Source: Tetracentron sinense (lineage: Eukaryota; Streptophyta; Magnoliopsida; Trochodendrales; Trochodendraceae). From it: DNA of 64,000 bases. The DNA lies in NCBI GenBank assembly GCA_015143295.1, contig CM026565.1:12956041-13020040 (forward strand), given 5' to 3'. The translations under genes and the position numbers were made by a program. The notes under the pieces were generated by a model that saw only the letters and a list, made by a program, of their open reading frames with translations, made no database searches and was not told the origin of the DNA. The stretch's first letter is position 1. Each line of letters begins with the position of its first letter. This document shows, one piece after another, positions 1-64,000 of this stretch.

Positions 1-1425
1 CATACCCATAAGGTCCAGATGGCACAGTAAGGACAGGGGTTGTAGTAAGCCTCTTCTTCAGTTCCGTGAAACTGATCTCGCACTTATCACTCCATACAAA
101 CTTAGCGTTCTTCCTTGTCAGGTAAGTGAGCGGTGCTGCAAGGCTAGAGAAACCATCTACGAATCTCCTGTAGTAGCCTGCCAACCCAAGAAAGCTGTGT
201 ATCTCGGTAACACTCTTGGGCCTCGCCCAACTCATGACTGCCTCTATCTTCTTTGGATCCACCGAAATACCTTCTGCAGAAACAACGTGGCCTAGGAATG
301 CCACCTCTTCCAACCAAAACTCACACTTGCTAAGTTTGGCGTATAGCTTGTGCTCTCTTAGCATTTCCAAAGTAAGGCGTAGGTCGCGTGTGTGATCTTC
401 CCATGTCTGGGAATAGACCAAAATGTCATCAACAAATACAATCACGCACCTATCAAGATATGGCCGGAACACTCGGTTCATCAAATCCATAAAGGCTGCC
501 GGCGCGTTCGTGAGTCCAAAAGGCATCACCAAGAACTCGTAGTGCCCATATCGAGTCCTGAAAGCAGTTTTGGGAACATCTTCCACCTTAATCTTCAACT
601 GGTGATAACCCAATCGAAGATCTATCTTCGAGAAAAATCTCGCTCCCTTCAACTGATCGAACAAGTCATCAATCCTAGGCAAGGGATACCTATTCTTTAT
701 AATGACTTTGTTCAATTGCTGATAATCGATGCACATCCGCATCGAGCCATCTTTCTTCTTAACAAACAACACCGGGGCACCCCACGGTGAGACACTTGGT
801 CAAATGAAACCAAGGCCTTGTAATTCCTCCAACTGAGTCTTCAACTCCTTAAGTTCAATCGGGGCCATTCTATACGGAGCCCTGAATATTGGAGTTGTGC
901 CTGGTGCAAGCTCGATCACAAACTCAATCTCCCAGTTTGGAGGTAATCCTGGCAACTCCTCTGGAAACACATCCAGGAATTCACTCACAACTGGAATTGT
1001 CGATGAGTCCTTTGCCTCGGGGTTAGCTAAGCTCAACGCCGCAAAGCGGGCAATGTCTCTACTTCTCAACCCTCGAAAGTGAAATGGTTTTCCTTCTACC
1101 GGCTTGAAGAGTACCATCTTCTCAAAGCAAGCTACATGCCCATGATGTGCTGCTAACCAATCCATTCCCAATATAACATCAAAGTCTTGGAATCCCAGGA
1201 CGATGAGATCAACCGCCAACTCGTGGCTTCCAACTTGGACCACACTATTTCTATACACTTTATCTGCCAATACTGTTTTGCCGAGAGGAGTCGAAATGGC
1301 TAACTCCGGTTTTAGCTGACTAGGCTCCACAGAAAAGTCTTCTAAAAAACTCGGCGAGACAAACGAATGAGTAGACCCGGTATCAATCAACACTCGAGCC
1401 AAATACTCATTGACTAGTAGGGTTC
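1..1425 (-). pseudogene. Element A pol: aspartic protease and RT (partial, one stop)
   Basis: The protease begins right after the candidate intron and carries the active-site motif [10 protein letters not shown]; a second protease hallmark, ILGMDWL, follows. The protease-RT linker (ELPGLPPNWEIEFVIELAPG) and the first RT blocks then read into a TGA at 800-802, where the sister element B has Gln (LGFI-stop-PSVSPWG). Beyond the stop the frame remains recognisable through the catalytic FVDD box (425-436) to the RT thumb at the window start. The products would process the polyprotein and copy the element's RNA in cytoplasmic particles. One nonsense change is the only clear lesion in the visible part. 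Confidence 0.88.
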
Positions 1426-1571
1426 CTGAAATTTTAACTAGCGGAGTTAATCCATGCATCAACAGCGTATACATGTAGGTATATATACATATAGAACATG
1501 CCAAGTACGTACACAGAGAATAGAGCATAACATAATAATCACGAATAAAGAAATTGACTCTAACTGCGTAC
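1426..1571 (-). other. Candidate spliceosomal intron between gag and protease (A)
   Basis: On the minus strand the 146-bp segment starts GTACGCAG after CAAG and ends AAAATTTCAG before GAACC. It is U-rich as plant introns are, and ATTAAC about 30 nt before the AG can serve as branch point. Removing it joins CAA-G to GA-ACC, giving VVQG then TLLVNEYLARVLIDTGS in one frame, exactly what uninterrupted relatives such as element F encode. Its length (146, not a multiple of 3) breaks the frame, so unspliced RNA ends translation inside the segment. The same position is occupied in elements B and C. Splicing itself is inferred. Confidence 0.72.
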
Positions 1572-2820
1572 CTTGCACCACATCATCAGATGCAAGTGCA
1601 TCACCCTCTGTCAAGGCAAAAACTCGCCCCTGGTTTGCCTGGCGAGACTGAGGTGTAGACCGGGTAGTCTGAGATGACGCCTGGTATGATCCTGCTGGGC
1701 GTGCTGGGGGCCTACTACCCTGAGACTGGCCTGGTAAATGCCGGCTAGGGCAATCCCTGATCATGTGGCCCTGGCGACCGCAATGATAACATCCACCAGA
1801 TGCTCTTCGGTAATCTCCTGCCGGATGCCTTTTGCCGCATGAAGTGCAAACCTCATATGTGTAGGCCGGAGGGACCGAAGGTGGTGTATACCTCGCTGCC
1901 TGAGGGGTAACTGGCCGTGGGGCCGGAAGAGCTTGAGGTGGAGGTGCCTGTGGCACGTACTGCCGGGGTGCTGGAGGCGCATAAGTCGGCCTCATCTGTG
2001 GTGCTGGCCATGTATACTGATAAGGACCAGTCCGGGCCCGCCTCTCTAAAGGTACCGAACCACTAGATTGGCCTCTCGCCAATTCTCTCTTCTTGGACAC
2101 GGTATCTAAATTGGTCTCAACCAACAAAGCTTTATCCACTACTTCGGCGTAAGTGGCGTGCCTGAAGACCGACACTTTCTCCATGATGACATCCTTGATC
2201 CCTTGCTCAAACCTCCTCGCCTTCATTGCCTCGGTGGTAATCATATGTGTCGCGAAACGTGATAGCTCCGAGAACTTGGCCTCATAAGCGGCCACCGACA
2301 TCGAACCTTGCTCAAGGTTGATGAATTCTCTCTCTTTCTTTTCCCGAGCTCCAACCGGGAAATACTTCTTATAGAACGTGTCCTTAAACTCCTCCCAAGT
2401 CCACGGTTGACTTTGCATGGTCAAGTCCCGTGTCCTCAATGTGGACAACTACCAATGGTGGGCTTCGCCCTCTAGCATAAAAACTGCCCATGCCACTTTC
2501 TCTTCCTCTGTAGGAGAGAGCACCGCAAATATCTTCTCAACCTGGAGGATCCAAGCCTCCGCAGTAAGAGGGTCCCCACTCCCGTAAAAGGATGGAGGCC
2601 TCAATCTCCGGAATGTCTCAACTCCAGCTGTACGATGTACTGGAGCTGCAGGAGGTTGAGTAGGTGCCGCTGATGCCGGTATAGTTTGCCGAGCCGTCAG
2701 GATGGCGAGTGTCTCAGCAATAGAGCCTAAGACCTGAGAGAGGTCCGGCTGCTCATCCTCATCCCGTGAAGAAGAGGAAGCTCTGGTATGTGGCCCACGA
2801 CCCCGTGTGTTCCGTCTCAT
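1572..2820 (-). pseudogene. Element A gag (capsid/nucleocapsid), one in-frame TAG
   Basis: The start is the ATG at 2820, giving MRRNTRGRGPHTRAS, also used by B and C. The retrotransposon gag domain follows (FRRLRPPSFYGSGDPLTAEA, then EEEKVAWAVFMLEGEAHHW). A TAG at 2449-2451 replaces the second Trp of HHWW; the same frame then continues through FKDTFYKKYFP to a Pro-rich linker and the zinc knuckle CYHCGRQGHMIRDC. An upstream Cys motif, CTSCGKRHPAGDY, has Tyr where B has Cys (GEC). Gag would form the particle and bind genomic RNA. Without splicing the frame runs into the intron and ends at 1459. Confidence 0.88.
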
Positions 2821-2830
2821 GACTAAAGTC

Positions 2831-2993
2831 CTGAGAATAATAACACCACATGAGTCTAACTTGAAACCACAGTTTATTTCAATGTCATTTCACAATAATT
2901 CAATTTGTATTAGTTGTATAATACTAATACACCACACATCAAGTCATCAGAGTATTCATCACATTATACTTATACTTTAGTGTTCTAGCGTAC
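2831..2993 (-). other. Candidate leader (5' UTR) intron of element A
   Basis: On the minus strand a GTACGC follows CTAG at 2993, and TTATTCTCAG ends at 2831, ten bases before the gag ATG. The 163-bp span is AT-rich. Element C has the same two boundaries at the same spacing (163 bp), and its 5' splice-site-like hexamer matches that of the gag-protease candidate intron. B keeps the acceptor-like TTCTCAG but not the GT. This could simply be conserved leader sequence; no coding constraint tests it. Confidence 0.35.
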
Positions 2994-3164
2994 CTAGGAC
3001 CCGTACTTGGTTAAGCAACCATTTTAGACTAAGACTAAAGTTTAGTCTTACACTTGGAACCAGACTCGCTCCCGACTCACTTTCTTCCTAACTCGTTTCC
3101 TAACATATGCTCTTGTCAAGCCGTGGTATAAGATTCTAAGTGACCCTAAAGACCTAAAGCCTAA

Positions 3165-3176
3165 GTTCTGATACCA
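3165..3176 (-). other. Primer binding site, element A
   Basis: The minus strand reads TGGTATCAGAAC four bases inside the 5' LTR. It matches the plant initiator tRNA-Met site TGGTATCAGAGC found in C, B and F except for one base. It would prime minus-strand DNA synthesis. Confidence 0.85.
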
Positions 3177-3914
3177 CTTCTGTCGTGACCCAAAACCCAC
3201 CCTAGGAGTTAGAGTGAATCTTGGACCACTTAATCATGACTTACAGGACTTGCTTGACGAACCAACCTGCAAAACCCACAGAACATATACAATAGAGGGT
3301 AACAGCGGAAGCCTAACTATAAACCACAGCGGAAGTCTAACAAACCTCCAAGTGTATATACACATGGTCCAAGTTTAATACAAAAGAAAACAAGACAAAA
3401 AAAAAATGCGGACATGCCCGCCAAAATACATGGATATAATCACTCATGCTCACCCACAGCTAATCCACTCAGAATCTAACACCACCTACTAAAAACCCTC
3501 TACGGGAGGTTCCTCCAAAGGCTCCTCGACGTACTCCTCCTCCACCCATGGATCAGGAGCACAAACATCAAATGGAGCAGTAGTTCCCTCAAAACCTGCC
3601 GACATAAGAAGTACGGCTGAGCATGGAATACTCAGCGGGTACTAAATACTAACCAATAGACATAGCATGAGATAGCAATGCACCATACATATATATAAGA
3701 TAGGAACAGTTCATATCATACAAGGAAGTAAAACAGTTTGTAATCATGCTTGCATTCAGAAAAGCCGATAAAACCCTTGAAGACCTTGTGCACTTGACTT
3801 GACTGGAAATACCATTTCCGTGCTTGAAAACTTGTCATGTTTGTCTTATCTTGTCATATCATGCGTGTCATGCCATGTTATGCTTGTATCATGCGTGTAT
3901 CATGCTTGCTTGTT

Positions 3915-4180
3915 CTGAAAAGTAATCTACTTGTGAGGGAAGGGAGACCCTTCTTCCTAGAATGCTCATGCTTGTCATGCTATGTCATGTCATGCCTACT
4001 CGGAAGAGTAAACTACTTGTGAGGGAAGGGAGACCCTTCTTCCTAGAATGCTCATGCTTGTCCTTCCACTTGTTAGATTCACTTGTGAGATGTCCTTGTG
4101 AGATGCACTTGCGAGGGAAGGGAGACCCTTCTTATGTTATGTATGCACTTGCGAGGGAAGGGAGACCCTTCTTATGAAAA
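3915..4180 (-). repeat. Hairpin minisatellite in the R-U5 part of LTR A
   Basis: Four imperfect copies of a block carry GAAGGGTCTCCCTTC (minus strand), a 6-bp perfect stem with a TCT loop, separated by runs rich in CATG. Because it lies downstream of the TATA box it should be transcribed and could fold in the RNA. The same block recurs in C, D, E and J. Confidence 0.75.
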
Positions 4181-4973
4181 TGCATGATTGTCTTGTCCTT
4201 GCCAAAAGCGAGGTAAAACATATCGTACGATATGCCCCACCTCTAAACCGTGTTCTTGAAAACGCCGATAAAACATGCCATGCATTCGTGCTCGTGAAAT
4301 CGTGTGCATACTTGCATTTGGAATTTAATATGCTAATTTGGGGTAGTTCACAAAGCATAACATATAACAATTTAAGTGAGTAATAATCTACACATTTTAA
4401 GAAATGTAAGAAACACACTATCATGAACCCTAACAATTTCAAGAGTACTTAAGCATGGGTTCCCTTAATTTATCATTTATTTTGTTCACCTTGGCATTTC
4501 ATCAAACATAGGGTGTGTTGAATATTCACTTAAACCTAGATCATGCTTTTCTAGGTGGGTTATGCTCACATCACACTTGTATGTTCATTATTAGTACAAT
4601 GCCCTTTCCCATTCATTCATCACATCATCCACACAGCATCCATTCGCCAACATCCACCTCCATTCACCATTCATACCACCAATCTCATAACACATATATA
4701 AGTGAAGGAAAACAAGAAGAAATAAAGGAAAAGAGAAGCTATGACCAGGAGGGTAACAAAGAGTACCGACCTTGAAGAAATGAGGAAGAAACCCCTTGAG
4801 AAAATCCTCACTTGATTGGAATGATCCAAGCTTGATTTGGGGAAGATCCAACCCTTGATTGAAGCTCTTCTTGGTTTCAAGCAAAACCCTCTTTGGAATG
4901 CTCAAGATCCTTTCCTTCTCTTTCTAGGAACTCTCCTTGGTTTAGGGTAACCCAAAAACCCTCCTAAAGTCTT

Positions 4974-4983
4974 CTATTTATAG
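4974..4983 (-). promoter_or_regulatory. Probable LTR TATA box (A)
   Basis: The minus strand reads CTATAAATAG about 55 bp downstream of the palindrome array, where an LTR core promoter would be expected. The same decamer lies at the same place in solo LTR K. The transcription start is not shown by sequence alone. Confidence 0.6.
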
Positions 4984-5037
4984 TGTAAGGGGTGAAAAAC
5001 CCCCTAAAAATCGCATCCAAGAAAGTAAAATCGCGTA

Positions 5038-5204
5038 TCTACGATCGTTCGTAGCGATTTACGATTGATCGTAGCCTTCTACGATCGATCGTAGTTTCAC
5101 CCGAGAGTTTCCAGCATTTCTGGGGATTTACGATCGATCGTAGCATCTCTACGATCGTTCGTAGCTCCGCTACGATCGTTCGTAGGGTCCCTACGAGCGA
5201 TCGC
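5038..5204 (-). repeat. Palindrome array upstream of the TATA box, LTR A
   Basis: Seven near copies of CTACGATCGATCGTAG, some with TTCG in place of ATCG, are spaced by 3-30 bp. The type sequence is a perfect 16-bp palindrome. The array is split three plus four by a spacer resembling the one in the B, K and I arrays. Confidence 0.8.
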
Positions 5205-5740
5205 AACTTTTGCAGAAAGTTTTCAGCATTTTTGTATTTTCGTATTTTGGCCATAACTTTTTACTTGCTTGTCCGATTTTGAAAATTCAACTTGTGTTGG
5301 ATTCGTCTTTTGAAGGAGAACAACTTTCATGTTTTTCACAACTTCCAATTCTTCCTTTTTCTTGGACCATTTTTCCCCTAAGCCTGACTGATCCGAAATT
5401 GGGTTTCGTCAATCTAGATTTTAAACCGACCCGACTTCAGAAATCGGTCTTTTGACCTAACACCAACTCAAAATCAAGACAAGTGATCAACATGAACCCC
5501 AAAGAGGGTTCAATTACCTTTCCAAAAATCCAAGAATCGCTAGATTCCGACGAGTGGCGCGAACGCTAGGGCTATTTAGATTCGAGGGTATGCCAAGGCA
5601 TAACCCTTGTCAATACTCAAGAGTATTCTATACTCTTGCCTATTTCATTCCAAACACCCATACACCATAAATACATTCTTAAATGCTTTAGTATATGATA
5701 TCATTCGTCGTACATGGCCATCAAGATCCGGGGTTCTACA

Positions 5741-5955
5741 GGTGCTCTGCAGGTTAGAACTGTTTTGACCATATCTTTTGACTCGCTTGTCGGATTTCGA
5801 CGATTCAACTTGCGTTGGGTTCGTCTTTCAAAAGGGAACATTTTTGATATTTCAGAATTTCTAATTTCTCCCTTATTTATTAATTATACTACGAGAAAGG
5901 CCAATTAGCTATGAAAATGTTATTCATTAAGTATAGAAAAGTCCGAGGTGCTACA
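5741..5955 (-). repeat. 3' LTR fragment of element B (U3 start)
   Basis: The segment ends in GAGGTGCTACA, the reverse complement of the LTR start, beside the polypurine tract. It matches the right end of the 5' LTR (about 13175-13377), including the conserved block (here 5762-5830). Element A interrupts it at 5740/5741, at the edge of the palindrome array. Confidence 0.88.
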
Positions 5956-5968
5956 TTCTCCCCCCCTT
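5956..5968 (-). other. Polypurine tract, element B
   Basis: The minus strand reads AAGGGGGGGAGAA immediately before the LTR start TGTAGCACC. It would prime plus-strand DNA synthesis. Confidence 0.85.
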
Positions 5969-6045
5969 ACAAAAATTTCGTCCTCGAAATATGGAGGATA
6001 CATACATGCACAAAACCATAACAAATACAAGGGAATTTCAAGGCC

Positions 6046-7383
6046 CTAAACAAATAACTGAGGATACTTTTCTCGCACTTCAGCTTCTCGTTCTCATGTA
6101 GCTTCCTCCCCTGAATGGTGTTGTCATCTTACCAAGACCAAGGGAATGGTCTTGTTGCGCAAGACTTGATCTCGCCTATCTAAGATCTGCATCGGTTGCT
6201 CAACTAGTGTAAGATCCTCTCGGATTTCCACCGGATCAAGCTTTATGACATGGGAAGGGTCCAAGATGTACTTTCGAAGCATAGAGACATGGAACACATT
6301 ATGGACCGCCGCCGTCATATGAGCGGGCAAAGCAACACGGTAAGCCACCTCACCGACTCTAGTAATGATCTCGAACGGGCCCACATATCTTGGACTGAGC
6401 TTGCCTCTCTTTCCGAATCTCATAACACCCTTGGTTGGTGAAATCTTGATAAAAACAAAGTCGCCAACTCGGAATTCAAGATCTCTCCTTCTGTTATCGG
6501 CGTAGCTCTTCTGTCTATCCTGTGCGGTCTTCAACCTCTCCCGGATAAGCTTGACTCTATCCACGGTTTGTACAATTAATTCGGAGCCCAACACCTTCCT
6601 TTCCCCAACTTCATCCCAATACAACGGGGATCTACAACTCCTTCCATTCAAAGCCTCAAAAGGCGCCATTTGTATGCTTACCTGGTAACTATTGTTGTAG
6701 GCGAATTCCACCAAAGGTAGGTGATCTTCCCAACTTCCCTTGAAGTCTAGCATACATGCCCGGAGCATATCTTCAATAACCTGATTCACTCGCTCGGTTT
6801 GCCCATCCGTCTGTGGATGGAAAGTCGTGCTAAAGTCCAACCGGGAACCTATGGCACTCTGAAAGCTTTTCCAAAACCTGGAGGTAAATCTAGGGTCCCG
6901 ATCCGAGACAATGCTCACTGGCACCCCGTGCAACCGAACTATTTCTTTGATATACAATGCAGCCAACTGATTGGAATTGAAGGTAGTCCAGTATGGCAAG
7001 AAATGGGCGGACTTCGTCAGTTTATCGACCACAACCCATATAGCATCGAAGTTTCTAGCAGTCTTCGGCAACCCCACAATGAAGTCCATAGATATGTGCT
7101 CCCATTTTCACTCGGGAATAGGGAGAGACTGTAAAAGTCCAACCGGTCTCCTGTGCTCGGCCTTGACTTACTGGCACACCAAGCATCGGGACACGTACTC
7201 TGCTATTTCTCGCTTCATGTTTCGCCACCAAAAGTGCTTTTTCAAGTCCCTATATATTTTGGTACCTCCGGGGTGAACGGTGTACTTGGACCGGTGAGCC
7301 TCGTACAAGATTTCTCGTTTAAGCTTCTCATCGGCTGGGACACATACTCTTCCCTTGAAAGTGATAATCCCATCATCCCTCAC
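6046..7383 (-). pseudogene. Element B integrase and chromodomain (degenerate)
   Basis: The integrase zinc domain (VHPGGTKIYRDLKKHFWW, then CLVC) reads from 7383 to 7168. Stops TAA after VCQ and TGA before KWEH interrupt the linker. The catalytic core follows with its three acidic positions in VVDKLTKSAHF, SDRDPRFTS and TERVNQ. The C-terminal domain (RYVGPFEIITRVGEVAYRVA) leads into a Tekay chromodomain, EQPMQILDRRDQVLRNKTIP. This is cut by TGA at 6124-6126 at the VLV-Trp position; the remaining helix (EREAEV, KYPQLF) is still readable to a stop at 6046 but holds another Trp-to-TGA. Integrase inserts the cDNA; the chromodomain is thought to steer it to modified chromatin. Confidence 0.88.
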
Positions 7384-7419
7384 CGCAAAATCCTTGCTGC
7401 CACTCTTAACTGACTTGTC

Positions 7420-9375
7420 TCAGCAAGAAAGTAGCTCAGCATCCATTCCCTGCAACTCTTGGATCATGCTCAGGATATATGGCCTAACTGTGATGTTAGC
7501 CATTACCGGCCTAAACGAAGGGAGACTAAAACTGATGTCAAGATTGGATGCATCCTCCAGCAACCTCCACTCCTTCAGCATCATATGCGCCAAAAGTCCA
7601 GTAGGCTTCCGGCTAAGAGCATCGGCTACAACATTCACTTTGCCCAGATGGTATTGAATGGAGCACTCGTAGTCTTTCAAAAATTCTACTCATCTTCTTT
7701 GCCTCAGGTTTGACTCTTTCTGGGAAAATAAATACTCTTTTATGATCAGTGAATACCTCAAATTGTTCCCCATAAAGATAATGTAGCCAAATCTTCAATG
7801 CAAACACAACCGCGGCAAGCTCTAAGTCGTGAGTGGGGTAATTCTTTTCATGTTCCTTCAATTGCCTTGATGCATAGGCAAAGAATTTCTTGTGCTGCAT
7901 AAGGACACACCCAAGTCTGATGTGCGAAGCATCGCTATACACCTCATAACCACCATATCCGGATGGCACAGTAAGGACGGGGACCGTGGTGAGGCGTTTC
8001 TTCAATTCTCGGAAACTCACTTCAAATTTGTCTCTCCAACTAAACTTAGCATTCTTCCTCGTCAAGTAAGTGAGAGGTGCAGCTAAACTGGAGAATCCCT
8101 CCACAAATCTCCGATAGTAGCCCGCTAATCCGAGGAAACTACGTATCTCTGTGACGCTCTTGGGCCTCTCCCAACTCATGACTGCCTCAACCTTGGCTGG
8201 GTCTACAGAAATGCCCTCGGCCGACACTACGTGGCCTAGGAACGCCACCTTCTCTAACCAGAATTCACACTTGCTCAATTTGGCATATAGCCTATGCTCT
8301 CTCAACATCTCCAAGGCAAGGCGGAGGTCTCGTGCGTAATCTTCCCGTGTCTGGGAATACACCAAAATGTCGTCAATGAACACAATCACGCATCGATCCA
8401 AGTATGATCGAAACACCCGGTTCATCAAATCCATGAACGCCGCCGGTGCATTCGTCAGCCCAAAAGGCATGACAAGGAACTCGTAATGCCCATACCGAGT
8501 CCTGAAAGCCGTCTTCGGAACATCCTCCGACTTGATCTTTAACTGATGATACCCCGATCTAAGATCAATCTTGGAGAAAAATCTCGCTCCCTTCAGTTGG
8601 TCGAATAAGTCGTTTATCCTTGGCAAGGGATAACGATTCTTGAAAGTTACCATGTTCAACTGACGGTAGTCTATATACATTCTCATTGACCCGTCTTTCT
8701 TCTTCACAAAGAGAACCGGAGCTCCCCACGGCGAGACACTTGGTTGGATAAAACCAAGTTGTTGTAACTCCTCAATCTGTTTCTTCAATTCTTCAAGCTC
8801 TATAGGGGCCATTCTATATGGTGCCCTTGAAATCGGAGCGGTTCCCGGAGCAAGCTCTATAGCGAACTCAATCTCTCTATCAAGAGGCAACCCGGGAAGT
8901 TCCTCCAGAAACACATTCAAGAACTCACTCACAACCGCAATAACCGAGGATTTTTGTGCTTCGGGGTTCGCTAAGCTCAAAGCTGCCAAGCGAGCAATAT
9001 CCCTTTCTCTCAATCCTTGGAAGTGAAAAGGTTTGACTCCTTCCGGCTTGAAATTCACCATCTTTTCAAAACACGCAACATGACCGTGATGGTTTGCCAA
9101 CCAATCCATCCCTAGGATGACATCAAAATCCAAGTCTTGGATATCCAAGATGATAAGATCGGCTAACAGTTCATTCTCCCCCACTTGCACCACACAATCT
9201 CTAAATATTTTTTCGGTATCAACTGACTTGCCGAGTGGAGTTGCAATGGTCAACTCCCGCTCTAATGGAGTAGCCTCAGTCAAAAAGCCCTTTGCAAAAC
9301 TTGGTGAGACAAAAGAGTGAGTAGATCCTGTGTCTATCAACACTCAGGCGAGACACTCGTTCACTAATAAAGCGC
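7420..9375 (-). pseudogene. Element B protease, RT and RNase H (frameshifted)
   Basis: From right to left: protease with [10 protein letters not shown] and ILGMDWL; RT with [17 protein letters not shown], the [20 protein letters not shown] box and the catalytic FIDD ([10 protein letters not shown]); then RNase H with [13 protein letters not shown] and [15 protein letters not shown]. The frame is lost just after FTDHK near 7710 and picked up in another frame as [20 protein letters not shown] followed by ALSRK; a TGA at 7420 ends it. A TGA (instead of an Arg or Trp codon) in the exon before LIDTG also separates it from gag. Catalytic residues survive, so the decay is recent relative to element C's deletion. 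Confidence 0.88.
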
Positions 9376-9507
9376 CTGTGCGATTAAGTAACTAATGTCA
9401 GTAGATTTCAAATAGTAACAAGCATCATACATAGGTAACCCCTAATAATAGTCACATAACCAACCATAGGAATCTTACACAACTTAAACTCTAGGATTTT
9501 TGCGTAC
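9376..9507 (-). other. Candidate intron between gag and protease (B)
   Basis: The 132-bp minus-strand segment starts GTACGCAA and ends AATCGCACAG. A textbook plant branch-point match, CTGAC, lies about 27 nt before the AG. Outside the ends it differs greatly from the introns of A and C, yet it sits at the same codon: CAA-T, then GC, then LLVNE. Unspliced reading ends at a TAG six codons in. The exon base before GT is T here, G in A and C. Confidence 0.68.
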
Positions 9508-10744
9508 ATTGCACGACATCGTCGGATGCACGTGCGTCTCTCTCTGATAGGGTGAAGACTTGGCCCTATGTGGCTAGGCGAGGAGGTCGTGTAGACTGTG
9601 AGGCCCTCGAAGCCTGGGAAGAGCTAGGCTGAGATGTTTGCCTAATCGGGGGCCTGCTCCCTGAAGACCGAGCTGGCAAATAACGTCGGGGACAATCTCT
9701 AACCATGTGGCCATGGTCACCACAATGGAAGCAACTTCCTCTAACCCTCCGGCATTCTCCCGCAAAATGCCTCCTTCCACAAAGGGTGCATATATCGTGC
9801 AAAAAGGAGGGAGGAGCATATCCCGTAGCCTGAGTCACTGCAAGGTGTGAAGTCTGAGCAAAAGCCGGGCGAAAAGCCAGTGGAGAAAAAGGGCGGGGAG
9901 CCTGTGGTGCCGAATATATCCTCTGTGACTAAGCCGGCCCTACAGACTGATACAAGCTAGTCCTTGCTCTTTTCTCCCCTGAACTACTCGACTGTCTTTT
10001 CTCCATTCCTCTTCTTTTGAAGAACTCCTTGGAGTTTGACTTGGGCAAAAGTGCCTTGTCCACTACTTCTTAATATGTCTCATGTCTGAAAATTAAGACT
10101 CGGTCCTTGAGGTAGGCCTTCAACCCCCTCTCAAATTTCTGGGCTTTCATAGCCTCAGTCGCTATCATATGTGGAACAAACCGAGATAGCTCCAAAAATT
10201 TAGCTTCATAAGCCGCTACTGACATATTACCTTGCTCCAAGGTAATGAACTCCACTTCCATCTTCTCTTTCATCCCAACCGGGAAATACTTCTTGTTGAA
10301 AACGTCCAAGAATTCCTCCCTAGTCCAGTCTTGACCTTGTCGGGTCAACTCTCGGGTCTGAAGTGCGGACTTCCACCAATGATCAGCCTCACCTTCAAGC
10401 ATGAAGGCGGCCCAAGTAACCCTTTCCTCCTCCGTAGGCGCCAATACAGAGAATATCTTTTCTAATTGCCAAATCCATCCTTCGGCAACAAGCGGGTCAA
10501 TACTCCCACAAAAGGTTAGAGGCCTCATCCTCCGGAAAGCCTCTATTCCGGCTTGTGCTAGATTAGGAGGAGCCGATATAAGCGCGGCATTAGGCGGAGT
10601 GGCCGGTGGACTTGCCGCTAGCATAGCCAAGGTCTCGGCTATTGAATCGAAAGCTTGGGCAAAGCCGGGTTGATCATCACCCGATAGAGCATCACCTCCA
10701 TTGCCCCTTGTGTTGTATGCGCGACCCCGGGTATTGCGTCTCAT
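9508..10744 (-). pseudogene. Element B gag (degenerate)
   Basis: The ATG at 10744 (MRRNTRGRAYNTRGN) matches the starts in A and C, although the frame is open a little further upstream. The gag core (FRRMRPLTFCGSIDPLVAEG, EEERVTWAAFMLEGEADHWW, FNKKYFPVG) is intact down to a TAA at 10070-10072 after FRHETY. The frame then continues through a Lys/Ser-rich stretch and a second in-frame TAG near 9930 to two Cys motifs, CTLCGRRHFAGEC and CFHCGDHGHMVRDC. These are the complete pair expected of Tekay nucleocapsid and serve as the reference for the damaged first motif in A and C. Confidence 0.87.
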
Positions 10745-11060
10745 AATTTCTCCTGAGAACGACAATACAACTTGAGTCTACCTTGGATACGCATTTAGGA
10801 ATAGTTCACAATTTACTCAATACATATTCATCAAGCATATTTATTAAGCACAAATCATGCACACATGCTATATAACACAATATCATAACATACAATCCGT
10901 GTTCCTAGCGTAGGACTCTAAGTTCGGTCGAAGTTCAACCTGTTTTGACTAAGACTAATTTGTTAGTCTATACTTGGAATACGACTCCTTCCTAATACCT
11001 AATGTCTTGTTCAATAATGGTATCGAGTACTAAGCGACCTTAGGAACTCTAATGCCTAGA

Positions 11061-11072
11061 GCTCTGATACCA
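11061..11072 (-). other. Primer binding site, element B
   Basis: The minus strand reads TGGTATCAGAGC, complementary to the 3' end of plant initiator tRNA-Met, three bases inside the LTR. Confidence 0.87.
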
Positions 11073-11729
11073 CTCTATCGCGCCCAAAATACCCCCTAGG
11101 AGTTTAGGGATACTTTAGGCGTGACTATACGTACCTGCCAAACAATCCTGTCATGAACATGATAATTACAGTACTAAAACAATGATAATCAGAATGCGAA
11201 AGCTAAACATAAATGCGGAAGCGTAAAATAACTTTTCATTTCTTCTATAGTTCTCAAAATGGTATTCCAAGTGATCATAAATATACAAATATGCCTAAGA
11301 CTTAGGTGGACAGGCCCACCTATCAAAATGTCAAACTGTATAAAACCCTCTCGTACTCTCTCCTCAACAGTAGTCGAAGAATGGTCACACGTCAAGGTCT
11401 CGATCCGCCTGAGACTGCAGTAGGATAGACGGCTCTCTCTCCTCTATATACTCTTCCTCGACCCAAGGCTTCGGGTCGAGGGCTTCCTCAGTACCTGCCG
11501 ACCTGAAAGTACGGCTGAGCATGGAATACTCAGTAAGTACAAGCTACTAGCTAACGATAACAATAAGAACACACAATAATAATAGTACAATGCAAAGCAG
11601 AAATAGGAGCATCACAAAAGAAATAGCATAAGACACGGTACAATGCAATCATCTTGACGTGCGTGGATGAATGCGATTCCCTGCTCTCGTTGCTTGCAAA
11701 CCTGTTTCATCTTGTAAACTTGCATCTTG

Positions 11730-12010
11730 TAACTTGTGAGCCAGAGGCTAGCACCTGAATCTCCCTGGGCTGCCAACCTCCTTGATATATGGTTTTCTAG
11801 TGAGCCAGAAGCTACTACCCGAATGTCCCTGGGCTACCAACCTCCTTCACAATATATGATTTTTATTACTTGTTTAGTTTTCTTGTGAGCCAGAGGCTAG
11901 TACCCGAATGTCCCTGGGCTGCCAACCTCCTTAACAATATGTGTTTTGAGTTTTCTTGTAAGCCAGAGGCTAGTACCCGAATGTCCCTGGGCTACCAAGC
12001 TCCTTGACAT
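11730..12010 (-). repeat. Minisatellite in LTR B
   Basis: Four copies of a 65-80 bp unit are built on GAGCCAGAGGCTAGYACCC (plus strand) and a CTGGGCTRCCAACCTCCTT tail. GAGCC and GGCT pair as a short hairpin. It takes the place of the GAAGGG hairpin block of the A/C families, and element I has the same unit at 60840-61100. Confidence 0.8.
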
Positions 12011-12989
12011 GTAATATTTTCTTGTTGGTTATTATATGCATATGCTCTTGAAATCTTGGTTCATGCAACGTGCGTGCTCGTGTACGTGTCAATAGTACAA
12101 TCATGAAAATGAGGATAACAAGAGAGATATGACATCACAATTCATTCAATTCATAGTACATGCATATGGCCATTTGAGTAATTAACATGGTATTTAAATC
12201 AATTCACCATTCATAAGAATACATACATAAAACCTACTTCCATTTCAAAATTTGAGTCATTTATTCATGGTTTAGGCAATTTGTCGAACACATAACATTC
12301 ACAGTTCCTCCATAGTTAATCTTCTTCTTTTTAGTGCATATTTTCCATCCAAAGTGAGTTCATTATTTATACAATGCCCATCCTCCATTTTTCCATTTCA
12401 CATACAACACACATTCATACACATCGGCATCCCTTCGCCTCAATTAACATCCCATCCATGCATCCATACCATTTTCCTTATCTTGTTTATATTTGATGAA
12501 TATGATACATTTCATAAGGGAGAATACATAATAGCAAGAATCATATATCACATAGAAAACCTAGATTATTGCTAGGGCAAGTTAGTAGGGTGTACTAACC
12601 TTGAATCATGGCTTGCTCCTTGGTGTAAACCTTGATGGAAGCTCCAACTTAAAAGAAGAAAGCCCTTACTCGAACTGTACTTGATTGGGTAGGAAACCCT
12701 CTTGGAAATACCGTAGAGAGTGCTACCCTAGCTTGAGAAGGGAACCCCACACGAGCTTGAACCTTGAACGTGAAGCAAAACGAGTTGGGGTGAGCTAGGG
12801 TTCTTAAACCCCTTTGATTTCTTCTCAAAAGCAAACCCTAGGATGGAGTCTCCTCCTCCCCTCTCTCTAACTCCCAAAATCCTCTAAGTATGTGAATGAA
12901 ACCCTAAAGGCTCGGGCAAGCCCTTATGGGTAAGGGTTTAACACCCAAAAGATGAAAATGCCCTTACTCAAATTCTGAAAAATACGATA

Positions 12990-13174
12990 CACCGATCGAT
13001 CGGTGTTTAATACCGAGCGATCAGTCGTCTACCGATCGATCAGTTTCCTAACCGTGCGATCGGTCAAAAACCTGATCTCTGGAAAATTTCCCCATACAAA
13101 ATTTTTGACCAGTCGACAGCTACCGATCGATTGGTTTTGGACCGATCGATCGCTGAATGGACCGAGCGATCGGT
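12990..13174 (-). repeat. Palindrome array, LTR B
   Basis: Seven copies of ACCGATCGATCGGT or one-base variants are arranged four plus three around a spacer containing CTCTGGAAAATTTCCCC. The layout is the same as in K. The type sequence is perfectly palindromic. Confidence 0.8.
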
Positions 13175-13377
13175 ACTCTGCAAGTCAGAACTGTTTTGAC
13201 CATATCTTTTTACTCACTCGTCAGATTTCGACGATTCAACTTGCGTTGGGTTCGTCTTTCAAAAAGAAACATTTTTGACATTTCAGAATTTCTAATTTCT
13301 CTCTTATTTATTAATTAGACTACCAATTAGCTATGAAAATGCTATTCATTAAGTATAGAAAATTCTGGGGTGCTACA

Positions 13378-16166
13378 TTTTTTCTAACGCTTGTATTTTG
13401 ACCAAACCTAAGTGTGGGAAATCGTTTCGATTGAATCCGAGGTCATTTTCCCTATTTGGACACTGAGAGGCTTGAAATCCGTACTTTGAAAGTATACCTC
13501 GGCTGAAACCTACAAACCCCCACAAAATCCAAGCCTGTGATCGCATTTCGATTTCATTTCTTTTAACGCGTGTATTTCGATCCAGCCTAAGTGTGGGAAT
13601 TCGTTTCAATAGAATCCGAGGTTGCTTGCCCGATTTGCGCACCAAGAGGCCCAAATCGATATTTAGAAATTATACATCGGCCCCAACGTAAAAAAGCGCA
13701 CCGATTCCAAACCGGGGGTCGGATTTTGATGTCATTTCTTCTAATGCCTATATTTTGACTAAACCTGACCATGGGAATTCATTTCGATGGAATCCGAGTT
13801 CGTTTCCACGATTTTGGCACCAAGAGGCTCAAAATCCATACTTAGAAAGTGTACTTCGGCCTAAACCTGGAAACACACACCAAATCCAAACCGGGGTTTG
13901 GATTTTGATGCCATTTCGTCTATCGCGTGTATTTCGACCTAACCTAAGTGTGGGAAATCATTTTGATGGAATCAGAGGTCGTTTGCCCGATTTGGGCACC
14001 GAGAGGCTCGAAATCCGTACTTTGAAAGTATACCTCTGCCTAAACATACAAACCCGCACAAAATCCAAACTTGTGATCGCATTTCGATGTCATTTCTTTT
14101 AATACGTGTATTTCAATCCAGCCTAAGTGTGGGAATTTGTTTCGATTGAATCCGAGTTCATTTGCCCGATTGGCGCATTGAGAGGCAGAAATCCAAACTT
14201 AGAAAGTATACTTCGTCTTAAACCTAAAAAAGTGCACGACATCCAAACCGGGGTCGTTTCTTCTAATGTGGGTATTTTGAACCAATCTTAGTGTGGGAAT
14301 TTTTTTCGTTGGAATCCGAGTTCATTTGCCCGATTTGGGCTCCGAGAGGCTAAAATACATACTTAGAAAGTATACTTCGGCCTAAACTTACAAAAGCGCA
14401 CCAAATCCAAACCGGGGGTCGAATTTCAATGCCCGTTTCTTGTAAAGCATGTATTTTGACCCAACCTGATTGTGGGAAAATGTTTCGATTGAATCCGAGG
14501 TCATTTTCCCTTTTGGACACTGAGAGGCTTGAAATCCGTACTTTGAAAGTATACCTCGGCCGAAACCTACAAAACCCTACAAAATCCAAGCCTGTGATCG
14601 CATTTCGATTTCATTTCTTCTAACGTGTGTATTTTGATCCAACCTAAGTGTGGGAATTCGTTTCGATAGAATCCGAGGTTGCTTGCCCGATTTGTGCACC
14701 AAGAGGCCCAAATCGATACTTAGAAATTATACATCGGCCTCAACGTAAAAAAGCGTACCAATTCCAAACCGGGGGTCGGATTTTGATGTCGTTTCTTCTA
14801 ATGCCTGTATTTTGACTAAACCTAAGAATGGGAATTCATTTTGATGGAATCCGAGTTCGTTTCCACGATTTTGGCACCAAGAGGCTCAAAATCCATACTT
14901 AGAAAGTGTACTTGGGCCTAAACCTGGAAACATGCACCAAATCCAAACCGGGGGTTGGATTTTGATGCCATTTCTTCTATCGCGTGTATTTCGACCTAAC
15001 CTAAGTGTGGGAAATCGTTTCGATGGAATCAGAGGTCGTTTTCCCAATTTGGGCACCGAGAGGCTCAAAATCCGTACTTTGAAAGTATACCTCTGCCTAA
15101 ACCTACAAACCCTCACAAAATCCAAACCTGTGATCGGATTTCGATGTCATTTCTTTTAATAAATGTATTTCGATCCAGCCTAAGTGTGGGAATTTGTTTC
15201 GATAGAATCCGAGTTAATTTGTTCGATTGGCGCACTAAGAGGCAGAAATCCGTACTTAGAAAGTATACTTCATCCTAAACCTAAAAAAGTGCACGACATC
15301 CAAACCGGGGGTCGGATTTCGATGTCCTTTCTTCTAACGTGGGCATTTTGAACCAATCTAAGTGTGGGAATTTGTTTCATTGGAATCCGAGTTCGTTTGC
15401 CCGATTTGGGTTCCGAGAGGCTAAAATACATACGTAGAAAGTATACTTCGGCCTAAACTTACAAAAGCGCACCAAATCCAAACCGGGGGTTGGATTTAGA
15501 TGCCGTTTCTTCTAACGCGTGTATTTTGACCCAACCTAAGTGTGGGAAAACGTTTCGATTGAATCCGAGGTCATTTTACCTATTTGGACACCGAGAGGCT
15601 TGAAATCCGTACTTTGAAAGTATACCTCGGCCTAAACCTACAAACCCCCACAAAATCCAAGCCTGTGATCGCATTTCAATTTCATTTCTTCTAACGTGTG
15701 TATTACGATCCAGCCTCTGTGTAGGAATTCGTTTCGATAGAATCCGAGGTCGATTGCCCGATTTACGAACCGAGAGGCCAAAATCGATACTTAGAAAGTA
15801 TACTTCGGCCTCAACATAAAAAAGCACACCAATTCCAAACCAAGGATCGGATTTCGATGTCGTTTCTTCTAATGCCTATATTTCGACTAAACCTGAGTGT
15901 GGGAATTCATTTCGATAGAATCCGAGTTCGTTTCCCCGATTTTGGCACCGAGAGGCTCAAAATCAATACTTAGAAACTGTACTTCAGCCTAAACCTTGAA
16001 ACACGCACCAAATCCAAACCGGGGGTTGGATTTTGGTGCCATTTTTTTATTGCGTGTATTTTGACCTAACCTAAGTGTAGGAAATCATTTCGATGGAATC
16101 CGAGGTCGTTTGCCTGATTTGGGCACCGAGAGGCTCGAAATCCGTACTTTGAAAGTATACCTCTGC
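13378..16166 (+). repeat. Satellite block 1: 178-bp monomers in a six-unit higher-order repeat
   Basis: Sixteen head-to-tail monomers start near 13385, 13564, 13742, 13921, 14100, 14264, 14443, 14621, 14799, 14978, 15157, 15335, 15513, 15692, 15870 and 16048. Lengths are 178-179 bp except the fifth (164). Typical motifs are GTGGGAATTCGTTTCGA, GCACCGAGAGGC and GAAAGTATACCTCGGCC. Monomer 1 resembles 7 and 13, monomer 2 resembles 8 and 14, and so on, giving a unit of 1,058-1,070 bp. The last monomer is cut by LTR C. No coding function; the ORFs in it are incidental. Confidence 0.93.
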
Positions 16167-18884
16167 TGTAGAGCCCCGGACCCTTTTCACATTTAATGCA
16201 TGACACTTTCATTGCCATTTTGCCTTTAAAGAGGTATAATTAATAAATAAGGAAGAAATTGGAAATTTTGAAATGTCAGAAATGTTTCTTTTCGAAGTAC
16301 GAACCCAACGCAATTTGAATTGTCAAAATCGGACGAACGAGTCAAAAGATATGGCCAAAACAGTCTGGACCTGCAGGCAATCGTAGCTCGGAAGGCACTA
16401 AGGACGTAGCTTGGAAGGCACTAAGGACGTAGCTCGGAAGGAACTACGGACGAAGCTCAGAAGGCACTAAGGACGTGCTCTGACAACGTGCTCTGATAAG
16501 GCACAGACAACGTATAGACAACGTACTCTAATAACGTAGCTCTAGCTCTAATAACGTATACGTTATGCATCCGTTGTGCAACAGACAACGGGTACGTTGT
16601 ACAGCAAACAACGTGTACGTTGTACAGCTCACGACGGGCATGTTGTACATAAGACAATGGACAACGAGCTCAGCACTATGCACAACACAACGTGACAACA
16701 AGTTCGGCACCCTTCACAACGGACAACGTACTCAGCACTATTCACAGCACGACGTGTTTGGCACTGTTCACAGCACAACGTGTTCAGCACTATTCACAGC
16801 ACAACGTGTTCGGCACTATTCACAGCACAACGTGTTCGGCACTATTCACAGCACAACGTGTTCGGCACTATTCACAGCACGACGTGTTCGGCACTATTCA
16901 CAGCTCAATGTGTTCGGCACTCGTGTTTTTGCAGAAATTTCAGTAAGGGTATTATGGTCTTTTGGTCAGTTCACTCTTACCTTAAGAGTTTAACCCGAGC
17001 CTTTAGGGCTCATTCTCAACACTTAGAGGATTTGGGGGATTAGAAGAGAGGAGAAAGGGTTTCCTAAGCTAGGGTTTTGCTTTTGGAGAAGAATCAAAGG
17101 GGTTTTGAGACCCTAGATCACTTCAAGTCCGGTTTTTCTCCAAGATCACGGCTCAAGCACTCATGGAGAGCGTTCCCCAAGCTAGGGCAGCACCTCACGG
17201 TCGTTTTTGGAAGGGGTTTCTTCCTCATTTCTTCAAGGTCGGTACTTCTTACTACCCTCCTAGTTATAGTTCCTCTTTTCCCTTTATTTCTTTTGATTTT
17301 CTTTCATTTACACATGTGTTATGAGATGGATGGTTGTGAATGGTGAATGGAGATGGAATGGGCGATTGGATGCCAAGGGTTGTGTTGTGATGATTAAAAT
17401 GGGAAGGGCATTGTATCCATAATAAACACACCTTTATGATGTGAGTAAACTCACCTAGAAAAGCATGATTTAGGTTTAAATGAATAATGAATAATGAACA
17501 CACCATGTTTGATGAAATGCCAAGGTGAATAAAATGAGTTGTAAATTAGGAAATGTATGCCTAATAAATTATGAATATTGCTAGGGCCTATGATAGTGTG
17601 TTTTCTTGCTTTCCCTAAATGATATGAATATTACATTGCTCAATCATTGATGTTATATGTGTTGTGAAATTACCCAAATGTCATATTTAAATTTAAATGC
17701 AAGTATGTACACGGTTCCCACGAGCACGGCATGCATGACATGATTTATCGAGGTTTTCAAGAACATGGTTAGAGGTGGGACATATCCTACGATATGTTTT
17801 ACCTCGCTCTTGGCAAGGACAAGTCAATCATGCATTATCATAAGAAGGGTCTTCCTTCCCTCGCAAGTACATACATATCATAAGAAGGGTTTCCCTTCCC
17901 TCGCAAGTACATCTCACAAGTGAAAGGACATGACATGAGCATTTAGAAAGAAGGATCTCCCTTCCCTCACAAGTAGTTTACTTTTCCAAGCATGATACAA
18001 GCATGACATGACACGGCATGACAAGCATGAGCATTTTAGGAAGAAGGGTCTCCCTTCCCTCACAAGTAGATTATTTTTCCGAACAAGCAAGCATGATACA
18101 TGACATGACAAGCATGGGCATTTAGGAAGAAGGGTCTCCCTTCCCTCACAAGTAGTTTACTTTTCCAAGCAAGCATGACATGGCATGACACACATGACAC
18201 GCATGATACGATAAGATAAGACAAACTTGACAAGTTTTCAAGCACGGAAATGGTATTTTCAGTCAAGTCAAGTGCACGGTGTTTTCAAGGGTGTTATCGG
18301 CTTTTCATGAAATGCAAGCATGATTATAAATTGCCTTATTTCCTTGTTCTGATATTGATGGCCCCTGCTTTATATATGTGAAATGCTTCCTGCTTCCTAT
18401 ACTGCTATGGTTTTGCTATGACTATTGGTTAGTATTTAGTACCCACTGAGTATTCCATGCTCAGCCGTACTTCTCATGTCGGCAGGTTCTGAGGGAGCTG
18501 CTGCTCCATTTGATGTTTGTGCTCCTGGTCCATGGGTGGAAGAGGAGTACGTCGAGGAGCCTTTGGAGGAACCTCCCGTAGAGGGTTATCAGTAGGTGGT
18601 GTTAGATTCTGAGTGGATTAGCTGTGGGTGAGATGAGAGATATACATTCATGTATTTTGGCGGGTCTGTCCGCTCTTTCTTTTGGTTACTTTTTGTATAA
18701 ACTTGGACCATGTGTATATACTTAGAGGTTGTTAGACTTCCGCTGTGTTTTATAGTTATGTTTCCGCTATAATGTCCTCTATTGTATATGCTCTGTGGGT
18801 TTTTTGCAGGTTGGTTGTCAAGCAAGTCATGATTAGTCGTCCAAAGTTCACTCTAACTCCTAGGGTGGGTTTTGGGTCGCGACA
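16167..18884 (+). repeat. 5' LTR of element C (2,718 bp)
   Basis: Starts TGTAGAGCCCCGGACCC and ends GGGTCGCGACA. The inverted-orientation conserved block is at 16294-16362. Minisatellites follow at 16384-16925, then promoter-proximal sequence with GAGCCTTTAGGGCTC near 17000, a stretch coding nothing recognisable (17040-17800), the GAAGGG hairpin minisatellite (17830-18170) and a conserved U5. The 3' LTR is very similar but has different minisatellite copy numbers. Confidence 0.92.
16384..16925 (+). repeat. Minisatellites in U3 of LTR C
   Basis: Three adjoining arrays: four copies of a 23-bp unit (GTAGCTCGGAAGGCACTAAG plus GAC) at 16384-16475; a looser AACGT/ACGTT palindromic stretch at 16490-16700; and seven copies of a 26-bp unit (CACTATTCACAGCACAACGT plus GTTCGG) at 16737-16920. 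They occupy the place of the palindrome arrays in A, B, K and I. Open frames here arise only from the repeats. Confidence 0.88.
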
Positions 18885-18888
18885 AAAG

Positions 18889-18900
18889 TGGTATCAGAGC
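18889..18900 (+). other. Primer binding site, element C
   Basis: TGGTATCAGAGC, four bases after the LTR end, complementary to initiator tRNA-Met. Confidence 0.9.
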
Positions 18901-19072
18901 CTAGGCTTTAGGTCTTTAGGGTCATTTAGAATCTTATACCACGGCTTGACAAGAGCATATGTTAGGAAACAAGTTAGGAAGGAAGTAAGTCGGGAGCGAG
19001 TCTGGTTCCAAGTGTAAGACTAGACTTTAGTCTTAGTCTAAAATGGTTGCTTTAACCAAGTACGGGTCCTAG

Positions 19073-19235
19073 GTACGCTAGAACGCTAAAGTATAAGTAT
19101 AATGTGATGAATACTCTGATGACTTGATGTGATGTATATTAGTATTATACAACTAATACAAATTGAATTATTGTGAAACGACATTGAAATAAACTGTGGT
19201 TTCAAGTGAGACTCATGTGGTGCTATTGTTCTCAG
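19073..19235 (+). other. Candidate leader (5' UTR) intron of element C
   Basis: GTACGCTAG follows CCTAG, and the span ends TTGTTCTCAG eleven bases before the gag ATG. It is 163 bp, AT-rich, and identical in length and boundaries to the span in element A. As part of a non-coding leader it cannot be tested by frame. Confidence 0.35.
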
Positions 19236-19245
19236 GACTTTAGTC

Positions 19246-20494
19246 ATGAGGCGGGGCACCCGGGGTCGTGGACCACACACCAGAGCTTCATCTTCTTCCA
19301 GAGATGAGGATGAGCAGCCGGACCTCTCCCAGGTCTTAGGCTCTATTGCTGAGACACTCGCCATACTGGCGACTTGGCAAGCTATACCATCGTCGGCGGC
19401 ACCTACTCCACCGCCCGTAGCTCCAGTACATCGTACAGCTGGAGTTGAGGCATTCCGGAGATTGAGGCCTCCATCCTTCCACGGGAGTGTGGACCCTCTT
19501 ACTGCGGAGGCTTGGATCCTCCAGGTTGAGAAGATATTTGCGGTGCTCTCTCCTACAGAGGAAGAGAAAGTGGCATGGGCAATTTTTATGCTAGAGGGCG
19601 AAGCCCACCATTGGTGGTTGTCCGCATTGAGGACACGGGACTTGACCATGCAAGGTCAACCGTGGACTTAGGAGGAGTTTAAGGACACGTTCTATAAGAA
19701 GTATTTCCCGGTTGGAGCTCGGAAAAAGAAAGAGAGAGAATTCAACAACCTTGAGCAAGGTTCGATGTCTGTGGCCGCTCATGAGGCCAAGTTCTCGGAG
19801 CTATCACGCTTCGCGACACACATGATTGCCACCGAGGCAATGAAGGCGAGGAGGTTTGAGCAAGGGCTCAAGGATGTCATAATGGAGAAAGTGTCGGTCT
19901 TCAGGCACGCCACTTACCCCGAAGTAGTGGATAAAGCCTTCTTGGTTGAGACCAATTCAGAGACCGTGTCCAAGAAGAGAGAATTGGCGAGAGGCCAATC
20001 TAGTGGTTCGGTACCTTTAGAGAGGCGGACCCGAACTGGTCCTTATCAGTATACATGGCCAGCACCACAGATGAGGCCGACTTATGCGCCTCCAGCACCC
20101 CGGCAGTACGTGCCACAGGCACCTCGACCTCAGGCTCTTCCGGCCCCACGGCCAGTTACACCTCAGGCAGCGAGGTATACACCACCTTCGGCCCCTCCGG
20201 CCTACACATATGAGGTCTGCACTTCATGCGGCAATAGGCATCCGACAGGAGATTACCGAAGAGCATCTGGTGGATGTTATCATTGCGGTCGCCAGGGCCA
20301 CATGATCAGGGATTGCCCTAGCTGGCATTTACCAGGCCAGTCTCAGGGTAGTAGGCCCCCAGCACGCCCAGCAGGATCATACCAGGCGTCATCTCAGACT
20401 ACCCGGTCTACACCTCAGTCTCGCCAGGCAAACCAGGGGCGAGTTTTTGCCTTGACAGAGGGTGATGCACTTGCATCTGATGATGTGATGCAAG
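19246..20494 (+). pseudogene. Element C gag, one in-frame TAG
   Basis: Starts MRRGTRGRGPHTRAS. The core is FRRLRPPSFHGSVDPLTAEA and EGEAHHWWLSALRTRDLTM. A TAG at 19669-19671 replaces Trp (PWT-stop-EEF); the frame then stays open through SELSRFATHMIATEAMKARR, a Pro-rich region and the zinc knuckle CYHCGRQGHMIRDC. The first Cys motif has Tyr where B has Cys (HPTGDY). The stop lies at a different codon from the one in A although the proteins are close relatives, so the two nonsense changes are independent. The exon ends with CAA-G at 20494. Confidence 0.9.
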
Positions 20495-20636
20495 GTACGC
20501 AGTTAGAGTTAATTTCTTTATTCGTGATTATTATGTTATGCTCTATTCTCTGCGTACGTACTTGGCATGTTCTATATGTATACCTACATGTATACGCTGT
20601 TGATGCATGGATTAACTCCGCTAGTTAAAATTTCAG
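20495..20636 (+). other. Candidate intron between gag and protease (C)
   Basis: The 142-bp segment starts GTACGCAGTTAGAG, ends GTTAAAATTTCAG, is U-rich, and has ATTAAC upstream of the acceptor. Splicing joins CAA-G and GA-ACC, giving VMQG followed by TLLVNEYLARVLIDTGS. Read through, the gag frame gains 44 residues, including the hydrophobic run LFVIIMLCSILCV, and stops at TAA 20626-20628 inside the segment. It is nearly identical to the segment in A, 4 bp shorter. Confidence 0.74.
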
Positions 20637-21538
20637 GAACCCTACTAGTCAATGAGTATTTGGCTCGAGTGTTGATTGATACTGGGTCTACTCATTCGTT
20701 TGTCTCGCCGAGTTTTTCAGAAGGCTTTTCTTGTGGAGCCTAGTCAGCTAAAACCGGAGTTAGCCATTTCGACTCCGCTCGGCAAAACAGTATTGGCAGA
20801 TAAAGTGTATAGAAATAGTGTGGTCCAAGTTGGAAGCCACGAGTTGGCAGTTGATCTAATCGTCCTTGGATTCCAAGACTTTGATGTTATATTGGGAATG
20901 GATTGGTTAGCAATACATCATGGGCATGTAGCTTTCTTTGAGAAGATGGTACTCTTAGAAGGAAAACCATTTCACTTTCGAGGGTTGAGAAGTAGAGACA
21001 TTGCCCGCTTTGCGGCGTTGAGCTTAGCTAACCCTGAAGCAAAGGACTCATCGACTATTCCGGTTGTGAGTGAATTCCTGGATATATTTCCAGAGGAGTT
21101 GTCGGGATTGCCTCCAGATAGGGAGATTGAGTTTGTGATCGAGCTTGCACCAGGCACAGCTCCTGTTTTCAGAGGTCCATATAGAATGGCCCCTATTGAA
21201 CTCAAGGAGTTGAAGACTCAGTTGGAGGAATTGCAAGGCGAGTATCCAAATGGCACCATTTGAGGCCTTGTATGGGCGAAGTTGTAGGTCTCCTCTCTAT
21301 TGGGATGAGGTAGGAGAAAGGAAAGTACTTGGTCCGGAGTTGATTGAGCAAACTGCAGGCACAGTTAAGATCATTCGGGATCGATTGAAAGCCGCTCACG
21401 ATCGCCAGAAAAGTTATGAGGACACGCGCCGTAGGGACTTGGAATTTCAAGTAGGAGATCAAGTTTTTGTGAAAGTATCTCCTAGCAAAGGGATCATGAG
21501 ATTTTGAAAGCGAGGCAAGCTCAGTCCTCGGTATGTTG
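20637..21538 (+). pseudogene. Element C pol remnant: protease, RT start fused to integrase end
   Basis: The protease starts TLLVNEYLARVLIDTGS. A one-base insertion near 20735 shifts the frame (VSPSF then EPSQLKPELAIS). ILGMDWL and the linker ELSGLPPDREIEFVIELAPG follow. At about 21238 the RT beginning (LKTQLEELQG) jumps straight to the integrase C-terminal part (MAPFEALYGRSCRSPLYWDE). The junction reads CAAGGC/GAGTATCC with 2-3 bp of shared sequence, so RT catalysis, RNase H and the integrase core are absent. A TGA at 21505-21507 replaces Gly in RFGKRGKL. The frame is next interrupted by solo LTR K at 21539. Confidence 0.88.
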
Positions 21539-23272
21539 TGTAACGACCCCAAAATCCCACAAGGCTAAAATAGGACTTTGGAATCGCCACATTACTTAAA
21601 AACCTGCTTAAAACCATGCATACAAGGCTACTACACGAGTCTCCAAAAATGAGGATAATAAAATTTCCGATATATATAACCCAAACCAACTAAATAACAC
21701 GAGTCTATAGTCAACAATTACAACGACTAAATCCAAAGGGTCTGATACACAACTATAAAAGTCTACTAAGCAACATCCTCTAAAAGTCAATTACAAAACT
21801 CTCTCAATGAAAAGAAATGTAAACTAAGAGGTGTAGCCGCCCAAGTCTCCGGCTCCCTCCTCAGAAGGCTCACCTTCACCTCCTTCCTCGAGGTAAGTCT
21901 CCTCAACCCACGGCTCCGCCGTGTACTCCTGCTCTATACCTGCCAAGACAAAATCCGGCTGAGTACAAAGGTACTCAGTGTATATAAAATCCAATCAACA
22001 ATAATAATATACCTGCACTTAGTCAGAAACATATCCAATAGCATAATAACATAATCAGAGTGCGGAAGAATGTGTGCGCATATACATCATATCATCACCT
22101 TGACTCGTGTACTTGTGAGAATCTTAGACTTAGAAAACCATACACTTATGAGGTACTTATGCTTACGAGACCACGTGCTTGTGAGATGCTTATGCTTATG
22201 CTTATGCACTTATTCAGATCATACAGTAATGAGACATGCCGTTCTTGGCGGATACGGACCATGCCTTATGCACTTATTCAGATTACACAGTAATGAGACA
22301 TGCCGTTCTTGGCGGATACGAACCATGCCTTTGAAATCATATAGTTGACATGCCGTTCTTGGCGGATACGGACCATGTCATGCTTATGCTTATTCAGAAT
22401 GTCATACATATACCATGTTCATGCTTGTAGTCCACCTGTGTGACTTGTGAGACTCTTATCTTCGCATACATGTGCTTGTGTGCTTAAGTGTCGAAATTAA
22501 TATTCGAGTTGGTAATTGCTTAGATTTCGATTTCCCACCATGGAAACTCCACTATATGTCCCATACCAAATAGTTAGAGAATTCCCGGTTTGAGAGATGT
22601 CCCTCTAAGTTCTTACCTTCCCGACTATCAATTCCCAAGCAAGTAATTAAGTATACATAACAAACAATCACATATATATTTCTTATCATAATTCTTAACA
22701 TCATTTATAATCCATTTACCACCATTTCATAAAAGTATCATAGCATTTATTCTCACAGACATTTTCACAAATACCTTGAGTACACATAATATGAATCCAT
22801 TGTTTCTCTACCTTTTCATGCATTCATCAAATCATAATTTCATCCATACAATCCATATATTCATCCACATCCACAAATTAATCCCATCCTCCATACATTT
22901 CCCATCCTCCATACATTCTATCCACATTTAATCCACATTTCCAATCCACATATCCATCCATAATTAGCTTGCTTCTTAGAAAATTAGGGAAAATGCATCA
23001 AACATCTATTTCTACCATTCCTAGCATCTTAACATTCACAAAACCTTAAAATAAAGTTGATTAGGATAGTATATCGACCTTAGGAATCCTTCCCTTGGAT
23101 TCAAAACGCTCCCGAGACGATTTGGAGAAGCTTCCCAAACTTTTCTTGCAATCTCCTATCAATCTCCTCCTTCTCCAAGAAAACCCTCTTTCAAAACCCT
23201 AAGGTTTCTCCCCCTTTTTGCCAAATTAGGTTAGAACTAGGTGAAGTATTTTAATATTTCGAGTAGGACCCC

Positions 23273-23282
23273 CTATTTATAG
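23273..23282 (-). promoter_or_regulatory. Probable LTR TATA box (K)
   Basis: The minus strand reads CTATAAATAG about 60 bp downstream of K's palindrome array, in the same arrangement as in LTR A. Confidence 0.58.
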
Positions 23283-23343
23283 CCCCAAGGTCTGAGAACA
23301 AAAGACCAAAAAGCCCTTACTAAATTTCTGCAAAAACACGAAG

Positions 23344-23530
23344 GACCGAGCGATCGGTGGTTATAACCGAGCGATCGGTTGCCTACCGATCGATCGGTGT
23401 TTATGACCGGGCGATCGGTCAAAAACACACTCTCTGGAAAATTTCCCCATACAAAATTTTGGACCAGTCGATAGATACCGATCGATCGGTTTTGGACCGA
23501 TCGATCGCTACTTCTGACCGAGCGATTGGT
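23344..23530 (-). repeat. Palindrome array, solo LTR K
   Basis: Seven copies of ACCGATCGATCGGT or variants (ACCGAGCGATCGGT and similar) lie four plus three around CTCTGGAAAATTTCCCC. The array is nearly superimposable on LTR B's, although the two LTRs differ widely elsewhere. Confidence 0.8.
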
Positions 23531-24025
23531 TGCCTATAGATTTTTGACCCGCTTTACTGTTTTGGCCATAACTTTTTACTCGTTCATCGGATTTTGACGA
23601 TTCAACTTGCGTTGGATTCGTCTCTCGAAAATGAACATTTCTGGTGTTTTAGAATTTCTAATTTCCACTTAATTTATAGACTAAAATATCCCCAAAGTTG
23701 ACTGATCTGTAATTCCATTAGACAAAACTCACTATTGACTTGACTTAAACTCAAAATGAGGAAAAACACTAAACATGAACCTCGAAGAGGGTTCCAACAC
23801 CTTTCTAATGGTTCAAGAATCACTCAATTCCAGTGAACGGTGCCAAAACTAGAGCTTCCTAAAGTTTAGGGTGTGATATGACATCCCTCCGTTACAAGTT
23901 TGATTAAGCCTAGTTCACACCACACCAAATAAATATATAATACAATAAACATCAAAACATCATAAGGACTATAATACCCCTAATACAATGAAGTAAAAAC
24001 ATGAAAAAGATTCGGGGTCTCTACA

Positions 24026-24362
24026 TGTTGGGCCTTTTGAGATTGTCACACGACTTGGTGAGGTTGCTTACAGGGTAGCTCTCCCACCTCACATGGCCGT
24101 AGTTCACAACGTCTTCCATGTGTCTATGCTTCAGAAGTACATTGCGGATCCTTCGCATGTCATAAATTTGGAACCGTTGGAGATTCGAGAGGACCTCACC
24201 TTGATTGAAAAGCCGGTTCAGATTTTGGATCGAAGAGATCAGGTGCTTCGCAACAAGACAATCCCTTTGGTTCTTGTGCAATGACAACACCATGCTCGGG
24301 AAGAAGCTATATGGGAGCGTGAAGCCGAAGTCAAAGCAAAGTACCCAGAATTAATTGAATGA
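24026..24362 (+). pseudogene. Element C integrase C-terminus and chromodomain, with TGA
   Basis: Continues from RYV before LTR K: GPFEIVTRLGEVAYRVALPP, NVFHVSMLQKYIADPSHVI, then the chromodomain EKPVQILDRRDQVLRNKTIP. TGA at 24282-24284 stands at the Trp of the VLV-Trp strand. The remaining reading, EEAIWEREAEVKAKYPELIE, ends at TGA 24360-24362. Element B has TGA at the same Trp codon in almost the same local sequence. Confidence 0.9.
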
Positions 24363-24450
24363 GTTTTTGTATAAGTTTGTATATGACTGGTAATTTTATT
24401 TTTGGTTTGTAATGCAAGCAGCGTCTAAATTTCGAGGATGAAATTTTTGT

Positions 24451-24462
24451 AAGGGGGGAGCA
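24451..24462 (+). other. Polypurine tract, element C
   Basis: AAGGGGGGAGCA directly before the 3' LTR start TGTAGAGCC. Confidence 0.88.
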
Positions 24463-27169
24463 TGTAGAGCCCCGGACCCTTTTCACATTTAATGCATGAC
24501 ACTTTCGTTGCCATTTTGCCTTTAAAGAGGTATAATTAATAAACAAGGAAGAAATTGGAAATTCCAAAATGTCAGAAATGTTCCTTTTTGAAGTACGAAC
24601 CCAACGTAAGTTGAATCGTCAAAATCGGACGAACGAGTCAAAAGATATGGCCAAAACAGTCTGGACCTGCAGGCAATCGTAGCTCGGAAGGCACTAAGGA
24701 CGTAGCTCGGAAGGCACTAAGGACGTAGCTCGGAAGGCACTAAGGACGTAGCTCAGAAGGCACTAAGGACGTTGCTCGGAAGGCACTAAGGACGTAGCTC
24801 GGAAGGAACTAAGGACGTGCTCTGACAACGTGCTCTGATAAGGCACAGACAATGCATAGACAACGTACTCTGATAACGTAGCTCTAGCTCTGATAACGTA
24901 TACGTTGTGCATCCGTTGTGCAACAGACAACGGGTACGTTGTACAGCAAACAACGTGTATATTGTACAGCTCACGATGAGCATGTTGTACATAAGACAAC
25001 GGACAACGAGCTCAGCACTATGCACAACACAACGTGACAACGGGTTCGGCACCCTTCACAACGGACAACGTACTCAGCACTATTCACAGCACGACGTGTT
25101 TGGCACTGTTCACAGCACAACGTGTTCAGCACTATTCACAGCACAACATGTTCGGCACTATTCACAGCACAACGTGTTCGGCACTATTCACAGCACAACG
25201 TGTTTGGCACTATTCACAGCACGACGTGTTCGGCACTATTCACAGCTCAACGTGTTCGGCACTCGTGTTTTTGCAGAAATTTCAGTAAGGGTATTATGGT
25301 CTTTTGGTCGGTTCACTCTTACCTTAAGAGTTTAACCCGAGCCTTTAGGGCTCATTCTCAACACTTAGAGGATTTGGGGGATTAGAAGAGAGGAGAAAGG
25401 GTTTCCTAAGCTAGGGTTTTGCTTTTGGAGAAGAATCAAAGGGGTTTTGAGACCCTAGATCACTTCAAGTCCGGTTTTTCTCCAAGATCACGGCTCAAGC
25501 ACTCGTGGAGAGCGTTCCCCAAGCTAGGGCAGCACCTCACGGTCGTTTTTGGAAGGGGTTTCTTCCTCATTTCTTCAAGGTTGGTACTTTTTACTACCCT
25601 CCTAGTTATAGTTCCTCTTTTCCCTTTATTTCTTTTGATTTTCTTTCATTTACACATGTGCTATGAGATGGATGGTTGTGAATGGTGAATGGAGATGGAA
25701 TGGGCGATTGGATGCCAAGGGTTGTGTTGTGATGATTAAAATGGGGAGGGCATTGTATCCATAATAAACACACCTTTATGATGTGAGTAAACTCACCTAG
25801 AAAAGCATGATTTAGGTTTAAATGAATAGTGAATAATGAACACACCATGTTTGATGAAATGCCAAGGTGAATAAAATGAGTTGTAAATTAGGAAATGTAT
25901 GCCTAATAAATTATGAATATTGCTAGGGCCTATGATAGTGTGTTTTCTTGCTTTCCCTAAATGATATGAATAATACATTGCTCAATCATTGATGTTATAT
26001 GTGTTGTGAAATTACCCAAATGTCATATTTAAATTTAAATGCAAGTATGTACACGGTTCCCACGAGCACGGCATGCATGACATGATTTATCGAGGTTTTC
26101 AAGAACATGGTTAGAGGTGGGACATATCCTACGATATGTTTTACCTCGCTCTTGGCAAGGACAAGTCAATCATGCATTATCATAAGAAGGGTCTTCCTTC
26201 CCACGCAAGTACATACATATCATAAGAAGGGTTTCCCTTCCCTCGCAAGTACATCTCACAAGTGAAAGGACATGACATGAGCATTTAGAAAGAAGGGTCT
26301 CCCTTCCCTCACAAGTAGTTTACTTTTCCAAGCATGATACAAGCATGACATGACACGGCATGACAAGCATGAGCATTTTAGGAAGAAAGGCCTCCCTTCC
26401 CTCACAAGTAGATTACTTTTCCGAACAAGCAAACATGATACATGACATGACAAGCATGGGCATTTAGGAAGAAGGGTCTCCCTTCCCTCACAAGTAGTTT
26501 ACTTTTCCAAGCAAGCATGACATGGCATGACACACATGACACGCATGATACGATAAGATAAGACAAACATGACAAGTTTTCAAGCACGGAAATGGTATTT
26601 TCAGTCAAGTCAAGTGCACGGTGTTTTCAAGGGTGTTAACGGCTTTTCATGAAATGCAAGCATGATTATAAATTGCCTTATTTCCTTGTTATGATATTGA
26701 TGGCTCCTGCTTTATATATGTGAAATGCTTTCTGCTTCCTATACTGCTATGGTTTTGCTATGACTATTGGTTAGTATTTAGTACCCGCTGAGTATTCCAT
26801 GCTCAGCCGTACTTCTCATGTCGGCAGGTTCTGAAGGAGTTGCTGCTCCATTTGATGTTTGTGCTCCTGATCCATGGGTGGAAGAGGAGTACGTCGAGGA
26901 GCCTTTGGAGGAACCTCCCGTAGAGGGTTATTAGTGGGTGGTGTTAGATTCTGAGTGGATTAGCTATGGGTGAGATGAGAGATATACATTCATGTATTTT
27001 GGCGGGTCTGTCCGCACTTTCTTTTGGTTACTTTTTGTATAAACTTGGACCATGCGTATATACTTAGAGGTTGTTAGACTTCCGCTGTGTTTTATAGTTA
27101 TGTTTCCGCTATAATGTCCTCTATTGTATATGCTCTGTGGGTTTTTTGCAGGTTGGTTGTCAAGCAAGT
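24463..27169 (+). repeat. 3' LTR of element C (lacks its terminal bases)
   Basis: Closely similar to the 5' LTR, but with six instead of four copies of the 23-bp unit (24679-24817), seven 26-bp units (25080-25262), and the GAAGGG hairpin block at 26175-26510. It ends at GTCAAGCAAGT; the last 63 or so bases (ATGATTAGTCG to GGGTCGCGACA in the 5' copy) are replaced by an inverted LTR segment. Confidence 0.9.
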
Positions 27170-27217
27170 CACAGAGCATATACAATAGAGGACATTATAG
27201 CGGAAACATAACCATAA
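27092..27217. repeat. Inverted repeat at the C/E LTR junction
   Basis: Arms 27092-27139 and 27170-27217 are reverse complements with one mismatch (for example CCTCTATTGTATATGCTCTG against its complement), separated by 30 bp. They are the innermost part of a much longer inverted repeat of C-family LTRs. Confidence 0.9.
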
Positions 27218-27227
27218 AGCATGGAAT

Positions 27228-29904
27228 TGTAGAGCCCCAGACTTTTTCATGCTTAATACATGACACTTTCGTTGTCATCTTGCCTTTTAAGAGGTATGAT
27301 TAATAAATGAGGAAGAATTTGGAAATTTCAAAATGTCAGAATTGTTCCTCTTCGAAGTACGAACATAACGCAAGTTGAATCGTCAAAATCGGACGAACGA
27401 GTCAAAAGATATGGCCAAAACAGTCTGTACCTGTAGGAAATCGTAGCACAGACAACGTACTCTGATAACGTATACTGTGTGCATCCGTTGTACAACTCAC
27501 CACGGGCACGTTGTGCAGCTCACCACGGGTACGTTGTACAACTCACCACGGGCACGTTGTACAGCTCACCACGAGTTGCACTATTCATTGCACCACGAGT
27601 TGCACTATTCATGGCACCACGAGTTGGCACTATTCATGGCACCACGAGTTGGCACTATTCATGGCACCACGAGTTGCACTATTCATGGCACCACGAGTGG
27701 CACTATTCATGGCACCACGAGTTGGCACTATTCATGGCACCACGAGTTGCACTATTTATGGCACCACGAGTGGCACTATTCATGGCACCACGAGTTGGCA
27801 CTATTCATGGCACCACGAGTTGCACTATTCATGGCACCACGAGTTGGCACTATTCATGGCACCACGAGTTGCACTATTCATGGCACCACGAGTTGCACTA
27901 TTCAGGGCACCACGAGTTGCACTATTCATGGCACCACGAGTTGGCACTATTCATGGCACCACGAGTTGCACTATTCATGGCACCACGAGTTGCACTATTC
28001 ATGGCACCACGAGTTGGCACTATTCACAGCACAATGTGTTCAGCACTATTCACGGTCCTCGCGTCATTGCAGAAATCCCAGTAAGGGTATTACGGTCTTT
28101 TGGTCAGTTCACTCTTACCTTAAGAGTTTAACCCGAGCCTTTAGGGCTTCATTCGACACTTAGAGAGTTTAAGAGAATAGGAGAAAGGGGAGAAGGCGAT
28201 TCCAACCTAGGGTTTCCATTTTGGAGAGAAATCAAAGGGTTTTGAAACCCTAAATCAACCTTCAGCCCATTTTCTTCAAGATCAAGGCACAAACTCGTGA
28301 GGAGCATCTCCTCAAACTAGGGCAGCAGCTACAGTCGTTTTGGAAAGGGGTTTCTTCCTCATTTCTTCAAGGTCGGTGCTTCTTACTACCCTCCTAGTTA
28401 TAGTTCCTCTTTCCCCTTCTTTTCTCTTCATTTTCTTTCATTTACACGTGCTATGAGATGGATAAATGGTAAATGGTGAATGGTGAATGGTGAATGGTGA
28501 ATGGTGAATGGTGAATGGAGATGGAATGGGCGATTGGATGCCAATGGTTGTGTGTGATGAACAAATGGGGAAGGGCATTGTTCCAATAATGAATGTACAT
28601 GTATGATTTGAGTAAAACCCATCTAGAAAAGCACGTTATAGGGTAAATCCATAATGAACACACCATGTTTGATGAAATGCCAAGGTGAACACAGTGAGCT
28701 GAAAATCTGGAAATGCATGCCTAATAAATTATGAATATTGCTAGGGACTATGATAGTGTGTTTCCTGTTTTCCCATAATGCTATGAATATTACATTACTC
28801 AATCTTTAATGCTATATGTGTTGTGAAATTACCCAAATGTCATCTTTAAATTTGAATGCAAGTATGTACACGGTTTCCACGAGCACGGCATGCATGGCAT
28901 GATTTATCGAGGTTTTCAAGAACATGGTTAGAGGTGGGACATATCCTACGATATGTTTTACCTCGTTTTTCACAAGAAGACAAGAACCAACATTCCACGA
29001 GGGGTCTCCCCTCACTCACAAGTGCATATCATGAAGAAGGGTCTCCCTTCCCTCGCAAGTACATACATATCATAAAGAAGGGTCTCCCTTCCCTCGCAAG
29101 TGCATTGCATAAAGAAGGGTCTCCCTTCCCTCTCAAGGCATCTCACAAGGACACCTCACAAGGATATCTCACAAGTTACATGATCACAAGCAAGCACGCA
29201 TGACATGCATGACACGACACGACATACAAGAATCAAGCAAGATAGACATGACAAGCTTTCAAGTACAAAAAGATATTTCAAGTCAAGTCAAGTGCACGAT
29301 GTTTCAAAAGGATTTATCGGTTTTCTACAAATTACAAGCATGATTATAAACTGCTTTACTTCCTTGTATGATGTGAATTGTTTCCGGTTGACATATATGA
29401 ATTGCTCCTGATTATGTATTGCTATTTCTATGCTATAATTGTTGGTTAGTATTTAGTACCCGCTGAGTATTCCATGCTCAGCTGTACTTCTTATGTCGGC
29501 AGGTTCTGAGGGAGCTGCTGCTCCATTTGATGTTTGTGCTCCTGTCCATGGGTGGAAGAGGAGTACGACGAGGAGCCTTTGGAGGAACCTCCCGTAGAGG
29601 GTTATCAGTAGGTGGTGATTAGATTCTGAGTGGATTAGCTGTGGGTGAGATGAGAGTTAGATTTATGTATTTTGGCGGGCATGTCCGCACTTTCGTATGG
29701 ATTGCTTTTGTATAAACTTGGATTTGTGTATGTATATACATAGAGGTTTGGTAGTCTTCCGCTGTGCTACGTTAGAGTATGTTTCCGCTGTTTATATCCT
29801 CTATTGTATATGCTCTGTGGGTTTTGCAGGTTAGTTGTCAAGCAAGTCATGATTAGTCGTCCAAAGTTCACTCTAACTCCTAGGGTGGGTTTTGGGTCGC
29901 GACA
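27228..29904 (+). mobile_element. Solo LTR D (TSD GGAAT)
   Basis: TGTAGAGCCCCAG to GGGTCGCGACA, 2,677 bp, flanked by perfect GGAAT duplications (27223-27227, 29905-29909), with no internal region. Same family as C but with its own minisatellite (27570-28025) and a small GGTGAATG/GAATGGT repeat at 28465-28515. The hairpin block is at 29000-29140. The long open frames at 27477-28163 are repeat artefacts. Confidence 0.95.
27570..28025 (+). repeat. 24/25-bp minisatellite in solo LTR D
   Basis: About 18 copies of a unit with CACCACGAGTTGGCACTATT plus CATGG, alternating between GTTGCAC (24 bp) and GTTGGCAC (25 bp) forms. It replaces the 26-bp array of LTR C at the same position; both contain CACTATTCA. 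Confidence 0.93.
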
Positions 29905-32137
29905 GGAATACTCAGCGGGTACTAAATACTAACCAATAGTCATAGCAAAACCATAGCAGTATAGGAAGCAGGAAGCATTTCACATATATAAAGCAGGAGC
30001 CATCAATATCATAACAAGGAAATAAGGCAATTTATAATCATGCTTGCATTTCATGAAAAGCCGATAACACCCTTGAAAACACCGTGCACTTGACTTGACT
30101 GAAAATACCATTTCCGTGCTTGAAAACTTGTCATGTTTGTCTTATCTTATCGTATCATGCGTGTCATGTGTGTCATGCCATGTCATGCTTGCTTGGAAAA
30201 ATAAACTACTTGTGAGGGAAGGGAGACCCTTCTTCCTAAATGCCCATGCTTGTCATGTCATGTATCATGCTTGCTTGTTCGGAAAAGTAATCTACTTGTG
30301 AGGGAAGGGAGACCCTTCTTCCTAAAATGCTCATGCTTGTCATGCCGTGCCATGTCATGCTTGTATCATGCTTGGAAAAGTAAACTACTTGTGAGGGAAG
30401 GGAGACCCTTCTTTCTAAATGCTCATGTCATGTCCTTTCACTTGTGAGATGTCCTTGTGAGATGTACTTGCGAGGGAAGGGAAACCCTTCTTATGATATG
30501 TATGTACTTGCGAGGGAAGGGAGACCCTTCTTATGATAATGTATGATTGACTTGTCCTTGCCAAGAGCGAGGTAAAACATATCGTAGGATATGTCCCACC
30601 TCTAACCATGTTCTTGAAAACCTCGATAAATCATGTCATGCATGCCGTGCTCGTGGGAACCGTGTACATACTTGCATTTAAATTTAAATATGACATTTGG
30701 GTAATTTCACAACACATATAACATCAATGATTGAGCAATGTAATATTCATATCATTTAGGGAAAGCAAGAAAACACACTATCATAGGCCCTAGCAATATT
30801 CATAATTTATTAGGCATGCATTTCCTAATTTACAACTCATTTTATTCACCTTGGCAATTTCATCAAACATGGTGTGTTCATTATTCATTATTCATTTAAA
30901 CCTAAATCATGCTTTTCTAGGTGAGTTTACTCACATCATAAAGGTGTGTTTATTATGGATACAATGCCCTCCCCATTTTAATCATCACAACACGACCCTT
31001 GGCATCCAATCGCCCATTCCATCTCCATTCACCATTCACAACCATCTATCTCATAGCACATGTGTAAATGAAAGAAAATCAAAAGAAATAAAGGGAAAAG
31101 AGGAACTATAACTAGGAGGGTAGTAAGAAGTACCGACCTTGATCAAGTGAGGAAGAAATTCCCTTCCAAAAACGACCGTGAGTTGCTGCCCTAGCTTGAG
31201 GAGATGCTCCTCACGAGCTTGTGCCTTGATCTTGAAGAAAAATGGGCTTGAGTTGAGTGTGGGTTCACAAACCCCTTGATTTCTCTCCAAAATGGAAACC
31301 CTAGGTTTAGGAATCGCCCTCTCCTCTCTTCTTATCTCCCAATCTCTCTAAGTGTCGAAATGAAGCCCTAAAGGCTCGGGTTAAACTCTTAAGGTAAGAG
31401 TGAACCGACCAAAAGACCATAATACCCTTACTAAAATTTCTGCAAAAACGCGAGTGTCGAACACGTTGAGCTGTGAATAGTGCCAAACACGTTGTGCTGT
31501 GAATAGTGCCAAACACGTTGTGCTGTGAATAGTGCTGAACTCGTTGTCCGTTGTGAATAGTGCCGAACACGTTGTGCTGTGAATAGTGTTGAACTCGTTG
31601 TCCGTTGTGAATAGTGCCGAACACGTTGTGCTGTGAATAGTGTTGAACTCGTTGTCCATTGTGAATAGTGCCGAACACGTTGTGCTGTGAATAGTGTTGA
31701 ACACATTGTCCGTTGTCTTATGTACAACGTGCCCGTCGTGAGCTGTACAACGCACCCGTTGTTTGCTGTACAACGTACCCGTTGTCTGTTGCACAACGGA
31801 TGCATAACGTATACGTTATCAGAGTACGTTGTCTATGCGTTGTCTGTACCTTATCAGAGCACATTATCAGAGCTACGTCCTTAGTGCCTTCCGAGCTACA
31901 TCCTTAGTGCCTTCCGAGCTACGATTGCCTGCAGGTCCAGACTGTTTTGGCCATATCTTTTGACTCGTTCGTCCGATTTTGACGATTCAACTTGCGTTGG
32001 GTTCGTACTTCAAAAAGGAACATTTTTGACATTTTGGAATTTCCAATTTCTTCCTTATTTATTAATTATACCTCTTTAAAGGCAAAATGGCAACGAAAGT
32101 GTCATGCATTAAATGTGAAAAGGTCCGGGGCTCTACA

Positions 32138-33028
32138 GTTTCGATGGAATCCGAGGTCGTTTGCTCGATTTGAGCACCAAGAGGCCAAAATCCATATTTA
32201 GAAATTAAACTTCAGCCTAAACGTAAAAAAGCACACCAATTCCAAACCGCGGGTTGGATTTCGATGTTGTTTCTTCTAACGCTTGTATTTTGACCAAACC
32301 TAAGCGTGGGAATTCGTTTCGATGGAATCCTAGTTCGTTTCCCTGATTTTGGCACCGAGAGGCTCGAAATCCATACTTAGGAAGTATACTTTGGCCTAAA
32401 CCTAGAAACGCACACCAAATCCAAACTGGGGGTCGGATTTTGGTGCCATTTCTTCTAACGCATGTATTTTGACCCAACTTTAAGTGTGGGAAATCGTTTC
32501 GATGAAATCCGCGGTCGTTTGTCCGATTTGGGCACCGAGAGGCCCGAAATTCATACTTAGAAACTATACTTCGGCTTAAACCTATGAACGTGCACTAAAT
32601 CCAAACATGTGATCAGATTTCAATGTCATGTGATTTAACGCATATATTTTGATCCAACCTAAGTGTGGGAATTCGTTTCGATGGAATCCGAGGTCGTTTG
32701 CCTGATTTAGGCACCGAGAAGCCGAAATCCATACTTAGAAAGTATACTTCGGCCTAAACATAAAAAAAGCGCACCAATTCCAAACCGGGGATTGGAATTC
32801 TGTGTCATTTCTTCAAACGCCAGAACTTCGGCCAAACCTGAGTGTGAGAATTCGTTTCGTTGGAATCTGAGGTCGTTTGCCCGATTCGGGCACCGAGAGG
32901 CTCTGAATTCATACTTAGAAAGTATACTTCGGCCTAAACCTACAAACAAGAACCAAATCAAGACCGGGGCTTAGATTTCGATGGCCTTTTTTCTAACACA
33001 TGTATTTTGATCCAACCTAAGTGTGGGA
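32138..33028 (+). repeat. Satellite block 2 (about five monomers)
   Basis: Same satellite and orientation as block 1. Monomers start near 32278, 32457, 32637, 32815 and 32992. The left edge is mid-monomer (GTTTCGATGGAATCC) after LTR E, and the right edge is at GTGTGGGAAT, where LINE sequence begins. Confidence 0.9.
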
Positions 33029-33110
33029 ATTCCGAGGGCAGTCCTTGACCCGATTTAAATCTCCACCAATCTTTAAAGAGACTTCCTCCATAATATGGTG
33101 GCTCAGGAAT
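33029..33110 (-). mobile_element. LINE ORF2 fragment (82 bp)
   Basis: The stretch from ATTCCGAGGGCAGTCC to about GGCTCAGGA aligns with 54646-54730 of LINE H with roughly a dozen differences. It starts at a shared ATTC of the satellite, so it may be filler from a repair event or the edge of a larger rearranged LINE. Confidence 0.8.
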
Positions 33111-33188
33111 GATGAGTTCGGTCTCATTGGTTTTCGGTCTAGTGAGTTCTGAGTATTCAGTCTGGTGAGCTCGTTCCTCATCTCCCTT
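33111..33188. other. Unassigned sequence left of element F
   Basis: 78 bp with repeated GGTCT/GTGAG words. It ends in CCCTT, the left copy of element F's target-site duplication. Before F arrived it was continuous with 44661 onwards. Confidence 0.5.
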
Positions 33189-33637
33189 TTCTCCCTAATT
33201 TAAATTAAATACACCCAGGGGTAAATTGGTAAATGATACCCTGAGGGTAATTTAGTAATTGATTTTTGTGTTTGATCATATGGCTAACCTTGGTTGGGTA
33301 GGGCTAACCCAATGATTTAATTTAATAAGTTAAATTAATTAAATCTAGATTATAAACAAACAGGCCTTAGTGGGCGTATATCAGTAATTCGCTAAATAGA
33401 GTTTAGTATAAATAAAATTGTTTAACCTAATAGTCATATTTTTGCTAAACCTGATTCAAGAAGCTAAGATACGTACTTTTGGAAGAGAGGGAGAACGGCC
33501 GTAGGGTTTGGAGATCGGTGAATGCTCGTAGAGAACTAGATCTCGAAGTTTTGGATCATCCGGGATAGCAGCAAATCTCTCCTAAGCAATCAATCTCTTG
33601 TCTTCTTCTCGAAATCAGATCTAGAGGCAAGTGATAA

Positions 33638-36138
33638 AGGGGCCCCCGATGCGCAATCAAAATAGATCTTAGAAAAGCTTTTGACACTCTTCGATGGGAT
33701 AATATAATCACTTTGCTGCAAATGATGGGCTTCCCATCCGTTTTCATCAGTTGGCTGCTACCTTGCTTCACCACCCCAAGTTTCTCAGTAGTCATCAATG
33801 GAACGCCTCAAGGATATTTCAGAAGCTCTCGAGGGCTGCGTCAAGGTGACCCTCTATCACCTTTCCTTTTTGTTATAGCCATGGAAGGATTCTGTGCACT
33901 TCTTGATCAAGCTATGCATGCAGGGCTCATTCAACCCCACCCCAGGTGTGCTAACCCCTTAATCTCGCACATTAGTTTCGCTGATGACTTGTTTGTTTTC
34001 CTTAAAGCAGATCTAGCTTCAGTATCTGAGCTCGGCAAAATTCTATCTACCTTCTCATCTCTCTCGGGGCTCCATCCTAACCACCAGAAATTCAAATGTT
34101 CTTCGCTGGCACGTCCTCAAGCATCAAATCTGCATTTAAAAGAATTCTGAACTTCCGGATTGGGAACTTGCCTGTTAAATATTTGGGATTGCCATTAATC
34201 TCTGGCCGACTATCTGCATCATCCTGCCAACCGTTGATTGATCGGATACTCACCAAAGTTCAAAGCTGGAAATCCTATTTTTTATCTTATGCGGGACGGA
34301 CAGAGCTCATCAAATCAGTGCTCAATAGCTTTTATTTATATTGGACTAATCTTCTTACTCTTCCCAAATCAATTTGTAAGCAGATTGATCAAATTTGCTG
34401 CAACTTTTTGTGGTCTGGCCCTGACCTCCGAAGAAAAATCCACCCGATCGCCTGGTCGACTGTCTGCTGTCCCAAGACTGAGGGTGGTTTAGGTATACGA
34501 AAAGTGATTGATTGGAACAAAGCGGGAATTCTTAGGCAAGTTTGGAGTATTGCAAATCGGGTGGACAGTTTATGGGTCAAATGGTGCTACGCCAAACTGA
34601 TTCGGAACAAATTCTTCTGGACCCTCAAAATCCCTTCAGAGTGCTCCTGGATATGGCGAAAGCTTCTTCAATGTCGCCACCTTGCTAAAGATATTATTAC
34701 CCACTCTATTGCAAATGGAGCTTCTACTTCTCTGTGGCATGATCCTTGGCATCCTTTGGGCATCTTATCTGAACGATTTGGAAATCGTATTCAGTATGAT
34801 TCCGGTTTACCTCGTGATGCTTCTGTGGCAACCATTATCTCAAATTCTGACTGGGACCCTCCTCCAGCAGTCTCAGCCGATCTCCTCACTGTTTGGCAAG
34901 AATTGCAAAATGTAGCCATCAACAAATCCTTGCCTTCAAATCGTGTTATCTGGACACCAAGTAGTAAGGGTCGCTATTCGCTTAAATCAGCTTGGGAAAG
35001 CATTAGAGATCAAAACCAATTGACTCCATGGTGGTCCCTGCTCTGGACAGGTAAGTACATACCTCGGCACTCCTTTATTTCTTGGCTGGCTCTCTCAAAC
35101 TGCCTCCAAACGCAAGACCGTCTTCTCAGTCTACATATCACCACTCAGTCCAAATGTGTTTTCTGTTGGGCATCCCCAGAGAATACTGGTCATCTGTTCT
35201 TTGATTGCAGATTCACGAATCAGATATGGACTTATGTGCTCAACTTATGCTGCCACTCCTCTCGTTTGATTCTTCCTTGGGACCGTGAGGTGGAATGGGC
35301 TGCCAAAGAATTCCATGGTTTGAATATAGTCCCAAATATTAAGCGAATTGTTTTTTGTGCCACGATATACCATATTTGGAATGAAAGGAACAGCAGAATT
35401 TTCTCTAATTCTTCCAAGCCCATTGAGAATATTATCAACAACATCATCACCGATACTAGATTGAAGTTTGGTGCATCCACTGCCCAGGTAGAAGATTCGG
35501 CACACACCAGAAGATTTTTGAATCAATGGCAGATATATCCTCGATTTACCATCAAACCACAGCTATGGTGCTCTTGGTCCCCTCCCCCAATAGATCATTG
35601 GGTCCTGAACAGCGATGGTTCTGTAAGAAATGGAGGTGCAGGTTTTGGTGGAATCATTCGAAACAATTTGGGTGTCCCTTTGGTGGCTTATGCTACTGGA
35701 ATAGCTGATACAGACATCCTAAAACTTGAGATCATGGCCATTGCAGGAGGGTTGGAAATTGCACGGCAATTTGGTGTGAACAAACTCGTGATTGACTCAG
35801 AATCCTTACAAGCTACAAGATTCCTCAAATCCACCAGTGAACCCCCTTGGACTCTAAGTAACCTTGTTGCTTACTGCAAACTTCTACTGACAGATTTCCA
35901 CTCTTATTTATCCACCACATTTGGCGTGACAGCAATACTTGTGCTGATTTTTTGGCAAAATTTTGTACTAGTATCTCCTCTACAGTTCTTTTACCTAGAG
36001 AATTTCCCTCTGATCTTTCTTCTCTTCTTGAGAAGGATAGATTTGGTTGTAAATACCTTAGATTGTAATCTCTTTTTCTATTAATATATCTGGTCGGGGT
36101 CCGCCTAACCCCAGCTTACCTTCCAAAAAAAAAAAAAA
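33638..36138 (+). mobile_element. LINE G: 5'-truncated L1-type LINE inserted in LTR F
   Basis: About 2.5 kb starting inside the RT domain and ending in the 3' UTR GGTCGGGGTCCGCCTAACCCC and a 13-base poly(A) (36126-36138). The 5' truncation and poly(A) are typical of target-primed reverse transcription. The insertion point is seen by comparing the two F LTRs (AGTGA, then TTTCTATAATTT). I find no clear target-site duplication; a few bases may have been lost. Confidence 0.93.
33653..36070 (+). pseudogene. LINE G ORF2 (RT, zinc-binding region, RNase H), frameshifted
   Basis: Enters at AIKIDLRKAFDTLRWDNI, followed by LRQGDPLSPFLF and the catalytic box ISFADDLFVF. A one-base shift near 34095 moves the frame to MFFAGTSSSIKSAFKRIL, LPVKYLGLPLISGRL and SYAGRTELIKSVLNSFYLYW. 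A reverse-transcriptase zinc-binding region follows (PRHSFISWLALSNCLQTQDR, CVFCWASPENTGHLFFDC). The C-terminal RNase H begins LNSDGSVRNGGAGFGGIIRN, with further acidic positions in KLEIMAIAGGLE and VIDSESL. A second frameshift near 35920 separates the end (CADFLAKFC), which stops near 36070. The endonuclease and ORF1 are missing through 5' truncation. Confidence 0.9.
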
Positions 36139-36662
36139 TTTCTATAATTTAGATGTAGGGTGTGTTGTGATCACACAATAATTTTAATGTGTTTTTCTTC
36201 TTGTGTTAATAATTGTGTGTGAAAATATGCTAGATCGGATAAATATTTTATACAGGTATTATTCTGATTTATTAAATATATTATGGGTGATTTTAATAAA
36301 TGATATAATAATATATTATATTTTAGGGAAGAAAATATAAGAGATCTAGGAGATTAAAATTAGTGATTTTCGGAATTGAGTTAATTTAAATGAGATTTAT
36401 CCAGTTTCGGTATTTGGGTCATAACTTTATGACATTAAATCCGATTTTGGTCCGATAGTACATCGTTTCAAAGAGCTCGAAAAGATCTACAACTTTCGTG
36501 AAGAAAGTTTTCCCAAAATCAGTATTTTTGTGGGTCAAAATCTTAGTTAAAAATAAAAAACGGGAAAAAGTGATATTTTTCACATTAATTTTCCTAAGAT
36601 ATTTTAATTAAATGTATATATTATTTGAGTGTAGGAATATTGTTTTGTTGAGATTCCTATAT

Positions 36663-36840
36663 AACTAATTAGTTAGTTTGTTAGATGGTTGAAAGATACC
36701 TCTAACAAATTTAAATAATTAGTTACTAAATAATTTGTTAGTAATTTGACTTATATTTTTTTTAGTTAATTTGTTGGGTAGTTGAAAGATACCCCTAACA
36801 AACTTAACTAATTAGTTACTAACCAATTGGTTAGTAACTG
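36663..36840 (+). repeat. Tandem duplication with palindromic flanks in LTR F
   Basis: Two copies of a block of about 110 bp, each with a GTTAG/GTTGGG...GGTTGAAAGATACC core and CTAACAAA tail, amid TTAGTTAGT/ACTAACTAA inverted words. Both F LTRs have it (second copy at about 43435-43610). Confidence 0.7.
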
Positions 36841-37895
36841 AGCTCTTTTATGCTAGTATAAGGGTTTTACTAAACTCACTAGCATAAAAAAGGGTTTTTC
36901 CAAGCCCTTGGGGATTTGTGAAACCCTGAACCCCATTATCATGGGAAATTGAGAATTTGTAGGGTTATAAATATGTGATATTTATAACTAAATTTTTAGT
37001 TGCAGAAACACAAATGAAACCCCTTTTAAAATAAGGTATGTTATGTCTGCCTAGATATTAATTGTAAATTTTAATTATGAATTATGATCTTGACTATTAT
37101 AACTGTCATTTAATGTGTTGCTATATTTTCATAATAGTTGGTATTCATTTTCTAAAATAATGGTAATTCAATAAACATTGTTTTAACCTTGGTTAAGGGT
37201 TATTCAAGGAGTAAATTGTGTAAAACCTCCTTAAATTGATCATAGGGTGATGTTGTGTACCACCCAATGATTGTTTCAGGGTGGTGTAGAGTACCTACCC
37301 AGAAACGGAGAATTGAGTTGAGTTGTGTAAGACACTCAATTCTCAGACGGGTGAACTGTGTGAGACCCAAGGGATAGGGTAAGCTGTGTGAGACCCCAAA
37401 GATTCCCTTGATCAATAGGGTAAGTTGTGTAAGACCCATATTGACCAGACTGAACCATAAGTAAAGACTTAATTGAATAATATGCATAATTTTTTAGTCA
37501 TCTTATCATATGAATTGTTAATGCATTTAAATTATAGAGTATTCTCTTGTTGAGCTGTGGGCTCACCCTTGTTGATTCTTCTTTTTCAGGTGGTGATTAA
37601 AAAAAATAGGAATTGCTCTCGTTTGAGCAAGTGAGACCAACCTTAAAGTTTTCTTCTGTGTTAGAGTGTGAGAGAACTGTAGTGAGGTAAACTATATGAA
37701 ATCTTTGGATGATTTAGTTTTTTTGGGAGAACTCATGTTATTGAGTCTTCTAGTGATGCTGATTATTTAAATCTGTTTAATGGAGTGTTAAATTATTTTA
37801 ATTTCCATTGATATTGGAATTTTTTTTCCGGTTCACGCCTTGATATTTATTTAAATATTAGTATTATTGTGTATAGATTTCGGGGCGTGACAGAT

Positions 37896-37907
37896 TGGTA
37901 TCAGAGC
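37896..37907 (+). other. Primer binding site, element F
   Basis: TGGTATCAGAGC three bases after the LTR, for initiator tRNA-Met. Confidence 0.9.
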
Positions 37908-38054
37908 CCTAGGTTTAGAAACTCTGGTGTAACAAGAGTGACATCCAAGAAAGTTCTTAGGGTCCTTGAGTTGTGTTTAGCTAAATAACTGTTCTTCCTT
38001 CCATTATTATAGTATTACCGGACTAATTATTTTCCTTATTGTGTGATAAGGATT

Positions 38055-39066
38055 ATGTCTGGAGGTAGGAGAGGACGAGGTAGAGGTGGTGGTAGGACTG
38101 AATGAAGTATACCGGGTCTTGGGAGAAACGACAAGGCTTCTGGAGGAGACTGCTAGGCAGATGGGTAATAGGTTTGATTCATCTAGCCAATAGTCGGTGG
38201 ATACTCCGATGGCAAGTCTGATAAAAGAATTCAAGAGATTGAATCCATCAAACTTCAGTGGAACTACGGATCCGATGGAGGCAGATAAATGGATCCTTGA
38301 GTTGGAGAAGATCTATGAGATAATAGATTGCACTGAGGTTCAGCAAAGGAAATTGGCAGTATTCCTTCTAAAAGGAGAAGCACATCACTGGTGGGATTTG
38401 GTAGCCAGGACTGAGGATGTGGTTGAGATGGGATGGGAAGAATTTAAGGAGAGGTTCTATGCCAAGTACTTTCCAGAGACTGTTCATGAGCAGAAGGCCT
38501 TAGAGTTCATTAATCTAACCCAGGGATCTCTTACTGTCAGTCAGTATGAGGCAAAGTATGCTGAGTTGTCTCGCTTTGCCACATACATGGTGGAAGATGA
38601 GGTGCGCCGAGTTAGGAAGTTCGAACAAGGCTTGACTCCTTCTATTCACAAGATGGTAGTAGGACATCGATTGAGAACTTATTCAGAAGTTGTGGAGCGG
38701 GCCCTAGTGATTGAGTAGGATAATGCAACTTACTAGAGAGGTAGGGAGCAGAGGTCAGAGCAGAAGGGCAAGGACAACCCAGTGCCTCAACAGAATCAGA
38801 AGGGTCAGTTTAAGGGACATCAGCAGCCATGGAAGCGTCAGAAGACGAATGCACCAGGTGTGTCCTCTGCAGTGGTTCCAGTCGTGCCTGATCAGCGAGC
38901 TGAGCCAAAAGCTTCTTATGGGATGTGCTACAATTGCAGGGAGAAGGGACATCTTGCTAGAGACTGTCCGAAACCCAAGACGGATCGACCTTAGACTCAG
39001 GCTCTCAGTCTGCAGAAGAACCAGGGCCGAGTATTTGCGGTAGTTCAGAAGGATGTAGAGGCATCA
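38055..39066 (+). pseudogene. Element F gag (amber codons, one frameshift)
   Basis: The likely start is the ATG at 38055 (MSGGRRGRGRGGGRT). The frame shifts near 38098 into the main gag-pol frame (NEVYRVLGETTRLLEETARQ). The gag core is FKRLNPSNFSGTTDPMEADK and GEAHHWWDLVARTEDV, then FINLTQGSLTVSQYEAKYAE. In-frame TAG codons stand at 38191, 38716, 38734 and 38992. The zinc knuckle CYNCREKGHLARDC precedes the last one. Gag passes into protease with no gap: VFAVVQKDVEASNTVVEGTL. Several of the TAG codons sit where Gln (CAG) is plausible. Confidence 0.88.
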
Positions 39067-42000
39067 AATACGGTAGTTGAAGGTACACTTTCAGTTTATA
39101 ACAGCATTGCTAGAGTACTTTTTGATTTGGGAGCTACACATTCTTTCATTTCAGTTACATTTATGAATGCATTGGGCTTAGTGCCAGAATCTATAGATTT
39201 AGCATTATCGGTTGTGACACCATTGGGAGAGTCAACTACTCTTGATCGAATCTGTAGAGAGTGTCCAATTAAGTTTGGGGAGAGAGTTCTTTTAGCTGAT
39301 TTGGTGGTACTCAAGATGCAGGAATTCGATGTACTTTTGGGCATGAATTGGTTGGCGGCCTTTCATGCTAAGTTGTCCTGTTTTGAGAAGACAGTGACTT
39401 TCTCGATTCCTGGTGAGACACCATTTCATTTTAGGAGTAATTGCTCAGAAGGAGTGTTGACTTTAGGGTTCCTCTCTCACATTGAGAGTGTGGATTAGGG
39501 TATCGAGTTGGAGCAGATACACGTTGCCTCCGAGTTTGCTGATGTATTTCAAGAGATACCGGGGTTGCCTCCAAGGAGGGTAGTGGATTTTGGTATTGTT
39601 TTGGTATCGGATACTACACCAATATCAAAGGCACCTTATAGAATGACGCTAATGGAATTGAAGGAGCTGAAAGAGTAGATTCAGGGGTTGTTAAATCAGG
39701 GCTTTATTTGGCCTAGTACTTCACCATGGGGTGTGCCAGTACTATTTGTCAAGAAGAAGGACGGATCAATGCGGTTGTGTATTGATTACCGACAATTGAA
39801 CAAGGTGACATTTAAGAACAAGTACCCTTTGCCTAGGATTGATGATTTATTTGATCAACTTAAGGGAGCACAGTTATTCTCCAAGATCGATTTGAGGTCG
39901 GGTTATCACCAGTTGAGGGTGAAGGAGGAGGACATCTCTAAGACAGCTTTTCGGACTCGGTATGGGCATTACGAGTTCTTAGTCATGCCATTTGGACTGA
40001 CTAATGCACCAACTGCTTTTATGGAGTTGATGAACCAGGTGCTTAACTCTTTCTTAGATCAATTTGTTGTCTTTGTAAATGACATTTTGATTTATTTGAA
40101 GTCTAGTGAAGAGCATGCTCAACATCTTTATATCGCACTTCAGACTTTGCGAAAACATCAGGTGTATGCCAAACTTTCAAAGTGTGAGTTCTGGCAGGAG
40201 CAAGTCAAGTTTTTGGGACATGTCGTCTCAAGAGAAGGAGTGTCAGTGGATCCTACTAAGGTTGAAGAGGTAATGAACTGGGGACAGCCCACTTCAGTTA
40301 CCGAAATTCGTAGTTTTCTGGGTTTGACCGGATACTATCGACGTTTCATTGAGGGATTTTCAAAGATTTCTGCACCTTTAACTCGCCTGACTAAGAAAGA
40401 CGTGAAGTTTGTTTGGGATGATAGTTGTGAGCAGGCTTTTGTTGAGTTAAAGACCCGATTGACATCAGCACCAGTTTTGACCATTCCTAAGAGCAATGGA
40501 GGACTTGTGGTCTATAGTGATGCATCTCATCAGGGCTTGGGGTGTGTTTAGATGGTAAGGCGATTTGCCTATGCATCTTGCCAATTGAAGGTTCATGAGA
40601 AGAACTATCCAACTCATGATTTGGAGTTGGCGGCAGTTGTTTTTGCATTGAAGATATGGAGACATTATCTTTATGGAGAGAAGTTTGAGTTCTTTTCTGA
40701 TCACAAAAGTTTGAAATACCTGTTCTCTCAGAAGGAGTTGAACATGAGACAGCGAAGGTGGATGGAACATCTGAAGGATTATGATTTTACTCTTCACTTT
40801 CATCCTGGGAAGGCTAATATTGTAGCAGATGCATTGAGCCGCAAATCGAGAGGATTAGTTGCTCTTATGATGGTTCAGGAGTGGAATATGTTGGAGGTAG
40901 TTTTAGAATATAATATTCATCCAATTCAGCAGAATGTCAAGGCTTTTCTCTTCAATCCAACTGTCCAACTGACATTGGTCAGTAAAATCATTCAAGCTCA
41001 ATCACAAGATGGAAAGTTGCAATCAAGAGTTGCAGAGGTAGTTGTTGGTAACACTGTAGATTGGGTTGCTGGATCAGATGGCGGTGTGAGATTTCGTAGT
41101 AGATTGTGTGTTCCAGATTTGGCTGATTTAAAGACAGAGGTTCTTGAAGAAGCACATCACGCAAAGTATACAATTCATCCGGGTGGTACAAAGATGTATC
41201 GAGATCTTTGTAGGCACTTTTGGTAGGATGGTATGAAATGGGATGTTGCAGAGTTTGTATCTAGATGTTTGACTTGCCAACAAGTGAAGACTGAGCATCA
41301 GAATCCATTTGGGCCTTTGCAGTCATTGTCCATTGCAGAATGGAAATGGGAGAGGATATCGATGGATTTTGTAGTCGGACTACCAAGGTCGAGACAAGGG
41401 CACGATGCAGTATGGGTAATAGTAGACCGATTAACAAAATCTGCTCACTTTCTTCCGATTCGTACTACTTATTCCATGGATGAGTTGAGTAAGCTATATG
41501 TAAATGAGATAGTTAAACTGCATGGAATTCCTATATCAATAGTCTCAGATCAAGATGCGAGGTTTACATCTCAATTTTGGAAGAGTTTTCAGAGAGCTTT
41601 TGGGACATCATTAGATTTAAGTATTGTTTTTCATTCCCAAACTGATGGCCAGACAGAGCGAGTCAACCAAGTGATGGAAGACATGCTTCGAGCTTGTATC
41701 TTGGATTTTAAGGGTGGTTGGGAAGATCACCTGCCATTAGTAGAGTTTGCCTATAACAACAGCTACCATACCAGTATTGGTATGGCACCTTATGAGGCAT
41801 TGTATGGTAGACCTTATCGATCGCCTATTTGTTGGGCAGAGGAGGGGGATGGTGGTTTGCTTGGGCCTGAGCTGGTTCGGGAAACTACTGAAAATGTAGC
41901 TGTGATCAGAGAGCGGTTAAACACTGCTCAAAGTCGGCAAAAGAGTTATGCAAACCGACGAAGAAGAATTCTAGAGTTTGCTATTAGTGACCATGTTCTT

Positions 42001-42417
42001 CTGAAAGTATCACCTATGAAAGGTGTGATGAGATTCGGGAAGAAGAAGGGGAAGCTGTCACCAAGATTTATCGGACCATTTGAGATTCTAGTAAGGATTG
42101 GAGTTGTGGCATACAGGCTTGCTTTGCCACCTAGCTTGTCCAGCGTGCACTATGTGTTTCATGTATCTATGTTGAGGAAGTATATGAGAGATGAGTCTCA
42201 CTCCATTGATTTCAGTGTCTTGGAGCTCAGGCAGGATGCTTCATATGTGGAGAAACCAGTTCGTATCTTGGATCGGATGACGAAGCAGCTTCGAGCGAAG
42301 TCCATTTCATTAGTGAAAGTTCAGTGGAATAATCATGATGAAGATGAAGCTTCATGGGAGCTGGAGTCAGAAATGAGGGAGAAGTATCCTCATCTTTTCT
42401 TAACTGAGGTATGTTAA
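39067..42417 (+). pseudogene. Element F pol: protease, RT, RNase H, integrase, chromodomain (amber codons)
   Basis: Same frame as gag to a final TAA at 42415. The protease active site reads LFDLGATHSF (Leu for Ser/Thr). RT has [30 protein letters not shown] and a catalytic box FVND where FVDD or FIDD is normal. RNase H has [13 protein letters not shown] and [15 protein letters not shown]; a small compensated indel lies near 40555. Integrase: zinc domain [20 protein letters not shown] with CLTC, core VDRLTKSAHF, SDQDARFTS, TERVNQ. The chromodomain EKPVRILDRMTKQLRAKSIS, with intact VKVQW, ends KYPHLF. TAG codons stand at 39496, 39676, 40549 and 41224. Confidence 0.92.
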
Positions 42418-42439
42418 TTTCGAGGACAAAATTTTCTTT

Positions 42440-42452
42440 AAGGAGGGTAGAA
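42440..42452 (+). other. Polypurine tract, element F
   Basis: AAGGAGGGTAGAA immediately before the 3' LTR start TGTAGTGACCC. Confidence 0.85.
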
Positions 42453-44655
42453 TGTAGTGACCCTAATTTAAATTAAATACACCCAGGGGTAAATTGGTAA
42501 ATGATACCCTGAGGGTAATTTAGTAATTGATTTTTGTGTTTGATCATATGCCTAACCTTGGTGGGATAGGGCTAACCAAATGATTTAATTTAATAAGTTA
42601 AATTAATTAAATCTAGGTTATAAACAAACAGACCTTAGTGGGGGTATATCAGTAATTCTCTAAATAGAGTTTAGTATAAATAAAATTGTTTAACCTGATA
42701 ATCATATTTTTGCTAAACCATATTCAGGAAGCTGAGGTACGTACTTTTGGAAGAGAGGGAGAACGGCCGTAGGGTTTGGAGATCGGTGAATGCTCGTAGA
42801 GAACCGGATCTCGAAGTTTTGGATCATCCGGGATAGCAGCAAATCTCTCCTAAGCAATGAATCTCTTGTCTTCTTCTCGAAATCAAATCTAAAGCTAGTG
42901 AATATTTCTATAATTTAGATGTAGGGTGTGTTGTGATCACACAATAATTTTAATGTGTTTTTCTTCTTGTGTTAATAATTGTGTGTATGAAAATATGCTA
43001 GATCGGATAAATATTTTATACAGGTATTATTCTGATTTATTAAATATGTTATGGGTGATTTTAATAAATGATATAATAATATATTATATTTTAGGGAAGA
43101 AAATATAAGAGATCTAGGAGATTAAAATTAGTGATTTTCGAAATTGAGTTAATTTAAATGAGATTTATCCAGTTTCGATATTTGGGTCATAACTTTATGA
43201 CATTAAATCCGATTTTGGTCCGATAGTACATCGTTTCAAAGAGCTCAAAAAGATCTACAACTTTTGTGAAGAAAGTTTTCCCAAAATCAGTATTTTTGTG
43301 GGTCAAAATCTTAGTTAAAAATCAAAAACGGGAAAAAGTGATATTTTTCACATTAATTTTCCTAAGATATTTTAATTAAATGTATATATTATTTGAGTGT
43401 GGGAATATTGTTTTGTTGAGATTCCTTTATAACTAATTAGTTAGTTTGTTAGATGGTTGAAAGATACATCTAACAAATTTAAATAATTACTTACTAAATA
43501 ATTTGTTAGTAACTTGACTTATATTTTTTTTAGTTAATTTGTTGGGTGGTTGAAAGATACCCCTAACAAACTTAACTAATTAGTTACTAACCAATTGGTT
43601 AGTAACTGAGCTCTTTTATGCTAGTATAAGGGTTTTACTAAACTCAGTAGCATAAAAAAGAGTTTTTCCAAGCCCTTGGGGGTTTGTGAAACCCTGAACC
43701 CCATTATCATGGAAAATTAAGAATTTGTAGGGTTATAAATATGTGATATTTATAACTAAATTTTTAGTTGCAGAAACACAAATGAAACCCCTTTTGAAAT
43801 AAGGTATGTTATGTCTGCCTAGATATTAATTGTAAATTTTAATTATGAATTATGATGTTGACTATTATAACTGTCATTTAATGTGTTGCTATATTTTCAT
43901 AATAATTGGTATTCATTTTCTAAAATAATGGTGATTCAATAAACATTGTTTTAACCTTGGTTAAGGGTTATTCAAGAAGTAAATTGTGTAAAACCTTCTT
44001 AAATTGATCATAGGGTGATGTTGTGTACCACCCAATGATTGTTTCAGAGTGGTGTAGCCTACCCAAAAATGGAGAATTGAGTTGAGTTGTGTAAGACACT
44101 CAATTCTCAGATGGGTGAACTATGTGAGACCCAAGGGATAGAGTAAGCTGTGTGAGACCCCAAAGATTCCCTTGATCAATAGAGTAAGTTGTGTAAGACC
44201 CCTATTGACCAGACTGAACTATAAGTAAAGACTTAATTGAATAATATGCATAATTTGTTAGTCATCTTATCATATGAATTGTTAATACATTTAAATTATA
44301 GAGTATTCTCTTGTTGAGCTGTGGGCATACCCTTGTTGATTCTTCTTTTTCAGGTGGTGATTAAAAAGAATAGGAATTGCTCTCGTTTGAGCAAGTGAGA
44401 CCAACCTTAAAGTTTTCTTCTGTGTTAGAGTGTGAGAGAACTGTAGTGAGGTAAACTATATGAAATCTTTGGATGATTTAGTTTTTTTGGGAGAACTCAT
44501 GTTATTGAGTCTTTTAGTGATGCTGATTATTTAAATCTGTTTAATGGAGTATTAAATTATTTTAATTTCCATTAATATTGGAATTTTTTTCCGGTTCACG
44601 CCTTGATATTTATACAAATATTAGTATTATTGTGTATAGATTTCGGGATGTGACA
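42453..44655 (+). repeat. 3' LTR of element F (2,203 bp)
   Basis: TGTAGTGACCC to TTTCGGGATGTGACA. It is the uninterrupted copy and shows the pre-insertion sequence of LINE G. The conserved block variant is at 43180-43243. No gene. Confidence 0.93.
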
Positions 44656-45800
44656 CCCTTCCTGCTCGAGTGTTGTGTGCTCTCAGGTTTTCTCTTTTGC
44701 TCTATTTGGATCAAACTCCATTTTTCCTGGGTTCTCTCCTGGTTCAGTGCTAGTGTTTCCTTTTTCTTCTTGGATTAAATCTCTCTTCGTGTTATTATTT
44801 ATCCTCTTTGCTCACTTCCAGCTTTTCGTTGTTCTTATGGGTTAGCTGGGTGTTTCCTCTTGGTTGTTTTCCGGCTTTTTGCCGGAGAATCGACTCTATT
44901 TCTTTAGTGTTCTTGCTGCGGTTTAGTTTCTTTATAAAATTTTTTTTCTTGGGTTAATTGCCGAGCGTTAGTTCTAGCTAAAGCCAGTAAGCTAGTGGCG
45001 CTTAGTGATTAGTTCTTTCCTTTTTTTCTATTTTTGTTGGGTGTTTTGCCAACGGTTGCTTTCGGACAATATCATCTTTTCTTGTTGGAGTGCGTGGTGT
45101 GTGGTATTTTCTTGTAGCTCGTGGTTCTCTCCGGCCAGCCCTAAATTTGGATCTTGGTTTTTTTTTCTCCGGCACATCTACGGTGTTTGTTTCTTCGTTT
45201 GGCTGTTCTCTGGTCTTCTTCTCCGGTGGTGTCATGAATTCTAGAGGTCGTGGTCTTTCCCTCGGGTCTCGAGGTGGTTTTCCAGGCCATAACTCTCTCG
45301 GTAGTGGTTTAGCTCTTGGGATATAGGTCTGTCCAAGTGGAGTTGCATGCGTTGAGGTTGATCCTTTGCATCCACTTGTGGATCATTCTGGCTTTACCGC
45401 TGGGTTTATAGAAGAGGTTGGTGGGTCTTTGCAGCCTTTTCAAACTTCTGGATCAACATGTCTTGTAAATAAAATTGTTGCATCTGATCCTACACTACAG
45501 ACAAAAGGTAATAATGAAACCAACTTTATCCCTTATGTTCCTTCCAAGGAAGTTAATGCTTCGGAGGAACGTCTCCTTACTACATCACCTCTCAGTCCTC
45601 TAAAGGAGCTCACTCGTGTAGAAGATTCTGTTAGACATGTATGCCCACAAAGTCATTACGGAATTGTATTTATCTATTTTTAAATCAATAAATGCATATT
45701 TTACATTCACACATTGTCTTCTACATTGGGTAATATATCAAAAGTATCTCATTGGATGAGATTACTTTGTCCCATAGGTAACATTGTAGGAAAACCATCC
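44656..45800 (+). other. Unclassified insertion remnant, possibly a LINE 5' region
   Basis: Begins with the right CCCTT duplication of F and joins 33111-33188 if F is removed. 44661-45230 is pyrimidine-rich with no coding signal. From the ATG at 45234 a frame reads MNSRGRGLSLGSRGGFPGHN, meets a TAG near 45324, then continues (VDPLHPLVDHSGFTAGFIEE) to a stop at 45683, about 149 codons. It resembles no family I can name; a LINE 5' UTR plus ORF1 start, or a captured host gene fragment, both fit. 45660-45800 is AT-rich and unassigned. Satellite resumes at 45801. Confidence 0.4.
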
Positions 45801-48800
45801 AATTTTGATTTCATTTGATTTAACGCGTCTATTTTGATCCAACCTAAGTGTGAGAATTCGTTTTGATGGAATCCAAGTTCGTTTGCCTGATTTCGGTTCC
45901 GAGAGGCCGAAATCCATACTTAGATAGTTTAATTCGGCCTAAACGTAAAAAAGCACACCAAATCCAAAACAAGGGTCGGATTTCGATGTCGTTTCTTCTA
46001 ACGTGTGAATTTTCATCCAACCTAAGTGTGAGAATTCATTTAGAAGGAATCTGACTTCGTTTGCCCGATTTAGGCTCTGAGAGGCTGAAATCCATACTTA
46101 GAAAGTAGACTTCGGCCTCAACAAAAAAAAGCGCACCAATTCCAATCTGGGGGTCGGATTTCAATGTTGTTTCTTCCAACGCTTGTATTTCAACCAAACC
46201 TAAGTGTGAGTATTCGTTTCGATGGAATCCGAGCTCGTTTGCCCGATTTGGGCACCGAAAGGCTCGAAATCAATACTTAGAATGTATACTTTGGCCTAAA
46301 CCTACAAACGAGCACAAAATCAAAACTAGTGATCGGATTTCGATGTCATTTGTTCTAACACGTGTATTTCGATCCAATCTAAGTGTGGGAATTTGTCTTC
46401 ATAGAATCCGATGTCATTTGCCCTATTTACGCACCAAGAGGCCAAAATCCGTACTTATAAAGTTTACCTCGGCCTAGACCTACAAAACCGCACAAACCTG
46501 TGATCGCATTTCGATGTAATTTCTTCTAACACATGTATTTCGATCAAACCTAAGTTTGGAAATTCGTTTCCATTAAATCGGAGGATGTTTGCCCGATTTC
46601 TGCACCGAGAGGCCCAAATCCAAACCTGTGATCGGATTTTGATGTCATTTGATTTAACGTGTGTATTTCGATCCAACCTAAGTGTGAGAATTCATTTCGA
46701 TGAAATCCAAGTTCATTTGACTGATTTCGGCTCCAAGAGGCAGAAATCCAAACCGAGGGTCGGATTTCGATGCCGTTTCTTCCTTACACGTTCATTTCGA
46801 TCCAACCTAAGTGTGAGAATTCGTTTAGAAGGAATTCGAGTTCGTTTGCCCGATTTGGGCTCTAAGAGGCTGAAATCCATACTTAGAAAGTATACTTCGG
46901 CCTAAACGTAAAAAAGCACACCAATTCCAAACCGAGGGATTGATTTCGATGTCGTTTCTTCTAACGCCTGTATTTTGACCAAACCTGAGTGTGAGCATTC
47001 GTTTCGATGGAATCTGAGGTCCCGATTTGGGCACCGAAAGGCTTGAAATCAATACTTAGAGAGTATATTTCAGCCTCAATCTACAAACGAGCACAAAATC
47101 GAAACCAGGGATCAGATTTAAATGTCATTTGTCCTAACACATGTATTTTTATCGAATCTAAGTGTGGGAATTCGTTACGATCGAATCCTTGGTCATTTGC
47201 CCTATTTGCGCATCGAGACGCCAAAATCCATACTTAGAAATTATACTTTGGCCTAAACGTAAAAAAGCGCACCAATTCCAAACCGAGGGTCCGATTTCAA
47301 TGTCGTTTCTTATAACGCATGTATTTTGACTAAACCTAAGTGTGGGAATTCGTTTCGATGGAATCTGAGGTTGTTTGCCCGATTTGGGCACAGAGAGGCT
47401 CGAAATCCGTACTTAGAAAGTATACCTCGTTCTAAACCTACAAACCAGCACAAAATCCAAACCTGTGATTGCATTTCAATATAATTTCTTCTAACACATG
47501 TATTTCGATCCAACGTAGTGTGGGAATTCGTTTCGATTGAATCCGAGGTCGTATGCCCAATTTGTGTACCGAGAGGTCCAAATCTATACTTAGAAACTAT
47601 ACTTCGGCCTAAACCTACAAACGAGCACAAAATCGAATCCAGTGATTGGATTTTGATGTAATTTGTTCTAACGCGTGTATTTGGATCCAATCTAAGTGTG
47701 GGAATTTGTTTTGACAGAAACCGATGTCATTTGCCTTATTTGCGCACCGAGAGGTCAAAATCCATACTTAGAAAGTATACTTCGGGCTAAACATAAAAAA
47801 GTCGACCAAATCCAAACCGAGGGTGGGATTTACTTGTTGTTTCTTATAACGAATGTATTTTGACCAAACCTAAGTGTGGGAATTCGTTTCGATGGAATCT
47901 GGACCAAATCCAAAATACAACGAATGTATTTTGACCAAACCTGTGATCTCATTTCGATGTAATTTCTTCTAACACGTGTATTTCGATCAAATCTAAGTTT
48001 GGAAATTCGTTTCGATTGAATCGGAGGTCGTTTGCACGATTTGTGCACTGAGAGGCCCAAATCCTTACTTAGAAAGTATACTTCGTCCTAAACCTAAAAA
48101 TTTGCACTACATCCAAACCTATGATCGGATTTTGATGTCATTTGAATTACGCATGTATTTCGATCCAACCTAAGTGTGAGAGAATTCATTCGATGAAATC
48201 CAAGTTCGTTTGCCTGATTTCGGCTCCGAGAGGCCGAAATCCATACTTAGATAGAATAATTCGGCCTAAACGTAAAAAAATGCACCAATTCCAAACCGTG
48301 GGCCGGATTTTGATGCCGTTTCTTCTAACGCGTGTATTTCGATCCAACCCAAGTGTGAGAATTCATTTAGATGGAATCCGAGTTTGTTTGCCCGATTCGG
48401 GCTCTGAGAGGTTGAAATCCAAACTTTGAAAGTAGACTTCGGCCTAATCGTAAAAAAGCACACCAATTCCAAACCAGGGATTGATTTCGATGTCGTTTCT
48501 TCTAACGCCTGTATTTCAACCAAACCTGAGTGTGAGTATTCGTTTCGATGGAATCCGATGTCGTTTGCCCGATTTGGGCACCGAAAGGCTCGAAATCAAT
48601 ACTTAGAATGTATACTTCGGCCTAAACCTACAAACAAGCCCAAAATCGAAACCAGTGATCAGATTTCGATGTCTTTTGTTCTAACACATGTATTTCGATC
48701 CAATCTAACTGTGGGAATTTTTTTTGATAGAATCCGATACGCATCGAGAGGCCAAAATCCGTACTTAGAAAGTTTACCTCAGCCTAAACCTACAAAACCG

Positions 48801-51800
48801 CACTAAATCCAAACCTGTGATCGCATTTCGATGTAATTTCTTCTAACTCGTGTATGTCGATCTAACCTAAGTTTGGAAATTCGTTTCGATTGAATCAGAG
48901 GTTATTTGCCCGATTTCTGCATCGAGAGGCCCAAATCCAAACATGTGATCGGATTTTGATGTCATTTGATTTAACACGTGTATTTCGATCCAACCTAAGT
49001 GTGAGAATTCATTTCGATGGAATCCAAGTTCATTTGACTGATTTCGGCTCCGAGAGGCAGAATTCCAAACCGAGGGTCAGATTTCAATGCCGTTTCTTCT
49101 TACACGTTCCTTTCGATCCAACCTAAGTGTGAGAATTCATTTAGAAGGAATCCGAGTTCGTTTGCCCGATTTGGGCTCTAAGAGGCTGAAATCCATACTT
49201 AGAATGTATACTTCGGTCTAAACGTAAAAAAGCACACCAATTCCAAACTGTGGGATTGATTTCAATGTCGTTTCTTCTAACGCCTGTATTTTGACCAAAC
49301 CTGAGTGTGAGTATTCGTTTCGATGGAATCCGAGGTCCCAATTTGGGCACCGAAAGGCTCGAAATCAATACTTAGAAAGTATATTTCGGCCTCAACCTAC
49401 AAACGAGCCCAAAATCGAAACCAGTGATTAGATTTTAATGTCATTTGTTCTAACGCATGTATTTATGTCCAATCTAAGTGTGGGAATTCATTACGATAGA
49501 ATCCTTGGTCATATGCCCTATTTGCGCACCGAGAGGCCAAAATCCATACTTAAAATTATACTTCGGCCTAGAAGTAAAAAAGCGCACCAATTCCAAACTA
49601 GGGGTCCGATTTCAATGTCGTTTCTTATAACGCATGTATTTTGACTAAACCTAAGTGTGGGAATTCGTTTCGATGGAATCTGAGGTTGTTTGACCGATTT
49701 GGGCACAGAGAGGCTCGAAATCCATACTTAAAAAGTATACCTCCGCCTAAACCTACAAACCAGCACAAAAACCAAACCTGTGATTGCATTTCAATGTAAT
49801 TTCTTCTAACACATGTATTTCGATCCAACATAGTGTGGGAATTCGTTTCAAATGAATCCGAGGTCGTATGCCCGATTTGTGCACCGAGAGGCCCAAATCT
49901 ATACCTAGAAAGTGTACTTCGGCCTAAACCTACAAACGAACACAAAATCGAATCCAGTGATCGGATTTTGATTTAATTTGTTCTAACCCGTGTATTTCGA
50001 TCCAATCTAAGTGTGGGAATTTGTTTTGATAGAATCCGATGTCATTTGCCCTATATACGCACCGAGAGTCCAAAATCCATACTTAGAAAGTATACTTCGG
50101 CCTAAACGTAAAAAAGTGCACCAATTCCAAACTGGGGTCGGATTTAATTTTTTTTTCTTATAACGCATGTATTTTTACCAAACCTAAGTGTGGGAATTCG
50201 TTTTGATGGAATCTGAGGTTGTTTGCCCGATTTGCGCATCGAGAGGCGCAAAATCATTACTTAGAAAGTATACCTCGGCCTAAACCTACAAAACCGCACA
50301 AAATAAAAACCTGTGATCGCATTTCAAAGTAATTTATTCTAACATGTGTATTTCAATCAAACCGAAGTTTGGAAATTCGTTTCGATTGAATCGGAGGTTG
50401 TTTGCCCAATTTGTGCACCGAGAGGCCCAAATCCTTATTTAGAAAGTATACTTAGTCCTAAACCTAAAAATTTGCACCACATCCAAACCTGTGATCGGAT
50501 TTTGATATCATTTGATTTAACGCGTGTATTTCTATCCAACCTAAGTGTGAGAATTCATTTCGATAAAATCCAAGTTCGTTTGCCTGATTTCGGTTCCGAG
50601 AGGCCAAAAATCCATACTTAGATAATATAATTAGGCCTAAACGTCAAAAAGTGCACCAATTCCAAACCGAGGGTCGGATTTTGATGCCGTTTCATCTAAC
50701 GAATGTATTTCAATCCAACCTAAGTGTGAGAATTCATTTAGAAGGAATCCGAGTTCGTTTGCCCGATTTGGGCCCTGAGAGGCTAAAATCCATACTCAGA
50801 AAGTAGACTTTGGCCTAAACGTAAAAAAGCGCACCAATTCAAAACTGGGGGTCGGATTTCGATGTCGTTTCTTCTAGCACCTATATTTTGACCAAATCTA
50901 AGTTTGAGTATTCGTTTCGATGGAATCCAAGGTTGTTTGCCCAATTTGGCTCCGAAAGATTCGAAATCAATACTTAGAATGTATACTTCGGCATAAACCT
51001 ACAAACGAGCACAAAATCGAAACCATTGATCGGATTTAAATGTCATTTGTTCTAACGCATGTATTTTTATCCAATTTAAGTCTAGGAATTTGTTACGATG
51101 GAATCCATGGTCATTTTCCCTATTTGCGCACCGAGAGGCCAAAATCCATACTTAGAAATTATACTTCGGCCTAAACTTAAAAAAGCACACTAATTCCAGA
51201 CCGGGGGTCAGATTTCAATGTTGCTTCTTATAACGCATCTATTTTAACCAAACCTAAGTGTGGGAATTCATTTCGATGGAGTCTAAGGTTGTTTGCCTGA
51301 TTTGGGCACCGAGAGGCGCAAAATCAATACTTAGAAAGTACACCTTGGCCTAAACTTAAAAAACCGCACAAAATCCAAACTTGTGATCGCATTTCGATAA
51401 AATTTCTTCTAACACGTGTATTTCAATCCAATCTAAGTTTGGGAATTCATTTCGATTGAATCGGAGGTCATTTGCCCGATTTGTGGACCAAGAAGCCCAA
51501 ATCCTTACTTAGACAGTATACCTCGGCCTAAACTTAAAAAATCGCACAAAATCCAAACTTGTGATCGCATTTCGATGTAATTTCTTCCAACACGTGTATT
51601 TCGATCCAACCTAAGTCTGAGAATTCATTTCGATGGAATCCAAGTTCGTTTGCCTGACTTCGGCTCCGAGAGGCCGAAATCCATACTTAGATAGTCTAAT
51701 TCGGCCTAAACGTAAAAAAGCGCACCAATTCCAAACCGAGGGTCGGATTTCGAATGTGTTTCTTCTTACGTGTGTATTTTGATCCAACCTAAGTGAGACA

Positions 51801-54014
51801 ATTCGTTTAGAAGGAATCCTAGTTCGTTTACCCAATTTGGGCTTTGAAAGGTTGAAATCCATACTTACAAAGTAGACTTCGGTGTAAACGTAAATAAGCA
51901 CACCAACTCCGAACCGGGGGATAGATTTCGATGTTATTTCTTCTAACTCTTGTATTTCAACCAAACCTAAGTGTGAGTATTCATTTCGATGGAATCCGAA
52001 GTCGTTTGCTCGATTTCGACACTGAGAGGCGCAAAATCCGTACTTAAAAAGTATACCTAGGCCTAAACCTACAAACGAGCACAAAATTGAAACCAGTGAT
52101 CGGATTTTGATGTCATTTGTTCTAACTCTTGTATTTCGATCCAACCTAAGTTTGGGAATTCGTTACGAAAGAATCCATGGTCATTTGCCCTATTTGCGCA
52201 CCGAGAGCCCAAAATCAATACTTAGAAATCATACTTGGGCCTAAACGTAAAAAAGCTCACCAATTCCAAACCGGGTGTCCGATTTCAATGTTGTTTGTTA
52301 AAACGCCTCTATTTCGACCAAACCTAAGTGTGGAAATTCACTTCGATAGAATCAGAGGTCGTTTTGCTCGATTTGGGCACCAAGGGGCACAAAATCCGTA
52401 CTTAGAAAGTATACCTCCGCCTAATCCGACAAAACCGAACAAAATCCAAACTTGTGTTCGAATTTCGATGTAATTTATTCTAACACGTGTATTTCGATCA
52501 AACCGAAGTTTGGGAATTCGTTTCGATTGAATCGGAGGTCGTTTGCCCGATTTGTGCACCGAGAGGCCCAAATCCTTATTTAGAAAGTATACTTAGTCCT
52601 AAACCTAAAAATTTGCACCACATCCAAATGTGTGATCGGATATTGATGTCATTTGATTTAATGCGTGTATTTCGATCCAACCTAACTGTGAGAATTGATT
52701 TCGATGGAATCCAAGTTCGTTTGCTTGATTTCGGCTCCGAGAGGCCGAAATCCATACTTAGATAGTATAATTCGGCCTAAACGTAAAAAAGTGCACCAAT
52801 TCCAAACCGAAGGTCGGATTTCGATGTCGTTTCTTCTAACTCGTGTATTTCGATCCAACCTAAGTGTGAGAATTCGTTTAGTTCATTTACCCGATTTGGG
52901 CTCTGAGAGGCTGAAATCCATACTTCGAAAGTAGACTTCGGCCTAAACGTAAAAAAGCACACTAATTCCAAAATGGGAGATTGATTTCGATGTCGTTTCT
53001 TCTAATGCCTGTTTTTCAACCAAACCTGAGTGTGAGTATTCATTTCGATGCAATCGAGGTCGTTTGCCCGATTTGGGCACCGAAAAGCTCGAAATCAATA
53101 CTTAGATTGTATACTTCGGCCTAAACCTACAAACGAGCACAAAATCGAAACCAGTGATCGGATTTCGATGTCATTTGTTCTAACGCTTGTATTTTTATCC
53201 AATCTATGTGTGGGAATTCGGGAAGATAGAATCCATCGTCATTTGCCCTACTTGCGCACCGAGAGGCCAAAATCCATACTTAGAAATCATACTTCGGCCT
53301 AAAAGTAAAAAAGCGCACTAATTCCATACCTTCGTTTCGATTGAATCGGAAGTCGTTTGCCTGATTTGTGCACCAAGAGGCCCAAATCCTTAGTTAGATA
53401 GTATACTTCGTCCTAAACCTAAAAATATGCACCACATCCAAACCTGTGATTGGAAGTTGATGTCATTTGATTTAATGCGTGTATTTTGATCCAACTTAAG
53501 TGTCAGAATTCATTTCGGTGGAAACCAAGTACGTTTGCCTGATTTCGGCTCCGAGAGGCCGAAATCCATACTTAGTATAATTCGGCCTAAATGCAAAAAA
53601 GCGCACCAATTCCAAACCGAGGGCCGGATTTCCATGCCATTTCTTCTAACACAAGTATTTCGATCCAACCTAAGTGTGAGAATTCGTTTAGAAGGAATCT
53701 GAGTTCGTTTGCTCAATTTGGCCTCTGAAAGGCTGAAATCCATATTTAGAAAGGAGACTTCGGCATAAGCGTAAAAAAGCGCACCAATTCCAAACTGGGG
53801 GTTGGATTTCGATATCGTTTCTTCTTATGCCTATATTTCTAAAAAACCTGAGGGTTAGTATTTGTTTTGATGGAATCCGAGGTCGATTGCCCGATTTGGG
53901 CACCGAAAGGCTCGAAATCAATACTTAGAAAGTACACTTCGGCCTAAACCTACAAACGAGCATAAAATTGAAACCAGTGATTGGATTTCGTTGTCATTTG
54001 TTCTAACACACGTA
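45801..54014 (+). repeat. Satellite block 3: about 48 monomers with higher-order repeats
   Basis: Same satellite and strand as block 1. Most monomers are 177-179 bp (starts for example 45821, 45999, 46177, 46356). Short ones start at 46527 (128 bp), 46655 (130), 47847 (123), 48843 (129) and 48972 (129). Between 45.8 and 50.3 kb, monomers recur every 14 units at 2,315-2,327 bp. From 50518 to 52659 they recur every six units at 1,070-1,071 bp. A join near 53328 fuses two partial monomers. No real ORF is supported. Confidence 0.93.
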
Positions 54015-54019
54015 TTTTT
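54003..54019. repeat. Left target-site duplication of LINE H
   Basis: CTAACACACGTATTTTT beside the poly(T), matching CTAACACATGTATTTTT at 58618-58634 with one difference. The copies are part of a satellite monomer, so the insertion split one monomer. Confidence 0.75.
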
Positions 54020-54085
54020 TTTTTTTGGGAGAGGAAAGCTGGGGTTAGGCAGACCCCGACCAGATAAATAAAATAAGCAAAATAG

Positions 54086-57000
54086 TTACAATTTTAAATA
54101 TTGATGTCCCCTAGCATCGTCGCGAACTATTTTAGCAAGGGCTAGGGGGAAGTCATCAATAGCCAAGAAAATCTCACTAGGAGAGTTACAAAACTTGGAC
54201 AAAAAATCAGCGGCCTTGTTCGTTTCATGAGGCACAAAACTAATGGAAAACCTTTCAAAGTTACTAATGATACCTTCAATGTCCATCAGCAGCTGAGTCG
54301 ATTTCCACGGCCAAGCGCACGTCTTGGATATACAACGAACCGTCCACGAAGAGTCCGACTTCATACAGATGTGCATTAAGTTCAATCTATAAGCTTCATC
54401 AAGCCCCCTTTTCATGGCCAGCAGCTCCAATTCCAGGACTGAGTTAGATTCGCTCCCCCCTGCCAAAGCATGCACAACCTCGCCAATATGATTCCTAAAA
54501 ATGCACCCATAGCTTGGTGGGTAGGTGACAGTGCTCCATCAATATTCACTTTGATAACACCCAGATCTGGAGGCCGCCATGAGACCCAACGAAAGATTTT
54601 AGAACGCCATCTCATCCTTAATTGCCAAACATCAGCCAGGGATCCATTCCGAGGGCAGTCCTTGACCCAATTCAAATCTCCTCCAATCTTTAGGGACACT
54701 TCCTCCATAATGTGGAGGCTAAGGAGATTAGATTGCATTCTAATATTGTTGACTCTCCTCCTATTTCTCTCCGCCCAAATATGGTAAACAAAAGCTCCTA
54801 GCATCACCTTACGTATCCGGTTAGCAAAGCTCTTGCCAATCCATCTACGGCTAAACCACTGAGCCATGCATGTAAAAGATGTGAAGTTACTAGGCTGAAG
54901 TTGCGCTCTCTGGGCTAGTTGTTTCCAAACTGTAATGGAGTAAGGACACAGCACAAAAACGTGATCGTGATCCTCATGAGACCCTGTACACAGTAAACAC
55001 CGATCATCAGTGGTGATGCCCCAGGCCAGCAACTTGTCTCTCGTCATTAGTGCTTCCTTTATTGCCAGCCAAAGGATAAAAGCATGCCGAGGTATATTTC
55101 CAGTGTACCAGGTTAGATCGTGCCATTGAACCATTCCGCTATGAGGACGAATAGATTCCCAAGCCGATCTAAAGGTGAATAATCCATGAGTGGCAGGTTT
55201 CCATATTATTTTGTCTGCAGCGTCAGGATCTATAGTCTGAATATCATTAATTTTATCCCAGGCCTCAAAAAGATTTGGTTCCGTTGGGATAGGGAGGTCC
55301 CAACAATTCCCTTCTCTGATACTATCAATAGTAGCAATCCTCCCAATGCCATTCATAGGGAATCTGATGTGCCTGCTTTGGTTTATGAGAAGACCTCGAG
55401 GGTGCCAAGGGTCCAACCACACCCGAGTGGACTGTCCATTCCCAATCAAATGGATTACTTCAAGCTCAGCTTGAGGTCGCACATTAAGGATACTGCGCAC
55501 ACTCCAGGGAGGCGAATATGGCATGCTCATGGTCCATATAGAGTTACATCTCAAGTATTTGTTGGAGAACCACCGAACCCATAGAGACTCTTTAGTGCTA
55601 ACCAGCTCCCATACTCTTCTCATGAGCGCAAATTTGTTCCAGTCTTCTAAGCGCCTTAATCCAAGGCCACCTTCGGTTCTTGGCATACAAATAGTACTCC
55701 AAGCTACCTTGTGACAGCGTTTATCCATGTCCACACCCCCCCATAGGAACCTAGCAAATATACTCTCTATATTTCTAGCTGTGGCTTTAGGTAATAAGAA
55801 CACATTACGCCAAAATAGCGGAAAACTTCCCAAAACAGCATTGATAAGTTCTATTCGACCTGCATAGGATAGAGTTCTGTGCTTCCATGACACCATACGA
55901 CTCTGAATCTTCTCAATCAGGAGCATGCAGTCTCTCTTCGTAAGCCGGGTAGAAGATAACGGAACCCTCAGATATCTCACTGGTAATTTCCCTTTATTTA
56001 TACCCAGGGTACTCTCAATCAGGTGTATATTTCTGTTGGTCACATTACTCACAAAAAATTGAGATTTGCTAGCATTGATATCGAGACCAGAATTTCTGAA
56101 TTTGTCAAGGGCCGCTTTAACACTTGTGATAGATCCAATATTGGCTTCAGCAAAAATGATAATATCGTCAGCGAAGCAAAGGTGGGTGATCAGAGGGTTA
56201 GTGCACATGGGGTGAGGCTTGAGCATACCGGCATTGGCTCTGGAATCAAGATCATACGATAGCACTTGCATTACAATCATAAAGAGGTATGGCGAGATAG
56301 GGTCACCTTGCCGTAATCCCCAACCACTGCCAAAGAAGCCCTCCCTATTCCCATTAATCATCACAGCATATTTCGCGCCCGTGATCAAGGCCATTATGCG
56401 ATCAATAAATATCCAAGGAAGCCCCATTCTAAGCATTGCTTCCCCGAGAAATGTCCAGCTCACCAAATCGTACGCTTTCCGGATGTCCAGTTTTATTGCA
56501 ATCCTCGGCTTGCCTTTGTGAATGTAGTAGTTATGGACAAGGCTGGCACAGCAAGATATTATCCGTAATACGACGCCCTTTAATAAAAGCAGACTGGTTT
56601 GGTCCAACAATGGAGTGTATCACAAGCTTCACTCTACTGACTAAAATCTTGGATATGCATCTATAAATAAAATTGCAAACCGAGATCGGTCGAAACTCAC
56701 TAAAAGAACAAGGCCTTTCCACTTTAGGAATTAACGAGATCAGCGTAGCATTCACCTCCCCAAATAATTTCCCACTGTCAAAGAAACTCAGAATTGCTCT
56801 CGAAACATCTTGGCTAACGATAGGCCAGCACGACTGGAAAAATTTAGCAGTAAAACCATTTGGGCCTGGCGCTTTTTCTCCATTGAAACTAAATATGGAA
56901 GCTTTAATCTCCTCCATCAAGATAGGACTGCATAACAAATCTTGCTCATTCCTGTTTAAGGATTTCATGGTCGGAAAGTCATACCAGTCTTGATTCCGAA

Positions 57001-58204
57001 GGTGATTACCTTGTAAGATGTTGGAGAAGTAGTGGACTGCTTCTAGAGCAATCATCTTGGCGTCTGTAATGGTGGTTCCCCCACTAATTTGGATAGAGTC
57101 GATTCTATTCCCGCTTCTACGAGACAAAGAGATTTATAGAAAAAAGCACTGTTGGAGTCCCCAAGCTTTAACCAATTCATACGAGATCTCTGCCGTAGCT
57201 CGGCTTCCTCCCATTTAAGGATCTCCACCAATTTTTGTTTAGTAGCCCGATGATCCAACTGATAAGCCGCATTAAGCAGTTCCAAGTTCAGCTTGATGGA
57301 CTTAACCAATTCTACAGCTCCACTCTTTAAGCTCAACCTTGACGTTTCGAAATTTAGAAACCAGCTTAAACATAGGGGTCCCATGCCCCTCAGACATCCA
57401 CGCCTCAGAGACAATAGATAGGAAGTCCTCATGAGTAGTCCAAAAGTTGTAAAATTTGAAAGCTTTACCAGGTCTTTGAGTTGCAAAATGGAACCTCGCA
57501 ACAATCTAGGAGTGATCTGAGGTATTCCTACCCTTAAAAGAAGCCTCTGCTTCAGGAAATCTTTGGTTCCATTTTGGATTGACCAGACATCTATCCAGTT
57601 TGCAAGATATACGCCCTGGCCCAATGCTTCCATTCGACCAAGAGAACAAGCCCCCCTTCCATTTAAGATCCGATGGATTTGCGTCATCAAAGCAGCTTTT
57701 CCCTGGCTCTAGTAATCTTAGTGGCACTAGATTACCTCCTCTTTTTTCCGAGCTATAAAGGATAGTATTGAAGTTGCCAAGAACCATCCAAGCCAAATTA
57801 TGGGTTCTCGCAAAACCTGAAATGCCGCGCCACATGATATCGCGTTGAGAAAATAAATTAGAACCATATACGACGGTAACCATAATGGGGGATATCCAAT
57901 CCGATTGCATAACCATGCAATGAATAAACTGGTCCGCCATGCGCACTGGGGTCACAATGAGCCTCGCAGAGTCCCAAATGATCCAGATCCTACCATTCGA
58001 TACAATAGAATAGTTATCGATGCGCGCCCAAGTAGGTGCAATCTTCTCCATAACTTTGTTCGTATTCCCCTCCCTGATCTTTGTTTCAAGCAACCCAACA
58101 AAACTAGCCTTGGATTTTGTCAAAAAATCTCTAACGTCTCTTTGTCTGAGCGAGCTATTGAGCCCTCTAACATTCCAAGAACTAATCAACATGGACAATA
58201 ACAA
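54086..58204 (-). pseudogene. LINE H ORF2 polyprotein (endonuclease, RT, RNase H), frameshifted
   Basis: Starts near 58204 with the endonuclease: MLISSWNVRGLNSSLRQRDV, FVGLLETKIRE, then LGNFNTIL (GDFN in active relatives, so Asp is now Asn) and SDHS. Frame breaks near 57510, 57120 and 56570 separate this from RT: RPISVCNFIYRCISKILVSR, IKLDIRKAYDLVSW, LRQGDPISPYLF and the catalytic box LCFADDIIIF. The zinc-binding region follows (PRHAFILWLAIKEALMTRDK, CLLCTGSHEDHDHVFVLC). RNase H starts VNIDGALSPTHQ and after a frameshift near 54440 continues ELELLAMKRGLDEAYRLN and KSDSSWTVR, ending at 54086 after a C-terminal FLSKFCNSP. Confidence 0.92.
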
Positions 58205-58617
58205 CCAAGATAGGAGAAAAAGAAACCAACCAAGCCCACCCCCAGCACACTTCAGGTGCTAGGATTATCTGCATCGGTGCCTACAGCACCATCATTGCCA
58301 CTGCCTAATTTAGCATACACCTTAGTCCACATAGTCCGTGCCCCTTGGCTCCTCTAAGCCTCTCCCCCTTGTCCTTGTGGGTCTAAGTTGTCAGGTTCAA
58401 GCTGATCAATACCGATTTCTCCATCTCCGAACGCTGAAAACCGATTAGGGCTCTCCACCCCGGTGTGTTGCTCTTGGTTTTTTTGGCATGGTTTCCCATG
58501 CTACCAAACCCCTACTTCCCTTCCTAGGATCGACAGCCATGATGGCATCTTCTGTAACCAGGATAGGTTCATCCCCATTACATTCCACTAATGGGTTTCC
58601 CATGCTACCAAACCCCT
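58205..58617 (-). pseudogene. LINE H ORF1 C-terminal remnant
   Basis: On the minus strand a readable stretch DEPILVTEDAIMAVDPRKGS leads, after a frame change, to SPNRFSAFGDGEIGIDQLEP and a stop near 58355; the remainder to ORF2 is spacer. No zinc knuckle or RNA-binding motif is visible because the N-terminal part was lost by 5' truncation. The assignment to ORF1 rests on position upstream of ORF2. Confidence 0.55.
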
Positions 58618-60121
58618 CTAACACATGTATTTTTATCCAATCTAAGTGTGGGAATTCGTTACGATAGCATCCATAGTCATTTGTCTGATTTGCGCACCGA
58701 GAGGCCAAAATCTGTACTTAGAAATTATACTTCGGCCTCAACGAAAAAAAGAGCACCAATTCCAAACCGGGGGTCCGATTTCAATGCTGTTTCTTGTAAC
58801 ACATGTATTTCGACCAAACCAAACCATGTGAATTCCTTTCGATGGAATCTGAGGTCGTTTGCCCTATTTGGGCACCGAAAGGCTCCAAATCAATACTTAG
58901 AAAGTATACTTCGGCCTAAACCTACAAACGAGCACTAAATCGAAACCAGTGATCGGATTTCGATGTCATTTGTTTTTTGAACACATGTATTTTTATCCAA
59001 TCTAAGTGTGGCAATTCGTTATGATAGAATCGTTGGTTATTTTCCCTATTTGCGCACCGAGAGGCCAAAATCCATACATAGAAATTATACTTTGGCCTAA
59101 ATGTAAAAAAGCGCACTAATTCCAAACCGGGGGTCGGATTTAAATGTTATTTCTTATAACGCATGTATTTCAACTAAACCTAAGTGTGGGAATTCGTTTC
59201 GATGGAATCTGAGGTTGTTTGCCCGATTTGGGCACTGAGAGGCTCGAAATCCGTACTTAGAAAGTATTCCTCCACCCAAACCTACAAACCAGCACATAAT
59301 CCAAACATGTGATCGCATTTTGATGTAATTTCTTTTAACGGATGTATTTCGATCCAACTATCTATGGGAATTCGTTTCGATTGAATCCAAGGTTGTATGC
59401 CCGATTTGTGCACCGTGAGGCCCAAATCTGTACTTAGAAAGTATACTTCAGCCTAAACCTACAAATGAGCACAAAATCAAAACTAGTGATCCGATTTTGA
59501 TGTCATTTGTTCTAACTCGTGTATTTCGATCTAATCTAAGTGTGGGAATTTTTTTTGATAGAATCTCATGTCATTTGCCTTATTTGGGCACCGAGAGGCC
59601 AAAATCCATACTTAGAAAGTATATTTCAGCCTAAACGTGAAAAATCGCACCAATTCCATACCGGGGGTCAGATTTCAATGTTGTTTCTTATAACGCATGT
59701 ATTTCGACCAAACCTAAGTGTGGGAATTCGTTTCAATGGAATCTGAGGTCGTTTGCCCGATTTGGGCACCGTGACGCGCAAAATCCGTACTTAGAAAGTA
59801 TACCTCGGCCTAAACCTACAAAACCGCAAAAAATCCAAACCTAAGATCGTATTTCGATGTAATTTCTTCTAACACGTCTATTTCGATCCAACCTAAGTTT
59901 GGAAATTTGTTTTGATTGAATTGGAGGTCGTTTGCCCGATTTGTGCACCGAGAGGCCCAAATCCTTGCTTAGAAAGTATACTTTGTCCTAACCTAAAAAT
60001 TTACACCACATCCAAACTTATGATCGGATTTTGATTTCATTTGATTTAACGCGTGTATTTCGATCCAACCTAAGTGTGAGAATTGATTTCGATGGAATCC
60101 AAGTTCGTTTGCCTGATTTCG
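58618..60121 (+). repeat. Satellite block 4 (about eight monomers)
   Basis: Continuation of block 3 across LINE H, same strand and monomer type. It ends mid-monomer at GCCTGATTTCG, where LTR I begins. Some monomers closely resemble block 3 types, for example the GCACCGAGAGGCCCAAATCC unit near 59950. Confidence 0.92.
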
Positions 60122-61868
60122 TGTGACGCCCCAAAATACCCCCTAGGAGTTAAGGAATACTTTACAGGTGACTTTACGTACCTGCCAAACCATCCTTTAT
60201 TGAACAAGGCTATACATGAAATAATACGATAAAAATCAAAGTGCGGATGCTAATTATGAGTGCGGAAGCGTGAACTAACTTTTTCTTTTCTTCTATAACT
60301 CCAAAAGAGTATTCCAAGTTAACATATACAAAACATATCAAGTCGGAGGTGGACATGCCCAATTATCAAAATATCAACATATAAAAAAGAACTCTCTCGG
60401 ACTCTCCTCTCAACAACAGTCGAGGTATGGCCACATGTCCAAATCCCTATCCTCCTGAGACTGCAACGGGATAGGCGGCTCCCTCTTCTCTACGTACTCT
60501 TCCTCGACCCAAGGATCAGGGTCGAGGACATCTATGGAACCTGCTGACATAAAAGTATGGTTGAGCATGGAATACTCAGCGATTTCAAGCTACTAGCTAG
60601 CCATAGAAATGATGAAACCATAACAACAGTGAACACGATACGAAATATCAATTTAAACAATACTAGCAGCATAAGATAAATAGTATTGAACATGAAGCAA
60701 TATCAATATCTTTACATGCGTGCATGAATGCGAAAAACCTAGGTAAAACTCATGTTGGGAAATCCTTTTCATGTCTCGGTCTTACTTGTGAAAATCATGC
60801 ATGCGTGTCTGTCTTGTCTTATATTTCTATCTTGACTTGTATACTTGTGAGCCAAAGGCTAGCACCCGCACATCCCTGGGCTACCAACCTCCTTGACATA
60901 TCATTCTCTTATGAGCCAGAGGCTAGCACCCTTCATTTGGGCTACCAACCTCCTTGACATATACTTGTTCTCTTTCACTTGTGAGCCAGAGGCTAGCACC
61001 CTCCACTTGGGCTACCAATCTCCTTGACATTTAATTATTTCATTTTCGTGTGAGCCAGAGGCTAGTACCCTTCACTTGGGCTACCAACCTCCTTGACATA
61101 TGCTTGGTTCTTGTTTAATTTATCATGTACAAATACTCTTGGAAAACCCGGTTCATGCATGCATACGTGCTTGTGTGCTTGTCAGTAGTGCCAACCATGA
61201 TAACATATTTGAATGGGAGAATCACATGAATATAACATTTTGATTTCTAGCATAATTGTATGACAAAGTAAGTTAACATCTAGCACATTTGAGCAATTGA
61301 TCATTCATAAGAAGATTTACACAATTCCTATTTCCATTTTCTTCATTTAATTCCTTTACTCCTAGATTAGGCATTTTGTCGAACACGTAGCATGCAACAT
61401 TTCCTTAGTAGTTTATCTTACTCTTTTTTGTGCATATTTTCCATCAAATCATTAAGGTAAGTTTCTTATCTGTAGAGTGCCCTTCCACCATTTTTCCACT
61501 TCATTCCTCACACAACATTCATACGGCATCCAATCGCCTCAACCCCTCATCCATCCATACATCACCACATTCCTTAATATCTTGTATACATTTTATAGAA
61601 ATAACACCTTTCAAAAGGGAGGGAAAACATGGAATCAAGAATCATCAACAAAAATGAAAAACCTAGGTTATTGCTAATAGGAGTTAGTAGGGCTAACCTT
61701 TAAACTTGGAGGAGAACTTGAGGGAAGATAAGATTAGATCCTTTGAGTAGAAAATCCTTACTTGAGATGGGTTTTGAGCAAAACCCTAGCTCTTCCTTTC
61801 TCTCCTTTCTCTAAATCTCCCAATTTATGCCTTCAGGGTTTATGAAACCCTCACCCACGGATTTGGGG

Positions 61869-61877
61869 TTTATATAG
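61869..61877 (-). promoter_or_regulatory. Probable LTR TATA box (I)
   Basis: The minus strand reads CTATATAAA about 75 bp downstream of the palindrome array, as in A and K. Confidence 0.5.
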
Positions 61878-61952
61878 AAAGTGGGGTAGTGAAATGATCA
61901 TCCTACTCTTAAAATCTCGGCTAAAACACACCAAATAGGCAAAGTACTCGAG

Positions 61953-62150
61953 GAGCGGTCTACTGGTCATAGGAGTGGTCGATCGGTAGGCTAGTGGTCG
62001 ACCGGTTGACTAGAGCGGTTGATCGGTCCAAAACCCCCTCTCTGGAAAATTCTCCCAAACAAAATTAGTGAAATAGCGGTCAACCGGTGGGTAAGGCGAT
62101 CGATCGGTAGGCTACGAGTTGACCGGTGGCTGGAGCGGTCGACTGGTTGG
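61953..62150 (-). repeat. Palindrome array, LTR I
   Basis: Eight units of the type GCGGTCGACCGGT / GGTCGATCGGTAG lie four plus four around CTCTGGAAAATTCTCCC. The unit sequence differs from B's ACCGATCGATCGGT, but the spacing, the spacer and the self-complementarity around TCGA are kept. Confidence 0.72.
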
Positions 62151-62392
62151 TCTATGTTTTGCCCATTTTGCTGATTTTCCTAATTTTTCCACTTTGGTGT
62201 TTTGGCCATATCTTTTGACTCGTTAGTCGGATTTTGACAATTCAACTTGCGTTGGATTCGTCTTTCGAAAAGGAACATTTCTGGCGTTTTCAAAATTTCA
62301 ATTTCTTCCTTATTTATTAATTAGACTATGTGCAAGGTCAATTGGCTACGAAAGTGCTATTTATTAAGTATGAAAAAGTCTGGGGTGCTACA

Positions 62393-62405
62393 TTCTCCCT
62401 TCTTA
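62393..62405 (-). other. Polypurine tract, element I
   Basis: The minus strand reads TAAGAAGGGAGAA before the LTR start TGTAGCACC; it is less pure than in B. Confidence 0.75.
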
Positions 62406-62445
62406 CAAAAATTTCGTCCTCGAAATTAGGACGATACATACATGC

Positions 62446-62739
62446 ACTGGTTGCTCATCTAGTGTGAGGTCCTCTCGGATTTCTACTGGATAAAGCTCGA
62501 TGACATGAGAAGTGTCCAGGATGTACTTCCGGAGCATGGAGATGTGAAACACGTTGTGGACCGCCGCCATGTGAGCGGGTAAGGCAACACGGTAAGCCAC
62601 CTCACCGACTCTAGTAATGATCTCGAACGGACCACATATCTCGAACTGTGTTTTCCTCACTTCCCGAACCTCGTAACAACCTTGGTTGGTGAAATCTTGA
62701 CAAAAACAAGGTCACCAACTCAAAATTCAAGATCTCTTC
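62446..62739 (-). pseudogene. Element I integrase C-terminal fragment, chromodomain deleted
   Basis: Reads FEIITRVGEVAYRVALPAHM and NVFHISMLRKYILDTSHVIE, then EIREDLTLDEQPV. Just after that the chromodomain is missing: compared with B, about 185 bp are deleted between two TGCA words, placing EQPV next to sequence that in B lies after the stop. The upstream side is disrupted by small indels near 62640-62690 and by LTR J at 62740. Confidence 0.82.
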
Positions 62740-64000
62740 TGTCGCGACCCAAAACCCACCCTAGGAGTTAGAGTGAACTTTGGACGACTAATCATGGCTT
62801 ACATGACTTGCTTGACAAACAACCTGCAAAACCCACAGAGCATATACAATAGAGGACATTATAGCGGAAACATAACCATAAAGCACAGCGGAAGTCTACC
62901 AAACTTCTATGTATATACATACGCAAATCCAAGTTTATACAAAAAGTAACCAAAAGAAAGTGCGGACAGACCCGCCAAAATACATGAATGTATATCTCTC
63001 ATCTCACCCACCGCTATTCACTCAGAATCTAACACCACCTACTGATAACCCTCTACGGGAGGTCCCTCCAAAGGCTCCTCGACGTACTCCTCTTCCACCC
63101 ATGGATCAGGAGCACAAACATCAAATGGAGCAGCAGCTCCCTCAGAACCTGCCGACATGAGAAGTACGGCTGAGCATGGAATACTCAGCGGGTACTAAAT
63201 ACTAACCAATAGTCATAGCAAAACCATAGCATTATAGGAAGCAGGAAGCATTTCACATATATAAAGCAGGAGCCATCAATATCATAACAAGGAAATAAGG
63301 CAATTTATAATTATGCTTGCATTTCATGAAAAGCCGATAACACCCTTGAAAACACCGTGCACTTGACTTGACTGAAAATACCATTTCCGTGCTTGAAAAC
63401 TTATCATGTTTGTCTTATCTTATCGTATCATGCGTGTCATGTGTGTCATGCCATGTCATGCTTGCTTGGAAAAGTAAACTACTTGTGAGGGAAGGGAGAC
63501 CCTTCTTCCTAAATGCCCATGCTTGTCATGTCATGTATCATGCTTGCTTGTTCGGAAAAGTAATCTACTTGTGAGGGAAGGGAGACCCTTCTTCCTAAAA
63601 TGCTCATGCTTGTCATGCCGTGTCATGTCATGCTTGGAAAAGTAAACTACTTGTGAGGGAAGGGAGACCCTTCTTTCTAAATGCTCATGTCATGTCCTTT
63701 CACTTGTGAGATGTCCTTGTGAGATGTACTTGCGAGGGAAGGGAAACCCTTCTTATGATATGTATGTACTTGCAAGGGAAGGGAGACCCTTCTTATGATA
63801 ATGCATGATTGACTTGTCATTGCCAAGAGCGAGGTAAAACATATCGTAGGATATGTCCCACCTCTAACCATGTTCTTGAAAACCTCGATAAATCTGTCAT
63901 GCATTCCGTGCTCGTGGGAACCGTGTACATACTTGCATTTAAATTTAAATATGACATTTGAGTAATTTCACAACACATATAACATCAATGATTGAGCAAT
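62740..64000 (-). repeat. LTR J (C-family, minus), cut by the window end
   Basis: Starts TGTCGCGACCCAAAACCC, the reverse complement of the C-family LTR end, inside element I's integrase. It is very similar to LTR E and LTR C in reverse, including the GAAGGG hairpin block (63480-63800). Whether it is a solo LTR or one end of an element cannot be seen. Confidence 0.88.

What the first reader, a model, noticed from the sequence alone, without database searches (positions are those of the whole stretch)
20495..20636. Intron-like GT-AG segment at the gag/protease border of three Tekay elements
In A (1426-1571), B (9376-9507) and C (20495-20636) a segment of 146, 132 and 142 bp interrupts the same Gly codon between nucleocapsid and protease. 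All three begin GTACGCA, end in CAG, and have a branch-point candidate (CTGAC in B, ATTAAC in A and C). Removal restores an uninterrupted gag-pol frame matching element F, which has no insertion there. The interiors of B and of A/C have diverged while boundaries and position persist. Inference: unspliced RNA gives Gag alone and spliced RNA gives Gag-Pol, setting the ratio without frameshifting. Introns are known in plant Ogre elements (Tat lineage) and regulated splicing of GAG in Arabidopsis ATCOPIA93; I know of none described at this position in Tekay elements.
Basis: partly seen in the sequence, partly recalled or inferred. Interest (0 to 1): 0.88.

Follow-up and report, generated by a model that had tools for sequence, protein, structure and literature searches.

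The report
Probable intron between gag and protease
Three old copies of a plant jumping gene carry a short segment that looks like a removable intron exactly between the shell-protein gene and the enzyme genes, which could set how much shell protein is made relative to enzyme, but no RNA evidence was available to prove it is spliced.

Summary
Segments of 146, 132 and 142 nt (A 1426-1571 -, B 9376-9507 -, C 20495-20636 +) split the same codon (phase 1; Gly in A and C) between nucleocapsid and protease; each starts GTACGCA and ends CAG. Element F and a plant-like locus, L002, read straight through. A spliceosomal intron fits best: GT and AG fall exactly at the edges, the segments are the most T-rich part of the region, and YTRAY candidates lie 21-22 nt from the end. 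Recoding would need -1 in A, +1 in C and five-stop readthrough in B. A and B have near-saturated synonymous divergence but dN/dS 0.035-0.107, so both lineages stayed functional while, if the segment is ancestral, carrying it. P0001, a Gag 54% identical to A's, departs at the same Gly. The Gag/Gag-Pol ratio role is inferred from Ogre. No RNA could be examined, the own-genome search did not complete, all copies are otherwise broken, and A and C count as one lineage. New variant of a known strategy.

The parts
20495..20636 (+). Intron-like segment of element C, 142 nt, phase 1 in a Gly codon
1426..1571 (-). Intron-like segment of element A, 146 nt, same site
9376..9507 (-). Intron-like segment of element B, 132 nt, same site, interior not alignable to A/C beyond chance
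20492..20500 (+). Donor AAG|GTACGC of C (7 of 9 consensus positions; best of 91 GT sites in the gag-protease stretch; consensus recalled)
20615..20615 (+). Candidate branch-point A of C (TTAAC, 21 nt before segment end); corresponding A 1447 (-), B 9398 (-, CTGAC)
20550..20557 (+). CTGCGTAC, 8-nt complement of the donor GTACGCAG (possible hairpin hiding the 5' splice site; supported in A/C, not in B)
19675..20625 (+). C gag reading frame (partial Retrotrans_gag, zinc knuckle) running 43 codons into the segment, stop at 20626-20628
1462..2448 (-). A gag reading frame (partial Retrotrans_gag, zinc knuckle) running 36 codons into the segment
803..1423 (-). A protease (RVP_2, E 1.8e-30), resumes at the codon after the split Gly
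2..778 (-). A reverse transcriptase, open to the window edge
7616..9340 (-). B protease-RT-RNase H reading frame
10073..10777 (-). B gag capsid part (Retrotrans_gag); the gag tail nearer the segment holds a stop
20637..20936 (+). C protease start; the frame is shifted partway through, so this copy is broken
39082..39084 (+). Uninterrupted Gly codon GGT at the homologous site in element F (empty-site comparison)
18889..18900 (+). Primer binding site of C, match to initiator tRNA-Met (also A 3176 -, B 11072 -, F 37896 +; motif recalled)
16167..18829 (+). 5' LTR of C (at least this far), 96% identical to 24463-27171

Best explanation
The segment is a short (132-146 nt) spliceosomal intron carried by a lineage of plant Ty3/gypsy chromovirus-like elements, placed in phase 1 in the conserved Gly codon that opens the protease domain. 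The element most likely splices it only partially. RNA that keeps the intron is translated to Gag with a short extra tail, and must also be the RNA that is reverse-transcribed, because the intron persists. Spliced RNA joins gag to pol in one frame and yields Gag-Pol. Shown: position, edges, composition, frames, purifying selection on the flanks, and departure of one more family's Gag at the same Gly. Inferred: that splicing occurs, that it is partial, and that it sets the Gag:Gag-Pol ratio.
For: Exact empty-site comparison: F reads ..VVEGTLSVYNSIARVLFDLGATHSF, while A reads ..VVQG|segment|TLLVNEYLARVLIDTGSTHSF; L002, a plant-like contig filed under a bacterium, also reads through. GT and AG lie exactly at the edges; in A and C the donor is the best of 100 and of 91 GT sites in the gag-protease stretch. 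T content is 0.38-0.41; of 1223 (A), 2066 (B) and 1147 (C) segment-free 140-nt windows none reaches it. GC is 0.34-0.35 against 0.55-0.56 upstream and 0.44-0.45 downstream. Recoding would have to be -1 in A, +1 in C and five-stop readthrough in B. A-B flanks: dS 2.2-2.9 (near saturation, so imprecise), dN/dS 0.107 (gag tail), 0.073 (protease), 0.035 (RT). The first seven bases are identical in A, B and C, although only 23 of 59 four-fold sites match between A and B in protease. P0001 (Gag, 54% identical over 75% of the query, 942-bp contig) reads ..DDVVQ-G-TSSQSFITAWY and ends: departure at the same Gly, with residues compatible with GGT AC.
Against: No RNA evidence. Only two independent lineages in the window. 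All three copies carry other lesions, so none can be working now. Between A and C the gag tail shows no sign of constraint (few changes, dN/dS 1.3). Acceptors are mediocre by a simple score: 15 of 140 AG sites score better in A, 8 of 197 in B, 17 of 138 in C. B's donor ranks only 5th of 129, tied with others. The last 30 nt show no C-B similarity beyond chance (1102 of 2000 shuffles) (all). Common origin of the A/C and B segments therefore rests on site, phase and the 5' end. P0001 could be a truncated copy; its DNA was not seen. Elements without the segment are common: all 29 of the 120 listed protease-query hits that carry the border motif read through it (27 by motif, 2 by eye), though that set was chosen by protease.
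Confidence: 0.6

Rival explanations
1. It is an efficiently and constitutively spliced intron with no ratio-setting role; the unspliced RNA is only the packaged genome and contributes little Gag.
For: Good donor in A/C and T-rich; normal size for a plant intron (recalled).
Against: Efficient splicing should produce many spliced RNAs and hence intron-free copies; the three copies of this lineage found by motif scan in the window all retain it (3 of 3). The C at donor position +4 is off the recalled consensus and shared by both lineages.
Confidence: 0.2
2. The segment is a gag-pol overlap used for programmed frameshifting.
For: In A the protease frame is open through the whole segment and overlaps the gag frame by over 100 nt; C has an overlap of about 100 nt.
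Against: A would need -1 and C +1 although their segments match at 140 of 142 aligned bases; B has gag and protease in the same frame with five stops; no -1 type X XXY YYZ heptamer was found in the scanned stretch, +1 sites were not scanned. The composition is intron-like.
Confidence: 0.05
3. The segment is a neutral old insertion (for example a MITE remnant or duplication-mediated insert) in dying copies.
For: All three copies are broken. The sequence beside the two edges in A/C is similar (GGTACGC and GGAACCC, 5 of 7), like a short duplicated target.
Against: The flanks evolved under strong purifying selection between A and B, and the segment has GT-AG edges exactly at the boundary. No other copy of the segment was found in the window apart from a weak 28-nt match to B at 44180. 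It remains a plausible origin for the intron.
Confidence: 0.1
4. The donor also, or instead, serves a short-GAG transcript, as in EVD and BARE1: splicing from the Gly donor to another acceptor so that only Gag is made.
For: Several annotated plant Gag models depart at this same point to unrelated tails, including an 'isoform X2' from Camellia; F already has AAG|GTAC in intron-free coding sequence.
Against: Gene-model splices may be artefacts. In A/B/C the nearby AG exactly restores homology, which a short-GAG scheme would not require.
Confidence: 0.05

Closest known systems
Ogre (Ty3/gypsy, Tat lineage) intron
   Different: In Ogre the region lies between GAG-PROT and RT and averages 274 bp; here it lies between gag and protease, is 132-146 nt, and sits in a chromovirus-like element. 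Splicing is experimentally shown for Ogre, not here.
BARE1 (Ty1/copia) alternative intron
   Same: A 104-nt GT-AG, U-rich segment at the start of protease, alternatively spliced (PMC3735527, passages).
   Different: Reversed logic: in BARE1 the segment is coding and its removal leaves Gag only. Here the segment is extra sequence and its removal would make Gag-Pol.
EVD/ATCOPIA93 short GAG
   Same: Splicing sets the amount of Gag (PMC8892269 and PMC12786077, passages).
   Different: Copia superfamily; splicing removes the protease domain and is coupled to premature polyadenylation.
Bianca (Ty1/copia) separated ORFs
   Same: Two ORFs separated on average by 172 bp (PMC6317226, section 13).
   Different: Copia superfamily; the section read does not report splicing for it.

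Membership tests
Spliceosomal (U2-type) intron | GT-AG edges exactly at the boundary of extra sequence relative to homologues | tested here: met
Spliceosomal (U2-type) intron | U-rich composition against flanking exons (criterion as stated in PMC3735527) | tested here: met
   for the criterion
Spliceosomal (U2-type) intron | Branch point and acceptor of usual quality | tested here: inconclusive
   YTRAY at 21-22 nt, but acceptors not the best in the region
Spliceosomal (U2-type) intron | Removed from RNA | not testable with these tools
   no RNA reads available
Chromovirus (Ty3/gypsy) | Gag with CCHC knuckle, RVP_2 protease, RT, RNase H, integrase order | tested here: met
   (B most complete)
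Chromovirus (Ty3/gypsy) | C-terminal chromodomain | tested here: inconclusive
   F: Pfam Chromo E 0.0026, 18.1 bits, below the 25.1 cut-off. B and C: chromodomain-like stretch broken by stops, read by eye against a recalled motif
Chromovirus (Ty3/gypsy) | tRNA-Met primer binding site | tested here: met
   12 of 12 in B, C, F; 11 of 12 in A (motif recalled)
Tekay clade | Placement in RT/RH/INT phylogeny | not tested
   no clade-labelled references were used
Ogre | Intron between GAG-PROT and RT | tested here: not met
   segment lies between gag and protease
Ogre | Second (archaeal-type) RNase H domain | not tested
   not searched for specifically
Programmed frameshift site | One consistent shift and a slippery site in related copies | tested here: not met
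   (-1 heptamers only; +1 sites not scanned)

The most novel reading that the evidence does not exclude
The Gly codon at the gag/protease border is a recurrent splice donor in many plant chromoviruses: in some lineages it opens a short intron whose retention makes Gag (this finding, P0001), and in others it may launch short-Gag transcripts. Of 103 Gag-like proteins the border was located by rule in 42. In 20 of these 42 the protein ends 1 to 26 residues past the point with a tail not called protease; two (P0010, P0217) I set aside by eye, leaving 18, from Juglans, Castanea, Quercus, Camellia, Syzygium, Olea, Sarracenia, Dionaea, Persea and three unnamed sources. In 7 of 42 protease follows; 15 fit neither class by the rule, and some of those also continue into protease by eye.
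Probability: 0.3. Interest if true: 0.78.

Novelty: new variant of a known kind. Interest (0 to 1): 0.62.

Why it matters
How plant Ty3/gypsy elements that encode one polyprotein make much more Gag than Pol is, to my knowledge, an open question. A 2025 review (PMC12786077, passages) says plant LTR elements generally lack introns, naming Ogre and EVADE as exceptions. An intron at the gag/protease border that has persisted over near-saturating divergence would add a splicing solution in another group of plant retrotransposons. It gives a directly testable prediction: one junction, findable in RNA data.

Tried and rejected
Programmed frameshifting: rejected as a common mechanism because the three copies need different shifts.

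Conserved donor hairpin: pairing of the first 9 nt with the rest was reached by 1 of 300 shuffles in C, 8 of 300 in A and 56 of 300 in B. Low accessibility of the donor was reached by 17 of 300 in C, 75 in A and 127 in B. Folding of the segments alone: z -1.88 (C), -1.45 (A without its last 4 nt), +0.72 (B). Kept as a lead for A/C only, which are one lineage.

Known RNA family: no Rfam match at gathering score in the window.

Relatives as DNA: three scans of viral contigs confirmed none. The one genome-contig scan gave three loci out of 53 candidate stretches. L002 reads through the border; L003, a more distant type, has knuckle and protease in one frame with no comparable segment; L001 showed neither motif.

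Ending of Gag models at the Gly: a striking pattern, but the search accepts only proteins 0.55-1.75 times the query length, so full-length read-through polyproteins were excluded, and many are annotated gene models whose splices may be artefacts. In P0147 and P0196 the residue is Asp, not Gly, which a phase-1 splice could produce; I kept them. P0010 was set aside because its border differs (LLVED), P0217 because its tail begins like protease. Of the 15 unplaced, P0011, P0012, P0146 and P0180 continue into a protease motif, and P0145, P0160, P0162, P0165 and P0169 rejoin protease sequence further in. Tails such as those of P0138 and P0176 look more like spliced-on exons than read-in. The pattern supports the site as a donor, not prevalence.

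Literature: ten searches. In PMC3059260 the terms 'splic' and 'intron' were not found. PMC7765848 passages report one Ty3/gypsy Gag RNA without intron. PMC7730604 passages: the spliced elements Tyran and Varan are Ty1/copia. PMC2533021 passages mention an intron in POL of an Ogre family.

Full report
What is there. The window holds several plant LTR retrotransposons among tandem repeats with a 178-179 bp unit. Elements A (minus, 5' part in the window), B (minus) and C (plus) each carry extra sequence between the nucleocapsid zinc knuckle and the protease. The segments are 146 nt (1426-1571), 132 nt (9376-9507) and 142 nt (20495-20636). All begin GTACGCA and end CAG, and each splits the same codon after its first base, Gly in A and C; in B the base before the segment is T, which would make the codon Cys. 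Upstream the A frame ends ..RVFALTEGDALASDDVVQ-G; downstream it resumes TLLVNEYLARVLIDTGSTHSFVS in the protease (RVP_2). Element F reads through the homologous point as ..NTVVEGTLSVYNSIARVLFDLGATHSFIS with a GGT Gly codon at 39082-39084. L002, a plant-like contig filed under a Mycobacterium assembly, reads ..SSEMIQGTCYIYGFALMVLFDSGASHSFIS. So the boundaries of the extra sequence are fixed by homologues that lack it.

Why an intron. GT and AG coincide with those boundaries. Counting matches to a recalled nine-position donor consensus, the donor is the best of 100 GT sites in A and of 91 in C, but only fifth of 129 (with ties) in B. The acceptors are ordinary rather than outstanding (15 of 140 AG sites score better in A, 8 of 197 in B, 17 of 138 in C). 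Branch-point candidates TTAAC (A, C) and CTGAC (B) lie 21-22 nt from the end. T content is 0.38-0.41 and is reached by none of the 1223, 2066 and 1147 segment-free windows of the same stretches (all). GC is 0.34-0.35 against 0.55-0.56 upstream and 0.44-0.45 downstream.

Why not recoding. The lengths are 2, 0 and 1 modulo 3. Without removal, gag and protease would need a -1 shift in A and a +1 shift in C, whose segments match at 140 of 142 aligned bases apart from one 4-nt gap. In B they share a frame but are separated by five stops. No -1 slippery heptamer was found in the scanned stretch; +1 sites were not scanned. Removal is the single operation that fits all three.

Depth and constraint. 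A and C are close copies, so they count once, and between them the gag tail shows no sign of constraint (dN/dS 1.3 on few changes). A and B are far apart: synonymous divergence is 2.2-2.9, close to saturation and therefore imprecise, yet dN/dS is 0.107 in the gag tail, 0.073 in protease and 0.035 in RT. The coding flanks were therefore kept functional on the lineages separating A from B. If the segment is ancestral, as the identical site, phase and 5' end suggest, it went through many rounds of functional retrotransposition. Between C and B the interior is not alignable beyond chance (288 of 2000 shuffles), nor is the last 30 nt (1102 of 2000), whereas the first 30 nt score high (11 of 2000) and lift the whole-segment score (8 of 2000). 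Five of five bases after GT agree, with chance about 0.002 from composition, while 23 of 59 four-fold sites agree between A and B in protease. Both lineages share a C at donor position +4, off the recalled consensus. That is compatible with selection for a weak donor, but also with descent from the coding sequence itself, because F's intron-free DNA already reads AAG|GTAC there. The similar GGTACGC and GGAACCC at the two edges in A/C would fit an origin by insertion with a short target duplication.

Beyond the window. P0001, a Gag fragment 54% identical to A's over 75% of the query and from a 942-bp contig, ends ..DDVVQ-G-TSSQSFITAWY: it leaves homology at the same Gly with residues compatible with GGT AC. 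More distant plant Gag proteins show the same break. In the 103 proteins the border could be located by rule in 42. In 20 the protein ends 1 to 26 residues past it with a tail not called protease, in 7 protease follows, and 15 fit neither. Two of the 20 (P0010, P0217) I set aside by eye; two of the 18 kept (P0147, P0196) have Asp in place of Gly, which a phase-1 splice could give. At least nine of the 15 unplaced proteins reach protease sequence by eye. Within walnut, P0006 and P0008 continue into protease while P0141 leaves at the same Gly with MTSWLCF and, in a Juglans hybrid, P0153 with MTLWFYFKDL, as expected if GTATGA follows; their DNA was not seen. One Camellia model is labelled isoform X2. 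Against generality, all 29 of the 120 listed protease-query hits that carry the border motif read through it (27 by motif, 2 by eye), though that set was chosen by protease. The Gag pattern cannot give prevalence either, since the search excluded full-length polyproteins by length, and some breaks may be gene-model artefacts. It marks the Gly as a recurrent real or cryptic donor.

How it most likely works. By analogy with Ogre, whose intron is removed from a subset of transcripts so that the whole polyprotein can be translated (PMC6317226 section 13), unspliced RNA would yield Gag with a tail of 36 (A), 43 (C) or 4 (B) residues and also serve as genome, while spliced RNA would yield Gag-Pol. 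Partial splicing and the ratio role are inference. A hairpin in A/C pairs the donor with a downstream complement and could dampen splicing, but the same test fails in B, so it is only a lead.

Limits. No RNA was available. The own-genome search did not complete in eleven identical requests. All three copies are broken elsewhere: B has a stop in the gag tail and one in protease, C a protease frameshift and no hit for the RT motif, A a stop between protease and RT, and the A and C gag frames open inside the gag domain. Tekay placement was not tested. The elements have the gag-protease-RT-RNase H-integrase order (most complete in B) and a tRNA-Met primer site, and F has a weak chromodomain match.

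Known or new. The passages and sections read give introns in Ogre (between GAG-PROT and RT), alternative splicing in BARE1 and EVD (copia), and separated ORFs in Bianca. Ten searches of CC-licensed papers listed nothing whose title or abstract opening describes an intron at the gag/protease border of a chromovirus; most subscription papers were not covered, and I did not open every listed paper. I rate it a new variant of a known kind.

Noticed in passing
13376-16163, 32138-33032, 45802-53949, 58619-60119: Tandem arrays of a 178-179 bp unit with copies about 75% matched, with breaks; suggests a centromere-like or other satellite region of a plant chromosome.
   Followed up: partly
54412-58258 (-): A LINE-like element (Exo_endo_phos, RVT_1, zf-RVT in consecutive overlapping ORFs) sits between two satellite arrays.
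   Followed up: partly
34081-36081 (+): A second LINE-like fragment (zf-RVT and RVT_3) with a 667-codon open frame.
   Followed up: no
16167-27171 (+): Element C has LTRs of about 2.7 kb, 96% identical. After protease the RT motif is missing, integrase-like sequence stands at 21268-21504, and its continuation with a chromodomain-like remnant only at 24027: about 2.5 kb without recognised coding lies between. Probably a non-autonomous derivative that keeps gag, the segment and protease.
   Followed up: partly
29905-32138 (-): A stretch about 91% identical to C's LTR in reverse orientation, so another related element or solo LTR lies nearby.
   Followed up: no
27567-28026: An array of a 24-bp unit, about 19 copies, 95% matched; several long overlapping open frames there are probably just a by-product of the repeat.
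   Followed up: no
L001 (Streptomyces record) and L002 (Mycobacterium record): Contigs filed under bacterial genomes encode plant-type Ty3/gypsy polyprotein, most likely contamination.
   Followed up: partly
20494-20500 and 20636-20642 (C): The sequence at the two edges of the segment is similar (GGTACGC and GGAACCC, 5 of 7), a possible trace of a target duplication at the intron's origin.
   Followed up: partly
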